Below are positions 1 through 64,000 of a stretch of 64,000 nucleotides of DNA, in pieces. The translations under genes were made by a program, and so were the position numbers. Where the stretch lies: assembly GCF_000496075.1 (NCBI RefSeq), contig NZ_AWXZ01000040.1, positions 248,001 to 312,000 of the forward strand, in the 5' to 3' direction. Positions within the stretch are counted from its first letter, which is position 1, and every line of letters starts with the position of its first letter. The notes beneath the pieces were generated by a model. It worked only from the letters and a program-made list of their open reading frames with translations. It was not told the DNA's origin and searched no databases. Source of the DNA: Lutibaculum baratangense AMV1. GTDB lineage: Bacteria > Pseudomonadota > Alphaproteobacteria > Rhizobiales > Tepidamorphaceae.

Positions 1-68
1 ACGCGCTCGTCTGGGCCGTGACGGCGCTGGCACTGGGGCGTCCCGAGCCGAGGGTGCGGAGACTGTAG
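1..68 (+). CDS. Terminase large subunit, C-terminal end (partial, GTA gene 2-like)
   Basis: Only the last 21 codons are present, read in the frame beginning at base 3 and ending at TAG 66-68. The visible peptide includes ALVWAVTALALG, which fits the usual C-terminus of phage/GTA terminase large subunits (D-A-L-V-W-A near the end of the nuclease domain). Its position immediately before the portal gene is where terminase sits in HK97-type phages and in GTA clusters. The enzyme would package DNA into proheads. The call rests on the short peptide and on gene order. Confidence 0.75.
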   Translation, partial: ALVWAVTALALGRPEPRVRRL

Positions 69-94
69 CGCCTCTCGAACACCAGGAGACATCA

Positions 95-1261
95 ATGGCA
101 GGTTTCACCGACGCGGTGCGGCGGCTGTGGGGGCGTGCGCCGGAGGCGAAGGCCTCGGCCGCGGCGCGGCTCGTGGCGCTGCATTCGGCCGGGCGGCCGC
201 AATGGACGCCGCGCGACTACCGGGCGCTGGCGCGCGAGGGCTACCAGCGGAACGCCGTCGTCTACCGGGCGGTGCGGATCGTCTCGGAGGCGGCGGCGTC
301 GCTGCCCTGGCTCCTGAGCGAGGGCGGCAGCGAGATCGAGGCGCATCCGCTGCTCGACCTCTTGGCGCGGCCGAATGCGAGGCAGTCGGGCGGGGAGCTG
401 ATGGAGGCGGTCTACGGCCACCTCATGCTCGCCGGCAACGCCTACCTCGAGGCCGTGGAGGCCGGCGGCGAGGTGCGCGAGCTCCACGCGCTGAGGCCCG
501 ACCGGATGCGCGTCGTGCCGGGCGCCGACGGCTGGCCGGAGGCCTACGAATACGACGTCGGCGGGCGGAAGATCCGCTTCGAGCAAAGCGGGCGGCAGGC
601 GCCGATATTGCACCTGACGCTCTTCCACCCGACCGACGACCATTACGGGCTGTCGCCGCTCGAGGCGGCGCAGGTGGCGCTCGACGTGCACAATGCCGCG
701 TCGGCCTGGAACAAGGCGCTGCTCGACAACGCGGCGAGGCCCTCGGGCGCGCTCGTCTACACGGCCGAGAACGGGCTTCTCGCGAGGGAGCAGTACGAGC
801 GGCTGAAGGCCGAGCTCGAGGAGCAGTTCGCAGGCGCCCGCAATGCCGGCCGGCCGCTGTTGCTCGAGGGCGGGCTCGACTGGCGCGCGATGGGGCTCGC
901 GCCGAAGGACATGGACTTCATGGAGGCAAAGAACGGCGCGGCGCGCGAGATCGCGCTCGCCTTCGGCGTGCCGCCGATGCTGCTCGGGATCCCCGGCGAC
1001 AACACCTATGCGAACTACCGCGAGGCGAACCGCACGCTGTGGCGCCAGACCGTGCTGCCGATGGCGAGCCGGGTGGCGCGGGGGATCGCGCAGTGGCTGG
1101 CGCCCGGCTTCGGCACGCTCGACCTCGCGCACGACCTCGACGCGGTGCACGCGCTCGCCGAGGACCGGGAGTCGCTGTGGCGCCGGGTGAGCGCCGCCGA
1201 CTTCCTGTCGGACGACGAGAAGCGGCAGGCAGTCGGCTACGGCATTCGGGAGGGCGGGTGA
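95..1261 (+). CDS. Phage/GTA portal protein, HK97 family
   Basis: A 388-residue protein, the normal length for HK97-type portals, which form the dodecameric ring through which terminase pumps DNA. The portal-family region covers about residues 30-360, with an N-terminal YQRNAVVYRAVRIVSEAAAS stretch and a later ALAFGVPPMLLGIPGDNTYA segment that is typical of the family. The ATG is preceded by GGAG at 84-87. The stop abuts the next ATG with no gap, and the gene lies between terminase and prohead protease, as in the Rhodobacter GTA (gene 3). Confidence 0.95.
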   Translation: MAGFTDAVRRLWGRAPEAKASAAARLVALHSAGRPQWTPRDYRALAREGYQRNAVVYRAVRIVSEAAASLPWLLSEGGSEIEAHPLLDLLARPNARQSGGELMEAVYGHLMLAGNAYLEAVEAGGEVRELHALRPDRMRVVPGADGWPEAYEYDVGGRKIRFEQSGRQAPILHLTLFHPTDDHYGLSPLEAAQVALDVHNAASAWNKALLDNAARPSGALVYTAENGLLAREQYERLKAELEEQFAGARNAGRPLLLEGGLDWRAMGLAPKDMDFMEAKNGAAREIALAFGVPPMLLGIPGDNTYANYREANRTLWRQTVLPMASRVARGIAQWLAPGFGTLDLAHDLDAVHALAEDRESLWRRVSAADFLSDDEKRQAVGYGIREGG

Positions 1262-1456
1262 ATGGACGCGCTTCAGAGCGTGATCGAGCGCGGCGACCTC
1301 GCCCATCTCGCGCTCTTCCTGTGGGCGAGCGGGACGAGCGGTCTGCTCGTCTGGACGCTGAAGGAGCTCGCGGCCTGCAACCGCCGCTTCAACGACTTCG
1401 TGACCGAGATCGCGCGGCTGAATGCGATGTTCCGACGGGACGGGAGAGAGGGATGA
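1262..1456 (+). CDS. Small membrane protein of the GTA head module (gene 3.5-like)
   Basis: A 64-residue protein that starts directly after the portal stop. A hydrophobic stretch at about residues 14-32 (LALFLWASGTSGLLVW) suggests one membrane span, followed by a helical tail. Rhodobacter-type GTAs carry a small gene at the same place between portal and protease (orfg3.5), so homology is inferred from position and size. No function is known. Its stop overlaps the next small frame by ATGA. Confidence 0.65.
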   Translation: MDALQSVIERGDLAHLALFLWASGTSGLLVWTLKELAACNRRFNDFVTEIARLNAMFRRDGREG

Positions 1457-1560
1457 CGTGGCTGATCGAGGTGGTGGGCAGGGGCCGGCGCGACCATCGC
1501 GCCGTGTTCCGAGAGTTTGCCGAGCACGTGGCGGAGTTCGTGGCGCGGAGGCGGGGATGA
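1453..1560 (+). CDS. Possible 35-residue micro-gene between gene 3.5 and protease
   Basis: The frame MTWLIEVVGRG... has 35 residues and ends in VARRRG. It is joined on both sides by ATGA overlaps: its ATG lies in the stop of the upstream gene, and its stop TGA overlaps the ATG of the protease at 1557. A GAGAGGG run at 1445-1451 could serve as ribosome binding site. The peptide is basic and amphipathic, with no family recognised. Without it the protease would start about 100 bases after the previous stop, which would be unusual in this tightly coupled operon, so translation is plausible but unproven. Confidence 0.4.
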   Translation: MTWLIEVVGRGRRDHRAVFREFAEHVAEFVARRRG

Positions 1561-2132
1561 GCGGCGAGGGCGTCGAACGCGCGGCGGCGGATGCCCTGGC
1601 GCGCGAGACGAAGCGGGCGCCGGTCGCGCTCGAGGAGGTGACGGAGGACGGCACGTTCGAGGGCTATGCGAGCCTGTTCGGCAAGGCCGACCTGTCGGGC
1701 GACGTGATCGAGCCCGGCGCCTTCGCGGCGAGCCTGAGGAAGCGGGGGCCTTCGCGCATCAGGATGCTGTGGCAGCACGAGCCTTCCGAGCCGATCGGCG
1801 TGTGGATTTCGATCGCGGAGGACCGCCGCGGCCTGAAGGTCGCGGGGCGGCTGACGCCGGAGGTCATGCGCGCCCGCGAGGTCCTGGCGCTGATGCGCGA
1901 GGGCGGCCTCGACGGGCTGTCGATCGGCTTCCGCACGATCCGCGCCAGGCGCGACCGGCGGACGGGCCTGAGGCATCTCCTCGAGGTCGACCTCTGGGAG
2001 ATCTCGGTGGTGACCTTCCCGATGCTCGACGAGGCGCGGGTGGGCCAGGTGAAGCGCTCGCCCTGGGCCCGCGGCCCCGGCGACGAGGCGGCGATCAGAC
2101 GTGCCGCGGCGGCGCTGCGGCGGGCGATGTGA
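1557..2132 (+). CDS. Prohead protease, HK97 family (GTA gene 4-like)
   Basis: A 191-residue protein when started at ATG 1557, which overlaps the upstream stop. The frame stays open to 1422 but the upstream part lacks family similarity. Peptidase U35 features are visible: GYASLFGKADLSGDVIEPGA near residues 36-55, the catalytic His region MLWQHEPSEPIGVW, and the Ser nucleophile region LDGLSIGF. The enzyme trims the N-terminal delta domain of the capsid protein during head maturation. It sits directly before the capsid gene, as in HK97 and GTAs. Confidence 0.93.
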   Translation: MSGEGVERAAADALARETKRAPVALEEVTEDGTFEGYASLFGKADLSGDVIEPGAFAASLRKRGPSRIRMLWQHEPSEPIGVWISIAEDRRGLKVAGRLTPEVMRAREVLALMREGGLDGLSIGFRTIRARRDRRTGLRHLLEVDLWEISVVTFPMLDEARVGQVKRSPWARGPGDEAAIRRAAAALRRAM

Positions 2133-2167
2133 CGGACGTTTTCCTTCATGACGAGAGGATCTTGAGG

Positions 2168-3433
2168 ATGGGCATGACGAACGGGCTCGCGCCGGAGATC
2201 AAGGCGGCGGGCGGGGCCGGCAGGGGCGAGATCGGCGAGGCGTTCGACGATTTCCTGAGGGCCTTCGAGGCCTTCAAGGAGACGAACGACGAGCGGCTCG
2301 GCCAGATCGAGACGCGCATGTCGGCCGACGTGGTGACGGTCGAGAAGATGGAGCGCATCAACCGGGCGCTCGACGAGCACCAGAGGGTGGTCGACGGGCT
2401 GGTGCTGAAGGCGAAGCGGCCGGCGCTTCAGGGCGAGGGGCGCGACGTCTCGCAGGCGAGCCTGCAGCACAAGGCGGCCTTCGAGGCCTATGTCAGGCGC
2501 GGCGCCGACGGCGAGCTCGCGCGGCTCGAGGCGAAGGCGATGTCGGTCGCCTCGAACCCGGACGGCGGCTATCTCGTGCCGGAGGAGACGGAGGCCGAGA
2601 TCGGCCGGCTCCTGTCGCAGGCCTCGCCGATCCGGGCCATCGCCGACGTGAGGCAGATGAGCGCCTCGACCTACAGGAAGCCGTTCTCGACGACGGGCTT
2701 CCAGTCGGGCTGGGTCGGCGAGACGGCGAGCCGGCCGCAGACGACGACGCCGACGCTCGACGAACTGAGCTTCCCGGCGATGGAGCTCTACGCCATGCCG
2801 GCGGCGACGCAGACGCTGCTCGACGACAGTGCCGTCGACCTCGACCGCTGGATCGCCGAGGAGGTGCAGACGGCCTTCGCGGAACAGGAAGGCACGGCTT
2901 TCGTGACCGGCGACGGCGCGAACAAGCCGACCGGCTTCCTCTCCTACGACACGGCGGCGGAAGGCTCCTGGGCCTGGGGGAAGATCGGCCATGTCGCCAC
3001 CGGGGCGGCGGGCGCCTTCCCGGCGTCGAACCCCTCGGACAGGCTGATCGACCTGATCTACGCGCTGAAGTCGGGCTACCGGCAGAACGCGCATTTCGTG
3101 ATGAACCGGAAGACGCAAGGGGCGATCCGCAAGTTCAAGGACGGCGACGGCAACTATATCTGGCAGCCGGCGGCGACGGCGGGCGGCACGGCGAGTCTGA
3201 TGGGCTTTCCCGTAACGGAAGCCGAGGACATGCCGGATATCGGCGCGGACGAGACGGCGATCGCCTTCGGCGATTTCCGCCGGGGCTACCTGATCGTCGA
3301 CCGGCTGGGCGTCAGGATCCTGCGCGATCCGTATTCGGCGAAGCCCTACGTGCTGTTCTACGCGACGAAGCGCGTGGCCGGCGGCGTGCAGGACTTCGAC
3401 GCGATCAAGCTGATGAAGTTCGCGGCAAGCTGA
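2168..3433 (+). CDS. Major capsid protein, HK97 fold (GTA gene 5-like)
   Basis: The start at ATG 2168 gives 421 residues and has GAGAGGA at 2153-2159 as ribosome binding site; a second ATG follows at 2174. The frame is open far upstream but only as a shadow of the protease gene. Residues 1 to about 115 are a charged, helical delta/scaffold domain. The mature shell domain then starts near DGGYLVPEE, a hallmark of Caudovirales capsids, and ends with VGGVQDFDAIKLMKF-type strands. Cleavage by the upstream protease would fall just before DGGYLVPEE. Confidence 0.95.
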   Translation: MGMTNGLAPEIKAAGGAGRGEIGEAFDDFLRAFEAFKETNDERLGQIETRMSADVVTVEKMERINRALDEHQRVVDGLVLKAKRPALQGEGRDVSQASLQHKAAFEAYVRRGADGELARLEAKAMSVASNPDGGYLVPEETEAEIGRLLSQASPIRAIADVRQMSASTYRKPFSTTGFQSGWVGETASRPQTTTPTLDELSFPAMELYAMPAATQTLLDDSAVDLDRWIAEEVQTAFAEQEGTAFVTGDGANKPTGFLSYDTAAEGSWAWGKIGHVATGAAGAFPASNPSDRLIDLIYALKSGYRQNAHFVMNRKTQGAIRKFKDGDGNYIWQPAATAGGTASLMGFPVTEAEDMPDIGADETAIAFGDFRRGYLIVDRLGVRILRDPYSAKPYVLFYATKRVAGGVQDFDAIKLMKFAAS

Positions 3434-3459
3434 GGCCGACAGCGAAGATGCGAAAAGCG

Positions 3460-3487
3460 GGCCGCGGGTGGTAGACTGCCCGCGGCC
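3460..3487 (+). terminator. Perfect 9-bp stem-loop after the capsid gene
   Basis: GGCCGCGGG (3460-3468) pairs with CCCGCGGCC (3479-3487) around a 10-base loop. No U-run follows, so it is not a classical intrinsic terminator. It could protect the 3' end of capsid mRNA or cause pausing. It lies 27 bases after the capsid stop. Confidence 0.45.
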
Positions 3488-3541
3488 TGTGCGGGGCGAT
3501 CCAGGGCGAAACGAAGAGCACTCTCGAACAGTCCATCTGCG

Positions 3542-3570
3542 TTGACATCTGTTAACAGAAATACCATCTT
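3542..3570 (+). promoter_or_regulatory. Candidate promoter with perfect 12-bp palindrome before the toxin-antitoxin-like pair
   Basis: TTGACA at 3542-3547 is a perfect sigma-70 -35 box. The palindrome TCTGTTAACAGA (3548-3559) follows immediately. A weak -10 (CATCTT, 3565-3570) lies at 17-bp spacing. The segment is clearly more AT-rich than the surrounding phage genes. The palindrome is placed where an autorepressor would act, which suits the HTH protein encoded by the second gene of the pair. Confidence 0.5.
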
Positions 3571-3581
3571 CAGGGCATGCG

Positions 3582-3827
3582 ATGAATAGACCGCGCCATC
3601 CGGACAAGGATGTCGAGGAGGCCGTCAGGTACGCCGAATCGCGTGGATGGACGTGGCGCAAGATGGGCCATTGGGGCCGACTGTTCTGCGCGCATGCCGA
3701 ACGCGACGGGTGCCAGATCGGGGTGAACGGCACGCCTCGTAACGGCGGCGCCCACGCCAGGCAGATTCGTCGAGCCGTCGATCGATGCCCCCACGACGAG
3801 AACGGGTCGGAAGATGAGAACGTATGA
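3582..3827 (+). CDS. HicA-like small protein, putative toxin partner
   Basis: An 81-residue basic protein. The central part has a layout reminiscent of HicA-type mRNA interferases: AESRGWTWRKMGHWG carries a Gly-His after a basic strand, then strands and TPRNGGAHARQIRRAVDRC as a final helix. The resemblance is in pattern and size only, and the family call is inference. The gene overlaps the next one by 14 bases, as toxin-antitoxin genes commonly do. It sits between capsid and head-tail connector genes, where the Rhodobacter GTA has nothing, and base composition looks less GC-rich than its neighbours, suggesting later acquisition. Confidence 0.5.
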   Translation: MNRPRHPDKDVEEAVRYAESRGWTWRKMGHWGRLFCAHAERDGCQIGVNGTPRNGGAHARQIRRAVDRCPHDENGSEDENV

Positions 3828-4347
3828 GTTTTCCATCATCGCGTCGGGTCTGGATCCGAGCGACGAGCAGTTCGAAGCCCGCTTCTACGATGCTGGTTGC
3901 GACGATGCTCTCGTCTCGTTCCAGAGGGGGCGCATCATCGTCGACTTCGCCCGCGAGGCTTCCTCGATCGAGGAAGCGATCTCCTCGGCCATCGAAAATG
4001 TCCTTGCGGCCGGCGCGACGGTCGAGCGCGTGGAGCCCGACCCTCTGGTCAGCCTGACGGAGATCGCCTCGCGCACCGGGCTGACGAGAGCCGCAGTGAC
4101 GCAGTATGCCAAGGGGCAGCGCGCCAGCGGTTTCCCGGGCCCGGTGGCTCGCGTGACCTCGGGGAGCCCGCTCTGGGACTGGGTTACCGTGTCCAGGTGG
4201 CTCTATTCGCAGAAGAAGTTGAGCCGAGACGAGGTGATCGAGGCCCAAGTGGTCAAGGCCGTCAATGACGCTCTCGGCACTGGCGGCCTCGCGGACTTGA
4301 GAAAGAGCCTGAAAGTGCGTGCCCGCGAATGTGAGGCGGCCCTCTAG
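3814..4347 (+). CDS. Helix-turn-helix DNA-binding protein, putative antitoxin/autoregulator
   Basis: A 177-residue protein. Residues 1 to about 65 (YEFSIIASGLDPSDEQFEAR...) look like a small alpha/beta domain. Residues about 68-125 contain an excisionase/MerR-like HTH (SLTEIASRTGLTRAAVTQYA), followed by a wing with W-D-W-V. I recall proteins of this architecture next to HicA-like small proteins, usually annotated only as DNA-binding. The start overlaps the upstream gene by 14 bases. Binding to the palindrome at 3548-3559 is a natural hypothesis. The pair could be a moron/addiction module or a regulator inside the GTA cluster. Confidence 0.55.
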   Translation: MRTYEFSIIASGLDPSDEQFEARFYDAGCDDALVSFQRGRIIVDFAREASSIEEAISSAIENVLAAGATVERVEPDPLVSLTEIASRTGLTRAAVTQYAKGQRASGFPGPVARVTSGSPLWDWVTVSRWLYSQKKLSRDEVIEAQVVKAVNDALGTGGLADLRKSLKVRARECEAAL

Positions 4348-4577
4348 CGGCCAAGCTTGGACGCCAGTCTCCATGACGATTCCGGGCTCCGCCTCCAGCG
4401 GGGTTCTTCGTTGGGCCCACGTTTCCGAGGCGAAACACCGAGCGCGTGGTGAAACTGGGCTGCGCGCTCGCCGAGCGCGGTCGAGCCGCGTCGGGGTCGA
4501 CGAAGACCACGTAGGATCCGGCGCGGCACAGGCCGCGTAGGACATCACGGTTCTCCTGAAACCTCCCTGCCTGCACT
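4348..4577. other. Non-coding spacer downstream of the HTH gene
   Basis: About 230 bases with no convincing gene on either strand. Short open frames exist but none has a ribosome binding site or recognisable family. A perfect 7-bp hairpin, CGCGCTC-GCC-GAGCGCG (4463-4479), is present without a U-run. The spacer may be leftover DNA from the event that placed the two-gene cassette between capsid and connector genes. Confidence 0.4.
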
Positions 4578-4611
4578 GGCCCCGTCGATCCTCGGCGGGG
4601 CCTTTTCGTTT
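4578..4611 (+). terminator. Intrinsic terminator directly before the head-tail connector gene
   Basis: GGCCCCG (4578-4584) pairs with CGGGGCC (4596-4602), followed by TTTTCGTTT. This is a textbook hairpin plus U-run. It ends only 15 bases before the ATG of the connector gene. It would end transcripts of the cassette at 3582-4347, and also any transcript coming from the capsid gene unless there is read-through or antitermination. Confidence 0.7.
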
Positions 4612-4625
4612 TCCGGAGCCATCTC

Positions 4626-5192
4626 ATGACGCTCTTTCTCGTGAACCCGCCTGCGGCGGAGCCGGTCTCGCTCGCCGAGGCGAAGGCGTTTCTCAAGGTC
4701 GAGACGGACGACGAGGACGTGCTGATCGGCACGCTGATCGCGGCGGCGCGGCTTCACGTCGAGGCGGCGACCAGGCGGGTGCTCATGAGCCAGGGGTGGC
4801 GCCTGGTGCTCGACGGCTGGCCGCCGCGGCGCAGGATCGAGATCCCGCTCTCGCCCGTCCGCAGCGTCGACCAGATCATGGTCTACGACGACGCGGGCGA
4901 CCCGACGGTGCTGCCGGAGACGGAGTGGCTGGCGGACGCGGTGTCGTTTCCGGCGCGGATCTATGTGCGCGAGGCGATGGAGCCGACTGCGGCCTTCAAC
5001 GGCATCGAGATCGACCTGACGGCCGGCTACGGCCCCGATCCGGCCGACGTGCCGGAGGGCCTGCGGCTGGCGATCCTGCAGCTCGTGGCGCAGTGGCACG
5101 AGACCCGCGAGCCGGTGGCGTTCGGGGCGGTCAGCGAGGTGCCGGAGGCGGTGCGGGCGCTGACGGCGCCCTACCGGGCGCTGGCGCTGTGA
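4626..5192 (+). CDS. Head-tail connector protein (GTA gene 6-like)
   Basis: A 188-residue member of the phage gp6-like/DUF3199 connector group. It opens with EPVSLAEAKAFLKVETDDED, the characteristic N-terminal helix of these proteins (a hallmark L-A-E-A-K-x-x-L-x-V with acidic residues), followed by LIAAARLHVEAATRR. It forms the ring joining portal and tail. A CGGAG motif at 4614-4618 serves as ribosome binding site. The stop overlaps the following GTG start. Confidence 0.9.
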   Translation: MTLFLVNPPAAEPVSLAEAKAFLKVETDDEDVLIGTLIAAARLHVEAATRRVLMSQGWRLVLDGWPPRRRIEIPLSPVRSVDQIMVYDDAGDPTVLPETEWLADAVSFPARIYVREAMEPTAAFNGIEIDLTAGYGPDPADVPEGLRLAILQLVAQWHETREPVAFGAVSEVPEAVRALTAPYRALAL

Positions 5193-5512
5193 GCGGCATC
5201 GGACGCTTGAGGCACCGGGTGCGGCTGGAGGCGCCGGTCACGGCGGATGACGGCTCGGGCGGGACGACGGCGAGCTGGAACCTCGTGACGACGCTGTGGG
5301 CGCGGGTCGAGCCGCTGTCGGCGGTCGAGCGGCTGACGGCGGAGCGATTGGAAGCCGCCGTGACGCACCGCGTGACGATCCGGCACCGGGCGGGCGTGAC
5401 GCACCGGATGCGCTTCGTGCTCGGCACGCGGGTGCTGGAGATCCGGGGCATCCGCGATCTCGAGGAGCGGCACCGGTATCTCGAACTCACCTGCGAGGAG
5501 GTTTCGCCATGA
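5189..5512 (+). CDS. Head-tail adaptor / head closure protein (GTA gene 7-like)
   Basis: A 107-residue protein with the GTG start at 5189 overlapping the previous stop. The SPP1 gp16-type head-tail joining pattern is visible: RLRHRVRLEAPVTADDGSGG at the N-terminus, then WARVEPLSAVE and VTIRHRAGVTHRMRF. The size is typical for the family (about 105-115 residues). It would seal the connector and provide the tail docking surface. It is translationally coupled on both sides. Confidence 0.9.
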   Translation: MSGIGRLRHRVRLEAPVTADDGSGGTTASWNLVTTLWARVEPLSAVERLTAERLEAAVTHRVTIRHRAGVTHRMRFVLGTRVLEIRGIRDLEERHRYLELTCEEVSP

Positions 5513-5910
5513 GTGCGGCGCTTGCGCTTCAGACGGCGGTGATCGCGACGCTCCGTGCGGATGCCGTGCTCGCGGGGCTCGTGGGCGACGCGGTGCATGA
5601 CGGGGCGCCGCAGAACGCGGGCCTTCCCCATGTCGCGCTCGGCGACTTCACGACGCTGCCCTGGGACACGGCGAGCGAGGACGGGGAGGAGCACCGCGCG
5701 ACGCTTCTCTCCTGGTCGCGCAAAGGCGGGCGGCGCGAGATCCACGAGATCAATGCCGCGCTGATCGCCGCGCTCCACGGGGCGGATCTCGCCGTGGCGG
5801 GGCACGCGCTCGTCGACCTCAGGGTGACCGGGGCCGACGCGCGCCGCGAGGCCGACGGGAAGACCTGGCGCGGCCGGGTGCGGCTCGTGGCGTTCACGGA
5901 GCCCGCCTGA
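5509..5910 (+). CDS. DUF3168 tail completion protein (GTA gene 8-like)
   Basis: A 133-residue protein starting at ATG 5509 in an ATGA overlap. DUF3168 features are visible: ALQTAVIATLRADAVLAGLV at the N-terminus, then DGAPQNAGLPHVALGDF and a C-terminal TWRGRVRLVAFTEPA. The family corresponds to tail terminator/completion proteins of siphophages and to gene 8 of the Rhodobacter GTA. It is followed by a repeat-bearing spacer before the major tail protein. Confidence 0.88.
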   Translation: MSAALALQTAVIATLRADAVLAGLVGDAVHDGAPQNAGLPHVALGDFTTLPWDTASEDGEEHRATLLSWSRKGGRREIHEINAALIAALHGADLAVAGHALVDLRVTGADARREADGKTWRGRVRLVAFTEPA

Positions 5911-5950
5911 GCGGGGCCGGAACCCGGCGATCAGGGGCCTATCCCCGTGT

Positions 5951-5990
5951 GGCCCCTGGGCCCCGGGTCAAGCCCGGGGCACGCCGAGGG
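5951..5990. repeat. GC-rich palindromic repeat, copy 1
   Basis: CCCCGGG (5961-5967), TCAAG, CCCGGGG (5973-5979) form a perfect inverted repeat. The flanks GGCCCCTGGG and CACGCCGAGGG recur at copy 3 (13,521 region). The unit lies in the spacer between the DUF3168 and major tail genes. It is of the small intergenic palindrome (REP-like) class common in alphaproteobacterial chromosomes. Confidence 0.65.
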
Positions 5991-6033
5991 GGCGGCGGAC
6001 AGGCACATCCAACCAACCCATGAGGACATCGAC

Positions 6034-6447
6034 ATGACGGCTCAACGGGGGCGGGACCTTCTGTTGAAGGTCGACGCGGACGGGGACGGCGGCTTCGTGA
6101 CGGTCGCGGGCTTGAGGACGCGGACGCTCGTCTTCAACGCCCAGACGATCGACATCACCGACATCGCCTCGGCGGGGCAGTGGCGGGAGCTTCTCGACGG
6201 CGGCGGCATCAGGCGCTGCGCCATCTCGGGCGCCGGCATCTTCAAGGACCAGGCGTCGGACGCCGCGATCCGCCAGTGCTTCTTCGACGGCACGATCCGC
6301 GACTGGCAGGTGACGATCCCCGATTTCGGGCGGATCGAGGGGCCTTTCCAGATCGCGAGCCTCGAGTTCGGCGCGCGCCACGACGCTGAGCTGACCTTCG
6401 ACATCGCGCTCGAATCGGCCGGCGCGATGGGCTTCACCGCGATCTGA
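6034..6447 (+). CDS. Major tail tube protein, TP901-1 family (GTA gene 9-like)
   Basis: A 137-residue protein. The ATG at 6034 has TGAGGA (6021-6026) as ribosome binding site. It opens with TAQRGRDLLLKVDADGDGGF, typical of the TP901-1/GTA tail tube family, and contains VFNAQTIDITDIASAGQWRE and the conserved FDGTIRDWQVTIPDFG segment. It polymerises to form the tail tube. Its position after DUF3168 and before the small tail chaperone-like genes matches the GTA order. Confidence 0.93.
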   Translation: MTAQRGRDLLLKVDADGDGGFVTVAGLRTRTLVFNAQTIDITDIASAGQWRELLDGGGIRRCAISGAGIFKDQASDAAIRQCFFDGTIRDWQVTIPDFGRIEGPFQIASLEFGARHDAELTFDIALESAGAMGFTAI

Positions 6448-6457
6448 GGAGGACGAG

Positions 6458-6775
6458 ATGGCGAACCGGCTGCGGGGCGAGGTCGAGGCGGTGCTCGACG
6501 GGGAGAGGCGGACGCTGTGCCTGACGCTCGGCGCGCTGGCGGAGCTCGAGACGGCGCTGAAGGCGGACGATCTCGGCGCCCTGGCGCGGCGCTTCGGCGA
6601 GGGGCGGCTGAAGGCGCGCGAGGCGATCGCCGTGATCGGCGCGGGCTTGCGCGGCGCAGGCCAGGCAGTCGGCGACGACGAGGTGGCGGCGATGCGGATC
6701 GACGGCGGGGCGGCGGGCTTCGTGCGCCTCGTCGGGCAACTGCTCGAGGCGACCTTCGAGGGCGGCGAGGCATGA
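6458..6775 (+). CDS. GTA gene 10-like tail assembly protein
   Basis: A 105-residue protein of the gene transfer agent family (GTA_gp10): MANRLRGEVEAVLDGERRT, then LCLTLGALAELETAL and REAIAVIGAGLRGAG. In siphophages the genes between tail tube and tape measure are tail assembly chaperones, and this one and the next probably play that part. GAGGA at 6448-6452 lies just before the start. Its stop overlaps the next ATG. Confidence 0.85.
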   Translation: MANRLRGEVEAVLDGERRTLCLTLGALAELETALKADDLGALARRFGEGRLKAREAIAVIGAGLRGAGQAVGDDEVAAMRIDGGAAGFVRLVGQLLEATFEGGEA

Positions 6776-6966
6776 GGGGCGACGTCGAGCGGCTCGCCGG
6801 CCTCGCCGTGGCGGCGCTGCGGCTGCCGGCGCGCGAGGTGTGGGCGATGACGCCGCGCGAGGTGGCGATGGCGCTTCGAGCGCTGCGGCCGCAGGAGGCG
6901 GGGCCGCCGGGCCGGAGCGAGCTTCAGGCGCTGATGGCGCGGTTTCCCGATGGAGGCGAGGCATGA
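6772..6966 (+). CDS. Small tail assembly chaperone (rcc01693/DUF2376-like)
   Basis: A 64-residue protein starting at ATG 6772 in an ATGA overlap; a longer reading is only the shadow of gene 10. It contains LPAREVWAMTPREVAMALRA, the signature of the small protein found between gene 10 and the tape measure in GTAs and related phages, followed by a short helical end. It is probably the second tail assembly chaperone. The stop overlaps the tape measure ATG. Confidence 0.8.
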   Translation: MRGDVERLAGLAVAALRLPAREVWAMTPREVAMALRALRPQEAGPPGRSELQALMARFPDGGEA

Positions 6967-7523
6967 ACCCGTTCGAGGACGACGAGCTGACCGTGCCGGT
7001 GCGCGCGGATCTGAGCGCGTTCGAGGCCGATCTCGTGGCGGCGACCAGGCTCGCGGACCGCTTCGGCACGGCGATCGGCGGCGCCTTCGAGGGGGCGATC
7101 CTGAAAGGCAAGGCGTTCGGCGACGTGCTGCGGGAGCTGGCGCTGAGGCTGTCGCGGCTGGCGCTCGACGCGGCGCTGAAACCGCTGGAGCAGTCGCTGT
7201 CGGCGGGGATCCTGGGGCTCGTCGGCGGGGCGCTGCCCTTCGCGAGGGGCGGGGCGTTCAGCGGTGGCGAGGTGGTGAGCCAGCCGACGCTGTTCGGCCT
7301 GTCGGGCGGACGGCGCGGCGTGATGGGCGAGGCGGGGCCTGAAGCCGTGCTGCCGCTGGCGCGCGGGGCGGACGGCCGGCTCGGCGTGCAGGCGGGCGCG
7401 GGTGGGGCGGTGACGATCAACTTCAACGTGACGAGCCCGGATGCCGGCTCGTTCCGTGCGGCCGAGGGCCAGATCCAGGCGCTGCTGGCGCGGGCTGCGG
7501 CGCGCGGGCGGCGGAACCTCTAG
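6963..7523 (+). CDS. Tail tape measure protein, short GTA type (gene 11-like)
   Basis: A 186-residue protein starting at ATG 6963. Phage tape measures usually exceed 600 residues, and this very short form is typical of Rhodobacter-like GTAs with short tails. An N-terminal helical part (LSAFEADLVAATRLADRFG) precedes a hydrophobic Gly/Leu-rich middle (ILGLVGGALPFARGG). The C-terminus then carries GVMGEAGPEAVLPL, a motif widely conserved in tape measure C-termini. Its length would set a short tail tube. Confidence 0.88.
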   Translation: MNPFEDDELTVPVRADLSAFEADLVAATRLADRFGTAIGGAFEGAILKGKAFGDVLRELALRLSRLALDAALKPLEQSLSAGILGLVGGALPFARGGAFSGGEVVSQPTLFGLSGGRRGVMGEAGPEAVLPLARGADGRLGVQAGAGGAVTINFNVTSPDAGSFRAAEGQIQALLARAAARGRRNL

Positions 7524-7535
7524 GGGGGCGGCGGC

Positions 7536-8162
7536 ATGACATTTCACGAGGTGCGATTTCCGCCTGCCATCTCCCGCGGCGCATCTGGCGGGCCGGAGCG
7601 GCGGACGGACGTGGTGACGCTGGGGTCGGGCCACGAGGAGCGCAACATGCGCTGGGCGGATTCGCGGCGGCGCTACAATGCGGGCTACGGGCTGAAGGGC
7701 GTCGACGACCTGCACGCCGTCATCGCCTTCTTCGAGGAGAGGCGCGGGCGCGGGCACGGCTTCCGGTTCAAGGACTGGGCCGACTTCAAGTCGTGCGCGC
7801 CGCGGGGGACGCCCGCCGCGACCGACCAGGTGCTGGGGGAGGGCGACGACGGCACCACGGAATTCAAGCTCGTGAAGACCTATGGCGCGGGCCTTGCGCC
7901 GTGGGTGCGGACGATCTCGAAGCCCGTTTCCGGCACGGTGGTCGTGGCGCTCGACGGGGTGGCGCAGGGCTCCGGCTGGTCGGTCGACGAGACGACGGGG
8001 CTCGTGACCTTCGAGACGGCGCCGGACGAGGGCGTGGCGGTGAGCGCGGGCTTCGAGTTCGACGTGCCGGTGCGCTTCGACACCGACCGGATCGAGGTGG
8101 TGCTGCCGCATTTCGAGCACGGGGAGATCCCGTCGATCCCGCTCGTGGAGATCAGGCCATGA
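7536..8162 (+). CDS. DUF2460 distal tail protein (GTA gene 12-like)
   Basis: A 208-residue TIGR02217 family protein (distal tail ring). Visible family features are FHEVRFPPAISRGASGGPER, the RRRYNAGYGLKG segment, a DLHAVIAFFEERRGRGHGFR motif and a C-terminal PHFEHGEIPSIPLVEIRP. It would form the hub between tail tube and baseplate. GGGGGCGGCGG precedes the ATG. Its stop overlaps the next gene by four bases. Confidence 0.93.
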   Translation: MTFHEVRFPPAISRGASGGPERRTDVVTLGSGHEERNMRWADSRRRYNAGYGLKGVDDLHAVIAFFEERRGRGHGFRFKDWADFKSCAPRGTPAATDQVLGEGDDGTTEFKLVKTYGAGLAPWVRTISKPVSGTVVVALDGVAQGSGWSVDETTGLVTFETAPDEGVAVSAGFEFDVPVRFDTDRIEVVLPHFEHGEIPSIPLVEIRP

Positions 8163-9037
8163 AGACGCTGTCGCCGGAGCTCGCCGCGCATCTGGCGGGC
8201 GGCGTGACGACGCTCTGCTGGTGCTGGAAGCTGACGCGCACGGACGGCGTCACGATGGGCTTCACCGACCACGACCGGCCGGTGGTCTTCGGCGGCGTGA
8301 GCTACGAGGCGGAATCCGGGTTCACGGCGAGCGAGGTGCAGTCGAGCCTGGGGCTGTCGGTCGACAATCTCGACGTGGCCGGCGCCTTGTCCTCTGACCG
8401 GATCGAGGAGGGCGACATCCGCGGCGGGCTCTATGACGGGGCCGACGTCGAGATCTGGCGGGTGAACTGGGCCGCGCCCGAGCAGCGCGTGCTGATGCGC
8501 AAGGGCTCGATCGGCGAGATCCGCCGCTCGGCGCTCGCCTTCACCGCCGAGATGCGCGGCCTCGCGCACCGGCTCGAGCAGGCGCAGGGGCGGACCTTCC
8601 AGAGGATGTGCGACGCCGATCTCGGCGACGGCAGGTGCAAGGCGGCGGTGTCGGCCGCCGCGGGAACGGTCCTGTCGTCGAGCGACGACAGGCTCCTGCG
8701 CTGCGAGGGGCTTGCGGCCTTCGACGGCGGCCGGTTCCGGCACGGGCGGCTCGTCTGGACAAGCGGGGCGAATGCGGGGCTCCAGGCCGAGGTCCGGGCG
8801 CACCGGGCCGGGACGGTCGCGGTGCTCGAACTGTGGGAGCGGACGGCGCATGGGGTCGAGCCGGGCGATGCGTTCGACGTCTTCCCCGGCTGCGACAAGA
8901 CGATGGCGACCTGCCGGGACCGGTTCGACAACCTGATGAACTTCCGCGGCTTCCCGCACATGCCGGGCAACGACCGCGCCTTCGGCTATGTCGCCGGCGA
9001 GAGCGGAGAGCACGATGGCGGCTCGTTCTTCAACTGA
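8159..9037 (+). CDS. DUF2163 baseplate hub protein (GTA gene 13-like)
   Basis: A 292-residue TIGR02218 protein starting at ATG 8159 in an ATGA overlap. The N-terminal DUF2163 domain covers about residues 1-165 (TLCWCWKLTRTDGVTMGFTD, YEAESGFTASEVQSSLG). The C-terminal BR0599-like domain covers about 195-280, including CDKTMATC and NFRGFPHMPGND. In the R. capsulatus GTA this protein is part of the iron-sulfur-containing hub, and several Cys residues remain here (CDADLGDGRC, CDKTMATC). A repeat-bearing spacer follows. Confidence 0.93.
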   Translation: MKTLSPELAAHLAGGVTTLCWCWKLTRTDGVTMGFTDHDRPVVFGGVSYEAESGFTASEVQSSLGLSVDNLDVAGALSSDRIEEGDIRGGLYDGADVEIWRVNWAAPEQRVLMRKGSIGEIRRSALAFTAEMRGLAHRLEQAQGRTFQRMCDADLGDGRCKAAVSAAAGTVLSSSDDRLLRCEGLAAFDGGRFRHGRLVWTSGANAGLQAEVRAHRAGTVAVLELWERTAHGVEPGDAFDVFPGCDKTMATCRDRFDNLMNFRGFPHMPGNDRAFGYVAGESGEHDGGSFFN

Positions 9038-9079
9038 GGCGCCGGGAGAAGCCGGCGCTGCGGCGGGCGGCCCCTGGAT

Positions 9080-9096
9080 CCCGGGTCAAGCCCGGG
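9080..9096. repeat. GC-rich palindromic repeat, copy 2
   Basis: CCCGGG (9080-9085), TCAAG, CCCGGG (9091-9096), preceded by GGCCCCTGGAT. The core is the same as copy 1. It lies between the DUF2163 and NlpC/P60 genes. It keeps an upstream reading frame of the NlpC gene open, which makes an artificial N-terminal extension possible. Confidence 0.6.
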
Positions 9097-9116
9097 AAAC
9101 GGGCAGTGCGTGCTGG

Positions 9117-9548
9117 GTGGCGCCGACGCGGGCCGCGCTGGTCGCGGAGGCGCGGGGGTGGATCGGCACGCCGTATCACCACCAGGCGTCGCGCCGGGGC
9201 GCGGGGTGCGACTGCTTCGGCCTCGTGCGCGGGGTGTGGCGGGCCTTCTATGGGCCGGAGCCGGTGGCGGTGCCGGCCTACACGAAGGACTGGGGCGACG
9301 TGACGGGGGTCGAGACGATGCTCGATAGCGCGCGGGCGCATCTCGTCGAACGGGCGGTCTCCGAGCGGGAGCCGGGCGACGTGCTCGTCTTCCGCATGCG
9401 GCGGGGGATCGCGAAGCATGCCGGCATCCTCACGGGGGAAGCGACCTTCGTCCACGCGACGGAGCGGGCCGTCGTGGCGGAGGTGCCGCTCGATCCCTTC
9501 TGGCGCGGCCGGATCGCGGCCGTCTTCTCCTTTCCCGGCGTGGAGTGA
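9117..9548 (+). CDS. NlpC/P60 family peptidase of the tail hub (GTA gene 14-like)
   Basis: A 143-residue cysteine peptidase. Catalytic Cys lies in GAGCDCFGLVRG, and the His region is AKHAGIL. Such peptidases cut peptide cross-links of peptidoglycan when the tail penetrates the cell. Start choice: the frame is open from ATG 9015, which lies inside the previous gene, but that extension crosses the palindromic repeat and reads as low-complexity sequence. GTG 9117 gives the usual family length and an N-terminus like known homologues. The ribosome binding site at this GTG is weak. Confidence 0.88.
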   Translation: MAPTRAALVAEARGWIGTPYHHQASRRGAGCDCFGLVRGVWRAFYGPEPVAVPAYTKDWGDVTGVETMLDSARAHLVERAVSEREPGDVLVFRMRRGIAKHAGILTGEATFVHATERAVVAEVPLDPFWRGRIAAVFSFPGVE

Positions 9549-9554
9549 CCCGAC

Positions 9555-12500
9555 ATGGCGACGCTCGTCCTCTCCTCCGTCGGCGGCGCGATCGGCACGG
9601 CGCTCGCGGGACCCTTCGGCGGCCTCGTCGGCCGGGCGCTCGGCGGGCTCGCGGGCTATGCCGTCGACCGCACGATCCTGATGCCGGGCGGCGGCACGCA
9701 GACGGTCGCCGGGCACCGGCTGACGAACGTGCAGATCACGACCTCGACCGAAGGGGCGGCGGTGAACCGGGTGATCGGCCGGGCGCGGATCGGCGGGCAG
9801 ATGATCTGGGCGACCAGGTTCGAGGAGGAGGTGGTCGTCGAGGAGCAGGAGGTCGGCGGCGGCAAGGGCCTCGGCGGCGGCGGCACGACGGTCAGGACCG
9901 AGACCTATCTCTATTACGCGAACTTCGCCGTCGCCTTCTGCGAGGGGCCGGTGGCGCGGATCGGGCGCATCTGGGCCGACGGCAAGGAGGTCGACCAGGA
10001 GCTCGTGACGATCCGCCGGCACCTGGGGACGGAGGACCAGGCGCCGGACTCGCTGATCGTCGCGAAGGAGGGGGCGGGCGAGGTGCCTTCCTATCGCGGC
10101 ATCGCCTATCTCGTCTTCGAGCGGCTGCCGCTCGAGGATTACGGCAACCGTATCCCGATGGTGACGGCGGAGATCTTCCGGCCCGTCGGGCGGCTCGAGA
10201 GCCGGATCCGCGGCGTCTCGATCATCCCCGGCGCGACGGAGTTCGGCTACTCGACGTCGATCATCACGAAGGTGTTCGCGCAGGGCGAGAGCCGCATCGA
10301 GAACCGCCACACGAAGCTGCCGGGATCCTCGTTCGAGGCCTCGCTCGACATGCTCGAGGCGCTGGCGCCGAACGTCGAGACGGTGACGCTCGTCGTCGCC
10401 TGGTTCGGCACGGACTTGAGGTGCGGGGCTTGCGAGATCGTGCCGAAGGTCGAGACCTGGCTGAAGGTGACGCGCTCGGAGGGCTCGATCCTCTATCCCT
10501 GGCTCGTCGGCGGCCAGCTCCGGCTCTTCACGCCGGTCGTGTCGAGCCATGACGGCACGCCCGCCTATGGCGGCAGCCCGAGCGATATCACGGTGGTGCA
10601 GGCGATAAAGGAGCTGAAAGCCCGCGGCTACCGCGTGCTCGTCTATCCCTTCGTGATGATGGACGTGCCCGCCGGCAACACCCGGCCGGACCCCTATTCC
10701 GACGAGGCGGCGGCGGTGGGGCAGCCGGCCTATCCCTGGCGCGGCCGCATCACCTGCTCGCCGGCGCCGGGCTTCGCCGGATCGCCCGACAGGACGGCGG
10801 ATGCCGCGAGCCAGGTCGCAGCCTTCATGGGCAGCGCGACGGCCGGCCAGTTCACCTGGCTCGGGGTCACCGTCCTCTATGGCGGCGGCGAGAAGAGCTA
10901 CAGCCGCTTCATCCTGCACATGGCGACGCTCGCGAAGGCGGGCGGGGCGGACGCCTTCGCGATCGGCTCGGAGATGGTGGGGATGACGACGGTGCGCTCG
11001 GGCGCTTCCACCTATCCCTTCGTCGAGGCGCTCAGAGGTCTGGCGGCGGAGGCGCGGACGATCCTCGGGCCCGGCGTGAAGATCGGCTACGCGGCGGACT
11101 GGTCGGAGTATCACAGCCACCGGCCGGGCGACGGCTCGGGCGACGTCTTCTTCCACCTCGATCCGCTCTGGGCCGACGACAACATCGACTTCGTCGGGAT
11201 CGACAACTACCTGCCGCTCGCCGACTGGCGCGACGGCACGGAGCATCTCGACTTCGATCCGGACGGGCCGACGACGATCTACGACCGCGACTATCTCCGC
11301 GCGAACGTCGAGGGCGGCGAGTATTACGACTGGTTCTATGCGAGCCCGGCCGACCGGGAGGCGCAGGCGCGGACCTCCATCGCCGACACCGCGCATGGCG
11401 AGCACTGGGTCTTCCGCAACAAGGATATCCGCAACTGGTGGGCGAACGCGCACCACGACCGGCCGGGTGGCGCGAGGCAGGCGGGCGCGACGGCCTGGGT
11501 GCCGCAATCGAAGCCCGTCTGGTTCACGGAGGTCGGGTGCCCGGCGGCCGACAAGGGCGCGAACCAGCCGAACGTCTTCTGGGACCCGAAGTCCTCCGAG
11601 AGCTTCCTGCCGCACTTCTCGTCCGGCGCGCGCGACGACGCGATGCAGCGGGCCTATCTCGAGGCGATGATCGGCTACTGGGAGGAGGCGGAGAACAATC
11701 CGCTCTCGACCGTCTACGGCGGGCCGATGATCGATCCCGGCAACATCGCCGTCTGGACGTGGGACGCGCGGGTGCCGCCCTCCTTCCCGCTCGACGACGC
11801 GCAATGGGCGGACGGGCCGAACTGGACGCTCGGCCACTGGATCTCGGGAAGGCTCGGCGCGGCGCCCGCGGCGGAGGCGGTCGAGGAGATCGCGCGCATG
11901 TACGGCGTCGAGGGCGACGTCGCGCTCGAGCCGATGGCGGGCGTCGTCGACGGGGTGGTGCTCGACCAGGTGATGAGCGCGCGGGCGGCGCTCGAGGCGC
12001 TGGAGCCCGCCTATCTCTTCGCCGCCGTCGAGAGCGAGGGGAAGATCCGCGTCCGCTCCCGCGAGGGCGCCGCGCCCCGGGTCGTGCTCGAGGCTGGGGA
12101 TCTCGTGGAAGAGGGCGAGGCCGAGCCCTGGCGCAAGGTCCGGGCGCAGGAGACGGAGCTGCCGGCGGTCGTGAAGATCGCCTACGGCGAGTTCGCGAGC
12201 GACGACCAGCCGGGCGGGGTCGAGGCGCGGCGGACGACCGGCGGCTCCCGCGCCGTGCGCGAGGTGAGCCTGCCCTGCATGCTGGGCGAGGACCGGGCGC
12301 GGGCGATCGCCGAGACGCTCCTGCGCGAGGCCTGGGTCGGCCGCGAGGGGCTGACGATGACGCTGCCGCCCTCGCTGATCGCGCTCGATCCGGGCGACGT
12401 GATCCGCTTCGCGGAGGCCGGCAACGAGACCTGGCGCATCGCCGGGATCACCGACGGGCTCGGGCGGCGGGCCGAGCTCGTGCGGACGCAAGCGGGCCTC

Positions 12501-13493
12501 TCGGGCGGGATCGCCGCGCCGGCGCGCTCGGGCGCGAGGACGGACCAGTCGGTGCTCGGGCCGCCGGCGCTCGTCTTCCTCGACGGGCCTCTGCTGCGCG
12601 ACGGCGACGACGACTGGCGCGGCTATGTCGGGGCCTATGCCTCGCCCTGGGCGGGCGGCGTCGCGCTCTACCGCTCGCCGGAAGCAGAGGGCTTCGCGCT
12701 CGACAGCGTGCTCGGCGCGCCGGTGCGGCTCGGCGAGCTCGCCGCCGACTTCCACAGCGGCCCCGCCTGGCGATGGGACCGGGTGAACGCGCTCCAGGTG
12801 ACGCTGACCTCCGGCATCCTCACCTCGGCGAGCGAGATCCAGGTGCTGAACGGGGCGAACGCGATTGCCGTCGAAAATGCGGACGGCGAGTGGGAGGTGG
12901 TGCAGTTCCGCGATGCGGAACTCATTGCGCCCCGCACCTACCGGCTGACGAGCCTCCTGCGCGGTCAGCGGGGCACCGAGCACGCGATGCGGGACCCGGT
13001 CGCGGCGGCGGCGCGGGTCGTCGTGCTCGACGGCTCGCTCAGCCAGCCGCGCATTCCCCCGGCGCTCGTCGGCCTGCCTCTGAACTGGCGGGCCGGGCCG
13101 GCGCGGCGGCCGGTGACGGACACGAGCTATCTGCCGCTCGAGCACACGATCACGGGCAAGGCGCGGCGGCCGCTCGCGCCGGTGCATCTGAAGGCCAGGC
13201 GAGGGCCGGGCGGGGACATCACGCTCTCCTGGGTGCGGCGGACACGGCGCGGCGGCGACAGCTGGGACAACGCCGAGGTGCCGCTCGGCGAGGAGGCGGA
13301 GGCCTACGAGGTCGGGGTCCTCGACGGCGGGGCGGTGGTGCGGACGCTTCACGCCGCGGCGCCGGCGGCCGTCTACACGGCGGCGCAGCAGGCGGCGGAC
13401 TTCGGCGCGCCGGTCGACACGCTCGACTGGCGGGTCGTCCAGACGAACGCGGCTGGGCCCGGCATCGCCGCCAGCACCACTTCGGTTCCCTGA
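9555..13493 (+). CDS. Giant tail tip / host specificity protein with GTA TIM-barrel domain (gene 15-like)
   Basis: A 1312-residue protein, normal for GTA gene 15. The N-terminus (ATLVLSSVGGAIGTALAGPF) is a Gly-rich hydrophobic segment seen in homologues. A glycoside-hydrolase-like TIM barrel lies at about residues 420-730 (DNIDFVGIDNYLPLADW; VWFTEVGCPAADKGANQPN, with Glu as likely catalytic acid). A phage tail J-type region follows at about 790-960, and the C-terminus is a fibronectin-like part (KARRGPGGDITLSWVRRTRR). It builds the central hub and receptor-contacting tip and may cleave surface glycans. Confidence 0.95.
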   Translation: MATLVLSSVGGAIGTALAGPFGGLVGRALGGLAGYAVDRTILMPGGGTQTVAGHRLTNVQITTSTEGAAVNRVIGRARIGGQMIWATRFEEEVVVEEQEVGGGKGLGGGGTTVRTETYLYYANFAVAFCEGPVARIGRIWADGKEVDQELVTIRRHLGTEDQAPDSLIVAKEGAGEVPSYRGIAYLVFERLPLEDYGNRIPMVTAEIFRPVGRLESRIRGVSIIPGATEFGYSTSIITKVFAQGESRIENRHTKLPGSSFEASLDMLEALAPNVETVTLVVAWFGTDLRCGACEIVPKVETWLKVTRSEGSILYPWLVGGQLRLFTPVVSSHDGTPAYGGSPSDITVVQAIKELKARGYRVLVYPFVMMDVPAGNTRPDPYSDEAAAVGQPAYPWRGRITCSPAPGFAGSPDRTADAASQVAAFMGSATAGQFTWLGVTVLYGGGEKSYSRFILHMATLAKAGGADAFAIGSEMVGMTTVRSGASTYPFVEALRGLAAEARTILGPGVKIGYAADWSEYHSHRPGDGSGDVFFHLDPLWADDNIDFVGIDNYLPLADWRDGTEHLDFDPDGPTTIYDRDYLRANVEGGEYYDWFYASPADREAQARTSIADTAHGEHWVFRNKDIRNWWANAHHDRPGGARQAGATAWVPQSKPVWFTEVGCPAADKGANQPNVFWDPKSSESFLPHFSSGARDDAMQRAYLEAMIGYWEEAENNPLSTVYGGPMIDPGNIAVWTWDARVPPSFPLDDAQWADGPNWTLGHWISGRLGAAPAAEAVEEIARMYGVEGDVALEPMAGVVDGVVLDQVMSARAALEALEPAYLFAAVESEGKIRVRSREGAAPRVVLEAGDLVEEGEAEPWRKVRAQETELPAVVKIAYGEFASDDQPGGVEARRTTGGSRAVREVSLPCMLGEDRARAIAETLLREAWVGREGLTMTLPPSLIALDPGDVIRFAEAGNETWRIAGITDGLGRRAELVRTQAGLSGGIAAPARSGARTDQSVLGPPALVFLDGPLLRDGDDDWRGYVGAYASPWAGGVALYRSPEAEGFALDSVLGAPVRLGELAADFHSGPAWRWDRVNALQVTLTSGILTSASEIQVLNGANAIAVENADGEWEVVQFRDAELIAPRTYRLTSLLRGQRGTEHAMRDPVAAAARVVVLDGSLSQPRIPPALVGLPLNWRAGPARRPVTDTSYLPLEHTITGKARRPLAPVHLKARRGPGGDITLSWVRRTRRGGDSWDNAEVPLGEEAEAYEVGVLDGGAVVRTLHAAAPAAVYTAAQQAADFGAPVDTLDWRVVQTNAAGPGIAASTTSVP

Positions 13494-13520
13494 GGCTCGT
13501 CGATAGGCAAGGCCCGTCGG

Positions 13521-13560
13521 GCGGCCCCTGGGTCCCGGCTCGGGGGCCGGGACACGCCGA
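13521..13560. repeat. GC-rich palindromic repeat, copy 3
   Basis: GTCCCGGC (13532-13539) pairs with GCCGGGAC (13546-13553). The flanks GGCCCCTGGG and ACACGCCGAGG match those of copy 1, so this is a diverged member of the same family. It lies in the spacer between the giant tail protein and the DUF2793 gene. Confidence 0.6.
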
Positions 13561-13595
13561 GGTTGGGGCCGAGGCGGTGCCATGGGCACGGCGTG

Positions 13596-13614
13596 CCCCG
13601 GACCTGATCCGGGG
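13596..13614. repeat. GC-rich palindromic repeat, copy 4
   Basis: CCCCGGA (13596-13602), CCTGA, TCCGGGG (13608-13614). It lies about 40 bases after copy 3. The pair sits head to tail in the same spacer, as REP-like elements often do. Confidence 0.55.
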
Positions 13615-13656
13615 CCCAGAGCGGCTTGCGCCGAATTCCCGAGAAGGAAGGATGAA

Positions 13657-15318
13657 ATGGCGGACACACCCAATCTCGGCCTGCCGGAGATCGCGGCGAG
13701 CCAGGCGCAGAAGCACGTGACGCACAACGAGGCGCTGCGGATCCTCGACGCGGTTGTGCAGCTCGCCGTCCTCGACCGCGACCTCGCCGAGCCGCCGGCC
13801 GCGCCGGATGACGGCGACCGCTACATCGTGGGGCCGAGCGCGACGGGAGCGTGGGCGGGGCACGAGAACGAGGTCGCCATAGTCGTGGACGGCGCGTGGT
13901 CGTTCGTCCAGCCGCGCCCCGGATGGGCCGCCTTCGTCGTCGACGAGGCACAGCTTCTCTACTGGACCGGCTCGCAGTGGACGGTGTTCGGCGAGGTCAT
14001 CTCCGTCCTGCAGAACCTGACCCGTCTCGGCATCGGCACGACGGCCGACGCGACGAACCCGTTCGCGGCGAAGCTGAACAAGGCGCTCTGGACGGCGCTG
14101 ACATCAAGCGAGGGCGGGGACGGGAGCTTGCGCTACACGCTCAACAAGGAGGGTGCGGGCGACGTCCTCTCCTTCCTCCTCCAGTCGAACTGGTCGGGCC
14201 GCGCAGAGCTCGGCCTGATCGGCGACGACGACCTGTCGCTGAAGGTCTCGGGCGACGGGGCGGCGTGGCGGGAGGCGCTGCGGGTGAACCGCCACTCCGG
14301 CCGGCTGCGGCTCGGCAAGCGAGCTTACGTCCGCAGCCCGAACGTGCCGCAGCGGCGGCACGTGACCTCGAGCGCCTGGGTCGCCTCGACGAGCGCCGCG
14401 GACAACAACTGGATCTCCGTGGCCTGGGCGGGCGACCTCGGACTCTTCTGCGCCGTCGCGATCACCGGCACCGGCAACCGGGTGATGACCTCGCCGGACG
14501 GCATCGCTTGGACGGCACGCACGAGCGCGGCCGACAACAACTGGACGTCGGTCGCGTGGTCGCCCGAGCTGCGCCTGTTCGCGGCGGTCGCGGCGAGCGG
14601 CACCGGCAACCGGGTGATGACCTCGCCGGACGGCGTGACCTGGACGATCCGGACGAGCGGCGCCGACAACGACTGGCAGTCCGTGTGCTGGTCGGCCGAG
14701 CGGGGCCTCTTCTGCGCCGTCGCCTCGTCGGGCAGCAGCCGGGTGATGACCTCGCAGGACGGCGTCAACTGGACGGCCCACGCGACGCCCGGCCTCAATC
14801 GCGCCTGGTACAGCGTGTGCTGGGCAGCCGACCTCGGGCTCTTCTGCTCGGTCGCCGCGAACGCCGTCTCCGACAACGTCATGACCTCGCCCGACGGCAT
14901 CAACTGGGCGCTGCACACGAACCCGACCGGCAACACGCTTCGGGCCGTGTGCTGGTCGCCGGAGCTCGGCCTGTTCGTCGCCGTCGCCATCGTCGGAACC
15001 GGTAACCGCGTGACCACGAGCCCCGACGGGGTGACGTGGACGGCGCGCACGAGCGCCGCCGACAACAACTGGCGCGCCGTCGCCTGGGCGCCGGAGATCG
15101 GCCTCTTCGCCGCCGTCTCCGACAGCGGCACAGGCAACCGGGTGATGACCTCGCCGGACGGCATCGCCTGGACGGCCCGGACGAGCGCCGCCGACAACGG
15201 CTGGTTCGGCCTCGCCTGGGCGGGCGAGCTCGGCCTCTTCTGCGCCGTCGGCCTCACCGGCACCGGCAACAGGGCGATGACCAGCGTCTCCGCCCACTCA
15301 TACCCCTACAGGAGCTGA
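13657..15318 (+). CDS. DUF2793 tail fibre-like protein with seven-repeat propeller domain
   Basis: A 553-residue protein. ATG 13657 is preceded by GAGAAGGAAGG. Residues 1 to about 110 are DUF2793 (MADTPNLGLPEIAASQAQKH, LLYWTGSQWTVFGE). A linker at about 115-235 contains KLNKALWTAL and LSLKVSGDGAAWREALRV. From about residue 237 seven tandem 41-44-residue repeats follow, with the theme SVAWAPELGLFAAVA then GTGNRVMTSPDGITWTART. Seven repeats rich in beta strands suggest a closed seven-bladed propeller, fit for binding sugars or proteins on a target cell. It lies directly after the tail tip gene, so a receptor-binding role is inferred. Confidence 0.85.
   Translation: MADTPNLGLPEIAASQAQKHVTHNEALRILDAVVQLAVLDRDLAEPPAAPDDGDRYIVGPSATGAWAGHENEVAIVVDGAWSFVQPRPGWAAFVVDEAQLLYWTGSQWTVFGEVISVLQNLTRLGIGTTADATNPFAAKLNKALWTALTSSEGGDGSLRYTLNKEGAGDVLSFLLQSNWSGRAELGLIGDDDLSLKVSGDGAAWREALRVNRHSGRLRLGKRAYVRSPNVPQRRHVTSSAWVASTSAADNNWISVAWAGDLGLFCAVAITGTGNRVMTSPDGIAWTARTSAADNNWTSVAWSPELRLFAAVAASGTGNRVMTSPDGVTWTIRTSGADNDWQSVCWSAERGLFCAVASSGSSRVMTSQDGVNWTAHATPGLNRAWYSVCWAADLGLFCSVAANAVSDNVMTSPDGINWALHTNPTGNTLRAVCWSPELGLFVAVAIVGTGNRVTTSPDGVTWTARTSAADNNWRAVAWAPEIGLFAAVSDSGTGNRVMTSPDGIAWTARTSAADNGWFGLAWAGELGLFCAVGLTGTGNRAMTSVSAHSYPYRS
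14362..15291 (+). repeat. Seven tandem about 132-bp coding repeats
   Basis: Each unit encodes a copy of a W-x-S-V-A/C-W-x-x-x-L-G-L-F-x-A-V-A core followed by GTGNRVMTSPDG and WTARTSAADNNW. Units 1, 2, 6 and 7 are nearly identical, and units 3-5 are diverged (for example TPGLNRAWYSVCWAADLGLF). DNA-level similarity between outer units is high enough to allow recombination and copy-number change. Confidence 0.85.
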
Positions 15319-15370
15319 TGCGGGCGAGCCGGCCGGGGCCGGCCGAGGACGCACGAGGCAGGACCACACA

Positions 15371-15401
15371 GCCCGCCGGCATCCCGCCCGGCGGGCTTTT
15401 T
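15371..15401 (+). terminator. Intrinsic terminator between tail fibre and endolysin genes
   Basis: GCCCGCCGG (15371-15379) pairs with CCGGCGGGC (15388-15396), followed by TTTTT. It lies 52 bases after the DUF2793 stop and 23 bases before the endolysin ATG. Lysis gene expression would need read-through or a separate promoter. Confidence 0.75.
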
Positions 15402-15424
15402 CATGTCTTCAAAGGGAGATCCCG

Positions 15425-16210
15425 ATGGCAGCCAGCAACTGGCCGCAGTGCTTCGGCGCGACGCTGAGGCACGAGGGCGGCTATGTCGACCATCCCGCCG
15501 ACCCCGGCGGAGCGACCAATCTCGGCATCACGATCCGGACGCTGTCGGCCTGGCTCGGCCGGCCGGCGACGAAGGCGGAGGTGAAGGCGCTGACGCCGGA
15601 GGCCGTGCGGCCGATCTACCGCCGGACCTACTGGGACGCGGTGCGCGGCGACGACCTGCCGGCGGGGGTCGACCTCGTGACCTACGACGCGGCGGTGAAT
15701 TCCGGGCCAGCGCGCGGCGCGAAATGGACGCAGGCCGCCTGCGGCGCGCGCGGGGACGGGATCATCGGCCCGCTGACCCTCGGCGCGCTTCGCGCGGCGG
15801 ATGCGGCGACCGTGATCAGGAAGGCGACCGACAGGCGCCTCGCCTTCCTCCAGGGGCTGAAGACCTGGCACGTCTTCGGCCGGGGCTGGGGGCGCCGGGT
15901 CGGCGAGATCAGGGCCGAGGCGCTCCTGATGGCGGGCGCCTCGCCGGCGAAAGTCCAGGCCGACGCCGCCGGCGTCGAGGGGGCCGCTCGGGCTGACGCC
16001 GGCAGGGCGGCCGCGGCAGGCACGGCGGGCGGTGGCGGCGCGGTGGCGGGCGAGCAGATCGCGGGGACCGACTGGGCCGCGATGGCCGGCCTCGGGATCG
16101 CCACGCTCCTGCTCGTCGCCCTGTGCGTGCTCTTCGCGCTGCGGAGCCGTGGCCGGCGGCAGGCAGCGGCCGCGATGAGGTCGCTCGTCACGTACCGGGA
16201 GGAGGTGTGA
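15425..16210 (+). CDS. Endolysin: GH108 N-acetylmuramidase with C-terminal membrane anchor
   Basis: A 261-residue protein. The GH108 domain covers about residues 8-95, with catalytic Glu17 in RHEGGYVDHPADPGGATN. A type-3 peptidoglycan-binding domain covers about 100-165 (GIIGPLTLGAL). An Ala/Gly linker (about 175-210) and one membrane span at about 218-239 (IATLLLVALCVLFAL) follow. It would cleave peptidoglycan to release particles. Rhodobacter GTA also uses a GH108-type endolysin, but from a separate locus. GGGAG at 15414-15418 is the ribosome binding site. The C-terminal anchor is unusual for a soluble endolysin. Confidence 0.88.
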   Translation: MAASNWPQCFGATLRHEGGYVDHPADPGGATNLGITIRTLSAWLGRPATKAEVKALTPEAVRPIYRRTYWDAVRGDDLPAGVDLVTYDAAVNSGPARGAKWTQAACGARGDGIIGPLTLGALRAADAATVIRKATDRRLAFLQGLKTWHVFGRGWGRRVGEIRAEALLMAGASPAKVQADAAGVEGAARADAGRAAAAGTAGGGGAVAGEQIAGTDWAAMAGLGIATLLLVALCVLFALRSRGRRQAAAAMRSLVTYREEV

Positions 16211-16383
16211 TGCTGTCGAACCACCGCAAGCTCGTGGCGTGCCTCGTGGGCCTGGCGCTCATCTTCGTGAAGGACCACACCGGCATCGACCTGACGCAAC
16301 AGGAGGACGTCGTCGTCACGCTCGTCCTCAACGCGCTGACGGCGGCGTCCGTGTGGTATTTCGCGAACGAGAAGCGGGCCTAG
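16210..16383 (+). CDS. Small holin-like membrane protein
   Basis: A 57-residue protein whose ATG overlaps the endolysin stop by one base (TGATG). It has two hydrophobic segments, at about residues 9-20 (ACLVGLALIFV) and 33-50 (VVVTLVLNALTAASVWYF), separated by a short charged loop, and a basic C-terminus. Coupling to an endolysin and the two-span layout suggest a holin or a spanin-like accessory protein. No named family was recognised. Confidence 0.6.
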   Translation: MLSNHRKLVACLVGLALIFVKDHTGIDLTQQEDVVVTLVLNALTAASVWYFANEKRA

Positions 16384-16505
16384 ACCCGTCGTGGAACGGG
16401 GCAGGCCGCGGCTCCATTGATCAAAGCCGGCCGCGCGGGCATTCTTTCCGGGCGGCGGCGCGTCATTCATCCGCGGTTCAGCCCTCTTCATCTACAAAGG
16501 CGCTC

Positions 16506-16778
16506 ATGAAACGCCTCATCCGCCGCCTCATCTGCGTCGCGCCGCTGCCGGTCCTGCTGGCTGCGGCCGCACCGCCCGAATTGCCGCCGTCGCTGTTCGT
16601 GCAGGCGTCGGGGAGCTGCGCCCACGCCGCCGCCGAAGCCGCCCGGCAGGGCGGAGAGGTGATCGGCTCGCCGCAGCTCACGAACCGGGGCGGCCAGCAG
16701 GTCTGCGTGGTGACGATCCTCATCCGCAAGCCCGGCTCGCCGCCCGTGCGCCGCCAGATCGTCGTTCCCGCCCGCTAG
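16506..16778 (+). CDS. Small periplasmic protein, FeuN-like candidate
   Basis: A 90-residue protein with a signal peptide (MKRLIRRLICVAPLPVLLAA, cleavage near AAA-PPE). The mature part is about 65 residues with two Cys (SGSCAHAAAEAARQGG, QQVCVVTILIRKPG) and a PepSY-like helix-strand order. It ends 11 bases before the FeuP-like regulator. In Sinorhizobium meliloti the small periplasmic protein FeuN, encoded upstream of feuP, restrains the FeuQ sensor. Position, size and export fit that role, but sequence identity to FeuN was not verified. Confidence 0.55.
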   Translation: MKRLIRRLICVAPLPVLLAAAAPPELPPSLFVQASGSCAHAAAEAARQGGEVIGSPQLTNRGGQQVCVVTILIRKPGSPPVRRQIVVPAR

Positions 16779-16789
16779 GAAGGTCCCTC

Positions 16790-17455
16790 ATGCGTGTTCT
16801 CGTGGTGGAGGACGATCCGGATCTGAACCGCCAGCTCGCCGGCGCGCTGAAGGAGGCGGGCTATGCCGTCGACACGGCGGCAGACGGCGAGGAAGGCCAC
16901 TTTCTCGGCGACACCGAGCCCTACGACGCGGTGGTGCTCGACATCGGCCTGCCGGGCATGGACGGGCTGCGCGTGCTCGAGGCGTGGCGCGAGGCGGGCC
17001 GCAACATGCCGGTCTTGATCCTGACGGCGCGCGACCGCTGGAGCGACAAGGTCGCCGGCATCGACGCGGGCGCCGACGACTATGTCGCGAAGCCCTTCCA
17101 CATGGAAGAGGTGCTGGCCCGCGTCCGCGCGCTCCTGCGCCGCGCGGCGGGGCACGCCACGAGCGAGATCGCCTGCGGGCCGGTGCGTCTCGACACGCGC
17201 TCCTCGCGCGTCTCCGTCGACGGCAACCCCGTGAAGCTGACCTCGCTCGAGTACCGGCTCCTGTCCTACCTCATGCACCACAAGGACCGGGTGGTTTCCC
17301 GCACGGAGCTCGTGGAGCACCTCTACGACCAGGACTTCGACCGGGATTCCAACACGATCGAGGTGTTCGTGGGGCGGCTGAGAAAGAAGATCCCCGGCGA
17401 CCAGATCGAGACGGTGCGGGGCCTGGGGTACCGGATGAACGATGGCGCAGGCTGA
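16790..17455 (+). CDS. feuP: Response regulator FeuP, OmpR/PhoB family
   Basis: A 221-residue protein. Receiver domain residues 1-115 have the acidic pocket E7/D8/D9, phosphoacceptor D51 in VVLDIGLPGMDG, T in LILTARD and K in VAKPFHMEEVLARV. The winged-helix output domain covers about 125-218 (LTSLEYRLLSYLMHH, DSNTIEVFVGRLRKKI). The sequence closely follows rhizobial FeuP/PhoP-type regulators as I remember them. In S. meliloti FeuP controls cyclic glucan export. AGGAAGG lies before the ATG. It overlaps feuQ by 14 bases. Confidence 0.85.
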   Translation: MRVLVVEDDPDLNRQLAGALKEAGYAVDTAADGEEGHFLGDTEPYDAVVLDIGLPGMDGLRVLEAWREAGRNMPVLILTARDRWSDKVAGIDAGADDYVAKPFHMEEVLARVRALLRRAAGHATSEIACGPVRLDTRSSRVSVDGNPVKLTSLEYRLLSYLMHHKDRVVSRTELVEHLYDQDFDRDSNTIEVFVGRLRKKIPGDQIETVRGLGYRMNDGAG

Positions 17456-18842
17456 AGAGCCGGCCGCACGAGGATGGCGCCAGAAATGGGACGCCACGTC
17501 GCTCGCCTTCCGGCTGTTCCTGCTCGCCACCGGCTGGAGCCTCCTCGCGCTGCTCGTCGCGGGCGTCGTCCTGTCGACCTGGTACCGCTCGACGGTCGAG
17601 CGGGGGTTCCAGACGCTGCTCGACGTCTACAGCCTGAACCTCGTCGCCTCGGTCGAGCAGAATGAGGGCGGCCTGCTCAGCGGGACGCCCAATCTCGGCG
17701 AGCCGCGCTTCTCGTCGTTCCAATCCGGCTGGTACTGGCAGGTGCAGGTGGCGGGCTCTCCCGGGCCCGGCATCGGCTCTCCCTCGCTGGCGGGATCGCG
17801 GCTCGAGATGCCGCCTCCGCGGGACGCGCCCTACGACCGCGAGTTCCGCCGCGACGCGGTGATCGAGGGGCCCGGCGGCCGCAGCCTTCTGGCGGTGGAG
17901 CGCGTCGTCATCTTCGACACGACGGGCGACCGCCTGAACTTCCTCGTCGCCGGCGACCTCGGAGACGTCGAGGCGGAGCTCACAGCCTTCCGCAACCGGC
18001 TGATCATCGTCTTCGCCGTGCTGGGGGCCGGGCTCGTGACGATCTCCGTCGCGCAGGTGCGAGTGGGCCTCAGGCCGCTGCGGCGGCTCAGGCTCGCCCT
18101 CTCGGCCATTCGCGAGGGCGAGGCGGCGCATCTCGAAGGCGAGTATCCGCCGGAGATCATGCCGCTCGTGCGCGAGCTGAACGGTCTGATGGCGGCGAAC
18201 ACGAAGATCATCGAACGCGCCCGCACCCATGTCGGCAACCTGGCGCACGCCCTGAAGACGCCGCTCTCGGTGCTGATGAACGAGGCGCGGGCCGACGGCG
18301 GCAGGCTGTCCGGCAAGGTGCTCGAGCAGAGTGCCATCATGCGCCACCAGCTCGACCTCTACCTGGAGCGGGCCCGCATGGCGGGTCGCACCCGCGTCCT
18401 CGGCGCCACGATCGAGGTGAAGCCGGTGCTCGACGCACTCGCGCGCACCATGGAACGGATCCACGAGGACCGCGGCATCAGCGTCGTCGCCGAGTGCCCG
18501 GAGCGGGTGCGGTTCCAGGGCGAGCAGCAGGACCTCGAGGAGATCCTCGGGAACCTCGTCGACAATGCCTGCAAATGGGCGCGGGCACTGGTGCGGGTGG
18601 AGGTGCGGCCCGTCGGCCAGTCACAGATCGAGATCGTCATCGACGACGACGGCGCGGGCCTCGCCGCGGGGCAACGCGAGGAGGCGCTGAAGCGCGGGCG
18701 GCGGCTCGACACGTCGCGGCCGGGCTCGGGCCTCGGCCTCTCGATCGTCAGCGAGCTGGTCGAGCTCTACGAAGGAAGCCTGACGCTGGAGGAGGCCCCC
18801 GGGCGGGGGCTTCGGGCGAGGGTCGTCCTGCCGCGAGCATGA
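17442..18842 (+). CDS. feuQ: Sensor histidine kinase FeuQ
   Basis: A 466-residue inner-membrane kinase. The first span lies at about residues 24-46 (LFLLATGWSLLALLVAGVVL), a periplasmic sensor domain at about 47-185 and the second span at about 186-206 (IIVFAVLGAGLVTISVAQVR). HAMP-like and HisKA segments follow with the phospho-His in NLAHALKTPLSVL. The ATPase domain has an N box (NLVDNACKW), G1 (DDDGAGL) and G2 (GSGLGLSI). It overlaps feuP by 14 bases. The partner periplasmic regulator is probably the product at 16,506. Confidence 0.85.
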   Translation: MAQAEEPAARGWRQKWDATSLAFRLFLLATGWSLLALLVAGVVLSTWYRSTVERGFQTLLDVYSLNLVASVEQNEGGLLSGTPNLGEPRFSSFQSGWYWQVQVAGSPGPGIGSPSLAGSRLEMPPPRDAPYDREFRRDAVIEGPGGRSLLAVERVVIFDTTGDRLNFLVAGDLGDVEAELTAFRNRLIIVFAVLGAGLVTISVAQVRVGLRPLRRLRLALSAIREGEAAHLEGEYPPEIMPLVRELNGLMAANTKIIERARTHVGNLAHALKTPLSVLMNEARADGGRLSGKVLEQSAIMRHQLDLYLERARMAGRTRVLGATIEVKPVLDALARTMERIHEDRGISVVAECPERVRFQGEQQDLEEILGNLVDNACKWARALVRVEVRPVGQSQIEIVIDDDGAGLAAGQREEALKRGRRLDTSRPGSGLGLSIVSELVELYEGSLTLEEAPGRGLRARVVLPRA

Positions 18843-18946
18843 GGAGCTTGATCGTCATCTTCCGGCCCGAATCGGCAGGCTGAGGTGTCGCCGGGCACGA
18901 AATCGCGCTAACACCTTGGCGCAGGCTCGAGATCTCCAGGAGGGCA

Positions 18947-19417
18947 ATGAAGGTGAAGAACAGCATCAAGTTCGCGGTCGTGATCGTCGGGGGGCTGTCG
19001 CTCGTCGGCTGCAACAATCCGAACGAAACAGCGGGCACGCTGATCGGCGCGACGGCTGGCGGCCTGATCGGCAACCAGTTCGGCTCCGGCTCGGGCCGCG
19101 CGGCGGCGACGGCCGTGGGCATCCTCGCGGGCGGCCTCATCGGCAACCGCATCGGCCAGTCGCTCGACGAGCAGGCGCGCCAGCGGGCCTACGAGGCCGA
19201 GTACCAGGCGCTGCAGTACGGCCCCGCCGGCAGCCCGGTCGTGTGGCGCAGCCCCAACAGCAACGTCTATGGCGAGGTGGTCCCCGGACCCGCCTACCAG
19301 CGCGCCGGCGTCGATTGCCGCAGCTACACCCACACGATCTACATCGAGGGTCGCCCGCAGGTCGCCGAAGGCACCGCCTGCCGCAATCCGAACGGCACCT
19401 GGAGCCCGGTGGGCTGA
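18947..19417 (+). CDS. Glycine-zipper outer-membrane lipoprotein, 17 kDa surface antigen type
   Basis: A 156-residue protein with a lipobox at LSLVGC (Cys22 lipidated). A glycine-zipper segment covers about residues 30-70 (IGATAGGLIGNQFGSGSG, GILAGGLIGNRIGQ), then a helical stretch and a C-terminal beta domain (CRSYTHTIYIEGRPQV) with two Cys. The layout matches the rickettsial 17 kDa antigen family common in alphaproteobacteria. The precise role is unknown, probably envelope integrity. AGGAGGG is just before the ATG. A terminator-like hairpin follows at 19,455. Confidence 0.85.
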   Translation: MKVKNSIKFAVVIVGGLSLVGCNNPNETAGTLIGATAGGLIGNQFGSGSGRAAATAVGILAGGLIGNRIGQSLDEQARQRAYEAEYQALQYGPAGSPVVWRSPNSNVYGEVVPGPAYQRAGVDCRSYTHTIYIEGRPQVAEGTACRNPNGTWSPVG

Positions 19418-19454
19418 GGCTTCGACCGCGACGGCCGGGCGCAGCTTCCGCGAG

Positions 19455-19480
19455 CGCCCGGCTAACCGGGCGTTAACCAT
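19455..19480 (+). promoter_or_regulatory. Hairpin and CtrA-type box TTAACCAT before the unknown gene
   Basis: CGCCCGG-CTAA-CCGGGCG (19455-19472) can end the upstream lipoprotein transcript, though the following T-run is short. It is followed at once by TTAACCAT (19473-19480), identical to the TTAACCAT half-site form recognised by CtrA in alphaproteobacteria. No second TTAA stands at the 7-bp distance. The next gene begins 50 bases downstream. CtrA control is a hypothesis from one 8-mer. Confidence 0.35.
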
Positions 19481-19529
19481 CTTCGTTTGAGATGGATTAA
19501 AGGTTCAGATCCAACCGACGGGGTGCGGC

Positions 19530-20918
19530 ATGGCGGTCCGGCCGGAATCCATCGACCGGCTACGTTCCTATCTCGATCGTCTTTCGTCGTTCCGCCGCCT
19601 GGACCTGCTCAAGCAAGTCGCGCTGGCGGGCGCGCGAGGCGATTCGGGCGCGGAGCTCGCCATCGTGCTCGAGGCTCTCCGGCCGGGCCTCGAGGCGGAC
19701 CTGCGCGCCGAGAGCGGCCTGCAGTTCGCCCGACTGATCTTCTTTCGCCCTTGCGAGAGATTCCTCGTCGACGAGCGCGGCACGACGAAGCATCCGGGCT
19801 TCATCCACCGCGCCAGCCTCGAGGGGCTGTGGAAGTGGCTGAGCTTCCGGACCGAGTGGAACAACTGGGGCGAGCGCACTGACCGGGCCATCGCCGCGCA
19901 TCTCGCGGGCGACATGGCAACGGCCGGGACGCTGGTGCGCGGCATGCGGGCCGACGCCGCCGCGGCCATCCACGAGGCGACCGAAGCCGCCAGCCGCTCC
20001 GATCTCTTCCGCCAGAAGCTGACGCTCAGGGTCGGCGGCCAGCACGCCTATGCCGACCTTCCCGAGATCGCGGAGATCTTCGAGCGGGAGGCCGAGCTCG
20101 AGGCGCTCGGGGCGCGGGTCGCGGAGATCGTCCGGGCGGCGGGCGGGGAGGTCGACGACAGGGCGGTGGACGCACTGATCGGCGTCCTGGCGGAGCACGA
20201 CGACCCGTTGACCCTCGTGCTCGCGGGCCTCTACCGCGAGCTGCCGGACCCGAGGACGCTCGTTGCGGTTCTGACGACGGCCGAGGAAACCGACGACGGC
20301 GCCCGGCTGGCGAACAGCCGCCTCGCAGGCTGCGTCGACATCCTGCTCGCCGACCTCGACTTCACGACCGCCCGGATAGACCGCGCGGTCGGCCTGCCGG
20401 AGCGGCTCGACACGCTGTCGAGCGAGCTGAAGCGGTTCCACCGGATCGCCCGCGCGCTGCACATCTCGATCGATCTGAACCGGGCGCCCGCGTGGCGCGC
20501 GGCGCTGGGCGAGCGGCGGCGCGTCGTCTCTGTATCGCTGTCGAGCGAGATCGCGACAGCGCCCGAGACGATCATGCGTGCGGTGAGGCCGCCGCGCGAC
20601 GAGCGGGAGGACGCCCAGACGGGTGAGGCGGTCGACCGGGCGCTCTATCTCGCGCGCCTCATGGTCCTCGCGAAGCCCATGCGGTCCGAAATCGCCCTGA
20701 ACTCGGCCGTGATCGAGGCTCTCCGGAAGACCGACACGCTGCTGCAGACGCTCCACCGTGCCACGCGCGACCGCCCCTCCGCCGGGGCGACGCCGAACGC
20801 GCGACGCCGGCGCGAGGCGCTGCGCTCCATCATGTCGATCCTCGCGGGCACGCTCGAGGACGTCTCCGAGAACGAGGCGGAAGATCCGGCGGCGCGGGCG
20901 ACGGCCCAGGCTGTCTGA
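19530..20918 (+). CDS. Conserved protein of unknown function, 462 residues
   Basis: No family recognised. The protein is almost entirely helical, rich in Ala, Arg and Glu, without signal peptide or membrane span. Aromatic clusters at about residues 68-115 (RLIFFRPCERFLVDERGTTK, EGLWKWLSFRTEWNNWGER) suggest one folded domain near the N-terminus, and the C-terminal 80 residues are charged. It stands alone between the lipoprotein and ccm genes, preceded by a TTAACCAT motif. In related rhizobia I recall a hypothetical gene near this place, so it may be a conserved but unstudied neighbour. Confidence 0.75.
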   Translation: MAVRPESIDRLRSYLDRLSSFRRLDLLKQVALAGARGDSGAELAIVLEALRPGLEADLRAESGLQFARLIFFRPCERFLVDERGTTKHPGFIHRASLEGLWKWLSFRTEWNNWGERTDRAIAAHLAGDMATAGTLVRGMRADAAAAIHEATEAASRSDLFRQKLTLRVGGQHAYADLPEIAEIFEREAELEALGARVAEIVRAAGGEVDDRAVDALIGVLAEHDDPLTLVLAGLYRELPDPRTLVAVLTTAEETDDGARLANSRLAGCVDILLADLDFTTARIDRAVGLPERLDTLSSELKRFHRIARALHISIDLNRAPAWRAALGERRRVVSVSLSSEIATAPETIMRAVRPPRDEREDAQTGEAVDRALYLARLMVLAKPMRSEIALNSAVIEALRKTDTLLQTLHRATRDRPSAGATPNARRRREALRSIMSILAGTLEDVSENEAEDPAARATAQAV

Positions 20919-21039
20919 CGGCCGGAGCCAGGTCCGGATCTCGATCGGTTGACCTGGAATCGTTCTAGGTACAATACCTGATTGCGACGCTTTGCCGGTT
21001 CCAGCATGGATGATCGCGAGCTATCGTTCCGTTAGAGCC

Positions 21040-22143
21040 ATGACCCAGTTCGCCATCTTCGCCGTCATGACCGGGCTCGCCGTGCTGATCGCACTGGCGC
21101 CGCTGAGCCGGTCCCGCGCGCCGCGCCCGACCGGGGCGGAGGCGAGCGACCACGCTTTGTACCGCGATCAGTTCGAGGCCATCGGGCGAGAGGAGGCCGC
21201 CGGCTTCGTCAGCGCCGAGGAGGCCGAGTCGGCGCGGGGCGAGATCGCGCGGCGGATCCTCGCAGCGCGGCAGGTGAGGGCGGATGCGGCCGGCGGCGGT
21301 GGCGCCGCGCGCTGGACGGGTCTCGCGCTCGTGCTCGCCATCCCCGCCATCGCCCTGCCGCTCTACCTCGCGTGGGGGCAGCCCGGGATGCCCGGGCACT
21401 CCGCGGCCGAGCAGCGCGCCCGCCAGGCCGCCGCCGAGACCGACGTGGCGCAACTCGTCGCGCGGGTCGAGGACCACCTGGCAGAGGATCCGCAGGACGC
21501 GCAAGGCTGGCGGGTCCTCGCGCCCGTCTATCTGAGGATGGGACGCTACGACGCGGCCGTCGACGCCTACCGCAACGCGCTCCGGCTCTCGGACGGCGAC
21601 GACGCCGCGCTTCTGGCCGATCTCGGCGAAGCCATCGCCGCCGCCGCCTCCGGCGTGGTGACCGAGGAGGCGCGCGAGGTGTTGCAGCGGGCCGCCGGGA
21701 GCGACCCCTCCGCAGTGAAGCCACGCTTCCTGCTGGCCGTAGCCGCCGAGCAGGACGGGGACTGGCGGGCCGCGAGCGATGGCTGGCGGGCCCTGCTGGC
21801 CGACGCGCCGGCAGACGCGCCCTGGCGGAGCGAGATCGAGGCGCGGCTCGCGGCGGCGCAGGCGAGCCTCGAGGGCGGGCCGAGCGAGGAGGACGTGGCG
21901 GCGGCGCGGGACATGTCGCCAGAGCAACGTTCCGCCATGATCGAAGGTATGGTGACACGGCTGGCCGAGCGGCTGGCGAGCGACGGCGCCGACCTCGACG
22001 GCTGGTTGCAACTCGCCCGCGCCTATGTCGTGCTCGGCCGGACGGAGGAGGCGCGGGCGGCGCTCGCCAGCGCTCAGGAGAATTTTCCCGAGGAAGCCGG
22101 GCGTATCGAGGATGCGTCCCGCAGGCTCGGGATCGGGAGCTGA
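21040..22143 (+). CDS. ccmI: Cytochrome c maturation protein CcmI (CycH)
   Basis: A 367-residue protein starting at ATG 21040 (MTQFAIFAVMTGLAVLIALA, first span). An earlier TTG-started reading adds a non-conserved leader. A cytoplasmic loop with YRDQFEAIGREEAAGFVSAE and a second span (about residues 92-108, GLALVLAIPAIALPLYL) precede a periplasmic TPR domain (GWRVLAPVYLRMGRYDAAVD). CcmI holds apocytochrome c for heme ligation together with CcmF and CcmH. It is first of the ccmI-ccmE-ccmF-ccmH operon, the cycHJKL order of rhizobia. Confidence 0.95.
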   Translation: MTQFAIFAVMTGLAVLIALAPLSRSRAPRPTGAEASDHALYRDQFEAIGREEAAGFVSAEEAESARGEIARRILAARQVRADAAGGGGAARWTGLALVLAIPAIALPLYLAWGQPGMPGHSAAEQRARQAAAETDVAQLVARVEDHLAEDPQDAQGWRVLAPVYLRMGRYDAAVDAYRNALRLSDGDDAALLADLGEAIAAAASGVVTEEAREVLQRAAGSDPSAVKPRFLLAVAAEQDGDWRAASDGWRALLADAPADAPWRSEIEARLAAAQASLEGGPSEEDVAAARDMSPEQRSAMIEGMVTRLAERLASDGADLDGWLQLARAYVVLGRTEEARAALASAQENFPEEAGRIEDASRRLGIGS

Positions 22144-22155
22144 ACCGTGGCTAGG

Positions 22156-22599
22156 ATGACGAGGAAACAGAGGCGTTTGACGCTGATCGGCGCGGCGGGC
22201 GTGGTGCTGGCCGCCGCCATCGGGCTGATCCTGGTGGCGTTCCAGGACACGATCGTCTTCTTCAACAGCCCAAGCGACATCCTGGCCGAACATCCGGGCA
22301 CGGAGCGGCGCATCCGGCTCGGGGGGCTGGTGCTCGAGGGCAGCGTCGTCCACGACGAGCAGGCGTCGGTGCGCTTCGTCGTGACCGACACGGCCCACGA
22401 CCTGCCGGTCGTCTATGGCGGCCTCCTGCCCGATCTCTTCCGCGAGGGGCAGGGCATCGTGGCCGAAGGCCGGCTCGATGCCGACGGCGTGTTCCGGGCC
22501 GACAGCGTGCTCGCCAAGCACGACGAGACCTACATGCCGCCCGAGGTCGCGGACGCCCTGAAGAAGCAGGGGCACTTCATGGAGGCAGCGACACAGTGA
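22156..22599 (+). CDS. ccmE: Heme chaperone CcmE (CycJ)
   Basis: A 147-residue membrane-anchored heme chaperone. The start at ATG 22156 gives [15 protein letters not shown], the usual N-terminus; GTG 22147 is a possible alternative. One N-terminal span (about residues 9-29) precedes an OB-fold domain. The covalent heme-binding His122 and Tyr126 lie in [11 protein letters not shown]. It carries heme from the CcmC complex to CcmF. Its stop overlaps the ccmF GTG by four bases. Confidence 0.95.
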
Positions 22600-24578
22600 C
22601 CGCCGAAGCCGGACTTTTCTCGCTCGTCCTCGCGCTCGTCCTGGCGCTCGTCCAGTCGACAGTGCCGCTCGTGGGCGCCCGCCGCGGCGACCCGCGCCTG
22701 ATGGCCGTCGGCCAGTCGACGGCCATCGGGCAGCTTTTGTTCGTGACGCTGTCCTTCGCGATCCTGATCGCGCTGTTCGTCCGCTCCGACTTCTCGGTCG
22801 AACTGGTCTGGGCGCACTCGCACACCGCGCAGCCGCTGATCTACCGCGTGACCTCGACATGGGGGAACCACGAGGGCTCGATGGTCCTGTGGATCTTCAT
22901 CCTGACGCTGTTCGGCGCGCTCGTCGCGCTGTTCGGCAGCCGACTGCCGGCCACGCTGCAGGCGACCGTGCTGGCGGTGCAGGGCTGGATCGCGACGGTC
23001 TTCCTGCTCTTCGTGCTCGCCACCTCGAACCCGTTCGCCCGGCTCTCGCCGGCGCCGGCGCAGGGCCGCGACCTGAACCCGATCCTGCAGGACCTCGGCC
23101 TCGCGATCCATCCGCCGCTCCTCTACGCGGGCTATGTCGGGTTCTCCATCGCCTTCGCCTTCGCGGTCGCCGCCCTGATCGAGGGGCGGGTCGACGCGGC
23201 ATGGGCGCGCTGGGTGCGGCCGTGGACGCTCCTCGCCTGGAGCTTCCTGACGGTCGGCATCGCCATCGGATCCTACTGGGCCTATTACGAGCTCGGCTGG
23301 GGCGGCTGGTGGTTCTGGGACCCCGTCGAGAACGCCTCCTTCATGCCGTGGTTGTCGGGCACGGCGCTCATCCACTCCGCGATCGTGATGGAGAAGCGCA
23401 GCGCGCTGAAGATCTGGACGGTCCTGCTCGCCATCCTGACCTTCTCGCTGAGCCTGCTCGGCACGTTCCTCGTGCGCTCCGGCGTCCTCACCTCGGTCCA
23501 CGCCTTCGCGACCGATCCGAGTCGCGGCGTCTTCATCCTGCTCATCCTGATCTTCTCGATCGGCGGCGCGCTGGGGCTCTTCGCCTTCAGGGCGGGCAGC
23601 CTGCAGCGGGGCGGCCTGTTCGCGCCGATCAGCCGCGAGGGCGCCCTCGTCCTGAACAACCTGCTTCTCACCACGGCCTGCGGCGTCGTCCTGACGGGCA
23701 CGCTCTATCCGCTGGCGCTCGAGGCGGTCACCGGCGACAAGATCTCCGTCGGCGAGCCGTTCTTCAACGCGACCTTCGTGCCGCTGATGATCCCGCTGCT
23801 GCTAGCCGTTCCGTTCGGGCCGTTCCTCGCGTGGAAGCGCGGGGACCTTCTTGGCGCCACGCAGCGTCTCTACGCCGCGCTCGGCGTAACCTTCCTCTCG
23901 ATCCTCGCCGTGTATGCGATCCACCACGACGGGCCGGTGCTCGCGCCGCTGGCGTTCGGCCTCGGCGTGTGGCTCATCGCCGGCGCACTGGCCGATATCG
24001 CGGAACGGGCGGGATTTGCGCGGGCCGGGCTGGCGAAGGGCTTCGCGCGGCTCCGCGGCATGCCGCGCTCGGCCTGGGGCGCGGCGCTGGGGCATGCGGG
24101 GGTGGGGCTCACGGTGATCGGCATCGTCGGCGCGACCGCATGGGACGCCGAGCGCATCGTCGCGATGCGGCCGGGCGATACGGTAGACCTCGCGGGCTAC
24201 CACCTGACCTATCAGGGCACCGCGCCGCAGACGGGGCCGAACTACATGGCGAACGTCTCCGGCTTCACGATCGAGCGCGACGGGCGCGACCTCGGGATCA
24301 TCACGTCGGAGCGACGCGACTACATCGCGAGCCGCCAGCAGACGACGGAGGCGGGAATCAGGACGTTCCTGTTCACCCAGCTCTACGTGTCGGTCGGCGA
24401 CCGGCAGCAGGCCGGCGGACGGGCGGTGCGCGTCTACCACAAGCCGCTGGTGACGCTGATCTGGCTCGGGTCCCTCGTCATGTTCCTGGGTGGCGCGCTG
24501 TCGCTCTCTGACCGCCGCCTTCGCATCGGCGCGCCCACGCGCGCCCGCCGCATGGCCGCGGCGCAGCCGGCCGAATGA
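22596..24578 (+). CDS. ccmF: Heme lyase subunit CcmF (CycK)
   Basis: A 660-residue multi-spanning membrane protein started by GTG in a GTGA overlap. The WWD heme-handling domain is visible as [18 protein letters not shown] near residues 230-247. Conserved periplasmic His residues are present around it (for example [35 protein letters not shown]). It transfers heme from CcmE to apocytochrome c with CcmH/CcmI. The length is standard. The stop overlaps ccmH by four bases. Confidence 0.96.
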
Positions 24579-25078
24579 CGATGCGCGCCCTTCGAGCCGC
24601 CTTCGCCATCCTCGCCCTGGCCTGCGCGCTGGCCGCGCCGGCCGCCGCGCTGCAGCCCGACGAGATCCTCGAGGACCCGCAGCTCGAGCAGCGGGCGCGC
24701 GACATCTCCGCGCATCTGCGCTGCCTCGTCTGCCAGAACCAGTCGATCGACGATTCCGACGCGCCGCTCGCACGCGACCTGAGGATCATCGTCCGCGAGC
24801 GGCTGCAGGCGGGCGACACGAACGAGGAGGTCGTGTCCTTCGTCGTGGACCGCTACGGCGAGTTCGTGCTCCTGAAGCCGACCTTCTCGTGGCACAACGC
24901 GCTCCTCTGGGCGGCGCCGGTGATCCTGCTCGTGTTCGGCGGGCTCATCGTCATGTTCTCGCTGCGCGGCCGCCGCGGCTCCGCGCCGAAGGCGCTGACG
25001 ACGGAGGAGCGGCAGGCTCTCGACGAGGTGATGGGCAAGGGGCGCCGGGACACCGCGCCCGCAGCCTCTGAACATTAA
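24575..25078 (+). CDS. ccmH: Cytochrome c maturation protein CcmH (CycL)
   Basis: A 167-residue protein with a signal peptide (ALRAAFAILALACALAAPAAA). The redox pair lies in RCLVCQNQS (Cys50, Cys53), and one C-terminal span (WAAPVILLVFGGLIVMFSL) is present. It reduces apocytochrome c thiols before heme attachment. It is the last gene of the ccm operon, 103 bases ahead of degP. The thioredoxin partner CcmG and the CcmABC exporter genes are not in this window, as is usual in rhizobia. Confidence 0.95.
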   Translation: MTMRALRAAFAILALACALAAPAAALQPDEILEDPQLEQRARDISAHLRCLVCQNQSIDDSDAPLARDLRIIVRERLQAGDTNEEVVSFVVDRYGEFVLLKPTFSWHNALLWAAPVILLVFGGLIVMFSLRGRRGSAPKALTTEERQALDEVMGKGRRDTAPAASEH

Positions 25079-25181
25079 CGAGGTTTAATCCCTCCGACAG
25101 AGCGCTGTAAGGCGAGGCTCCCTAGATTCCCTCTCAACCAGGTCGGAGGCCCGACCTTGATGACGAGGAGAATGAGAATCC

Positions 25182-26705
25182 ATGTCGGACCTGAAGCAAA
25201 CCTTCAGCCGGAAGTCGATGCTCGCGGGCGGTGCCGCACTGGCCATGCTGGGCATGGCGGGCGGCGCGTTCGTGGGGCAGTCGACCACGCCCGCTTTCGC
25301 CCAGGACCCGCTGACCGCACCCGAGAGCACGCGCCAGCCGGTGGCGGACTTCGCCGACCTGGTCGAGGCCGTCAGCCCGGCGGTCGTCAGCATCCAGGTC
25401 GAGAGCCGCTCCACGCCGCGCACGATGTCGAACCGCTCCTTCGGCGGCAGCGGTCTCGAGGACCTGCCCGAGAACCATCCGCTGCGGCGCTTCTTCGACC
25501 AGTTCGGAGACCAGTTCGGCCAGCAGTTCGGCATGCCCGGCGAGCGGCAGACGCCACGCACCCCCCGCGGGATGCCGCGCCAGCAGTCTCTCGGCTCTGG
25601 CTTCATCATCTCGGCCGACGGCTACGTCGTCACCAACAACCACGTCGTGGAGCAGGGTGACAACGTGAAGGTCGTCATGAACGACTCCACCGAGTACGAC
25701 GCGGAGCTGGTCGGTACCGATCCCAAGACCGACCTCGCGCTCCTGAAGATCGACGTCGACCACGACCTGCCCTTCGTGAACTTCACGCAGGACGCGCCGC
25801 GCGTCGGGTCGTGGGTCGTCGCGGTCGGCAACCCGTTCGGCCTCTCGAACACCGTGACCGCCGGCATCGTCTCGGCACGCGGCCGCGACATCGGCGCCGG
25901 GCCGTACGATGACTTCATCCAGATCGACGCCCCGGTGAACCGCGGCAATTCCGGCGGCCCGACCTTCAACCTCGACGGCGAGGTCATCGGCATCAACACG
26001 GCGATCTTCGCGCCCGGCGGCGGCGGCAATGTCGGCATCGCCTTCGCGATCCCGGCCTCGACGGCTGTCGCGATCATCGAGGATCTGAAGCAGGACGGCC
26101 AAGTGAGCCGCGGCTGGCTCGGCGTGCAGATCCAGCCCGTCACCGAGGAGATCGCCTCGAGCCTCGGCCTCGACCAGGCGAAGGGTGCGATCGTCGCCGA
26201 GACGCTCGATACCGGCCCGGCCGGGGATGCGGGCCTGCAGTCGGGCGACGTCATCCTGTCGGTCAACGGGCAGGAGATCGCGGATTCCCGCGCTCTCGTC
26301 CTGAGGATCGGCGAGATGAAGCCGAACGAGGATGCCGAGCTCGAGATCTATCGCGACGGCGAGGTCATGACGGTCGACGTGACGCTCGGGGCGCAGCCTT
26401 CCGACGGCCAGCAGGTCGCCGCGAACGACCGGAATGGCGGCGGCGATGCCGGTGAGCTCGGACTGGCGCTGAGCTCGGGGCCCGACGGCGTCACGGTGGC
26501 GGAGGTCGAGCCCGGCAGCGAGGGCGACCAGAAGGGCCTGCAGCCGGGCGACATCATCCTCCAGGCCGGCGGCCGCGAGGTGAGCTCCCCGCGCGACGTC
26601 GTCGCCGCCGTCGAGGCGGCCAGGGAGAACGGGCGCGACGCCGTCCTCCTCAGGGTGCGCAGCGGCGAGAACACGCGCTTCGTGGCTCTCTCGCTGAACG
26701 CCTGA
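25182..26705 (+). CDS. degP: Periplasmic serine protease DegP/MucD (Do family)
   Basis: A 507-residue secreted HtrA protease. The export signal includes ML-AGGAALAMLGMAGG and ends near AFAQ. The trypsin-like domain has the triad His154 (TNNHVVE), Asp184 (KTDLALLKID) and Ser257 (RGNSGGP). Two PDZ domains follow at about 290-385 and 410-500. A flexible loop rich in Phe/Gln (FFDQFGDQFGQQFG) is typical. GAGGAGA precedes the ATG. It degrades misfolded envelope proteins. It is followed by a strong hairpin terminator and a two-component pair, as in other Rhizobiales. Confidence 0.96.
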   Translation: MSDLKQTFSRKSMLAGGAALAMLGMAGGAFVGQSTTPAFAQDPLTAPESTRQPVADFADLVEAVSPAVVSIQVESRSTPRTMSNRSFGGSGLEDLPENHPLRRFFDQFGDQFGQQFGMPGERQTPRTPRGMPRQQSLGSGFIISADGYVVTNNHVVEQGDNVKVVMNDSTEYDAELVGTDPKTDLALLKIDVDHDLPFVNFTQDAPRVGSWVVAVGNPFGLSNTVTAGIVSARGRDIGAGPYDDFIQIDAPVNRGNSGGPTFNLDGEVIGINTAIFAPGGGGNVGIAFAIPASTAVAIIEDLKQDGQVSRGWLGVQIQPVTEEIASSLGLDQAKGAIVAETLDTGPAGDAGLQSGDVILSVNGQEIADSRALVLRIGEMKPNEDAELEIYRDGEVMTVDVTLGAQPSDGQQVAANDRNGGGDAGELGLALSSGPDGVTVAEVEPGSEGDQKGLQPGDIILQAGGREVSSPRDVVAAVEAARENGRDAVLLRVRSGENTRFVALSLNA

Positions 26706-26763
26706 GGCAACCCGATGATCTGGGACGAGCGGCACAGTTCGCCCTCTACCGCGCGTCCCCGGA

Positions 26764-26795
26764 CGGCAGGCCGAGAGGATCGGCCTGCCGTTTCG
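26764..26795 (+). terminator. Hairpin terminator after degP
   Basis: A perfect 11-bp stem, CGGCAGGCCGA (26764-26774) with TCGGCCTGCCG (26780-26790), and a GAGGA loop are followed by a short TTTCG. The stem is strong but the U-run is short. Confidence 0.65.
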
Positions 26796-26822
26796 GCGTT
26801 CGATGCGCTACGGTCCGAGCCG

Positions 26823-27503
26823 ATGAAGATTCTCGTGATCGAAGACGACAGGGACGCCGCGAACTACCTCCTCAAGGGGCTGCGCGAGGCCGGCCACGCC
26901 GTCGATCACGCGTCCGACGGGGAAGAGGGCTTGCATCTCGCGCGACAGGGCATCCACGACGTGCTGGTGATCGACCGCATGCTGCCGAAGCGCGACGGGC
27001 TCTCCGTCATCACGGAGCTGCGGAAGCAGGACGTGGACACGCCCGTCCTGATCCTCTCCGCCCTCGGGGAGGTCGACGACCGCGTGAAAGGCCTGCGCGC
27101 TGGCGGCGACGACTACCTCGCCAAGCCCTACGCCTTCAACGAGCTCCTGGCGCGGACGGAGGCGCTGGCGCGGAGGCGGAGCCCATCGGAAGGCGAGATG
27201 GTGCTGAGGGTCGGCGACCTCGTGCTCGACCGCCTCGCCCATGCCGTCACGCGCGGCGGGCAGTCGATCCCCGTCCAGCCACGCGAGTTCCGTCTACTCG
27301 AATATCTCATGAAGCACGCCGGCCAGGTGGTGACGCGGACGATGCTCCTCGAGAACGTCTGGGACTACCATTTCGACCCCCAGACGAACGTGATCGACGT
27401 CCACGTCTCGCGGCTGCGGGCGAAGATCGACAAAGGCTTCGAGCGACCGCTTCTCCACACGGTGCGCGGCGCGGGATACATGATCCGTGACGGCGCTGGC
27501 TAA
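26823..27503 (+). CDS. Response regulator, OmpR family (degP-adjacent)
   Basis: A 226-residue protein starting at ATG 26823. Receiver residues 1-115 carry D51 (LVIDRMLPKRDGL), S (LILSALGEVDDRV) and K (LAKPYAFNELLAR). The winged-helix domain covers about 128-222 (VQPREFRLLEYLMKHAGQVV, NVIDVHVSRLRAKID). It overlaps the following kinase by 17 bases. The pair between degP and glnE is conserved in Rhizobiales and likely senses envelope stress; that role is inferred from the neighbouring protease. CusR/CpxR-type names in databases reflect general homology only. Confidence 0.9.
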   Translation: MKILVIEDDRDAANYLLKGLREAGHAVDHASDGEEGLHLARQGIHDVLVIDRMLPKRDGLSVITELRKQDVDTPVLILSALGEVDDRVKGLRAGGDDYLAKPYAFNELLARTEALARRRSPSEGEMVLRVGDLVLDRLAHAVTRGGQSIPVQPREFRLLEYLMKHAGQVVTRTMLLENVWDYHFDPQTNVIDVHVSRLRAKIDKGFERPLLHTVRGAGYMIRDGAG

Positions 27504-28878
27504 GCTCCTCCGCTCCACGGCCTTCCGGCTGTCGCTGATCTATCTCGCGGTCTTCGCGCTCTTCGCCGGCTCGCTCCTTGCCTACATCGCCTGGAACGCC
27601 CGCGTCATCTTCATGGACCAGCTCGTCGACACGATCGAGGCGGAGGTCCAGGGATTGGCCGAGCAGTACCGCATCGGCGGCGTCGCGCGGCTCGCCCAGG
27701 TGATCCAGCTGCGCACCAGAAGCCCCACCAACACGCTCTACCTCGTGACCGACCCGCGCGGGCGGCAACTCGTCGGCAACGTCGCGGGCGTGCCGGACGG
27801 AACGCTCGGCACATCGGGCCTCCTGCGCATCCAGTACAAGCCGCACGAGGGCGCGGGCGGCGGCAACCACGAGGCGGTGGTGCGGGTCTTCGCCCTGTCG
27901 GGCGGCTACCGCCTGCTCGTCGGCCGCGACGTGGAGGAGCGCGAGCGTCTTCTCGATCTCGTCCGCCGCGCCTCGGCGCTGTCGATCGTCCTGATGATCG
28001 TGCTCGGCGTCGGCGGCGGCACCTATGTCAGCCGCAAGGTTCTCGCCCGCATCGACGCGATCAGCGACACCAGCCGCTCGATCATGTCGGGCGACCTGTC
28101 GCGCCGGGTCGCGCTCGCGGGATCGGGCGACGAGTTCGACCGGCTCGCGGCGAGCCTCAACGCGATGCTCGACCGGATCGAGCAGCTGATGCGGGGGCTG
28201 AAGGAGGTCTCCGACAACATCGCGCACGACCTCAAGACACCGCTCACCCGGCTGCGCGGCCGCACCGAGGCGGCGCTCCGCCAGCGCGATCCCGACACTT
28301 ATCGGCAGGCCCTCGAGACGACGCTCGAGGAGTCCGAGCAGCTGATCGCGACCTTCAACGCCCTCCTGATGATCGCGCGCACGGAGGCCGGCGCCTCCGG
28401 CGCGGAGATGGGCGAGGTGGACGTCGTGCCCGTCGTGCAGGACGTGGCCGAGCTCTACGAGCCGGTGGCCGAGGAGGCGGGGCTCGCGCTGTCGCTCTCC
28501 CTGCCGGAGCGGGCGCTCGTGACCGGCAACAGGGAGCTGATCGGGCAGGCCGTGGCGAACCTCCTCGACAACGCGGTGAAACACGCAGGCCCCGCGCATG
28601 GCGGTGCGATCGAGGTGCAGGTGCGCCACGACGAGCGGAGCGAGGAGATCGTCGTCGCGGACCGGGGGGCCGGCATTCCGGAGGAGGCGAGGGGCCGCGT
28701 CGTTGAGCGCTTCGCGAGGCTCGAGGAGAGCCGGTCGCGGCCGGGGGCCGGCCTCGGCCTGTCGCTCGTCGTCGCCGTGGCGCGCCTGCACGGTGGCGAA
28801 CTGCGGCTCGAGGACAACCGGCCGGGCCTGCGCGCCGTCCTTGCGTTGCCGCGCCAATCCGGCGAAATGGGCGCATGA
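27487..28878 (+). CDS. Sensor histidine kinase, partner of the degP-adjacent regulator
   Basis: A 463-residue protein. The first span lies at about residues 13-35 (LSLIYLAVFALFAGSLLAYI), a periplasmic domain at about 36-155 and the second span at about 158-178 (LSIVLMIVLGVGGGTYVS). HAMP follows at about 180-235, and HisKA carries phospho-His in NIAHDLKTPLTRL. The ATPase domain shows NLLDNAVKHAG, DRGAGIPEEA and GAGLGLSLV. Heavy-metal-sensor-like architecture. Its stop overlaps glnE by four bases, so kinase and GlnE are likely co-transcribed. Confidence 0.9.
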   Translation: MTALAKLLRSTAFRLSLIYLAVFALFAGSLLAYIAWNARVIFMDQLVDTIEAEVQGLAEQYRIGGVARLAQVIQLRTRSPTNTLYLVTDPRGRQLVGNVAGVPDGTLGTSGLLRIQYKPHEGAGGGNHEAVVRVFALSGGYRLLVGRDVEERERLLDLVRRASALSIVLMIVLGVGGGTYVSRKVLARIDAISDTSRSIMSGDLSRRVALAGSGDEFDRLAASLNAMLDRIEQLMRGLKEVSDNIAHDLKTPLTRLRGRTEAALRQRDPDTYRQALETTLEESEQLIATFNALLMIARTEAGASGAEMGEVDVVPVVQDVAELYEPVAEEAGLALSLSLPERALVTGNRELIGQAVANLLDNAVKHAGPAHGGAIEVQVRHDERSEEIVVADRGAGIPEEARGRVVERFARLEESRSRPGAGLGLSLVVAVARLHGGELRLEDNRPGLRAVLALPRQSGEMGA

Positions 28879-31826
28879 GCGATGTTCTTTCCGACGACAG
28901 TCTCGCCGGCCGGCTGAAGGCGGCCCCCCGCGCGAACGACCCCTCCGCCGCCGAGGCGCATCTGGGGGACGTCCTTCGGCACGAGGCCTGCGCGCCTTTG
29001 AAGGCGCTCGTCGAGAGCCGTGAGGGGTTGCGTGACTTTCTCCTGGCCGTGCTCGACCAGTCGCCGTGGCTCCGGGGGCGGCTGGTGGCGCAGCCGCCGC
29101 TTCTCCAGGAGACGCTGCAGGCAGATCCCGACGCGAGGCTCGAGGCCCTCTGTGCGTCGCTGCAGGAGGAGCTTCGCGCCGCGCCGGACCAGGCTGCCGC
29201 CATGCGGTGCCTGCGCCGCTTCAAGACGAAGGCGGCGGTTCTCATAGCGCTTGCCGATCTCGGCGAGGTCTGGGACGTGGACCGCGTGACGGAGGCGATG
29301 ACGCTGATCGCCGACACCGTCGTGCAGGGTGCCGTCGACTTTCTGGTCCGGCAGCTCGCCGTGCGGGACAAGATCACCCCCGGGGATCCCGAGGATCCGG
29401 CGGCCGACAGCGGCCTCGTCGTCCTGGCGATGGGCAAGCACGGCGCGGGCGAGCTGAACTTCTCGAGCGACATCGACCTCATCGTCTTCTTCGACCTCGA
29501 CAAGGCGCCGCTCGGCGACCGGCTCGAGGGGCAGAAGCTGTTCGTCCGGCTGACCCGCGACCTCGTGAAGCTGCTCGGCGAGTACACCGAGGACGGCTAC
29601 GTCTTCCGCGTCGATCTCAGGCTGAGGCCGGATCCCGGCGCGACGGCGGCCGCGATCTCCGTCGAGGCGGCGCTCCAGTACTACGAGAGCCTCGGGCAGA
29701 ACTGGGAGCGGGCGGCGCTCCTGAAGGCGCGGCCATGCGCCGGCGACATCGAGGCCGGGCAAGCCTTTCTGAAGGAGATCGCTCCCTTCATCTGGCGCAA
29801 GTACATGGACTTCGCGGCGCTCGCCGACGTCCACGCGATGAAGCGTCAGATCCATGCCGCGAAGGGCCACGAGAAGGTCGCCGTGGCCGGCCACAACCTG
29901 AAGCTCGGGCGGGGCGGCATCCGCGAGATCGAGTTCTTCGCGCAGACGCAGCAGCTCGTCGCCGGCGGCCGGCATCACGAGCTGCGGGTGCGCCAGACCC
30001 TCGTCGCGCTCGATCGGCTCGCCGAGGGCGGCTGGATCAACGCCGCCGAGCGCGACGAGCTGAAGGAGGCCTATCGCTTCCTGCGCAGGCTCGAGCACCG
30101 GCTGCAGATGGTCGCGGACGAGCAGACGCACACGCTTCCAGAAGGTGACGCGCAGCTCGAGCGCTTCGCGCGGTTCTCCGGCTTCGAGAACGCCGACGAG
30201 CTGTCGAAGGCGCTGCTCGACCGGCTGCGCACCGTGCAGGGGCATTATGCCGGCCTCTTCGAGAACGCGCCGACGCTCAGCGCGGGCACAGGCAGCCTCG
30301 TCTTCACCGGCGGGGAGGACGATCCCGAGACGCTCGAGACCCTGTCCCAGATGGGGTTCCAGTCCCCGAAATCGGTGACGGCGGCGGTCAGGGCGTGGCA
30401 CTTCGGCCGCATCCCCGCGACGCGCAGCGCCCGCGCGCGGGAGACGCTGACCGAGATCGTGCCGGCGCTTCTCGAGGCTCTCTCCCGAAGCGCCAATCCC
30501 GATGCCGCCTTCGCCGCGCTCGAGCGCTTCCTCAACAGGCTGCCGGCGGGTGTGCAGCTGTTCTCGCTCCTGCGCTCCAACCCGGACATGCTGAAGCTCC
30601 TGGCGAACATACTGGGGGCGGCGCCGCGGCTCTCGGAGTTCCTGGGGCGGCGGCCGCGGGTCTTCGCGAGCGTCCTCGAGCCGGATTTCTTCGACGAGCT
30701 GCCGGACGAGCAGGCGCTTCAGGACCATCTCGACGAGACGCTGCGCGACGCGCGCTCCTACGAGGACGCGCTCGACCGCGCGCGTATCTTCGGCCAGGAG
30801 CAGGCGTTCCTGATCGGCGTGCGGCTCCTCTCCGATACCCTTTCGGCAAGCGATGCCGGCCACGCCTTCTCCCGGCTCGCCGACGTGCTCGTGAAGCGCC
30901 TGCACGAGCTGGCGAGCGACGAGCTCGCGAAGCGGCACGGCAGGGTGCCGGGCGGAGGATCGGCCGTGCTGGCCATGGGCAAGCTCGGCAGCCGCGAGAT
31001 GTCCGCGACATCCGACCTCGACCTGATCCTGCTCTACGAGCCCGACCAGGACACGGCCCAGTCCGACGGCGAGCGGCCGCTCGCCCCCAGCCAGTATTAC
31101 GCGCGGCTGACACAGCGCCTGGTCGCGGCGCTCTCCGCTCCGACCGCGGAGGGCCAGCTCTACGAGGTCGACATGCGGCTGCGCCCCTCGGGCCGCGCCG
31201 GGCCCGTCGCCACGCGCGTCGGCGGCTTCGCGCAGTACCACGAGAAGGAGGCCTGGACGTGGGAGCACATGGCGCTGACGCGGGCCCGCGTGATCGCCGC
31301 GCCGCCCGCCATGAGGGAGCGCATCGAGGGCATCATCCGCGACATCCTCACCCGTGAGCGCGATCCCGAGACGCTGAAGCGCGACATCGCGGAGATGCGC
31401 GGCCGGATCGAGAAGGAGAAGTCGACGGACAACCCCTGGGACCTCAAGACGGTGCCCGGCGGGCTCATCGACCTCGAGTTCATCGCCCAGTATCTCCAGC
31501 TCGCCCACGGCGCAGACTGTCCGCAGATCCTCCTGCGCGAGACCTCGAGCGTGCTCGTGGCGGCCCAGGAGGCGGGGCTCCTCCGCCCCGAGGACGGGCG
31601 CCGGCTCGTGGCGGCGGGGACGCTCTACCAGTCGCTCACCCAGGTGCTGCGCCTGTGCGTCGGGACGGGCTTCGACCCCGACGCGGCGCCGCTCGGGCTC
31701 CAGAAGCTGCTCCTGCGGCAGGCGGACATGCCGGACCTCAAGCGGCTGGAGATCGAGCTCAAGGAGATGCAGGCGGGCGTGCGCGAGGCGTTCGAGCGAC
31801 TGATCGGCCCGGTCGTCCCCGCCTGA
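28875..31826 (+). CDS. glnE: Bifunctional glutamine synthetase adenylyltransferase/deadenylylase
   Basis: A 983-residue two-domain nucleotidyltransferase. The N-terminal deadenylylase domain has MGKHGAGELNFSSDIDLIVF at about residues 190-210. The C-terminal adenylyltransferase domain has MGKLGSREMSATSDLDLILL at about 700-720. Helical GlnD-type regulatory segments lie between and after them. The enzyme adds or removes AMP on glutamine synthetase I in response to PII. The length is normal. It is coupled by an ATGA overlap to the upstream kinase, and its 3' end faces the oppositely directed PAS kinase gene across eight bases. Confidence 0.96.
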   Translation: MSDVLSDDSLAGRLKAAPRANDPSAAEAHLGDVLRHEACAPLKALVESREGLRDFLLAVLDQSPWLRGRLVAQPPLLQETLQADPDARLEALCASLQEELRAAPDQAAAMRCLRRFKTKAAVLIALADLGEVWDVDRVTEAMTLIADTVVQGAVDFLVRQLAVRDKITPGDPEDPAADSGLVVLAMGKHGAGELNFSSDIDLIVFFDLDKAPLGDRLEGQKLFVRLTRDLVKLLGEYTEDGYVFRVDLRLRPDPGATAAAISVEAALQYYESLGQNWERAALLKARPCAGDIEAGQAFLKEIAPFIWRKYMDFAALADVHAMKRQIHAAKGHEKVAVAGHNLKLGRGGIREIEFFAQTQQLVAGGRHHELRVRQTLVALDRLAEGGWINAAERDELKEAYRFLRRLEHRLQMVADEQTHTLPEGDAQLERFARFSGFENADELSKALLDRLRTVQGHYAGLFENAPTLSAGTGSLVFTGGEDDPETLETLSQMGFQSPKSVTAAVRAWHFGRIPATRSARARETLTEIVPALLEALSRSANPDAAFAALERFLNRLPAGVQLFSLLRSNPDMLKLLANILGAAPRLSEFLGRRPRVFASVLEPDFFDELPDEQALQDHLDETLRDARSYEDALDRARIFGQEQAFLIGVRLLSDTLSASDAGHAFSRLADVLVKRLHELASDELAKRHGRVPGGGSAVLAMGKLGSREMSATSDLDLILLYEPDQDTAQSDGERPLAPSQYYARLTQRLVAALSAPTAEGQLYEVDMRLRPSGRAGPVATRVGGFAQYHEKEAWTWEHMALTRARVIAAPPAMRERIEGIIRDILTRERDPETLKRDIAEMRGRIEKEKSTDNPWDLKTVPGGLIDLEFIAQYLQLAHGADCPQILLRETSSVLVAAQEAGLLRPEDGRRLVAAGTLYQSLTQVLRLCVGTGFDPDAAPLGLQKLLLRQADMPDLKRLEIELKEMQAGVREAFERLIGPVVPA

Positions 31827-31834
31827 GCTGCCCC

Positions 31835-34174
31835 TCAGCCGTGGGCGAGCTGGCGCTCGGCCTCGTCGAAGTCGCCGTGATCCTCGGACTGGGGCTCCTT
31901 CGGCAGGCGAACCGTGACGATCGTGCCCTTCCTCTCGACGCTGCGGATGCGCAGGGCGCCGCCGTGCAGCTCGACGAGCGACCGCGAGATCGCGAGGCCG
32001 AGGCCAGATCCCTTGTGGCTCTTCGAGAACTGGTTCTCCACCTGCTCGAACGGCCGGCCGAGCTTCTGGATGGCGTCGGCCGGGATGCCGATGCCGGAGT
32101 CCTCCACCGAGATCGTGACGGAGTCGCCGACCGACCGGGCGCGGACCTTGATGCGGCCCTCGTTCTTCGTGAACTTCACGCCGTTCGACATGACGTTCAG
32201 CAGAACCTGCTTGATCGCGCGCCGGTCGCCGTGGAGCGCCAGGTTGTGGCCGATGTCGACCTCCATCGCGATGTCCTTCTCCTGCGCCTTGAGCGAGGTG
32301 ATCCGGACGCACTCGTCGACGATCTCGGCGAGGTCGAGTGACTCGATCTCGAGCTGGAAGCGCCCCGCCTCGATCTTCGACATGTCGAGAATGTCGTCGA
32401 TGACGTCGAGCAGGAACTGGCCGCTGGCGCGGATGTCGCTGCAGTACTCAATGTATTTCGGCGAGCCCATCGGGCCGAACGTGCCGGTCTCCATGATCTC
32501 GGAGAAGCCGATGATCGCGTTGAGCGGCGTGCGGAGCTCGTGGCTCATATTGGCCAGGAACTCGGACTTCGCGCGGTTCGCGTCCTCGGCCCGCGTCTTC
32601 TCCTCGGAGTAGCGCTCGGCGAGCTCGACGAGCTGCTGTGCCTGCGCCTCGAGCGTCTGCCGCGAGCGGCGGAGATCGGCGACGGTCGCCAGCAGGGCGC
32701 GCTCGCTCTCCATGAGCCGCTCCTCCTGCTGCTTCAGCGCCGTGATGTCGGTGCCGACGCTGACGAATCCGCCGTCCTTCGTGCGGCGCTCGCTGATCTG
32801 CAGCCAGCGGCCGTCCTCGAGCTGCGCCTCGTAGGCGCGGCCGTCCTCGCGCCGCGGCACCTTCTCCTCGGTCCGCACGATCGGGTGGCGAGAGCGCTCC
32901 ATCGCGGCGGCGTAGAGCGTGCCCGGCTTCACGAGCGCGTCGGGCAGCTGGTGCAGCTCCCGGTACTTGGAGTTGCAGAGCACCATCCGGTTCTCCGCGT
33001 CCCAGAGCACGAACGCCTCCGAACTCGCCTCGATCGCGTCGCGCAGGCGCATGTCGGCGGTGGCGCTCGCCTCCTGCTGGTGCTTCTGCTCCGTGATGTC
33101 GACGCAGATGCCGACGAGATGGATCGTGTCGTCGACGGGATCGATCACGACCTCCGCCCTGAGCCCGATCCACATCCAGCTCCCGTCGGCATGGCGGATT
33201 CGCAGGCTCCGGTCGACCGCGCCGTCGCGCTGCTCGGGAAGCTGCTTGGCGAGGCTGTAGAGGTCCCCGTCGCCCGGATGCAGCAGCGAGAGGAAGTCGC
33301 CGAACGACATCGTGCGATCCTCCGGCGGCTGTCCGACGAGTTCGGAGAGGGAGGCCGACCAGTAGATGCGGCCCCGCGAGACGTCCCAGTCCAGAAGGCC
33401 GCAGCGCCCGCGCTTGAGGGCGGTGCCGAGGCGACGCTTGTTCTGGTCGATCACCCCGCCGGCCTCGCGCAGGCCGCGTCCCTGCCAGGTGAACGCGCCC
33501 GCCACCAGGAGAAGGAGGAGGGCGGTCGTGGCGAGGACCGTCGTGGGCAGGGCGGAGCGCGCGGAGGCAACCGCGTCCAGATGAGGCTTCTCGACCGTCA
33601 CGAGTACGGAGTTCAACGGCGCCTCGAGATGCCGGAGCGTCGCGAGAAGCGGCGTGCCGTCCCCCTCGACGGCGTCGAGCACGCGCGCGCGGCGGCCGAA
33701 CGTCGTAAGGAGCTGCCCGGACTGGAAGATCTCCTCGATCTCGTGCCCGAGCACGTCGTCGCCGCCGATCGAGCTCAGCACGCGGGAATCCGGTCCGGTC
33801 ACCATGATCTGCGGGCGGGTGAGCAGCCGCGTGCCCTCGATCGTCGTCTCGACGATGTCCTCGACCGTCTCCTGCAGCGTGGCGACGGTGATGTCGGGCC
33901 CGAGCTCGTTGAGGCGCGCCGCGAGCAGCTCGGCGATCAGGGAAATCTCCCGCTCCGCCTCGGCGGTCACCCGCTCCTGCACGCGCGTCTTCTGGATCAC
34001 GCCCGCCGCCCCGACGAGGATGAGGAAGGTCGCGATGAGGGGGAGGATGCTCTTCGCGAGCAGTTTCTCGCTTCTCAAGAAGGAATCGGAGCCGAAGAAA
34101 GGGAGGGGGCCAGACCTGCGTCTGATGCCGAAGAATAGCGCTTTGGTGCGCAAGTATTCGTTCGCTGACGCCAT
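31835..34174 (-). CDS. Orphan PAS-domain hybrid-free sensor histidine kinase
   Basis: A 779-residue membrane kinase. One span lies at about residues 40-62 (SILPLIATFLILVGAAGVI), an extracytoplasmic region at about 63-205 and the second span at about 206-228 (TTVLATTALLLLLVAGAFTW). PAS domains lie at about 240-360 and 370-490, then a coiled coil and HisKA (FLANMSHELRTPLNAIIGFS, phospho-His). The HATPase shows GSGLGLAISRSLVE. No receiver domain and no adjacent response regulator gene. This resembles DivJ/PleC-like or PdhS-like alphaproteobacterial kinases, but assignment to cell-cycle control would be speculation. Confidence 0.88.
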   Translation of the reverse strand: MASANEYLRTKALFFGIRRRSGPLPFFGSDSFLRSEKLLAKSILPLIATFLILVGAAGVIQKTRVQERVTAEAEREISLIAELLAARLNELGPDITVATLQETVEDIVETTIEGTRLLTRPQIMVTGPDSRVLSSIGGDDVLGHEIEEIFQSGQLLTTFGRRARVLDAVEGDGTPLLATLRHLEAPLNSVLVTVEKPHLDAVASARSALPTTVLATTALLLLLVAGAFTWQGRGLREAGGVIDQNKRRLGTALKRGRCGLLDWDVSRGRIYWSASLSELVGQPPEDRTMSFGDFLSLLHPGDGDLYSLAKQLPEQRDGAVDRSLRIRHADGSWMWIGLRAEVVIDPVDDTIHLVGICVDITEQKHQQEASATADMRLRDAIEASSEAFVLWDAENRMVLCNSKYRELHQLPDALVKPGTLYAAAMERSRHPIVRTEEKVPRREDGRAYEAQLEDGRWLQISERRTKDGGFVSVGTDITALKQQEERLMESERALLATVADLRRSRQTLEAQAQQLVELAERYSEEKTRAEDANRAKSEFLANMSHELRTPLNAIIGFSEIMETGTFGPMGSPKYIEYCSDIRASGQFLLDVIDDILDMSKIEAGRFQLEIESLDLAEIVDECVRITSLKAQEKDIAMEVDIGHNLALHGDRRAIKQVLLNVMSNGVKFTKNEGRIKVRARSVGDSVTISVEDSGIGIPADAIQKLGRPFEQVENQFSKSHKGSGLGLAISRSLVELHGGALRIRSVERKGTIVTVRLPKEPQSEDHGDFDEAERQLAHG

Positions 34175-34252
34175 GCGCGTCCTCGTGGCCCCCGTTCGAA
34201 TCCTGAGGTCGCCAAAGACCTCATGTGCCGCATCTTTCGAACGAATCTATAA

Positions 34253-34282
34253 GAATCAAACGGCTGGTGATTTGTCCAGCCG
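34253..34282 (-). terminator. Probable terminator of pepN
   Basis: On the minus strand CGGCTGG (34282-34276) pairs with CCAGCCG (34267-34261) around an 8-base loop and is followed by TTTGATTC. It lies about 50 bases after the pepN stop. The U-run is imperfect, so efficiency may be moderate. Confidence 0.5.
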
Positions 34283-34330
34283 CTTGAGGTGCCCGGGACC
34301 CATGTTTCGCGGGAGTGAGTCCGAAAAGAC

Positions 34331-36973
34331 TCAACCAAGGGAGCGCTCCGCGATGTCGGCGACGTCGCGCGACAGCCCGTCCATGCCCGCCACGCGCTCG
34401 AGCTCGCGGCGCGCGAGCTCCCGGCGCTGCGGCTCGAGCACCCGCCAGCTGCGGAAGGACGAGAGGAGGCGGGCCGCGAGCTGCGGGTTCTGCCTGTCGA
34501 GCTTGAGGACGTGGTCGGCGAGAAACGCGTAGCCGCGTCCGTCCTTGCGGTTGAACTGGACGGGGTTGCCGCTGGCGAAGGCGCCGACCAGCGCCCGCAC
34601 CCGGTTCGGGTTCGACATGGCGAAGCGGGGATGGCCGGTCAGCCGTTCGACCCGGTCGAGCGCATCCTCGTCTGGTGCGATGGCCTGCACCGTGAACCAC
34701 TTGTCGAGCACGAGCGTGTCGTCCCTGAAGCGGCCGTAGAAATCCTCGAGCGCCTCGTCGAGGACCGGTCCGCGCAGGCGCGAGAGGGCGAGGAGGCCCG
34801 CCATCCTGTCCGTCATGTTGTCGGCGCGGCGATAGTGCTCGCCTGCGAGCGACGTGGCGTCGTCGCCGCCTGTGGCGACGAGGAGCGAGAGCACCGCGTT
34901 GCGCAGGGCGCGGTGTGCCGCGCTCGTGGCGTCGGGGGAGTAGGGCTCGTTCGAGGCGTGCCGGCGGTAGATGTCTTCGAGCGTGGACCCGAGCTGCCGC
35001 CCCAGGAGCTCCCGGAGCCACTCGACGGCGTGGTGAACGGCGTCGGGATCGACATCGTGCCCCACCTCGCGCGTCAGGTCGGTGTCGCCGGGAGGCGAGA
35101 GGACGAGCGCGCGGAAGGCCGGATCGAGCGCCTCGTCGGCGCCGACTTGTGCCAGCGCGGCAACGAGGTCGGCCGTCGTCGGCGAGCCCTCGGGCGAGCG
35201 GCCGGACTGATGGTCGAGCAGCACCTTCATCATCACCGCGTGCAGGGCCTGCCAGCGGTTGAACGGGTCGCTGTCGAGCGCGCCGAGGCGCAGCATGTCG
35301 TCGCTGCCGAGATTGCTCACGAGACGCACCGGCGCGGAGAAGCCGCGCAGGAGCGACGGGACCGCACGCTCCTTCAGGCCGGAGAACCGTATCGTGGCGC
35401 GCTGTCGGTCGAGCTCGAAGACCCCGTTCTTCAGCGCGGGCTCGCACTTGACCTCCGGCAGCATGTCGCGGCCGTCCTCGCCCACGAGGCCCATCGCGAT
35501 CGGCAGGACCATCGGCTCCTTCTTCGGCTGGCCGGGCGTCGCCGGAACGCTCTGCTCGAAGGTTATCTCGAGCGTGCCCTCGGCTGCCCGCTGGTCGACG
35601 CTGGCGGCGAGCTCGGGCGTGCCGGCCTGGCTGTACCAGAGCTTGAACTGGGTGAGGTCGCGGCGGCTCGCCTTCTCGAAGCAGGCGAGGAAGTCCTCCA
35701 CCGTCGCGGCGCGGCCGTCGTGCTCCTTGAAGTAGAGGTTCATGCCCCTGGCGAAGGCGTCCGGCCCCAGCAGGGCCTTCAGCATGCGGATCACCTCGGC
35801 GCCCTTCTCGTAGACCGTCGCCGTGTAGAAATTGTTGATCTCGCGGTAGGTCTCCGGGCGCACCGGATGGGCGAGGGGCCCGGAATCCTCGACGAACTGG
35901 TGCGACCGCAGGAGCCGCACGTCCTGGATGCGCTTGACCGCCCGGGAGCGCATGTCGGAGGTGAACTCCTGGTCGCGGAAGACGGTCAGTCCCTCCTTCA
36001 GGCACAGCTGGAACCAGTCGCGGCAGGTGATGCGGTTGCCGGTCCAGTTGTGGAAATACTCGTGGGCGATCACCGCCTCGACGCTCGCGAAGTCGTGGTC
36101 GGTCGCCGTCTCGGCGCTCGCGAGCACGTAACGGTCGTTGAAGATATTGAGGCCCTTGTTCTCCATCGCGCCCATGTTGAAGTCGGACACGGCGACGATG
36201 TTGAACACGTCGAGGTCGTATTCCCGGCCGAACACCTCCTCGTCCCAGCGCATGGACCGCTTCAGGGCATCCATGGCGTAGCGGGCCCGGTCTTCCTTGC
36301 CCTTCTCGACATAGATGCCGAGCCTCACCTGGCGGCCGGACTGCGTCGTGAACCCGTCGACGATGCGGCCGAGGTCACCGCCGACGAGGGCGAAGAGGTA
36401 GGACGGCTTCGGGAAGGGGTCGTGCCAGATGGCGAAGTGGCGGTCGGTGCCCGGCACGTCGCCGGCCGAGCTGCGGTTGCCGTTGCCGAGGAGGACGGGC
36501 GCGTCGGATTTCCGCGCCTCTATGCGCGTCGTATAGACCGACAGCACGTCCGGCCGGTCGGGGAAGAAGGTGATCCTCCTGAAGCCCTCCGCCTCGCACT
36601 GGGTGCAGTAGACGCCGTTCGAGCGATAGAGGCCCATGAGGCGGGTGTTCGCGCTCGGGTCGATCAGGACGGTCGTCTCGAGCGTGAAGGGCCGGTCGGG
36701 CACCGCTGCGATCGTGAGCCCGCGGTCGGAGACGACGAACTCGCTGCGCGCGAGCGGGATGCCGTCGAGCATGATGGCCAGGATCTCCAGGTCCTCGCCG
36801 TCCAGGACGAGCGGCGCGTCGCCCGGGCGCTCGGGATTCGGCCGGAGAGACAGGCGCGACCTGACCTGGGTCCGCTCGGGCTCGAGGCGGATGTCGAGCT
36901 CGACGGCGTCGACCAGGTGGTTCGGCGGGCGGTAGTCCGACAGCCTGATGCGCGGCGCGCCGTCCGTTGTCAT
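34331..36973 (-). CDS. pepN: Aminopeptidase N (M1 family metallopeptidase)
   Basis: An 880-residue zinc aminopeptidase. The active site HEXXH lies in VIAHEYFHNWTGNRI, with the third zinc ligand Glu downstream in LKEGLTVFRDQE. The exopeptidase signature appears as GAMENKGLNIF. Domain order and length match E. coli PepN. Start choice: the ATG at 36973 has AAGGACGAG before it, whereas the upstream ATG at 36988 lacks a ribosome binding site and would add five residues. It degrades peptides in the cytoplasm. Confidence 0.95.
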   Translation of the reverse strand: MTTDGAPRIRLSDYRPPNHLVDAVELDIRLEPERTQVRSRLSLRPNPERPGDAPLVLDGEDLEILAIMLDGIPLARSEFVVSDRGLTIAAVPDRPFTLETTVLIDPSANTRLMGLYRSNGVYCTQCEAEGFRRITFFPDRPDVLSVYTTRIEARKSDAPVLLGNGNRSSAGDVPGTDRHFAIWHDPFPKPSYLFALVGGDLGRIVDGFTTQSGRQVRLGIYVEKGKEDRARYAMDALKRSMRWDEEVFGREYDLDVFNIVAVSDFNMGAMENKGLNIFNDRYVLASAETATDHDFASVEAVIAHEYFHNWTGNRITCRDWFQLCLKEGLTVFRDQEFTSDMRSRAVKRIQDVRLLRSHQFVEDSGPLAHPVRPETYREINNFYTATVYEKGAEVIRMLKALLGPDAFARGMNLYFKEHDGRAATVEDFLACFEKASRRDLTQFKLWYSQAGTPELAASVDQRAAEGTLEITFEQSVPATPGQPKKEPMVLPIAMGLVGEDGRDMLPEVKCEPALKNGVFELDRQRATIRFSGLKERAVPSLLRGFSAPVRLVSNLGSDDMLRLGALDSDPFNRWQALHAVMMKVLLDHQSGRSPEGSPTTADLVAALAQVGADEALDPAFRALVLSPPGDTDLTREVGHDVDPDAVHHAVEWLRELLGRQLGSTLEDIYRRHASNEPYSPDATSAAHRALRNAVLSLLVATGGDDATSLAGEHYRRADNMTDRMAGLLALSRLRGPVLDEALEDFYGRFRDDTLVLDKWFTVQAIAPDEDALDRVERLTGHPRFAMSNPNRVRALVGAFASGNPVQFNRKDGRGYAFLADHVLKLDRQNPQLAARLLSSFRSWRVLEPQRRELARRELERVAGMDGLSRDVADIAERSLG

Positions 36974-37172
36974 CTTCTCGTCCTTCATGGCGGCAGGTTT
37001 GCCGGAGCATTACGGCGTCGGGGAGGCGCGGGGCAAGCCCTGCTCACGGCCGTCGGAGTGCGGGCGACGTCGATGACGGGTTGAAGACAGCCCATGTCGC
37101 GCGCCGCCAAGCCGACGGTTCGCTGCCGCTCCATGGTGTGGGCGAAGCGGTAACCGGCGGGAGTGGGTCGGA

Positions 37173-39680
37173 ATGAAGTCTCGGGCCAAGGCGGTCGTCA
37201 TCGGCGGGGGAGTCGTCGGGGTCTCGACGCTCTATCACCTCGCGAGGAAGGGCTGGTCGGATGTCGTTCTCGTCGAGCGCAAGGAGCTGACATCCGGATC
37301 GACCTGGCACGCCGCCGGCCTCCTGCCGCTCTTCAACATGAGCTATTCCGTCGGCCAGCTGCACAAATACTCCGTCCGCTTCTACCAGGAGCTCGCCGAG
37401 GAGACCGGCATGGACACCGGCTTCCGGAAGGTGACGAACGTGCGCATGGCGCGCACCGCCGACCGGTGGGACGAGTTCATGTACTACGCCGGCATCGCCC
37501 GGACGATCGGGATCGACGTGAGGACGCTAACGCCGTCCGACATCAAGGCGACCTGGCCCTATGTCGAGACGGACGGCATCATCGGCGCCATCCAGCATCC
37601 CGAGGACGGCTACATCCAGCCAGCCGACCTGACCCAGGCGCTCGCCCGCGGCGCCCGCGACCGGGGCGCCGAGATCTACCGCAACACCGCCGTCACCGCG
37701 ATCGAACGGGCCGGTGACGGCTGGGTCGTGCACACCGGCAAGGGCGAGATCGCGTGCGAGCACGTGGTGTCGTGCACAGGCAACTTCGCGAGGCTCACGG
37801 GCCAGATGATCGGCCTCGACATCCCGGTCATCCCGGTCGAGCACCAGTACATCGTGACCGAGCCGCACCCGGCGATCCAGGAGTTCCGCAAGGCCGGTGG
37901 CCCGGAGCTCTGCGTCTTGCGCGAGGCGGATTCCTCCTGGTACATGCGCGAAGAGGCGGGCGGGCTGCTGCTCGGGCCATACGAGCTCGGCGCGCCGTGC
38001 TGCTACGTCGACGGCCCGCACGAGCAGTCGGAGTACGAGCTCTTCCAGGAGGACATCGAGCGGCTGATGCCGCATATCGAGACCGCGATCGCCCGCGTGC
38101 CCTATTTCGGCGAGGTCGGCATCAAGAAGACCTATAACGGCGCGATCGCCTATACGCCCGACGGCAGCCCGATCGTCGGGCCCGCGTGGGACCGCAAGAA
38201 TTTCTGGCTGAACGAGGGACATTCCTTCGGCGTCACCGCCGCGGGCGGCGCCGGATGGCAGCTGGCCGAGTGGATCGTCGAGGGCGAGCCAACGATCGAC
38301 ATGCTGGGCGTCGATCCGCGCCGCTTCGGCCCGTACGCGACGAGGAGCTACCTCAAGGCGAAGAACGAGGAAGCCTACGCCAACGTCTTCACGCCGCACT
38401 ACCCCGACGAGGAGCGCTCCGCCGCGCGGCCGCTGAAGACGACCCCCTGCTACGACCGGATGGCGGCGCGTGGCGCCGTGTTCGGATCGGTCTACGGCTG
38501 GGAGCGGCCGAACTGGTTCGCGCCCGAGGGCTATGCCGTTCCGGAGGAGGAGCTCGGCACCGGCGACGTTCTCCTCAACCACAACCATCCCCCCGCCGAC
38601 CACACGGGCCGGATACGCGAGCGCTGGTCGTTCCGCCGCTCGAACTACTTCCCCTTCGTCGGCGACGAGGTGAGGAACGTCACCGAGAATGTCGGCGTGC
38701 TCGACATGACGGCCTTCGCGAAGATGGAGGTCTCCGGGCCCGGCGCGCGCGAATGGCTCGAATCGATCCTCGCCAACCGCATTCCGAAGAAGGCAGGCCG
38801 CATCGCGCTCGCCCATCTCCTGACGCCGAAGGGCGGCGTGAAGTGCGAGTTCACCGTCTACGAGTTTGCGCCCGGCCGCTTCTACCTCGTCTCCGCCGGG
38901 GCCTTCGAACGCCACGACCACGACGTGCTGCGCAAGCTCGCGCCCGAGGACGGTTCCGTCCACCTCTCGACGATCACGAACCGCTGGGGCGTGCTCGTCC
39001 TGGCGGGGCCGCGGTCCCGCGACGTGCTCCAGAAGCTGACGGACGCCGACCTCTCGAACGAGGCCTTCCCCTGGCTTTCGGGCAAGATCATCTCGGTCGG
39101 TCCGGCCTTCGCCCACGCGCTGCGCGTCAATTTCGTCGGGGAGCTCGGCTGGGAGCTCCACCACCCGATCGAGATGCAGAACGCGATCTTCGACCTGCTC
39201 TTCGAGGCGGGCGAGGAGTTCGGCATCAGGCCGTTCGGCATCCGCGCGATGGATTCGATGCGGCTCGAGAAGTCGTACCGCCTCATCCCGCGCGAGCTGT
39301 CGGTGGAGTATTCGGCGCTCGAGTCGGGGCTCGAGCGGTTCGTGCCGGTCAACAAGGGCGAGTTCCTCGGGCGCCAGGGACTGACGGAGTGGCGCGAGCG
39401 CGGCTTCGCCAACGCCTTCGTCACGATGGAGGTGCACGACGTCGCGAACGCCGACGCGCGCGGGTCCGAAGCCATCTGGAAGGGCGACGAGGTCGTGGGC
39501 CGTTGCACCTCCGGCGGCTATGGCTGGCGTGTGGGCAAGTCGCTGGCCCTCGCCATGGTGCGGCCCGAATTCGCGGCGCCGGGCACGGAGCTCGAGGTCC
39601 AGATTCTCGGGGAGTACCGCCGCGCCACGGTCGTGGCGGAGTCGCCGTTCGATCCGGAGAACGCCCGCCTCAGGGCTTGA
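37173..39680 (+). CDS. FAD-dependent dimethylglycine/sarcosine dehydrogenase-like protein with GcvT domain
   Basis: An 835-residue protein. FAD-binding DAO domain residues 7-370 start with VVIGGGVVGVSTLYHLARKG. The STWHAAG motif includes the His that binds FAD covalently in mammalian dimethylglycine dehydrogenase. An FAO-M linker (about 375-430) and aminomethyltransferase GcvT domains (about 435-830; NVGVLDMTAFAKMEVSGPGA) follow. The family demethylates dimethylglycine or sarcosine and passes the one-carbon unit to tetrahydrofolate. GGGAG is before the ATG. Several paralogues with other N-methyl substrates exist, so the substrate is not settled. soxBDAG lies 3 kb away. Confidence 0.9.
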   Translation: MKSRAKAVVIGGGVVGVSTLYHLARKGWSDVVLVERKELTSGSTWHAAGLLPLFNMSYSVGQLHKYSVRFYQELAEETGMDTGFRKVTNVRMARTADRWDEFMYYAGIARTIGIDVRTLTPSDIKATWPYVETDGIIGAIQHPEDGYIQPADLTQALARGARDRGAEIYRNTAVTAIERAGDGWVVHTGKGEIACEHVVSCTGNFARLTGQMIGLDIPVIPVEHQYIVTEPHPAIQEFRKAGGPELCVLREADSSWYMREEAGGLLLGPYELGAPCCYVDGPHEQSEYELFQEDIERLMPHIETAIARVPYFGEVGIKKTYNGAIAYTPDGSPIVGPAWDRKNFWLNEGHSFGVTAAGGAGWQLAEWIVEGEPTIDMLGVDPRRFGPYATRSYLKAKNEEAYANVFTPHYPDEERSAARPLKTTPCYDRMAARGAVFGSVYGWERPNWFAPEGYAVPEEELGTGDVLLNHNHPPADHTGRIRERWSFRRSNYFPFVGDEVRNVTENVGVLDMTAFAKMEVSGPGAREWLESILANRIPKKAGRIALAHLLTPKGGVKCEFTVYEFAPGRFYLVSAGAFERHDHDVLRKLAPEDGSVHLSTITNRWGVLVLAGPRSRDVLQKLTDADLSNEAFPWLSGKIISVGPAFAHALRVNFVGELGWELHHPIEMQNAIFDLLFEAGEEFGIRPFGIRAMDSMRLEKSYRLIPRELSVEYSALESGLERFVPVNKGEFLGRQGLTEWRERGFANAFVTMEVHDVANADARGSEAIWKGDEVVGRCTSGGYGWRVGKSLALAMVRPEFAAPGTELEVQILGEYRRATVVAESPFDPENARLRA

Positions 39681-39740
39681 CGGGCGGCAGCGGCAGGAGC
39701 AGGTGTTACACGTCTGTCATGGAACCGACGTGTCACCGTC

Positions 39741-40376
39741 ATGCTGCGCCTGCGCTCCGCCGACCTCATCTCGTCCGGCGCCTTTCGCTCCTGCTACCGC
39801 CACCCGGAGGACCCCAAGCTGTGCGTGAAGATCGCGCGGCCGCGGGCGGCGGCGGGACGGGCGGGGCATCTCGACCGCCTGTTCCGCCGGCGGATGGCGG
39901 GCGCGAACGAGCGCGAGTGTCGCGAGTACGGGCGACTGAGCTCGGCCGGTGTGCCGCTGTCACGGTACTTCCCGGCGGTTCACGGTTTCGTCGAGACCGA
40001 TTTGGGGCGCGGCCTCTGCCTCGACCTCGTCGAGGGTAGCGACGGACAGGGGCCGTTGAGCCTGACCGACATCATGGCCGGCCGGATCTGGCCGGACCTC
40101 GATGCCGAGTTCGTGCTCGACGAGGTGCGGCAGTTCGGACGGTTCTGCGAGCGGTACGGCATTCTTGCCTCCTGCGACGAGCCCAGCAATATCGGCTTCG
40201 TGCGCGAGGGGGCGGGCTTCCGGCTCGTGGCCTACGACCTCAAGCTGCGCCCGAACAAGGAACTGATCCCGATCTCGACGCTGTTCCTCGCGCAGCGGCG
40301 GCGCAAGATCGCGCGTCGGTTCGATAGGCTCTTCGCGCCGCTCGCCGCGGCGCTGCGGTGGCCCACCGCGACCTGA
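39741..40376 (+). CDS. YrbL-like (PhoP regulatory network) protein
   Basis: A 211-residue protein of the YrbL-PhoP_reg family, a kinase-like fold of unknown activity. The pattern is visible: an N-terminal SGAFRSCYRHPEDPKLCVKI resembles a kinase glycine loop plus the ATP-lysine strand, NERECREYGRLSSAG the following helix, and CDEPSNIGFV a degenerate catalytic loop. It lies 60 bases after the dehydrogenase gene, possibly in the same transcript, and converges with the exporter gene. In enterics yrbL is under PhoP control, but no function has been shown. Confidence 0.75.
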   Translation: MLRLRSADLISSGAFRSCYRHPEDPKLCVKIARPRAAAGRAGHLDRLFRRRMAGANERECREYGRLSSAGVPLSRYFPAVHGFVETDLGRGLCLDLVEGSDGQGPLSLTDIMAGRIWPDLDAEFVLDEVRQFGRFCERYGILASCDEPSNIGFVREGAGFRLVAYDLKLRPNKELIPISTLFLAQRRRKIARRFDRLFAPLAAALRWPTAT

Positions 40377-40404
40377 TCGTCCCTGCGGCCGTGCCCCGAC
40401 GCGA

Positions 40405-41493
40405 TCATGCCTGCGTCACGGACGACCCCGGCGCCTTGATGCTCGGAATGTCGCCGTCGTTCGACAACACCACGGCGACCCAGCGCCAGGCGGGGACCTG
40501 GGAGGCGACGATCAGGACCGTCACCATGATCGGCACCGACAGGAACATGCCGACGACGCCCCAGAGCGCGCCCCAGAACGTCAGCGACAGGATGATGACG
40601 AGCGGGCTGAGGTTCAGCGACCGTCCCATCAGCGCCGGTTCCACCACGTTGCCGATGAAGAGCTCGATCGCCGTCACGCCGAGCCCGACGATCAGGAAGG
40701 GGCCGAGCGTGTCGAACTGGACCAGCGCCACGAGGGTCGGCGCGATCGTCGCGATCACGGAGCCGATATTCGGAATGAAGTTCAGGATGAAGGCGAGGAG
40801 GGCCCAGGTTTCCGCGAAATCGAGGCCGAGCGGCTTCATCACCGCGTAGGCCGCGAGCCCCGTCATCGAGCTGACGACGAGCTTCACCCAGAAGTAGCGC
40901 TCGATGCTCTCGTTGATGGCACGGATGACGTGATGGGCCTGGTGCTCCGGCCCCGCATCGAGGACGCGACCGAGCTTCGACCAGAAGACCGGCCGCTCGG
41001 TGAACATGAAGGCGAGGTAGAGGACCACGAGCGAGATGCCCGTCAGCATCGCGCCGGCCGACCCGAGGATGCGCGGCAGCCGTTCCGCCAGGTTGATCTC
41101 CCGGAAGGCCGCCGCGAAATCGGCGGACAGGTCCTCCCCGGCGAAGCTGCCGAGGTCGCGCACCAGGTCGTCCATCCTCTGGAGATATCGCGGCATCGCC
41201 TCGACCACCGCGTTCACCTGTTGCGAGAGGATCGTGGTGAAGACGAAGAGCACGAAGGCGATGATCGCGATCCCGATCGCGGCGGCGACGCCGCGCGGCA
41301 TCGCTCGGCCCGCCACGCGAAACCCCGCGATCCGGTTGATCATCGAGTTCAGCAGGACGAACAGCATCAGCGCCACGACGATCGGCACGAGGAACGCCCG
41401 CGCCCACCACAGGCCGGCGATGACGATCGCGGCGAGGATGACGTTGATGTACCAGGCCGGCGGCCCGGCGACCTGCCGCGACGGCGGGTTCAC
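40405..41493 (-). CDS. AI-2E family transporter
   Basis: A 362-residue multi-spanning protein. N-terminal spans are YINVILAAIVIAGLWWARAF and VALMLFVLLNSMI. A long central cytoplasmic part follows and then C-terminal spans with FIPNIGSVIATIAPTLVAL, the conserved P-N-I-G segment of the family. Members include putative autoinducer-2 exporters and Na+/H+ antiporters, so the substrate is open. The GTG start overlaps the stop of the upstream regulator gene (GTGA), which implies translational coupling. Confidence 0.9.
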   Translation of the reverse strand: MNPPSRQVAGPPAWYINVILAAIVIAGLWWARAFLVPIVVALMLFVLLNSMINRIAGFRVAGRAMPRGVAAAIGIAIIAFVLFVFTTILSQQVNAVVEAMPRYLQRMDDLVRDLGSFAGEDLSADFAAAFREINLAERLPRILGSAGAMLTGISLVVLYLAFMFTERPVFWSKLGRVLDAGPEHQAHHVIRAINESIERYFWVKLVVSSMTGLAAYAVMKPLGLDFAETWALLAFILNFIPNIGSVIATIAPTLVALVQFDTLGPFLIVGLGVTAIELFIGNVVEPALMGRSLNLSPLVIILSLTFWGALWGVVGMFLSVPIMVTVLIVASQVPAWRWVAVVLSNDGDIPSIKAPGSSVTQA

Positions 41494-42482
41494 TCCGTCA
41501 GCTCCCTTTCGCGCCGCTCCGTCAGAGGCGAGCGGTTGAAATACTCGCGGTAGACCTTCGAGAAGTGCGAGGCGGAAACGAAGCCGCAGGCGACCGCCAC
41601 CTCGACGACGGGCAGGTTCGACTGGCGCAGCAGGTGACGCGCACGGTCGAGCCGGAGCTCGAGATAGTAGCGCGCCGGCGAGCGCCCCATGGAGCGGCGG
41701 AACAGTCGCTCGATCTGCCGGCGCGAGAGCCCGCTCGAGTTCGCGAGGTCGCCGAGCGAGAGCGGCTCGGAGAGGTTCGATTCCATCAGCTCGATGATCT
41801 GCAGCACCTTCGGGTTCTGGATGCCGAGCCGGGCACGCAGCGGCAGCCGCTGGCGATCATGCGAGTCGCGGATCCGGTCGGCGAGGAGCTGCTCGCAAAC
41901 ACGGTTGACGATCGCCTCGCCCAGATCCTCCTCGATCAGCGTCAGCATCATGTCGAGCGGGGCGGTGCCGCCGGCGCAGGTGTAGATGTTGTGGTCGATC
42001 TCGAAGAGGTCGGAATAGACCTCGGCCTTCGGGAAGTTCTCGGAGAAGCCCGGCAGGTTCTCCCAGTGGATCGCGCAGCGCCGGCCATCGAGGAGGCCGG
42101 CCTTCGCCAGCACCCAGGCGCCGGTGCAGAGCGCGCCGACTGCGACCCCGCTTCTGTGCGCCTGGCGCAGCCAGGTGTGCAGCGCGCGCGAATCGTAGCG
42201 CTCCACCGCGATGCCGGAGCAGACCAGCAGGAGGTCGGGCCGCTCATCCCCCGCGGCCCGGCGCTTGATGTCCTCGAGCGAGGCCGTCGCCTCGATCCGC
42301 AGGCCGTTCGAGGCGAGCGCCATGCCCCCGTCGCCGGTCACGATTTCCCAGCGGTAGAAGGAGTAGCCGAGTTGCCGGTTCGCCAGGCGCAGAGGCTCGA
42401 TGGCGCTGGTGAACGCGATCATCGAGAAATTCGGCACGAGGAAGAAGACGATCCGGCGCGACCCTCTTGTCGCCGCGTCCAT
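41490..42482 (-). CDS. GlxA-family (DJ-1/AraC) transcriptional regulator, SouR/GbdR-like
   Basis: A 330-residue protein starting at ATG 42482; the open frame upstream lacks conservation. The N-terminal DJ-1/PfpI-like domain covers about residues 10-190 (FFLVPNFSMIAFTSAIEPLR; GALCTGAWVLAKAGLLDG). The C-terminal AraC HTH covers about 215-325 (LGDLANSSGLSRRQIERLFR; VAVACGFVSASHFSKVYREY). Pseudomonas GbdR and SouR, of the same architecture, activate glycine betaine and sarcosine catabolism. Divergent placement from soxBDAG makes sarcosine-responsive control likely. Confidence 0.88.
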   Translation of the reverse strand: MDAATRGSRRIVFFLVPNFSMIAFTSAIEPLRLANRQLGYSFYRWEIVTGDGGMALASNGLRIEATASLEDIKRRAAGDERPDLLLVCSGIAVERYDSRALHTWLRQAHRSGVAVGALCTGAWVLAKAGLLDGRRCAIHWENLPGFSENFPKAEVYSDLFEIDHNIYTCAGGTAPLDMMLTLIEEDLGEAIVNRVCEQLLADRIRDSHDRQRLPLRARLGIQNPKVLQIIELMESNLSEPLSLGDLANSSGLSRRQIERLFRRSMGRSPARYYLELRLDRARHLLRQSNLPVVEVAVACGFVSASHFSKVYREYFNRSPLTERRERELTE

Positions 42483-42505
42483 GGGGAACTCCGCAAGTGG
42501 GCCAC

Positions 42506-42522
42506 GGGCCTTCGCAAGGCCC
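42506..42522. promoter_or_regulatory. Inverted repeat in the regulator-soxB intergenic region
   Basis: GGGCCTT (42506-42512), CGC, AAGGCCC (42516-42522) is a perfect 7-bp dyad. It lies 24 bases before the regulator start codon inside the 176-bp divergent region. It could be a leader hairpin or a protein site. AraC-type activators usually prefer direct repeats, so it is not clearly the activator box. Confidence 0.35.
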
Positions 42523-42658
42523 GCCCGTCCGATGTCGCAATCAGACCATCCTCTCCGCCAACGTGACAATAGCGTGGCGCGGATTCGAGGGTGGCTTTCG
42601 GAAAGGCCGAAGTGCCGCCTCGCGCCGAGGCCATCACCCGGGACGACGGCTGGAGAGC

Positions 42659-43909
42659 ATGGACCGATACTCCGCTATAAGGCTGATCCGCGAGGGGCTC
42701 AACGGCCACAAGGGCTGGGGCCGGATCTGGCGCGGCGCGACGCCGAAGGCAAGCTACGATGTCGTCGTCATCGGCGGCGGCGGCCACGGCCTCGCGACGG
42801 CCTACTACCTGGCCAAGATCCACGGCATCACGAATGTCTGCGTGATCGAGAAGGGCTGGATCGGCGGCGGCAATTCCGGCCGCAACACGACGATCATCCG
42901 CTCGAACTACCTCTTCGACGCGTCAGCCGCGATCTACAACCACGCGCTCGAGCTGTGGAAGGGGCTGGGGCGGGAGCTGAACTTCAACATCATGATGAGC
43001 CACCGCGGCGTCCTCAACCTCGCCCATGACGAGCACGAGGCGCGGGGCCTGAAGCGCCGGGTCGAGGCGAACCGCCTGAACGGCGTCGACGCCGAGTGGC
43101 TGGACGCCAAGCAGGTGAAGGAGTTCTGCCCGGTCATCAACATCTCGCACGACATCCGCTATCCCGTGCTCGGTGCGACGCTTCAGCGCTCGGGCGGCGT
43201 CAACCGGCACGACGCTGTGGTGTGGGGATATGCGCGCGCCGCGAGCGCCCTCGGCGTCGACATCGTCGAGCAGTGCGAGGTCACGGACATCCGCACGGAG
43301 GCCGGTGCCGTGACGGGCGTCGAGACCACGAAGGGCTTCATCCGCACGCCGAAGGTCGCGAGCGTCACCGCCGGCCACACGAGCGTCATGGCCAAGATGG
43401 TCGGCGTGAAGCTGCCGATCGAGAGCCATCCGCTGCAGGCGCTCGTCTCCGAGCCGATCAAGCCGCTCGTGCCCTGCGTCATCATGTCGAACGCCGTGCA
43501 CGTCTACTGCAGCCAGTCCGACAAGGGCGAGCTCGTCATCGGCGCGGGGATCGACGCTTACAACTCCTACACCCAGCGCGGCTCGATGGACATCATCGAG
43601 CACCAGATGTCCTCGCTCTGCGAGCTCCTGCCGGTCGTCTCGCGCCTGAGGATGATGCGCCAGTGGGGCGGCATCGTCGACACCTGCCCGGACGCGAGCC
43701 CGATCATCACGAAGACGAAGGTGAAGGGCTTCTACATCAACGGCGGGTGGGGGACCGGCGGCTGGAAGGCGACGCCGGGCTCCGGCCACGCCTTCGCCGA
43801 TCTCGTCGCCAGGGACGAGCCGAACGCCATCGCCGCGCCCTTCACGGTCGACCGGTTCTACTCGGGCGACCTCGTGGCGGAGCACGGCGCCGCCGCCGTG
43901 GCGCACTAG
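42659..43909 (+). CDS. soxB: Sarcosine oxidase beta subunit
   Basis: A 416-residue subunit starting at ATG 42659 (MDRYSAIRLIREGLNGHKGW, the standard N-terminus). The FAD-binding motif is VVVIGGGGHGLATAYYLAKI. His184 in VNRHDAVVWG corresponds by position to the His carrying covalent FMN in characterised heterotetrameric enzymes; this is an inference from motif. It oxidises sarcosine to glycine with the alpha subunit. First gene of soxBDAG and divergent from the GlxA-type regulator. Confidence 0.95.
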   Translation: MDRYSAIRLIREGLNGHKGWGRIWRGATPKASYDVVVIGGGGHGLATAYYLAKIHGITNVCVIEKGWIGGGNSGRNTTIIRSNYLFDASAAIYNHALELWKGLGRELNFNIMMSHRGVLNLAHDEHEARGLKRRVEANRLNGVDAEWLDAKQVKEFCPVINISHDIRYPVLGATLQRSGGVNRHDAVVWGYARAASALGVDIVEQCEVTDIRTEAGAVTGVETTKGFIRTPKVASVTAGHTSVMAKMVGVKLPIESHPLQALVSEPIKPLVPCVIMSNAVHVYCSQSDKGELVIGAGIDAYNSYTQRGSMDIIEHQMSSLCELLPVVSRLRMMRQWGGIVDTCPDASPIITKTKVKGFYINGGWGTGGWKATPGSGHAFADLVARDEPNAIAAPFTVDRFYSGDLVAEHGAAAVAH

Positions 43910-43922
43910 GGACACGAAGCAC

Positions 43923-44300
43923 ATGTTCGTCATCACCTGCCCCTATTGCGGCGAGCGCGACCAGGCCGAGTTCGTCAGCGGCGGCCAGGCCCACCGCACG
44001 CGGCCCCTGAACGCCCACGAGATGAGCGATGCCGATTGGGGCGACTGGGTCTTCATGCGCGACAACCCCAAGGGGATCTTCGCGGAGCGCTGGTTCCATT
44101 CCGCCGGCTGCCGGCGCTGGTTCAACGCCCTCAGGAACACCGCGACCGACCAGTTCCTGGCGTTCTATCCGATGGGAGAGGCTCCGCCCGCCGTCGAGGC
44201 GGTGCTGCCCGCGACGCCGGCCGGCGAGGCGCCGATCGGCTCCGGCAACGACGCCGTGAAGGTGATGCGGCCCGGCGAGAGCGAGGGGACGACGACGTGA
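43923..44300 (+). CDS. soxD: Sarcosine oxidase delta subunit, with C-terminal extension
   Basis: A 125-residue zinc subunit. Cys6 and Cys9 (TCPYCG) and His59 with Cys63 (FHSAGC) reproduce exactly the four ligand positions known from the Stenotrophomonas enzyme. SoxD is usually about 95-100 residues. Here an Ala/Pro-rich tail of some 25-30 residues (from about APPAVEAVLP onward) is added. The stop overlaps the soxA GTG by four bases. Confidence 0.93.
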   Translation: MFVITCPYCGERDQAEFVSGGQAHRTRPLNAHEMSDADWGDWVFMRDNPKGIFAERWFHSAGCRRWFNALRNTATDQFLAFYPMGEAPPAVEAVLPATPAGEAPIGSGNDAVKVMRPGESEGTTT

Positions 44301-47300
44301 CGAGCCAGCCTTTCCGCCTGCCCCAGGGAGGTCTCGTCGACCGCTCCCGCCTCGTCACGTTCCGCTTCGACGGGCGGGAGTACACGGGCCATCCCGGCGA
44401 CACGCTCGCCTCGGCGCTGATCGCCGGCGGCACGCACATGGTCGCGCGCAGCTTCAAGTATCACCGGCCGCGCGGCATCCTCGGTGCGGGCGTCGAGGAT
44501 CCGGCTGCGCTCGTCGAGATCGGCTCGGGCATCCACCGCGACCCGAACGTGCGGGTGACCGAGGCCGAGATCCATGACGGGCTCGAAGCCCACGCCCAGA
44601 ACGTCTGGCCGTCGCTCACCTTCGACGTCGGCGAGGCGAACGACCTCCTGTGGCGGTTCTTCCCGGCCGGCTTCTACTACAAGACCTTCATGGGCGGCCC
44701 CCGCGGCTGGATGACGTGGGAGCCGTTCATCCGCCGGGCGGCCGGCATGGGCCGGGCACCCGACGGCCCGGACCCTGACCCCTACGAGCAGACGAACCGG
44801 CACTGCGATGTCCTCGTCGTCGGCGCCGGGCCGGCCGGCCTGATGGCGGCGCTCTCGGCGGCGCGGTCCGGCGCCCGCGTCATCCTCGCCGAGGAGACCG
44901 CGGCCCTCGGCGGGCGGCTCCTCTCGCGCGATCCGGCGGCGACGCATCTGGACGACCGCGCCGCGCCCGAGTGGATCGGCGCGGTGGCGGCGGAGCTTCG
45001 CTCCCGCGAGGACGTCACCGTCCTCACCCGCACCTCGGCCTTCGGCTATTACGGCGAGAACTTTCTCGGCCTCTGGGAGCGCGTCGGCGACCACCTGCCG
45101 CGCCACGAGCGCTCGCCGAACCTGCCGCGGCAACGCCTCTGGCGGGTGCGCGCGAAGCAGGTGGTGCTCGCCACCGGTGCGATCGAGCGCCCGCTCGTCT
45201 TCCACGAGAACGACCGGCCCGGCATCATGCTGGCGAGCGCAGCCGTCACCTATGTCCACCGCTACGGCGTTCTGCCGGGCCGCAATGTCCTCGTCTTCGC
45301 GAACAACGATTCCGGATGGGGCGCGGCCTTCGACCTCGCCGAGTCCGGCGCCTCGATCGCGGCGATCGTCGACGTGAGGCGCGAGATCGACGGGGCGCTC
45401 CTCTCGCGCGCGGCGGCGCTCGGCATCGCCATCCATGCCGGATGCGGCGTCGTCGGCACGTCGGGCCGCTTCCGCGTCACCGGAGCGAAGGTGCAGCCCG
45501 TCGAAGGCGCGGGCGGCGTGTCAGATATCGCATGCGACCTGGTCGCGGTGGCGGGTGGCTGGACGCCGAACACGGCTCTTTTCGCGCAGTCCCGCGGCAA
45601 GCTCCGCTGGGACGACGACCTCGCCGCCTACCGGCCGGGCCTCTCCTGGCAGAAGGAGGCGTCCGCCGGCGCCTCGAACGGCGTCTTCGACCTTTCGGGC
45701 TGTCTCGCCGCCGGCGCCGAAGCCGGCGCGAGAGCCGCGGATGCGGCGGGCTTCTCTGCCGTGCCCGCGCCGGTGCCGGCGCTGAGGGCCGAGGAAACGC
45801 TGCAGCGCTCGATCCACTTCGTCGCCGAGGTGCCCTCGCACCGCAAGCCGGAGGACACGCGGGCCTGGGTCGACCTGCAGGACGACGTGACGACGAAGGA
45901 CCTGAAGCTCGCCCTGCAGGAGGGCATGCAGTCGATCGAGCACGCCAAGCGCTACACGACGACGGGCATGGGCACCGACCAGGGCAAGGTCGCAAACCTC
46001 AACGCCTTCCGCCTCGTGTCGGACAAGCTCGGGCGGCCGATGCACGAGATCGGCACGACGACCTCGCGCCAGCCGTGGAAGCCCGTCACGTTCGGCGCGC
46101 TCGCCGGCCAGCATGTCGGCCACCACTTCCACCCGCGGCGCGGCACGCCGATGCACGACTGGCACCGCCGGCACAGCGCGGTGTTCGAGCCGGTGGGCGA
46201 CTGGCTGCGGCCGCGCGCCTTCCTCAAGGCCGGCGAGAGCTTTGAGCAGGCCGTGCAGCGCGAGGCGAGGGCGGCACGGGAGGGCGTGGCGGTTCTCGAT
46301 GCGACGACGCTCGGCAAGATCGACATTCAGGGGAAAGGCGCTCGCGAGTTCCTGAACCGGGTCTACACGAGTGCCTGGACGAAGCTCGCGCCCGGTCGCT
46401 GCCGCTACGGCTTCATGCTCGGCGAGGACGGCATGGTGCTCGACGACGGCGTGACGTCCTGCATCGCCGACGACCACTTCCACATGACGACGACGACGGG
46501 CGGCGCCGCGCGGATCTACCAGTGGCTCGAGGACTACGCCCAGACGGAGTGGCCGGATCTCGAGCTCTATCTCACGAGCGTCACCGAGCAGTGGGCGGTC
46601 GCCTCGCTGTCCGGGCGGGATTCCCGCGCCGTGGTCGAGGAGATCTGTGACGATTTCGACGCCGATCCCGCGACCTTCCCGTTCATGAGCTTCCGCGACA
46701 CGACGATCGAGGGCGTGCCGGCGCGCATCTTCCGCATCTCGTTCACCGGCGCGCTTTCCTACGAGATCAACGTGCCGGCCAGCTACGGCCTGTGGCTGTG
46801 GGAGAAGATCTTCGAGGCCGGCGCCCGCTTCGGGATCACGCCCTACGGCACCGAGACGATGCATCTCCTGCGCGCGGAGAAGGGCTTCGTCATCGTCGGC
46901 CAGGACACCGACGGCACGGTGACGCCACATGACCTGCGCATGGACTGGATCGTCAGCGACACGAAGGGCGACTTCATCGGCAAGCGCTCGCTGTCACGTT
47001 CGGACACGGCCCGGGCAGACCGCAAGCAGCTCGTCGGCCTCCTGACGGAGGACCCCGGCCTGATGCTGGAGGAGGGCGCGCACGTCATCGCGACGGAGAA
47101 CGAGCCGGCGCCGCCCGTGCCGATGCTCGGCCACGTCACGTCGAGCTATTTGAGCCCCAATATCGGGCGCTCGATCGCGCTCGCCCTCGTCGCGGGCGGC
47201 GGCGACCGCATGGGCGATCGCCTGTGGGTGACGCGGCCCGGCGGAGCGCCGATCCCCGTGCGGGTCACGGAGACGGATTTCCTCAAGCTGAAGGAGGAGG

Positions 47301-47311
47301 GGCATGTCTGA
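44297..47311 (+). CDS. soxA: Sarcosine oxidase alpha subunit
   Basis: A 1004-residue subunit with GTG start in a GTGA overlap. An N-terminal ferredoxin-like domain covers about residues 15-100 (FDGREYTGHPGDTLASALIA). The NAD/FAD-type Rossmann domain begins at about 170 (CDVLVVGAGPAGLMAALSAA). A SoxA-specific segment and C-terminal GcvT aminomethyltransferase domains (about 605-1000) use tetrahydrofolate to capture formaldehyde. It binds NAD+ and THF. Length and domain order are standard. Confidence 0.96.
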   Translation: MTSQPFRLPQGGLVDRSRLVTFRFDGREYTGHPGDTLASALIAGGTHMVARSFKYHRPRGILGAGVEDPAALVEIGSGIHRDPNVRVTEAEIHDGLEAHAQNVWPSLTFDVGEANDLLWRFFPAGFYYKTFMGGPRGWMTWEPFIRRAAGMGRAPDGPDPDPYEQTNRHCDVLVVGAGPAGLMAALSAARSGARVILAEETAALGGRLLSRDPAATHLDDRAAPEWIGAVAAELRSREDVTVLTRTSAFGYYGENFLGLWERVGDHLPRHERSPNLPRQRLWRVRAKQVVLATGAIERPLVFHENDRPGIMLASAAVTYVHRYGVLPGRNVLVFANNDSGWGAAFDLAESGASIAAIVDVRREIDGALLSRAAALGIAIHAGCGVVGTSGRFRVTGAKVQPVEGAGGVSDIACDLVAVAGGWTPNTALFAQSRGKLRWDDDLAAYRPGLSWQKEASAGASNGVFDLSGCLAAGAEAGARAADAAGFSAVPAPVPALRAEETLQRSIHFVAEVPSHRKPEDTRAWVDLQDDVTTKDLKLALQEGMQSIEHAKRYTTTGMGTDQGKVANLNAFRLVSDKLGRPMHEIGTTTSRQPWKPVTFGALAGQHVGHHFHPRRGTPMHDWHRRHSAVFEPVGDWLRPRAFLKAGESFEQAVQREARAAREGVAVLDATTLGKIDIQGKGAREFLNRVYTSAWTKLAPGRCRYGFMLGEDGMVLDDGVTSCIADDHFHMTTTTGGAARIYQWLEDYAQTEWPDLELYLTSVTEQWAVASLSGRDSRAVVEEICDDFDADPATFPFMSFRDTTIEGVPARIFRISFTGALSYEINVPASYGLWLWEKIFEAGARFGITPYGTETMHLLRAEKGFVIVGQDTDGTVTPHDLRMDWIVSDTKGDFIGKRSLSRSDTARADRKQLVGLLTEDPGLMLEEGAHVIATENEPAPPVPMLGHVTSSYLSPNIGRSIALALVAGGGDRMGDRLWVTRPGGAPIPVRVTETDFLKLKEEGHV

Positions 47312-47930
47312 CGCCCGCCGCCGCTCGCCCCTCCATGGGCGCAGCGAGATATCGAGCGGCGAGGCCGCAACGGTCCGCGAGCACGCCTTCCTCGGCAAGC
47401 TCGTGCTTCGCGGCGCGCCCGGCGACATCGCTCCCGCCCTGCGGGAGCTGACCGGAACCGCCGGCCCGGAGGACGCCTGCCGCTCGGCCTCGTCGAACGG
47501 CCGGTCCGTCCTCTGGATCGGCCCGGACGAGCATTGGCTGGTCGTTCCAGCCGAGACGGAGATCGAGCTCGCGCGGGATCTGGACTCCCGTCTCGCAGGC
47601 GTGCGCCATCACGTCGTCGACGTCACGGACTATCACGTCGCCATCGGCCTCTCCGGCACGAAGGCGTGGGAGGTGCTCGCCAAGCTCACGCCGTTCGACG
47701 TCCATCCGAAGGCGTTCGCTGTCGGCGCCGTGGCCGGCACGGTGATCGGACGGGGGCAGGGCGTCCTGTGGCGGCCGGCGGAAGGCAGCGCATTGGACTC
47801 CGACTACATCGTCTTCATCCGCAGCTCGATGGCCGACTATCTCTGGTGTCTCCTCGCGGAGGCGGGCCGGCAGTTCGGCATGACGCCCGAGACGCCGATC
47901 GGCGGCGAGACCTGGCGCCTCGCGCGGTAG
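47304..47930 (+). CDS. soxG: Sarcosine oxidase gamma subunit
   Basis: A 208-residue subunit overlapping the end of soxA by eight bases. The GcvT-like fold pattern is visible (TVREHAFLGKLVLRG; VLWIGPDEHWLVVP; HHVVDVTDYHVAIGLSGTKA). SoxG completes the heterotetramer and shields the tunnel between flavin and folate sites. Convergent with the DUF1127 gene. Confidence 0.93.
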   Translation: MSDARRRSPLHGRSEISSGEAATVREHAFLGKLVLRGAPGDIAPALRELTGTAGPEDACRSASSNGRSVLWIGPDEHWLVVPAETEIELARDLDSRLAGVRHHVVDVTDYHVAIGLSGTKAWEVLAKLTPFDVHPKAFAVGAVAGTVIGRGQGVLWRPAEGSALDSDYIVFIRSSMADYLWCLLAEAGRQFGMTPETPIGGETWRLAR

Positions 47931-48000
47931 AGCGGGATGAGGAAGAGTGGGAACCGGTTTTCCGCCCGCATCCCGCTCTGCATCAACGTGATCCAGAGGC

Positions 48001-48040
48001 CAAAAACGAAGCAGCCCGCCTCCGGGTGGAGGCGGGCTGC
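48001..48040 (-). terminator. Intrinsic terminator of the DUF1127 gene
   Basis: A perfect 12-bp stem GCAGCCCGCCTC (48011-48022) / GAGGCGGGCTGC (48029-48040), followed on the minus strand by TTCGTTTTTGG. It lies 23 bases beyond the DUF1127 stop. It may also stop soxG transcripts by its strong stem, though no U-run follows on that strand. Confidence 0.85.
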
Positions 48041-48062
48041 TGGAAGCCGGAAGAGCGGGCGG

Positions 48063-48371
48063 TCAGCGGCGGCGGAAGGCCTTGATTTCTCTTTCACGGC
48101 GCTTGCGGGCCATTTCGCGCAACGCGAGCGACGCGTTCACCTCGAGCGGCAGGCTCGCCGCATCCTCGACCTCGTAGCGGGTGAAGCCGATGTCGTTGAG
48201 GGTCTTGTCGTCGAGCTCGAGCAGGTTGCGGAAGGCCTGGCGACGCAGCTTCAGCTGCGCGCGCTCGCGGCGTTCGGCGATCAGCTTGCGAAGGAAGTCG
48301 GTGAGGCGGGGCGCGAAGGGTTCGGTACGGCCGGCCGTGCCCTGGGCAACCGGGCCGGAGATCATCGTCAT
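48063..48371 (-). CDS. DUF1127 (YjiS-like) domain protein
   Basis: A 102-residue basic protein starting at ATG 48371. The DUF1127 motif lies near residues 55-80: FRNLLELDDKTLNDIGFTRY. A very basic C-terminus (KRREREIKAFRRR) follows. Long DUF1127 proteins of this kind are widespread in Rhizobiales, and small Arg-rich members are linked to RNA and phosphate/carbon regulation. This one is monocistronic with its own terminator, and a strong palindrome lies just upstream. Confidence 0.85.
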   Translation of the reverse strand: MTMISGPVAQGTAGRTEPFAPRLTDFLRKLIAERRERAQLKLRRQAFRNLLELDDKTLNDIGFTRYEVEDAASLPLEVNASLALREMARKRREREIKAFRRR

Positions 48372-48399
48372 CGGTCTTCTCCATTGGTAGAGCTCAGCA

Positions 48400-48431
48400 A
48401 ATGCGCACGGATTGCGCATTCTTCAGGCAAT
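48400..48431. promoter_or_regulatory. Overlapping dyads between DUF1127 and LysR genes
   Basis: AATGCGCA-CGGAT-TGCGCATT (48400-48420) is a perfect 8-bp inverted repeat. It overlaps a second dyad, ATTGC-N11-GCAAT (48411-48431), whose geometry fits LysR-type boxes. Both lie 29-60 bases upstream of the DUF1127 start. The LysR gene starts about 110 bases to the other side. They are likely operator sequence for the LysR protein. Confidence 0.5.
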
Positions 48432-48538
48432 CGACGCCTTCTGGCCCGTATATGGTGCCGGCGGCTTGTTCAATCAAACGCAAAGGACTTATCTTTAGGA
48501 TCAATTCCATTGAACCAAGCCGCATCGGTGCCAAGGCC

Positions 48539-49459
48539 ATGACGCCAACCGGAAGGCAGCTTCCGCTGCTCGAGATCGACCTCCTGAGGACCTTCGTCGA
48601 AATCGCCGAGACGGGCTCCTTCAGCCGGGCCGCGAGGTCCGTCGCACGCACCCCGTCGGCGGTGTCGATGCAGATGAAGCGGCTCGAGGAGATCGTGGGG
48701 AAGACGCTGTTCGTGCGCGACGCGCGGTCGGTCCGGCTGACGGGCGACGGCGAGGCGCTGATCGGCTATGCCCGCCGCATCCTGCGCCTGTCGAACGAGG
48801 CGGTCGGCATGTTCCGGTCGCCCGAGCTCGAGGGCCTCGTGCGGCTCGGCACGCCGGACGATTTCGGCACGCGGTTTCTGCCGAACATCCTCTCCCGCTT
48901 CGCGCGCACCCATCCGGGCGTCGAGGTGCAGGTGACGCTCGGCATGTCGAAGGGGCTCCTGAAGCGGCTGGACGCGGGCGCGCTCGACCTCGCGCTCGTG
49001 ACGACCGGCGGGGGCAGGCAGATGCTGGAGCGGGGACGCGTCGTCTATACGGAACCGCTCGTCTGGGGCGGGCTCGAAAACGGCTGCGCCTACGAGCAGC
49101 GACCTCTGCCGCTCGCGCTCGCCACCAATGGCTGCGCCTGGCGGGCCAGCGCGCTCTCCGCCCTCGACGCCGCCGGCCTGCCGTACCGGGTCGCCTATTC
49201 GAGCGAGCACTGCGCGGGGCAGATGGCGGCGATCCGCGCCGACCTCGCGATCGCGCCCTTCGCCGAGAGCCTGATCGAGCCGCCGCTCGTGCGCCTCGAC
49301 GAGCGCCACGGCCTGCCGCCGATCGGCGACTACCAGATGGTCATCGCGGAGGGCCGCAACCTCGGACCCGCCGCCGAGGCGCTCGTGCAGCAGGTGGTCG
49401 ACGGCTTCGACGAGATGACCGGCAGGCGCCCGGACCCGGCCCAGGTCGCCGCGGAATAG
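48539..49459 (+). CDS. LysR-family transcriptional regulator
   Basis: A 306-residue protein starting at ATG 48539; the frame is open further upstream but crosses the operator region. The N-terminal winged HTH covers residues 12-70 (LLRTFVEIAETGSFSRAARS, PSAVSMQMKRLEE). The LysR substrate-binding domain covers about 95-300 (LGTPDDFGTRFLPNILSRFA). The effector is unknown. Divergent from the DUF1127 gene, which is the likeliest target. Not obviously linked to the downstream sulfate genes, from which a terminator-like hairpin separates it. Confidence 0.9.
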   Translation: MTPTGRQLPLLEIDLLRTFVEIAETGSFSRAARSVARTPSAVSMQMKRLEEIVGKTLFVRDARSVRLTGDGEALIGYARRILRLSNEAVGMFRSPELEGLVRLGTPDDFGTRFLPNILSRFARTHPGVEVQVTLGMSKGLLKRLDAGALDLALVTTGGGRQMLERGRVVYTEPLVWGGLENGCAYEQRPLPLALATNGCAWRASALSALDAAGLPYRVAYSSEHCAGQMAAIRADLAIAPFAESLIEPPLVRLDERHGLPPIGDYQMVIAEGRNLGPAAEALVQQVVDGFDEMTGRRPDPAQVAAE

Positions 49460-49564
49460 CGCCAGGGGAGCGCCGGGACGCACCTCCCGATCTCCGGGGA
49501 CGGCGAGCGGCGAAACGGATTTCTCCCAAGCCCTCCGATCCAGGGCATGGCCTTCCAACTTTCG

Positions 49565-49591
49565 GCAAGCATCTGAACTTGCTTGTTTTTT
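49565..49591 (+). terminator. Weak intrinsic terminator after the LysR gene
   Basis: GCAAG (49565-49569) and CTTGC (49578-49582) with an 8-base loop, followed by TTGTTTTTT. The stem is short but the U-run is good. It lies in the 203-bp spacer before cysG, where no other signal was recognised. Confidence 0.5.
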
Positions 49592-49662
49592 GCGCCGCAC
49601 CCCGTTCCATTCGGAGGCCTGCGGGGCGATATTCCGTGCCGGTTTTCCCCGAAGGACGCGGC

Positions 49663-51078
49663 ATGGACAAGCTCAAGACATTTCCGGTTTCGACGGTCGT
49701 CGCGGGTCGTCGCGTCGTGGTCGCCGGAGGCGGCGACGAGGCGCTCGGGAAGCTGCGCCTCCTGGCGAAGACGAGCGCCGCCGTCGAGGTCTACGCGGCG
49801 GATGTCGAGGCCGAGGTCGCGGCCTTTGCGATCGAGAACGACTATACGGTCGTGCCCCGCCCTGCCGTGGTGGCGGATTTCGCCGGCGCCGCGCTCGCCT
49901 TCATCGGCACGGGCGACGAGGCCGAGGATCGCCGGCTTGCGGACCTGGCGCGCGAGGCGAAGGTCACGGTCAACGTGGTCGACCGGCCCGAGCTCTGCGA
50001 CGTGCTGACGCCGGCGATCGTGAACCGCGCGCCCTTGAGCATCGCCATCTCCACCGAGGGCGACGGCCCGGTCCTGGCCGGCATCATCCGCAGCCGCATC
50101 GAGGACATGCTGCCGCAGGGCATCGGCCGGCTCGTCTCGATGGCGGGCTCGATGCGCGACCGGGTCGCCGAACTCCTGCCGCCGGGCCGGCGTCGGCTGA
50201 GGTTCTGGCGCGACTATTTCTCCGACGAGCAGCTCGCCGTGCAGGCGGTCGAGGACGAGGCTGTGGCCCGCCGCAGCGCGCTGCGCAAGCTCGAGACGGC
50301 CCGCAGCGCCGCGGACGGCGAGGGGCATGTCTGGCTCGTCGGCGCAGGGCCGGGCGCGGCCGATCTGCTGACGGTGCGCGCCCGGCGCGTCCTCTCGGAG
50401 GCCGACGTCATCGTCTATGACAGCCTCGTCGACGAGGCCGTGCTCGAGGCCGGCCGGCGCGACGCCCGGCGCATCCATGTCGGCAAGCGCAAGGGGCGGC
50501 ACTCGGCCCGCCAGGACGAGATCAACGCGGTGCTGATCGCCGAGGCCAGGTCCGGCAACAGCGTCGTGCGCCTGAAGGCCGGCGACCCGATGGTCTACGG
50601 CCGCGCCGGCGAGGAGATCGCGAGCCTGCGCGAGGCGGGCGTCGCCTTCTCGATCGTGCCGGGCATCACGGCCGCGCTCGGGGCGGCGGCGGAAGCCGCG
50701 ATCCCGCTGACGCATCGCGAGCACGCCTCCTCGCTGATCTTCGCGACCGGTCATGCCGCGACGGGCGAAGCCGGCATCGAGTGGGCTCAGGTCGCCCGCC
50801 ACGACGCGACGCTGTCGCTCTACATGGCGAAGTCGGTCGCCGACGAGGTGGCGGCGCAGCTGATGGCCGCAGGGCTCTCGCCCGACACGCCGGTCGGCGC
50901 CGTGGAGAATGTCGGCCGCGAGGACGGCCGGCGCTTCTACGGGCGTCTCGACGAGCTCGGCCGTCTCGCGGGCATGCGGGTCGACGGACCGGTGGTGATC
51001 TTCGTCGGCCGCGCGGTGGCCGAAGGCGAGTGGGCCGAGGCGGTGGCGTTCGCCGAGGCTGAGGCCCTGGCGGCCTGA
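49663..51078 (+). CDS. cysG: Siroheme synthase CysG
   Basis: A 471-residue trifunctional enzyme starting at ATG 49663. The N-terminal precorrin-2 dehydrogenase/ferrochelatase covers about residues 1-205 (VVVAGGGDEALGKLRLLAKT, then NVVDRPELCDVLTPAIVNR). The C-terminal SAM-dependent uroporphyrinogen III methyltransferase covers about 220-460 (VWLVGAGPGAADLLTVRARR; VVRLKAGDPMVYGRAGEE). It makes the siroheme cofactor needed by the sulfite reductase encoded downstream. First gene of the sulfate assimilation block. Confidence 0.96.
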   Translation: MDKLKTFPVSTVVAGRRVVVAGGGDEALGKLRLLAKTSAAVEVYAADVEAEVAAFAIENDYTVVPRPAVVADFAGAALAFIGTGDEAEDRRLADLAREAKVTVNVVDRPELCDVLTPAIVNRAPLSIAISTEGDGPVLAGIIRSRIEDMLPQGIGRLVSMAGSMRDRVAELLPPGRRRLRFWRDYFSDEQLAVQAVEDEAVARRSALRKLETARSAADGEGHVWLVGAGPGAADLLTVRARRVLSEADVIVYDSLVDEAVLEAGRRDARRIHVGKRKGRHSARQDEINAVLIAEARSGNSVVRLKAGDPMVYGRAGEEIASLREAGVAFSIVPGITAALGAAAEAAIPLTHREHASSLIFATGHAATGEAGIEWAQVARHDATLSLYMAKSVADEVAAQLMAAGLSPDTPVGAVENVGREDGRRFYGRLDELGRLAGMRVDGPVVIFVGRAVAEGEWAEAVAFAEAEALAA

Positions 51079-51095
51079 GTAGGAGGACACGGGGC

Positions 51096-51398
51096 ATGGC
51101 GAAGAAGCTAGTTGCCGAGCAGATGGTGTTGACGGCGAACCGGCTGGCCGACGGTCGCGTGATCTATCTCGGCGCCGACGGCTGGACGATCGACCTCGAC
51201 GAGGCGCGGATCGTGCGGGGCGCGGAGGAGGCCGAGGGCGCCGAGGAGGCGGGCCGCAAGGCCGTCGCGGACCGGATCCTCGTCGAGCCCTACCTGATCG
51301 AGGTCGTGACGGTCGGCGGCGGCGTCGAGCCGGCGCGCCTGCGGGAGAAGATCCGCTGCGCGGGTCCGACCACCGGCCACTCGAGAAGCGCCGCCTGA
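51096..51398 (+). CDS. DUF2849 protein of the sulfite reductase operon
   Basis: A 100-residue DUF2849 member (QMVLTANRLADGRVIYLGAD, then WTIDLDEARIV and RILVEPYLIEV). The family is found between cysG and cysI in alphaproteobacteria. No biochemical role is known. AGGAGG lies at 51081-51086. Co-transcription with cysG and cysI is likely, from gaps of 17 bases on each side. Confidence 0.88.
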   Translation: MAKKLVAEQMVLTANRLADGRVIYLGADGWTIDLDEARIVRGAEEAEGAEEAGRKAVADRILVEPYLIEVVTVGGGVEPARLREKIRCAGPTTGHSRSAA

Positions 51399-51415
51399 AG
51401 GACGGATTTATCCAG

Positions 51416-53086
51416 ATGTATCGCTACGACGAGTTCGACGCGGAGTTCGTGAACGACCGGGTCGCCCAGTTCTCCGACCAGGTGCGCCGCCGTATCGCCG
51501 GCGAGCTGACCGAGGAGCAGTTCAAGCCGCTGCGGCTGATGAACGGCGTCTACCTGCAGCTGCACGCCTACATGCTGCGCATCGCGATCCCCTACGGCAC
51601 GCTGTCCTCGACGCAGATGCGCAAGCTCGCCCATATCGCGCGCACCTACGACAAGGGCTACGGCCACTTCACGACGCGCCAGAACCTGCAGTTCAACTGG
51701 CCCTCGCTCGAGGACATCCCGGCGATCCTGCAGGAGCTCGCGGAGGTCGAGATGCACGCCATCCAGACCTCGGGCAACTGCATCCGCAACACGACGGCCG
51801 ACCACCTGGCGGGCGCGTCGGCCGACGAGCACGCCGACCCGCGCGTCTACGCGGAGATCATCCGCCAGTGGTCGTCGCTCCACCCGGAATTCTCGTTCCT
51901 GCCCAGGAAGTTCAAGGTGGCGGTGACGGGAGCCTCGACCGACCGCGCGGCGATCCGCGCGCACGACATCGGTCTCGAGATCCGGCGGGGCGAGAACCGG
52001 CAGATCGGCTTCCGGATCTTCGTCGGCGGCGGGCTCGGCCGCACCCCCATGCTCGGCAAGGAGATCCGCGACTTCGTCGAGGAGAGGGACCTGCTCGCCT
52101 ATCTCGAGGCGATTCTGCGCGTCTACAACCGCTGGGGCCGGCGCGACAACAAGTACAAGGCGCGGATCAAGATTCTGGTCCACGAGCGGGGCATCGAGTC
52201 GATCCGCGAAGAGGTCGAGGCGGAATTCGCCGAGATCCGCGGCGGCGCGCTCGACCTGCCGCAGGAGGAGCGCCAGCGCATCGCCCGCTACTTCGCGCCG
52301 CCCCCGTTCGAGGAGGGGCCGATCGACGCGGCGCGGCTGACCGAGGCGATGGCGAAGGATCCCGCCTTCGCCGTCTGGGTCGAGCGCAACACGCACGCCC
52401 ACAAGCAGCCGGGCTACACCTCGGTGACGATCTCGCTGAAGCCCATCGGCGGCGTCCCGGGCGACGCGAAGGCCGACCAGATGGACAGCGTCGCCGACAT
52501 CGCCGACCGTTTCGCCTTCGGCGAGATCCGGGTGAGCCACGAGCAGAACCTGATCCTGCCGCACGTGAAGAAGAACGACCTGCCGGAGATCTACGCCGCG
52601 CTGGCCGAGGCGAAGCTCGCCACGGGCAATCGCGGCCTCGTCACCGACATCATCGCCTGCCCGGGCCTCGATTACTGCGCGCTCGCGAACGCGCGCTCGA
52701 TCCCGATCGCGCAGCGCCTGTCCGAGCGCTTCGCCGACATCGAGCGGCAGCGCGAGATCGGCGACGTGTCGATCAAGATCTCGGGCTGCATCAATGCCTG
52801 CGGCCACCACCACGTGGGCCATATCGGCATCCTCGGCGTCGACCGGAAGGGCGAGGAGTTCTACCAGATCACGCTCGGCGGGGCGCCGGGCGAGGACGCC
52901 TCGATCGGCGAGATCGTCGGCAAGGGCTTCTCGGCCGACGAGGTGGTCGATGCGGTGGAAACGCTGGTCGACACCTATATCCGGCTGCGCACCGATCCCA
53001 AGGAGAGCTTCCTGACCGCCTACCGGCGGCTCGGCGAGGCACCCTTCAGGGACGCGCTCTATGGAGAGGCAAGCCGTGCGGCATAG
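51416..53086 (+). CDS. cysI: Assimilatory sulfite reductase hemoprotein subunit CysI (nitrite/sulfite reductase fold)
   Basis: A 556-residue enzyme with two ferredoxin-like and two siroheme domains. The 4Fe-4S/siroheme cysteines appear in CPGLDYCALA and SGCINACGHHHVGHIG near residues 415-470. YGHFTTRQNLQFNW and NTTADHLAG are other family motifs. It reduces sulfite to sulfide with electrons probably from ferredoxin, since no CysJ gene is adjacent. Its end overlaps the cysH start by 26 bases. Confidence 0.94.
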   Translation: MYRYDEFDAEFVNDRVAQFSDQVRRRIAGELTEEQFKPLRLMNGVYLQLHAYMLRIAIPYGTLSSTQMRKLAHIARTYDKGYGHFTTRQNLQFNWPSLEDIPAILQELAEVEMHAIQTSGNCIRNTTADHLAGASADEHADPRVYAEIIRQWSSLHPEFSFLPRKFKVAVTGASTDRAAIRAHDIGLEIRRGENRQIGFRIFVGGGLGRTPMLGKEIRDFVEERDLLAYLEAILRVYNRWGRRDNKYKARIKILVHERGIESIREEVEAEFAEIRGGALDLPQEERQRIARYFAPPPFEEGPIDAARLTEAMAKDPAFAVWVERNTHAHKQPGYTSVTISLKPIGGVPGDAKADQMDSVADIADRFAFGEIRVSHEQNLILPHVKKNDLPEIYAALAEAKLATGNRGLVTDIIACPGLDYCALANARSIPIAQRLSERFADIERQREIGDVSIKISGCINACGHHHVGHIGILGVDRKGEEFYQITLGGAPGEDASIGEIVGKGFSADEVVDAVETLVDTYIRLRTDPKESFLTAYRRLGEAPFRDALYGEASRAA

Positions 53087-53825
53087 CGACATCTCGGGGC
53101 GCCTGCCGATGGCGATGGCGCTCGACAGGCTCCTCTCCGGCGAGCCGGCCCGCGACGTGATCCGCTACGTGCTGGCGGACATGGCGCCGGGCCGCAGCGC
53201 GGTGGTGTCGTCGTTCGGAGCGGAATCCGTCGTGCTTCTGCACCTCGTGGCGCAGGTCGATCCGGACACGCCCGTGATCTTCATCGACACGCAGAAGCAC
53301 TTCGCGGAGACGCTTCGCTATCGCGACACTCTGGTGGAGAGGCTCGGCCTCACGAACGTGCGCTCGACCGTGCCGGATGCCGGCCGCCTCGCGGCCTACG
53401 ACACGACGGGCGAGCTCCACGCCGTGAACCCGGACCTCTGCTGCCACCTGCGCAAGACCGAGCCGCTCGAACGCGCGCTGTCGGGGTTCGACGTGTGGCT
53501 GACGGGCCGCAAGCGCCACCAGAACGCCGTGCGCCAGGCCATGCCGATGGTGGAGGAGGAGGGCGGCCGCATGAAGGTCAATCCTCTCGCCGACTGGACG
53601 CCCTCCGACACGAGCTCCTACATGGTGCTGCACGAGCTGCCGGCGCATCCCCTGATCGGCCAGGGCTACCGCTCGATCGGCTGCCGGCCCTGCACGAGCC
53701 CAGTCGCCGACGGCGAGGACGAGCGCGCCGGCCGCTGGCGGGGCACGGGCAAGACCGAGTGCGGCATTCACCTGACGCGCAACGGCGTCCCGGTCGGCGT
53801 GATCGAGAGGAGCGTGGGAGCATGA
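53061..53825 (+). CDS. cysH: Adenylyl-sulfate (APS)-type reductase CysH
   Basis: A 254-residue PAPS/APS reductase family protein. The PP-loop-like SSFGAESVVLLHLV binds nucleotide. Cys127-Cys128 (DLCCHLRK) and Cys208/Cys211 (GCRPCTSP) form the 4Fe-4S motif that marks APS-reducing enzymes rather than the PAPS-specific E. coli type. The catalytic Cys234 lies in KTECGIH. It produces sulfite for CysI. The ATG at 53061 overlaps cysI by 26 bases; GTG 53076 is an alternative start. Confidence 0.93.
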   Translation: MERQAVRHSDISGRLPMAMALDRLLSGEPARDVIRYVLADMAPGRSAVVSSFGAESVVLLHLVAQVDPDTPVIFIDTQKHFAETLRYRDTLVERLGLTNVRSTVPDAGRLAAYDTTGELHAVNPDLCCHLRKTEPLERALSGFDVWLTGRKRHQNAVRQAMPMVEEEGGRMKVNPLADWTPSDTSSYMVLHELPAHPLIGQGYRSIGCRPCTSPVADGEDERAGRWRGTGKTECGIHLTRNGVPVGVIERSVGA

Positions 53826-54328
53826 GCGCGAGACTGTGGACGCGGGACGGCTTCGCCGAAGACCGGTGGCAGGCCGTTCCCGACGAGACGGCGCTGCCGG
53901 GCGAAGGCGCGGTGATCGTCTCCTCGGCCCGCCTCGAGGAGGCGCGCGAGACGAACGCGCTCGAGCTCGGCGTCGCGCTCGAGCCGGGCGAGCCGGTGGA
54001 GGATATCGCCGAGCACCTGTCCCGGCTGTCGCTCGTCTCGCTGCCGTTCCCGGCCTTCACCGACGGCCGCTCCTACTCCGCCGCCCGCCTCCTGCGCGAG
54101 CGCTACGGCTTCGAGGGCGAGATCCGGGCGCGGGGCGACGTGCTGATCGACCAGATCCCCTTGATGCTGCGCTGCGGCTTCACGTCCTTCCTCGTGAGCC
54201 ACGAGCCGACGCTGAGGCGGCTCGAGACCCGCGACCTGCCCGAGGTGCCGCTCTACCTCCAGCCGGTCGGCAGCGAGCGGGAAGTCCCCGTGGGCACGCG
54301 CCCCTGGCTACGTCGCAGGGCCGGCTGA
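53822..54328 (+). CDS. DUF934 family protein of the sulfite reduction operon
   Basis: A 168-residue protein starting at ATG 53822 in an ATGA overlap with cysH. DUF934 features are SLVSLPFPAFTDGRSYSAAR and LRERYGFEGEIRARGDVLID, followed by QIPLMLRCGF. The family is regularly linked to cysI/cysH, and its function is unsettled, possibly electron transfer or assembly. Last gene of the cysG-DUF2849-cysI-cysH-DUF934 unit. Confidence 0.92.
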   Translation: MSARLWTRDGFAEDRWQAVPDETALPGEGAVIVSSARLEEARETNALELGVALEPGEPVEDIAEHLSRLSLVSLPFPAFTDGRSYSAARLLRERYGFEGEIRARGDVLIDQIPLMLRCGFTSFLVSHEPTLRRLETRDLPEVPLYLQPVGSEREVPVGTRPWLRRRAG

Positions 54329-54343
54329 GCGAACCACCCGCCC

Positions 54344-54442
54344 TCAGATCACGCCGAAAAAGGCGAGCAGGGCGAGGGTGATCACGGCCGACACGGCGAT
54401 CGAGCCGAGGCAGCCGAGGCGGTTCGAAAAGAAGAAGAACAT
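54344..54442 (-). CDS. 32-residue single-span membrane protein
   Basis: A very small hydrophobic protein, MFFFFSNRLGCLGSIAVSAV then ITLALLAFFGVI. ATG 54442 is preceded on the minus strand by GGAGAG at 7-base spacing. A longer reading from 54583 has no such signal. I recall near-identical short proteins beginning MFFFFSNRLGCLGS annotated as hypothetical in other alphaproteobacteria, which supports a real gene. Function unknown. Confidence 0.65.
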   Translation of the reverse strand: MFFFFSNRLGCLGSIAVSAVITLALLAFFGVI

Positions 54443-54607
54443 GGGCTCTCCGGGCCTGTGGTGCGGGACTTTCCGAACGTCGGCTCCGGCGCAGGGTTTC
54501 GTGCGTCGCCCCTCTCCGCCTGCAATTGCCGGCATGGCGTCCGGACACGCGTCGCCCGGCCCCCGCTTTACCTCTGCTCCCACCGCTCCAGATCAGTTGG
54601 TGATCCG

Positions 54608-54642
54608 AACGCGCCGGTGAACGTCACGCGTGCCGGCGCGTT
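54608..54642. promoter_or_regulatory. 10-bp inverted repeat upstream of the molybdenum hydroxylase operon
   Basis: AACGCGCCGG (54608-54617) and CCGGCGCGTT (54633-54642) are perfect inverted arms around a 15-base spacer. The element ends 39 bases before the start codon. The arm spacing fits a dimeric regulator site better than a terminator, as no U-run follows. The rest of the 54,443-54,680 spacer shows nothing clear. Confidence 0.45.
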
Positions 54643-54680
54643 GAGGCCCCGATCCCTCCCTGATGCTGAGGAGCATACCC

Positions 54681-55181
54681 ATGCGGTTGACCGTCAACGG
54701 GCAGTCCCATGACGTCGAGTTCGACGTCAGAACCTCTCTACTCGACCTCCTGCGCGAGACGATCGGCCTCACCGGCACGAAGAAGGGCTGCGACCACGGC
54801 CAGTGCGGTGCCTGCACGATCCTCGTCAACGGCCGCAGGATCAATTCCTGCCTAACCCTCGCCGCCATGCACGAGGGCGACGAGATCACGACGATCGAGG
54901 GCCTCGGCTCGCCCGACGGGCTGAGCCCGATGCAGGAGGCCTTCTTCGAGCATGACGGCTACCAGTGCGGCTTCTGCACGCCGGGGCAGATCGTCTCGGC
55001 CACGGCGATGCTGGAGGAGGCGGGGAAGGGCTGGCCGAGCCATGTCAGCGCGAGCCTCGAGGGCGAGATGAGGCTCACGCCCGAGGAGATCTCGGAGCGC
55101 ATGAGCGGCAATCTCTGCCGCTGCTCGGCCTATCCCAACATCAATGACGCGATCGCCGAAGTTGCGGGAGGCAAGTCGTGA
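54681..55181 (+). CDS. Molybdenum hydroxylase small subunit, 2Fe-2S (PaoA/YagT-like)
   Basis: A 166-residue protein. ATG 54681 has GAGGAG at 54668-54673; an ATG 18 bases upstream would overlap this ribosome binding site. The plant-type 2Fe-2S cluster is [15 protein letters not shown] with a fourth Cys in INSC. The second cluster is CGFCTPGQ and CRCSAY. There is no Tat or Sec signal, whereas E. coli PaoA is exported. It passes electrons from the molybdenum centre. GTGA overlap with the next gene. Confidence 0.92.
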
Positions 55182-56161
55182 GGGAGTTTCAATTCGCCCG
55201 CGCCGCCGATCCGGCCGGCGCCTGTTCCGCGGCGGCCGGTGCCGGCCGCTTCATCGCCGGCGGCACGAACCTGCTCGATCTCATGAAGCTCGAGATCGAG
55301 CGGCCGGAGAAGCTCGTCGACATCAGCCGGCTGCCGCTCGACGAGGTCGAGGAGACGCCGGAGGGCGGCCTTCGCATCGGTGCGCTCGTGCCGAACGCCG
55401 ACCTCGCGGCGCATGCGGCGGTGCGGATGCGCTACCCCGTGTTGAGCCGCGCCCTGCTCGCCGGCGCCTCGGGCCAGCTGCGCAACAAGGCCTCGACGGG
55501 GGGCAACCTCCTGCAGCGCACCAGGTGCTACTACTTCTACGACACGGCGATGCCCTGCAACAAGCGCGACCCCGGATCCGGGTGCGGCGCGATCGGCGGC
55601 TTCAACCGGATCCACGCGATCCTGGGGGCGAGCGACAAGTGCATCGCGACCCACCCCTCCGACATGGCCGTCGCGATGCGGGCGCTCGACGCGCAGGTCG
55701 AGACGCTGAAGGGAGACGGCTCCACGCGCAGCATCGCGATCTCCGAGCTCTATCGCCTGCCGGGCGACACGCCCGAGATCGAGAACGTGCTCGAGCAGGG
55801 AGAGCTCATCACCCACGTGGTGCTGCCGCCGCCTCCGCCGGGCCGGCACGCCTACCGGAAGGTGCGTGATCGCGCCTCCTATGCCTTCGCGCTCGTCTCC
55901 GTCGCCGCGATCGTCGCCGTGGAAGACGGCAGGATCACCTCGGCCCGGCTCGCCTTCGGCGGGCTCGCCCACATGCCGTGGCGGGACCCGGCGGTGGAAG
56001 ACCTGCTGGTCGGTCAGGCGCCGGGTGAGGAAGCCTTCCGCCGCGCCGCCGACAAGCTCCTCGAAAACGCCAGGGGATACGGCGGCAACGACTTCAAGAT
56101 CCCGCTCGCCAGGCGGACGCTGATGGCGACCCTTCACGACATTGCCGGAGGACGGGCATGA
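55178..56161 (+). CDS. Molybdenum hydroxylase FAD subunit (PaoB/YagS-like)
   Basis: A 327-residue FAD-binding subunit with GTG start. The FAD loops are [14 protein letters not shown] and [13 protein letters not shown] Cys-rich segment ([32 protein letters not shown]) matches the PaoB type, which carries an extra 4Fe-4S cluster not found in ordinary xanthine dehydrogenase FAD subunits. The ATGA overlap at the end couples it to the large subunit. Confidence 0.92.
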
Positions 56162-58380
56162 GCGAGTACAAGATGGACCAGCCGGTCGGCGCGAGCCCGC
56201 TCGACCGCGGCGTGCAAGGCATCATCGGCGAGCCGCTGAACCGCGTCGAAGGCCGCCGCAAGGTGGCGGGCGACGTGCCGTACGCCGCAGACCACAAGGT
56301 GGAAGGCAAGCTCGCCGTCGGCGTCGCGATCTGCTCGACGATCGGCTTCGGCAGGGTGAAGGGCTTCGACACGTCGAAGGCCGAGGCGATGCCCGGCGTC
56401 CTCGCCGCCATCGTCGACGATCCCCGCATCCCGCGCGAGACGGCGGGCTTCTCCGACGAGAAGCTCGTGACCGGCAACGACCGGGTCGACAGCTACGGAC
56501 AGAGCCTCGGCGTGGTCGTGGCCGAGACGTTCGAGCAGGCGCGCGCCGCCGCGAACGCCGTGAAGGTCGAGTACGATCCGGGCGAAGGTCGCTTCGACGC
56601 AGGCGCAGGCCGTGGCGGCGCCCGTCCGCTGGGCGACGAGGGCATGGTGCCCGACACGACGGTCGGCGACATCGACGCGGCGATGGCATCGGCGCCGCAC
56701 ACGCTCGACCGGACCTACGAGACGCCGAGCCACGCCCATGCGGCGATGGAGCCGCACGCAGCGATCGCGGTGTGGGAAGGCGACAGCCTGACCGTCTACA
56801 CCTCCATCCAGATCACGTCGGGCGCGAAGAAGAAGCTCGTCAACACGCTCGGCCTCGGGTCCGACAAGGCCCGGATCGTCTCGCCCTATATCGGCGGCGG
56901 ATTCGGCGGGAAGGGTGGCCTCGGCACCGAATGCGTTCTCGCGGCGATCGCCGCGAAGCGGATCGGCCGGCCCGTGAAGCTCGTCATCACGAGGCAGCAG
57001 CTCTTCCATCTCGTCTACCGCAGGTCCGACACGGTGCAGCGCATGCGGCTCGCCTGCGACGCCGACGGCAGGCTCACGGCGTTCGGCCAAGACTCGATCG
57101 TCAGCCAGAACGACGGCCGCCCGTTCTACGAGCCTGTGCCGCTCGGCTCTCTCGCCCTCTATGCCGGCGCGAACCGCAGCTTCACGACGAAGGCCTATAC
57201 GCTCAACATCCCCCATTGCGGCTCCGTCCGCGCGCCGGGCGAGGCCGTCGGGATCCTCGGGGTCGAGTGCGCGATGGACGAGATGGCGGAGCAGCTGGGA
57301 ATGGACCCGGTGGAGTTCCGCAAGCTCAACGAGCCGGAGAAGGACCTGACGCGAAACCGCCCCTTCAGCGAGCGCCAGCTCGTGCAGTGCATGGAGGAGG
57401 GCGCACGCCGCTTCGGCTGGGAGAGGCGGAACGCGAAGCCCCTGCAGGAGCGCGAGGGCGAGTGGTGGATCGGCCGCGGCATGGCGGCCGCAATTCGCGT
57501 CAACATGCTGACGAACGCCCAGGCGCGCCTGCGCATCGAGCCCGGCGGCAAGGTCGTCGTCGAGACGGACATGACGGACATCGGCACCGGCAGCTACACG
57601 ATCCTGTCGCAGATCGCGGGCGAGATCCTCGGCATGCCGATCGAGAGTGTCGAGGTCCGCCTGGGCGACTCGCTCTTCCCGGCGGCCTTCGGCTCGGGCG
57701 GCTCGATGGGCGCGGCGAGCTCGGGCTCGGCGGTGGCGCTCGCCGCCGAGGATGCGGTGGCGGAGCTCGCCGCACGCATGGGCACGAGCGTGAAGGACCT
57801 CACGCTGAAGGACGGCCACGCGATCGCCGGGAACCGGCGCGTGCCGGTCGGCGACCTCGTCGCCCAGAAGACGATCGAGACGACGGGCACGATCAAGCCC
57901 GGCGCGATGGCGAAGCAGTACGACCAGGCCGCCTACGGGGCTCACTTCGTCGAGGTCGCCGTCAGCGGCGTCACGGGCGAGACGAGGATCCGCAAGGTGA
58001 CGAGCGTGTTCGCGGCGGGCCGCATCCTCAACGCCAAGACGGCGCGGTCGCAGGCGATCGGCGGCATCATCTGGGGCATCGGCGAGGCGCTGACCGAGGA
58101 GGCGGTCACCGATCCGCGCTACGGCAACTTCGCCAACAACGACCTCGCCGAGTACCACGTGCCGGTGCATGCCGACATTCCGCATCTCGACGTGACCTTC
58201 CTGCCGGAGCTCGACGACAAGACGAACCCGCTGAAGATCAAGGGTATCGGCGAGCTCGGCATCGCGGGCATCGGCGCGGCCGTCAACAACGCGATCTACA
58301 ACGCCACCGGCGTGCGCGTCTACGAGTTCCCGATCACGCTCGACAAGGTGCTGGCCGGCTTGCCGGCAGAGGCCGCATAG
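56158..58380 (+). CDS. Molybdenum hydroxylase large subunit (PaoC/YagR-like)
   Basis: A 740-residue molybdopterin-binding catalytic subunit. Conserved regions are [20 protein letters not shown] (molybdopterin contact) and [20 protein letters not shown]. The C-terminal [20 protein letters not shown] includes the catalytic Glu (GELG). Similar PaoC enzymes oxidise aromatic aldehydes; xanthine or other aldehydes are alternatives. No PaoD-like cofactor-insertion chaperone gene follows in the window. Confidence 0.92.
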
Positions 58381-58463
58381 GGCCTGATGCAGCGGGAGGG
58401 GCGGTGGTCCGCCCCTCCAGCCGTCGCGCGGACCAGAGCTTCGTCGCGCGCGTCGGCCGGCGG

Positions 58464-59279
58464 TCATCTCGTGGTGATCACCACCTCGAGATACTCGCTC
58501 GGCACGATCAGCGTGTCGGAGCCGCCGCGGTTGAGGCCGTCGAGAAGCGCGCGGATGTCGCGCTCGAGCGCCTCCTGGCCGGCTTCGTCCAGCGCGGCGA
58601 ATGCGCGGTTCGTCGGGCCGTACCAGGTGCGGAACACCTCCAGCCAGTGGTCCGCCGACCTGTAGCGGAAGTTGAAGACGCGGCGCTCCGCGGAGACGTG
58701 ATGGCCGGGGAAGAGGTGGGCGAGCCGGTCCTCGGTCCCCCACAGCGAGGGAGACATGAGGCCCGCCGGTGGCGCGACATGGCGGCCGATCGTCTTGAAG
58801 AGCTGGCCGATGAACCCGTCCGGCGTCCAGTTCGCGAGGCCGATCCGTCCGCCCGTCCTCACGACCCGCGCCATCTCCGACGCCGCCTTCTCCTGGTCCG
58901 GCGAGAACATGACGCCGAAGGTCGAAAGGACGACGTCGAAGACGTGGTCGTCGAAGGGAAGCGCCTCGACATCCGCCTCCTTGAACGTCACGGTCTGCCG
59001 CTCCGCGTGAGCCCGCTGCCGCCCGCGTTCGAGAAGCTCGGGCACGTAGTCGGTCGAGGTGACCTGGGCGAAGCGCCTCGCCGCCGCGAGCGTCGCATTG
59101 CCGTTGCCGGCCGCCACGTCGAGAACCTTCTCGCCTGCCCGGAGGTCGACGGCCTCGCACAGGCTCTCGCCCACGATCTGCAGCGTGGTGCCGATGACGG
59201 CGTAGTCTCCCGCCGCCCAGACCGCCCGCTGGCGCTGCTTGATCGCCCCGTAGTCGGGCGCATCCACAAGGGTCGTCAT
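58464..59279 (-). CDS. Class I SAM-dependent methyltransferase
   Basis: A 271-residue methyltransferase. The start at ATG 59279 has GGAGG seven bases upstream; an in-frame ATG at 59294 is less well placed. Motif I is KVLDVAAGNGNATLAAAR, followed by TSTDYVPELLERGR and EADVEALPFDDHVFDVVLST, the UbiE/type-11 pattern. Substrate unknown. It is divergent from the AraC-type regulator across 199 bases, which suggests that the regulator controls it. Confidence 0.88.
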   Translation of the reverse strand: MTTLVDAPDYGAIKQRQRAVWAAGDYAVIGTTLQIVGESLCEAVDLRAGEKVLDVAAGNGNATLAAARRFAQVTSTDYVPELLERGRQRAHAERQTVTFKEADVEALPFDDHVFDVVLSTFGVMFSPDQEKAASEMARVVRTGGRIGLANWTPDGFIGQLFKTIGRHVAPPAGLMSPSLWGTEDRLAHLFPGHHVSAERRVFNFRYRSADHWLEVFRTWYGPTNRAFAALDEAGQEALERDIRALLDGLNRGGSDTLIVPSEYLEVVITTR

Positions 59280-59478
59280 TTCCGTTTCCTCCATCGCTTC
59301 CGGCTCCCGCCGCAGCGGCGACCCGCTTGACAGGTCCGGCCGAGGGGGCTGGACTGTCGCCGTCGGGGTCTGGCCGTGCGGCTATCCGGTGCCGGATCTT
59401 CTAGTCCCCGGGGCGCGGACGGCGAATGATCGGGCGTCCGCCTCTCATGACCATTCGTCCGGATGTTGGATGGGGCGG

Positions 59479-60450
59479 ATGTCGGATCCGCTGTCGGACG
59501 TTCTTCGCTCGGTCAAGCTGACAGGCGGCGTCTTCCTCGACGTGCGGCTGACGGCGCCCTTCTGCGTCGTGTCGGAGCTGACCTCGGAGGACGTGCGCGC
59601 GATCCTGCAGAACCCGGTGCAACTCGTCTTCTTCCATGTCGTCATGGCCGGCCGCATGCTGCTCGAGGTCGAGGGCGAGCCTGCCGTCGAGGTGGAAGCC
59701 GGCGAGATCGTCCTGTTGACGCACAACGACGTGCACACCCTGGCGAGCGAGCCGGGCCTCGTGCCGGTCGAGGCACGCAGCCTCGTCGTCGTGTCGGAGG
59801 ATGGCGGGCTCGCGCGCATCTCTCACGGCGGAGGCGGCGAGGAGACGCGCATGGCCTGCGGCTTCCTCGGCAGCGCGGCCGACGTCAATCCCGTGTTCCG
59901 GATGCTGCCGCGCGTCCTGAAGCTCGACCTGCGCCATGCCGCGTCGCGCGACTGGGTGGAGAGCTCGGTGCGTTTCGCCGTCGCGGAGCTGGCGCGGGGG
60001 CGGCTCGCGTCGGCAGGCGTCGTGTCGCGGCTGGCGGAAGTGCTCTTCGTCGAGGCTGTTCGCCACCACGTGCAGTCATCGGCCCCGGGAGATCACGAGC
60101 CCCGCTGGCTGACGGGCTTGACCGACCCGCACGTCGCGGACGCGCTCGCTCTGATCCACCGCGACCTGCGACGGGAGTGGGTCACGGGTGATCTCGCACG
60201 CGCCGTCGGCATGTCGCGCAGCGTGTTCGTCGAGCGCTTTACCTCGCTCGTCGGCCTGCCGCCGATCAGCTACCAGAGACGGCTGCGCATGGCGCTGGCG
60301 TGCCAGCAGCTGCGGGAGGGCCGCTTCGCGATCTCCCAGGTCGCCGACGCTGTCGGCTACGAGTCGGAGGAGGCCTTCAGCAGGGCGTTCAAGCGGGCGA
60401 TGGGGACGTCGCCGGCCCAGTGGAGACTGCGATCGGCGCTGGCGCCCTGA
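59479..60450 (+). CDS. AraC-family regulator with cupin-type sensor (Cupin_6)
   Basis: A 323-residue protein from ATG 59479 (MSDPLSDVLRSVKLTGGVFL); an ATG nine bases upstream is equally possible. N-terminal AraC-type cupin residues 5 to about 185 include FHVVMAGRMLLEVEGE and GEIVLLTHNDVHTLAS. The C-terminal double HTH covers about 210-318 (WVTGDLARAVGMSRSVFVER; ISQVADAVGYESEEAFSRAF). The family often responds to reactive aldehydes or hypochlorite-type stress. The likely target is the divergent methyltransferase gene. Confidence 0.9.
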   Translation: MSDPLSDVLRSVKLTGGVFLDVRLTAPFCVVSELTSEDVRAILQNPVQLVFFHVVMAGRMLLEVEGEPAVEVEAGEIVLLTHNDVHTLASEPGLVPVEARSLVVVSEDGGLARISHGGGGEETRMACGFLGSAADVNPVFRMLPRVLKLDLRHAASRDWVESSVRFAVAELARGRLASAGVVSRLAEVLFVEAVRHHVQSSAPGDHEPRWLTGLTDPHVADALALIHRDLRREWVTGDLARAVGMSRSVFVERFTSLVGLPPISYQRRLRMALACQQLREGRFAISQVADAVGYESEEAFSRAFKRAMGTSPAQWRLRSALAP

Positions 60451-60492
60451 GGCGGCGGGCCCGGTCGCCCCGCCCGGCGCTCCCGCAAGCCT

Positions 60493-61869
60493 CTACACGT
60501 TCAGAAGCAGATACTCGCGCTCCCAGCTCGAGATGACGCGGTTGTAGAGCTGCCATTCCAGGTGCTTCACCTCGATGAAGGCGTCGACGAAGCGGCTTCC
60601 GAAGACCTCGCGCAGCGGCTGGCAGCCGGCCAGAAGCTCGAGCGCGTCGTGGTGGTGGCGCGGCAGGCCGAAGGGCAGCGTGTGGGCGTCGATCGTCACG
60701 ACGGGCTGGGGCTCGACCTTCTCCCGAAGGCCGATGAGGCCGCAGGCGAGGGTGGCGGCGAAGGCGAGATAGGGGTTCGCGTCGACTCCCGGCACCCGGT
60801 TCTCGACGCGCCGCGCGGCGGGAGGGGAGCCCGGCACCCGGAGCCCGCAGGTTCGGTTGTCCTTCCCCCAGTGCACGTTGATCGGCGCGTCGCTCTCAAG
60901 GCGGATGCGGCGATAGGAGTTCACGTTCGGGGCGAAGAGCGGCATCGCGGCGGGCACGTAGCGCTGCAGCCCGGATATGTAGTGGAGGAGGGCGTCGGAA
61001 TCGCGGCCGTCCTCCTCCACGAAGATGTTGCCGCCGCCATCGGCGCGCACGATCGACTGGTGCACGTGCATCGCGGAGCCGGGCTCGTTCTCGTGCGGCT
61101 GCGCCATGAACGTCGCGTACATGCCGTGCTTGATCGCGGCCTTGCGGACGGTGCGCTTGAACAGGAACACCTGGTCGGCGAGCTCGAGCGGATCGCCGTG
61201 CTTGAAGTTCATCTCGATCTGCGCCGGCCCCGCCTCGTGCGCCATCGTGCCGATGTCGATGCGGGTCGCCTCGCAATAGGCGTAGATGTCCTCGATCGCG
61301 GGGTCGAACTCGTTCGCGGCTTCGATGCCGTAGGCCTGGCGCCCGGATTCCTTGCGGCCGGAGATGCCGACCGGCGTCGTCAGGGGCAGGTCCGGATCGG
61401 TCGACTTCTCGACGAGATAATATTCGAGCTCCGGCGCGACGATGGGTCTGAGGCCCTTCTCCTCGTAGAGCGAGAGCACCCGCTTGAGCACGGAGCGCGG
61501 CGCGAAGTCGACGAGGCTGCCGTCGTCGTAGACGCAGTCGCAGATCACCTGCGCCGTCGGCTCGTCGTACCACGGCACGACCCGGACCGTGCCGACGTCG
61601 GGCAGGGTCACGATGTCCTGGTCGACCTCGGCGGCGACCTTCGTCTCGTAGACCGTGTCGCCCGTGACGGCCTGGACGAGGATCGTCTCGGGCAGCTTGA
61701 GACCGTTCTCGATGTTCCGGATGAAGTCCTCGCGCGGGATGATCTTGCCGCGCATCATGCCGGTCATGTCCGGGACCAGGCACTCGACCTCGTCGATCTG
61801 GCGCTGCCGCAGCCAGCGCACGATGTCGTCGGTCGTCTGCGGGCGGTCTTCGTGCTCGTCGGGAATCAT
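60493..61869 (-). CDS. Glutamine synthetase family protein, PuuA-like
   Basis: A 458-residue protein starting at ATG 61869, with GAGGGG upstream on the minus strand; a TTG-start reading adds four residues. The GS catalytic core includes PELEYYLVEK (metal-binding Glu) and FMAQPHENEPGSAMHVHQSI. Further on come RLESDAPINVHWGKDNRTCG and VPGVDANPYLAFAATLACGL. Family position suggests gamma-glutamylation of polyamines or amines rather than ammonia assimilation. The adenylylation Tyr loop of GS I is not apparent, so control by the GlnE at 28,875 is unlikely. Confidence 0.88.
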   Translation of the reverse strand: MIPDEHEDRPQTTDDIVRWLRQRQIDEVECLVPDMTGMMRGKIIPREDFIRNIENGLKLPETILVQAVTGDTVYETKVAAEVDQDIVTLPDVGTVRVVPWYDEPTAQVICDCVYDDGSLVDFAPRSVLKRVLSLYEEKGLRPIVAPELEYYLVEKSTDPDLPLTTPVGISGRKESGRQAYGIEAANEFDPAIEDIYAYCEATRIDIGTMAHEAGPAQIEMNFKHGDPLELADQVFLFKRTVRKAAIKHGMYATFMAQPHENEPGSAMHVHQSIVRADGGGNIFVEEDGRDSDALLHYISGLQRYVPAAMPLFAPNVNSYRRIRLESDAPINVHWGKDNRTCGLRVPGSPPAARRVENRVPGVDANPYLAFAATLACGLIGLREKVEPQPVVTIDAHTLPFGLPRHHHDALELLAGCQPLREVFGSRFVDAFIEVKHLEWQLYNRVISSWEREYLLLNV

Positions 61870-61940
61870 GGGCAGGCGCAACCCCTCGCTGTCGACCGCA
61901 CAATGTGATGGAGAGCGCGCGGACTGTCGAGCGGGCGCGC

Positions 61941-63149
61941 TCAGCGGGCGAGGAAGCGCAGCCTCGATCTCACCGGGCGCGGCAGTCTCTCGAATGTGGC
62001 CTTCGCCATGGCCGGCACCCTCAACACCCAGACGGCGGGCAGCATGCCGGAGGGCTTCAGGATGACCGCGTGATCGGCGACGGGCACCCGGTGGTCGGCC
62101 CAGTCGTCCTTGTAGCCGCCCCCCGGCGGCAGGAGGTCGTAGATCTCCACCCCGCGCCCGGCGAGCGCCTCGACGGTGTGCTGCATCTGCAGCTTGCCCA
62201 CGCCGAGCTTGTTGAGCTCCGGCGAGAAGGCGCCGAGGAAGGCGCAGTAACGTGGCCCGGAACAGAAGCCGATCTCGATCGCGATCGGCTCCCCGTCGAG
62301 CCGCAGGCAGGACGCGAGCGTGCCGCCGTCGGGCATGCGCACGAGGGCGTCGAGCGCCGCCAGGATCTCCGGGTCGGCGAAGGCGCGCCCAACGCGTCCG
62401 CTATTGGCCAGCCACTCTTCCTTCATCGCAATCCCCTGGCGCAGGAGCGCGCCTGCCTCGGCGCCGCCGGCGACGATATCGAAGCTCAGCACGCCCCGCT
62501 TCTGGAGCTGGCGGGTGGTCCGGCCGTTGCGCTTGTCCATCGACGGATGGGTCGCGGCGATCGTCCCGGCTTCCCTGACGCCACCGAGGCGGAGGGCGGG
62601 CGCCTCGCCGACCGAGCCGATCGCCTGCCCGTTCGTATTGAGCCATCGCGCGATGGCGGCATCGTCCCGCACGGCGTGGAAGAGAACGGCCGCGATGCCG
62701 AAATCCGACCGGAGCCGTTGCAGCGCCTGCCGCAGCAACGCGTCGGGCACCGCTCCGGCGACCAGCGCGTCCCCGTACTGGCACAAGGGGCGACCCGCCA
62801 CCTCGGCGACCGTCCCGAAGGGCGTCGTCCGCTCGACCAGGGGCAGGGAGAGGACGAGCCTCTCGCCCTGCCTCAGCGCCAGCAGCCGAAGCTTCTCGGG
62901 CGGGCAGGCATGTCGCGCCCAGCTCGTCAGGAAGGCGTGGGTCTGGAACGGCGTGATCGCGCGCGACGCCGCCTCTTCGAGCGCGCAATGCTCGGGCCCC
63001 AGCCGATCGAGGCTTTCGAGGTCCGTGACGATCTCCACGCGGGCGTCGCGCGGGATCGCCGGCGGAGCGGCTCCCTCCGCCCCAAGCGCTAAGCCCGGCA
63101 GCGACGCGAGGCTGCCGAGATGAGCCGTGATGCCGACCAGCTCTTCCAT
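61941..63149 (-). CDS. GNAT-type acyltransferase, CelD/BcsL (BioF2-like) family
   Basis: A 402-residue protein with ATG at 63149 preceded by GGAGAA on the minus strand. The C-terminal GNAT_acetyltr_6 domain covers about residues 200-350 (LASCLRLDGEPIAIEIGFCS; CAFLGAFSPELNKLGVGKLQ). The N-terminal half is a degenerate GNAT copy (FQTHAFLTSWARHACP). Members transfer acyl groups in exopolysaccharide or peptidoglycan modification, so the substrate is open. It is co-oriented with the glutamine synthetase gene across a 71-bp gap. Confidence 0.82.
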   Translation of the reverse strand: MEELVGITAHLGSLASLPGLALGAEGAAPPAIPRDARVEIVTDLESLDRLGPEHCALEEAASRAITPFQTHAFLTSWARHACPPEKLRLLALRQGERLVLSLPLVERTTPFGTVAEVAGRPLCQYGDALVAGAVPDALLRQALQRLRSDFGIAAVLFHAVRDDAAIARWLNTNGQAIGSVGEAPALRLGGVREAGTIAATHPSMDKRNGRTTRQLQKRGVLSFDIVAGGAEAGALLRQGIAMKEEWLANSGRVGRAFADPEILAALDALVRMPDGGTLASCLRLDGEPIAIEIGFCSGPRYCAFLGAFSPELNKLGVGKLQMQHTVEALAGRGVEIYDLLPPGGGYKDDWADHRVPVADHAVILKPSGMLPAVWVLRVPAMAKATFERLPRPVRSRLRFLAR

Positions 63150-63257
63150 GACCGTTCTCCACCCGTTGCGACACCCTTGGTCAGGTGGGGTGGATATTTC
63201 GCAAACGCCGGTGCCGATCGCGGTCGAGGGTTAACGCTTGCTTGGCCGAAAGGCGCA

Positions 63258-64000
63258 TCAGCGGGACAGCTCCCGCACAGCACCCTCGAGGCCTTCGAGC
63301 GTGAGCGGGAACATGCGGCCCGCGAAGATCCGGCGGATCATCTCGATCGACTGCGTGTGCCGCCAGTGCTCCTGCGGCACGGGGTTGAGCCAGACCGCGT
63401 GGGGATAGACGCCGGTCACGCGTTCGAGCCAGGCACCGCCGGGCTCCTCGTTCATGTGCTCGACCGATCCGCCGGGAATCGCGATCTCGTAGGGGCTCAT
63501 CGACGCGTCGCCGACGAAGATGACCTTGTAGTCGCTGCCATAGGTGTGAAGCACGTCCCAGGTCGGCATGCGCTCCTGCCAGCGGCGGCGGTTCTCCTTC
63601 CACACGCCCTCGTAGAGGCAGTTGTGGAAGTAGAAATGCTCGAGCGTCTTGAACTCGCTGCGGGCGGCGGAGAAGAGCTCCTCGCACATGCCGACATGCC
63701 AGTCCATCGATCCGCCGACGTCGAGGAAGAGCAGGATCTTCACGGCGTTCCTGCGCTCGGGCCGGAAGGAAAGGTCTAGATATCCCTTGTCGGCCGTGCG
63801 CCGGATGGTGTCGTCGAGGTCGAGCTCGTCTGCCGCGCCGGTCCGGGCGAACTTGCGGAGCCGCTTCAGGGCGACCTTGATGTTGCGCGTGCCGATCTCG
63901 ACGCTGTCGTCGAGATCCCTGAACTCGCGCTTGTCCCACACCTTCACGGCGCGGAAGTTGCGATTGCCGTCCTGGCCGATACGGATGCCCTCGGGGTTGT
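63258..64000 (-). CDS. VWA domain protein, CoxE-like (start lies outside the window)
   Basis: The frame runs from the right window edge to a stop at 63258, so the N-terminal part is missing. Visible sequence begins with NPEGIRIGQDGNRNFRAVKV and contains a MIDAS motif FLDVGGSMDWH (D-x-G-x-S). Later come LHTYGSDYKVIFVGDASMSP and HAVWLNPVPQEHWRHTQSIE. The family (about 390 residues) often partners with a MoxR-type AAA+ ATPase encoded upstream, which would be outside this window. Metal-dependent protein binding is inferred from the MIDAS site. Confidence 0.9.
   Translation of the reverse strand, partial: NPEGIRIGQDGNRNFRAVKVWDKREFRDLDDSVEIGTRNIKVALKRLRKFARTGAADELDLDDTIRRTADKGYLDLSFRPERRNAVKILLFLDVGGSMDWHVGMCEELFSAARSEFKTLEHFYFHNCLYEGVWKENRRRWQERMPTWDVLHTYGSDYKVIFVGDASMSPYEIAIPGGSVEHMNEEPGGAWLERVTGVYPHAVWLNPVPQEHWRHTQSIEMIRRIFAGRMFPLTLEGLEGAVRELSR

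Follow-up and report, generated by a model that had tools for sequence, protein, structure and literature searches.

How does a pair of small genes come to be lodged between capsid and connector in a gene transfer agent (GTA), a domesticated virus-like element, and what might keep it there? The question arises in Lutibaculum baratangense AMV1, in a 64,000-nucleotide stretch of contig NZ_AWXZ01000040.1 (hereafter the window). An RcGTA-type structural cluster is present there in intact form, the start of the large terminase gene lying just upstream. The terminase-to-gp15 gene order is that of a single RcGTA-type structural cluster; terL, portal, protease, capsid, connector and the genes through gp15 are all open frames, and relatives share their order. 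The persistence of GTAs is itself unexplained, as they need cell lysis and do not favour their own genes (PMC11841831). In Caulobacter, GTA activation and release are under HTH repressors together with an immune-like system (PMC13236601, PMC10688885). No report of TA modules inside RcGTA-type clusters was found in the literature searched, a body from which most subscription papers were out of reach.

The two genes, here named M06A and M06B, overlap by 14 bp, and this overlap is kept in most alphaproteobacterial copies. An earlier note on this DNA had described a toxin-antitoxin-like cassette of two overlapping genes between capsid and connector, with lower GC content and a -35 box of its own; the open reading frames, the base composition and a TTGACA at 3542-3547 agree with that description. 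The features of the junction are collected in Table 1.

Table 1. Features of the capsid-connector junction and its flanks (window coordinates)
Feature	Position	Strand	Basis
GTA major capsid gene (flank)	2168..3433	+	PF05065 (Phage_capsid) E 2.6e-98; GTA gene order
Strong hairpin after the capsid stop, without U-tract	3457..3490	+	15-bp stem, -34.3 kcal/mol, z -3.96
Operator GTTGACA-TC-TGTTAAC, 16-bp inverted repeat over the -35 box; proposed M06B binding site	3541..3556	+	Unique in window, conserved in relatives
Promoter-like TTGACA-17 bp-CATCTT; short leader inferred	3542..3570	+	Sequence; spacing conserved in relatives
M06A, 81 aa, toxin-like; predicted HicA-like alpha-beta-beta-beta-alpha fold, invariant His30	3582..3827	+	Six PADLOC PDC-M06A models, best 3.7e-21; AF2 pLDDT 82; 6g26, 6hpb
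M06B, 177 aa, antitoxin/repressor-like; predicted ferredoxin-like domain (1-75), winged HTH (about 77-134), two long C-terminal helices	3814..4347	+	PADLOC PDC-M06B model PDLC04388, 2e-27; PHROG 2620 3.3e-36; AF2 pLDDT 92; fold matches
Terminator-like hairpin followed by a T-rich tract, ahead of the connector gene; a feature ancestral to the GTA junction	4578..4612	+	Equivalents in clusters without the pair
GTA head-tail connector gene, gp6-like (flank)	4626..5192	+	PF05135 E 4.2e-12

Two side observations concern the cluster as a whole. The IMG/VR database carries the GTA at window positions 1557-16210 as viral contig UViG_2568526534_000003 (14,827 bp), the part read beginning at the protease gene; this listing is likely a misclassification. 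The same genome also holds a second, diverged HK97-type capsid gene (G000:C23:3590-4636, 36% identity), possibly that of a prophage.

The pair bears the marks of a newcomer. Its GC content is 64% against 69-73% in the GTA genes, and GC3 is 74% in M06A and 81% in M06B against 94-96%, as expected for a recent arrival. M06B is absent from all seven other genomes of the family examined, and the capsid-connector gaps of relatives, mostly short or non-coding, do not hold the pair. A survey of related GTA clusters for the pair at the same position, suggested by the earlier note, gave no second case: no other sampled genome of the order has it exactly between capsid and connector. From the absence in seven family genomes, the pair-less junctions of relatives and the lower GC3, the best explanation appears to be a recent acquisition by this lineage, inserted into a non-coding junction. 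An ancestral GTA gene was considered and rejected, as the pair is missing from family members and from the same gaps of relatives. The intrinsic terminator that had been attributed to the cassette is a real hairpin with a T-rich tract (4578-4602, followed by TTTTCGTTTT; z -3.1), but many GTA clusters without the pair have a similar hairpin just before the connector gene, with a nearly identical stem in locus L010, so that it belongs to the GTA junction and lies outside the module.

Both proteins match the uncharacterised candidate defence pair PDC-M06A/B of PADLOC, with the M06B gene adjacent to M06A, downstream of it and overlapping it. The PDC-M06 models also match copies resident in phages and in GTAs. 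PHROG 5923 and PHROG 2620 span the phage homologues of M06A and M06B, a homologous pair is carried by the phage-plasmids SSU5 and Cyrano, and IMG/VR contigs hold further homologues, in some cases probably within late structural genes. A literature search for PDC-M06 returned nothing, and no experiments on any member of the family were found in the literature.

The small protein had been called HicA-like, and its predicted fold is suggestive of this. The AF2 model of M06A suggests that the dsRBD-like fold of HicA is its nearest: in the comparison against HicA that had been proposed, HicA chains ranked first and second among solved structures, 6g26 with Z 4.7 and 6hpb with Z 4.3 (Foldseek E 1.0). 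The sequence profile does not bear the name out. No Pfam family matches M06A at E up to 10, so the HicA profile PF07927 is not reached; HicA and HicB families are absent from the Pfam and NCBIfam matches of both proteins; a profile-profile hhalign of M06A against 11 HicA sequences gave a non-significant probability of 1.7% (E 0.029); and sequence searches against solved structures returned chance hits only. HicA membership by profile was accordingly rejected, and any homology with HicA would be weak and at fold level only, with Z under 5, a Foldseek E of 1.0 and a non-significant hhalign result. His30 is invariant across 21 M06A sequences, its putative equivalence to the catalytic histidine in the G-x-H hairpin of HicA resting on a non-significant alignment.

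The partner had been called an HTH protein, in agreement with the winged HTH predicted at about residues 77-134, which resembles MerR and phage small-terminase domains in its fold matches. For residues 1-75, ferredoxin-like folds dominate the best matches and HicB is not listed, so that the HicB fold, a partial RNase H, is not recognisable in M06B. That the pair is a conventional HicAB system is very unlikely: the best solved folds for M06A are indeed HicA, and annotators of Cyrano named the homologues HicA toxin and putative antitoxin HicB, but the missing family matches, the hhalign result and the ferredoxin-like look of the M06B N-terminus speak against it.

The pair has its own control region. 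The earlier note had drawn attention to a perfect 12-bp palindrome, TCTGTTAACAGA, which is present at 3548-3559 but is not significant alone, since about 16 such palindromes are expected by arithmetic in 64 kb; it overlaps, off-register, the conserved operator. The latter, the inverted repeat at 3541-3556, is the sole site of its kind in the 64 kb at up to 2 mismatches. Its consensus, GTTGACA-NN-TGTYAAC, recurs ahead of M06A in relatives, mostly 23-28 bp before the start codon: 28 of 33 loci have it with no more than one mismatch, and it is also present in 16/16 further loci and in an enterobacterial phage. The -10 element CATCTT is weak, and a generic promoter scan made no call at this promoter. 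A search for a second operator, made across the rest of the window and across other GTA regions, found none. That the operator is conserved between such distant relatives, and that GTA regions have no similar site at other places, fits autorepression, and we infer that M06B autoregulates through the 3541-3556 repeat.

The same observations bear on the proposal that the module is a stress switch over particle production, with M06B repressing or timing GTA transcription. An HTH protein does sit inside the structural operon, and other HTH repressors (CdxB, RtrA/B) act on GTA activators in Caulobacter (PMC13236601, PMC10688885). As the 64 kb contain a single operator copy and the search of GTA regions turned up none at other places, however, control of GTA promoters by M06B is unsupported and was rejected, and the pair is absent from all other family members sampled; we regard such a role as very unlikely, and the suggested stress switch finds no support.

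PHROG 2620 is named as a phage excisionase or transcription regulator, and its match to M06B (E 3.3e-36) raises the question of whether M06B is such a protein with M06A as an accessory, and the two no TA pair. The resemblance of the winged HTH to MerR and small-terminase domains would suit this, but most copies have no neighbouring integrase, and the regular pairing with M06A, the short overlap and the operator favour two proteins acting together in one operon. This reading seems improbable.

The layout, two small overlapping genes behind a promoter-proximal palindromic operator, is that of a type II TA operon. Together with the HicA-type predicted fold and the purifying selection described below, it upholds the toxin-antitoxin-like character put forward earlier. 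The best explanation, which we consider fairly probable as a whole, is a self-contained TA-type operon of the PDC-M06 family recently inserted into the capsid-connector junction. In this operon the winged HTH of M06B would bind the 3541-3556 repeat and repress transcription, and M06A would be a small HicA-like, probably RNA-directed toxin kept inactive by M06B. If M06B were lost or overwhelmed, the promoter would be derepressed and M06A would arrest the cell. Read-through from the GTA could raise expression of the module. The most speculative step is a stabilising effect within a GTA cluster, where losing or replacing the segment that carries such a module would be penalised.

Close PDC-M06 relatives of the pair are strongly GTA-linked, which is the main new result. 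The sample of the order comprised 397 genomes, 264 of them with a GTA capsid (E up to 1e-60); M06B matches occur in 16 of the 397, fourteen with E below 1e-20. A copy was counted as linked when inside a GTA cluster or within 10 kb of one. Among strong copies in GTA-capsid genomes, 7/12 are linked with the window included, and 6/11 without it, where about 0.08 would be expected (binomial P about 9e-11; 5/10 and P 6e-9 with two congeners collapsed), whereas a set of 80 genomes from the same order, all bearing a GTA, has HicA linked in 2/45 hits and RES in 3/75 (Fisher P 3e-4 and 7e-5 against M06), all linkage P values being approximate, as they assume a fixed 35-kb target and independent hits. 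Besides the window site, linked copies occupy the portal-protease gap (genomes G081 and G145), positions 2.6 to 3.3 kb upstream of the terminase (G363, G023 and G047, Stappia sediminis) and a position 5 kb beyond gp15 (G235). A separate scan placed another 1.7 kb upstream of the terminase in Chelativorans sp. YIM 93263 (L042). In a second sample, 219 genomes of family f35, 4 of 16 further loci are linked, three at gp14-gp15 in genus g108 and one 0.7 kb upstream of the terminase in G924; this sample is not fully blind, the family having been picked for two linked cases and g108 being the genus of one. All 12 of 12 linked copies lie on the GTA strand. A decaying copy was seen in Stappia sediminis (L039:7603-9159), where M06A, next to the GTA, is interrupted and the neighbourhood also has a gene for a ParE toxin.

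These associations appear to have several origins. A tree of 41 M06B sequences requires six state changes to account for the linked copies, at least four of them forced by supported branches, and places copies from outside GTAs among the closest relatives of the window copy; M06-type modules thus seem to have entered GTA clusters several separate times, with at least four changes. In g108, M06AB of two members are 90-92% identical at 76-91% GTA identity and have apparently been co-inherited. A third member has at the same site an M06AB only 49-62% identical while its GTA genes are 75-92% identical, which points to a separate insertion or replacement. Where pairs of GTA-resident copies allowed an estimate, dN/dS is 0.05-0.30 for both genes, a signature of purifying selection in relatives residing in GTAs.

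GTA gaps receive other genes as well. Individual VapBC, HicBA and Xre-RES insertions occur, and trypsin-like, DUF2019 and GNAT proteins are found there too. That GTA clusters are a general TA hotspot was judged a weak proposition: among the families listed, the gaps of 60 further clusters gave 2 PIN and 1 PemK matches in 131 between-gene ORFs, with unrelated genes also present and trypsin-type proteases Pfam-confirmed in four ORFs. Several single loci may be listed. Trypsin-type-protease-like genes lie on the opposite strand in the capsid-connector gaps of L192, L195, L093 and L094, the gap that holds the pair in the window. In genus g39, an Xre-like/RES pair (L087:10179-11242 and L089) occupies the portal-protease gap, which in two congeners is the site of M06AB, and in G230 an HTH/RES pair (L140:10981-11883) lies between gp14 and gp15, where M06AB sits in g108. 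The portal-protease gap of G277 (L147:4531-5337) has a PIN-domain gene with a Phd/YefM-type antitoxin, on the strand opposite to the GTA. Between terminase and portal there is a DUF1902/HicA pair in G115 (L138:3076-3662), its HicA above the Pfam cut-off, and in Chelativorans sp. YIM 93263 (L042:11488-11754) a HicA-like gene with PF07927 at E 6e-4, below the cut-off.

What selection keeps the pair for can be read in two ways under the same TA mechanism. The first is an anti-phage (abortive infection) module or phage 'moron' that uses GTA junctions as a permissive, phage-like harbour, with no benefit to the GTA. PADLOC places the family among candidate defence systems, homologues reside in SSU5, Cyrano and the IMG/VR contigs, one copy lies directly downstream of cas3, and the gaps also house genes of unrelated kinds; yet GTA linkage is far above that of HicA or RES toxins in the same order, and every linked copy is on the GTA strand. 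We give this reading somewhat less than an even chance. The cas3 neighbour was observed in a Rhizobiaceae MAG (L045:4962-10238), where M06AB lies directly between cas3 upstream and a large downstream gene without a Pfam match, perhaps cse1.

The second reading is an addiction or guard family whose members enter GTA clusters again and again and help these clusters, which are costly and non-self-propagating, to stay in genomes. Retention is made more plausible by the repeated, independent, same-strand association, and repeated entry is a hint, short of proof, that the pair helps to maintain the cluster. Most M06AB copies elsewhere lie away from GTAs, many alone between housekeeping genes, so that the pair can persist without any GTA function; and as 11 of 13 sampled members of g39 do not have the pair, an addiction module would have been readily lost or never spread there. 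We consider a retention role rather unlikely, and the defence or moron reading at least as likely. On the best account, M06AB is a TA-type, autoregulated operon that has settled in GTA clusters time and again, and now and then in other loci of several genes, such as that beside cas3; the putative module may serve the GTA by addiction, the host by defence, or itself alone. If true, the guard reading would offer a selfish explanation for GTA persistence, and a TA-like family with several independent same-strand entries makes this one answer directly testable.

Among known systems, CreTA, which guards CRISPR-Cas (PMC9458426, PMC8501985), shares the idea of a toxin module protecting the costly multi-gene locus in which it lies, and one M06AB copy is itself beside cas3; CreTA, however, consists of an RNA toxin with CRISPR-guided repression, whereas M06AB encodes two proteins in an operon under an operator of its own, and its protection of a locus is hypothetical. 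LypABC/CdxB of the Caulobacter GTA (PMC13236601) is likewise an immune-type system tied to GTA biology, but it is tripartite and CARD-NLR-like, acts in host lysis and has a separate repressor, with no described resemblance to M06AB. Type II HicAB has the same arrangement of a small toxin-like gene first and a larger DNA-binding partner second, together with the predicted alpha-beta-beta-beta-alpha toxin fold and an invariant His after a conserved GW; M06AB differs in having no HicA or HicB profile match and, in M06B, a ferredoxin-like domain with a winged HTH in place of a recognisable HicB fold. PDC-M06 itself agrees in both genes, their order and their adjacency, and nothing checked excludes membership. 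To our knowledge, neither a GTA location nor a shared operator is part of the PADLOC definition, and this uncharacterised candidate defence family thus gains a defined operator, a predicted fold and a habitat.
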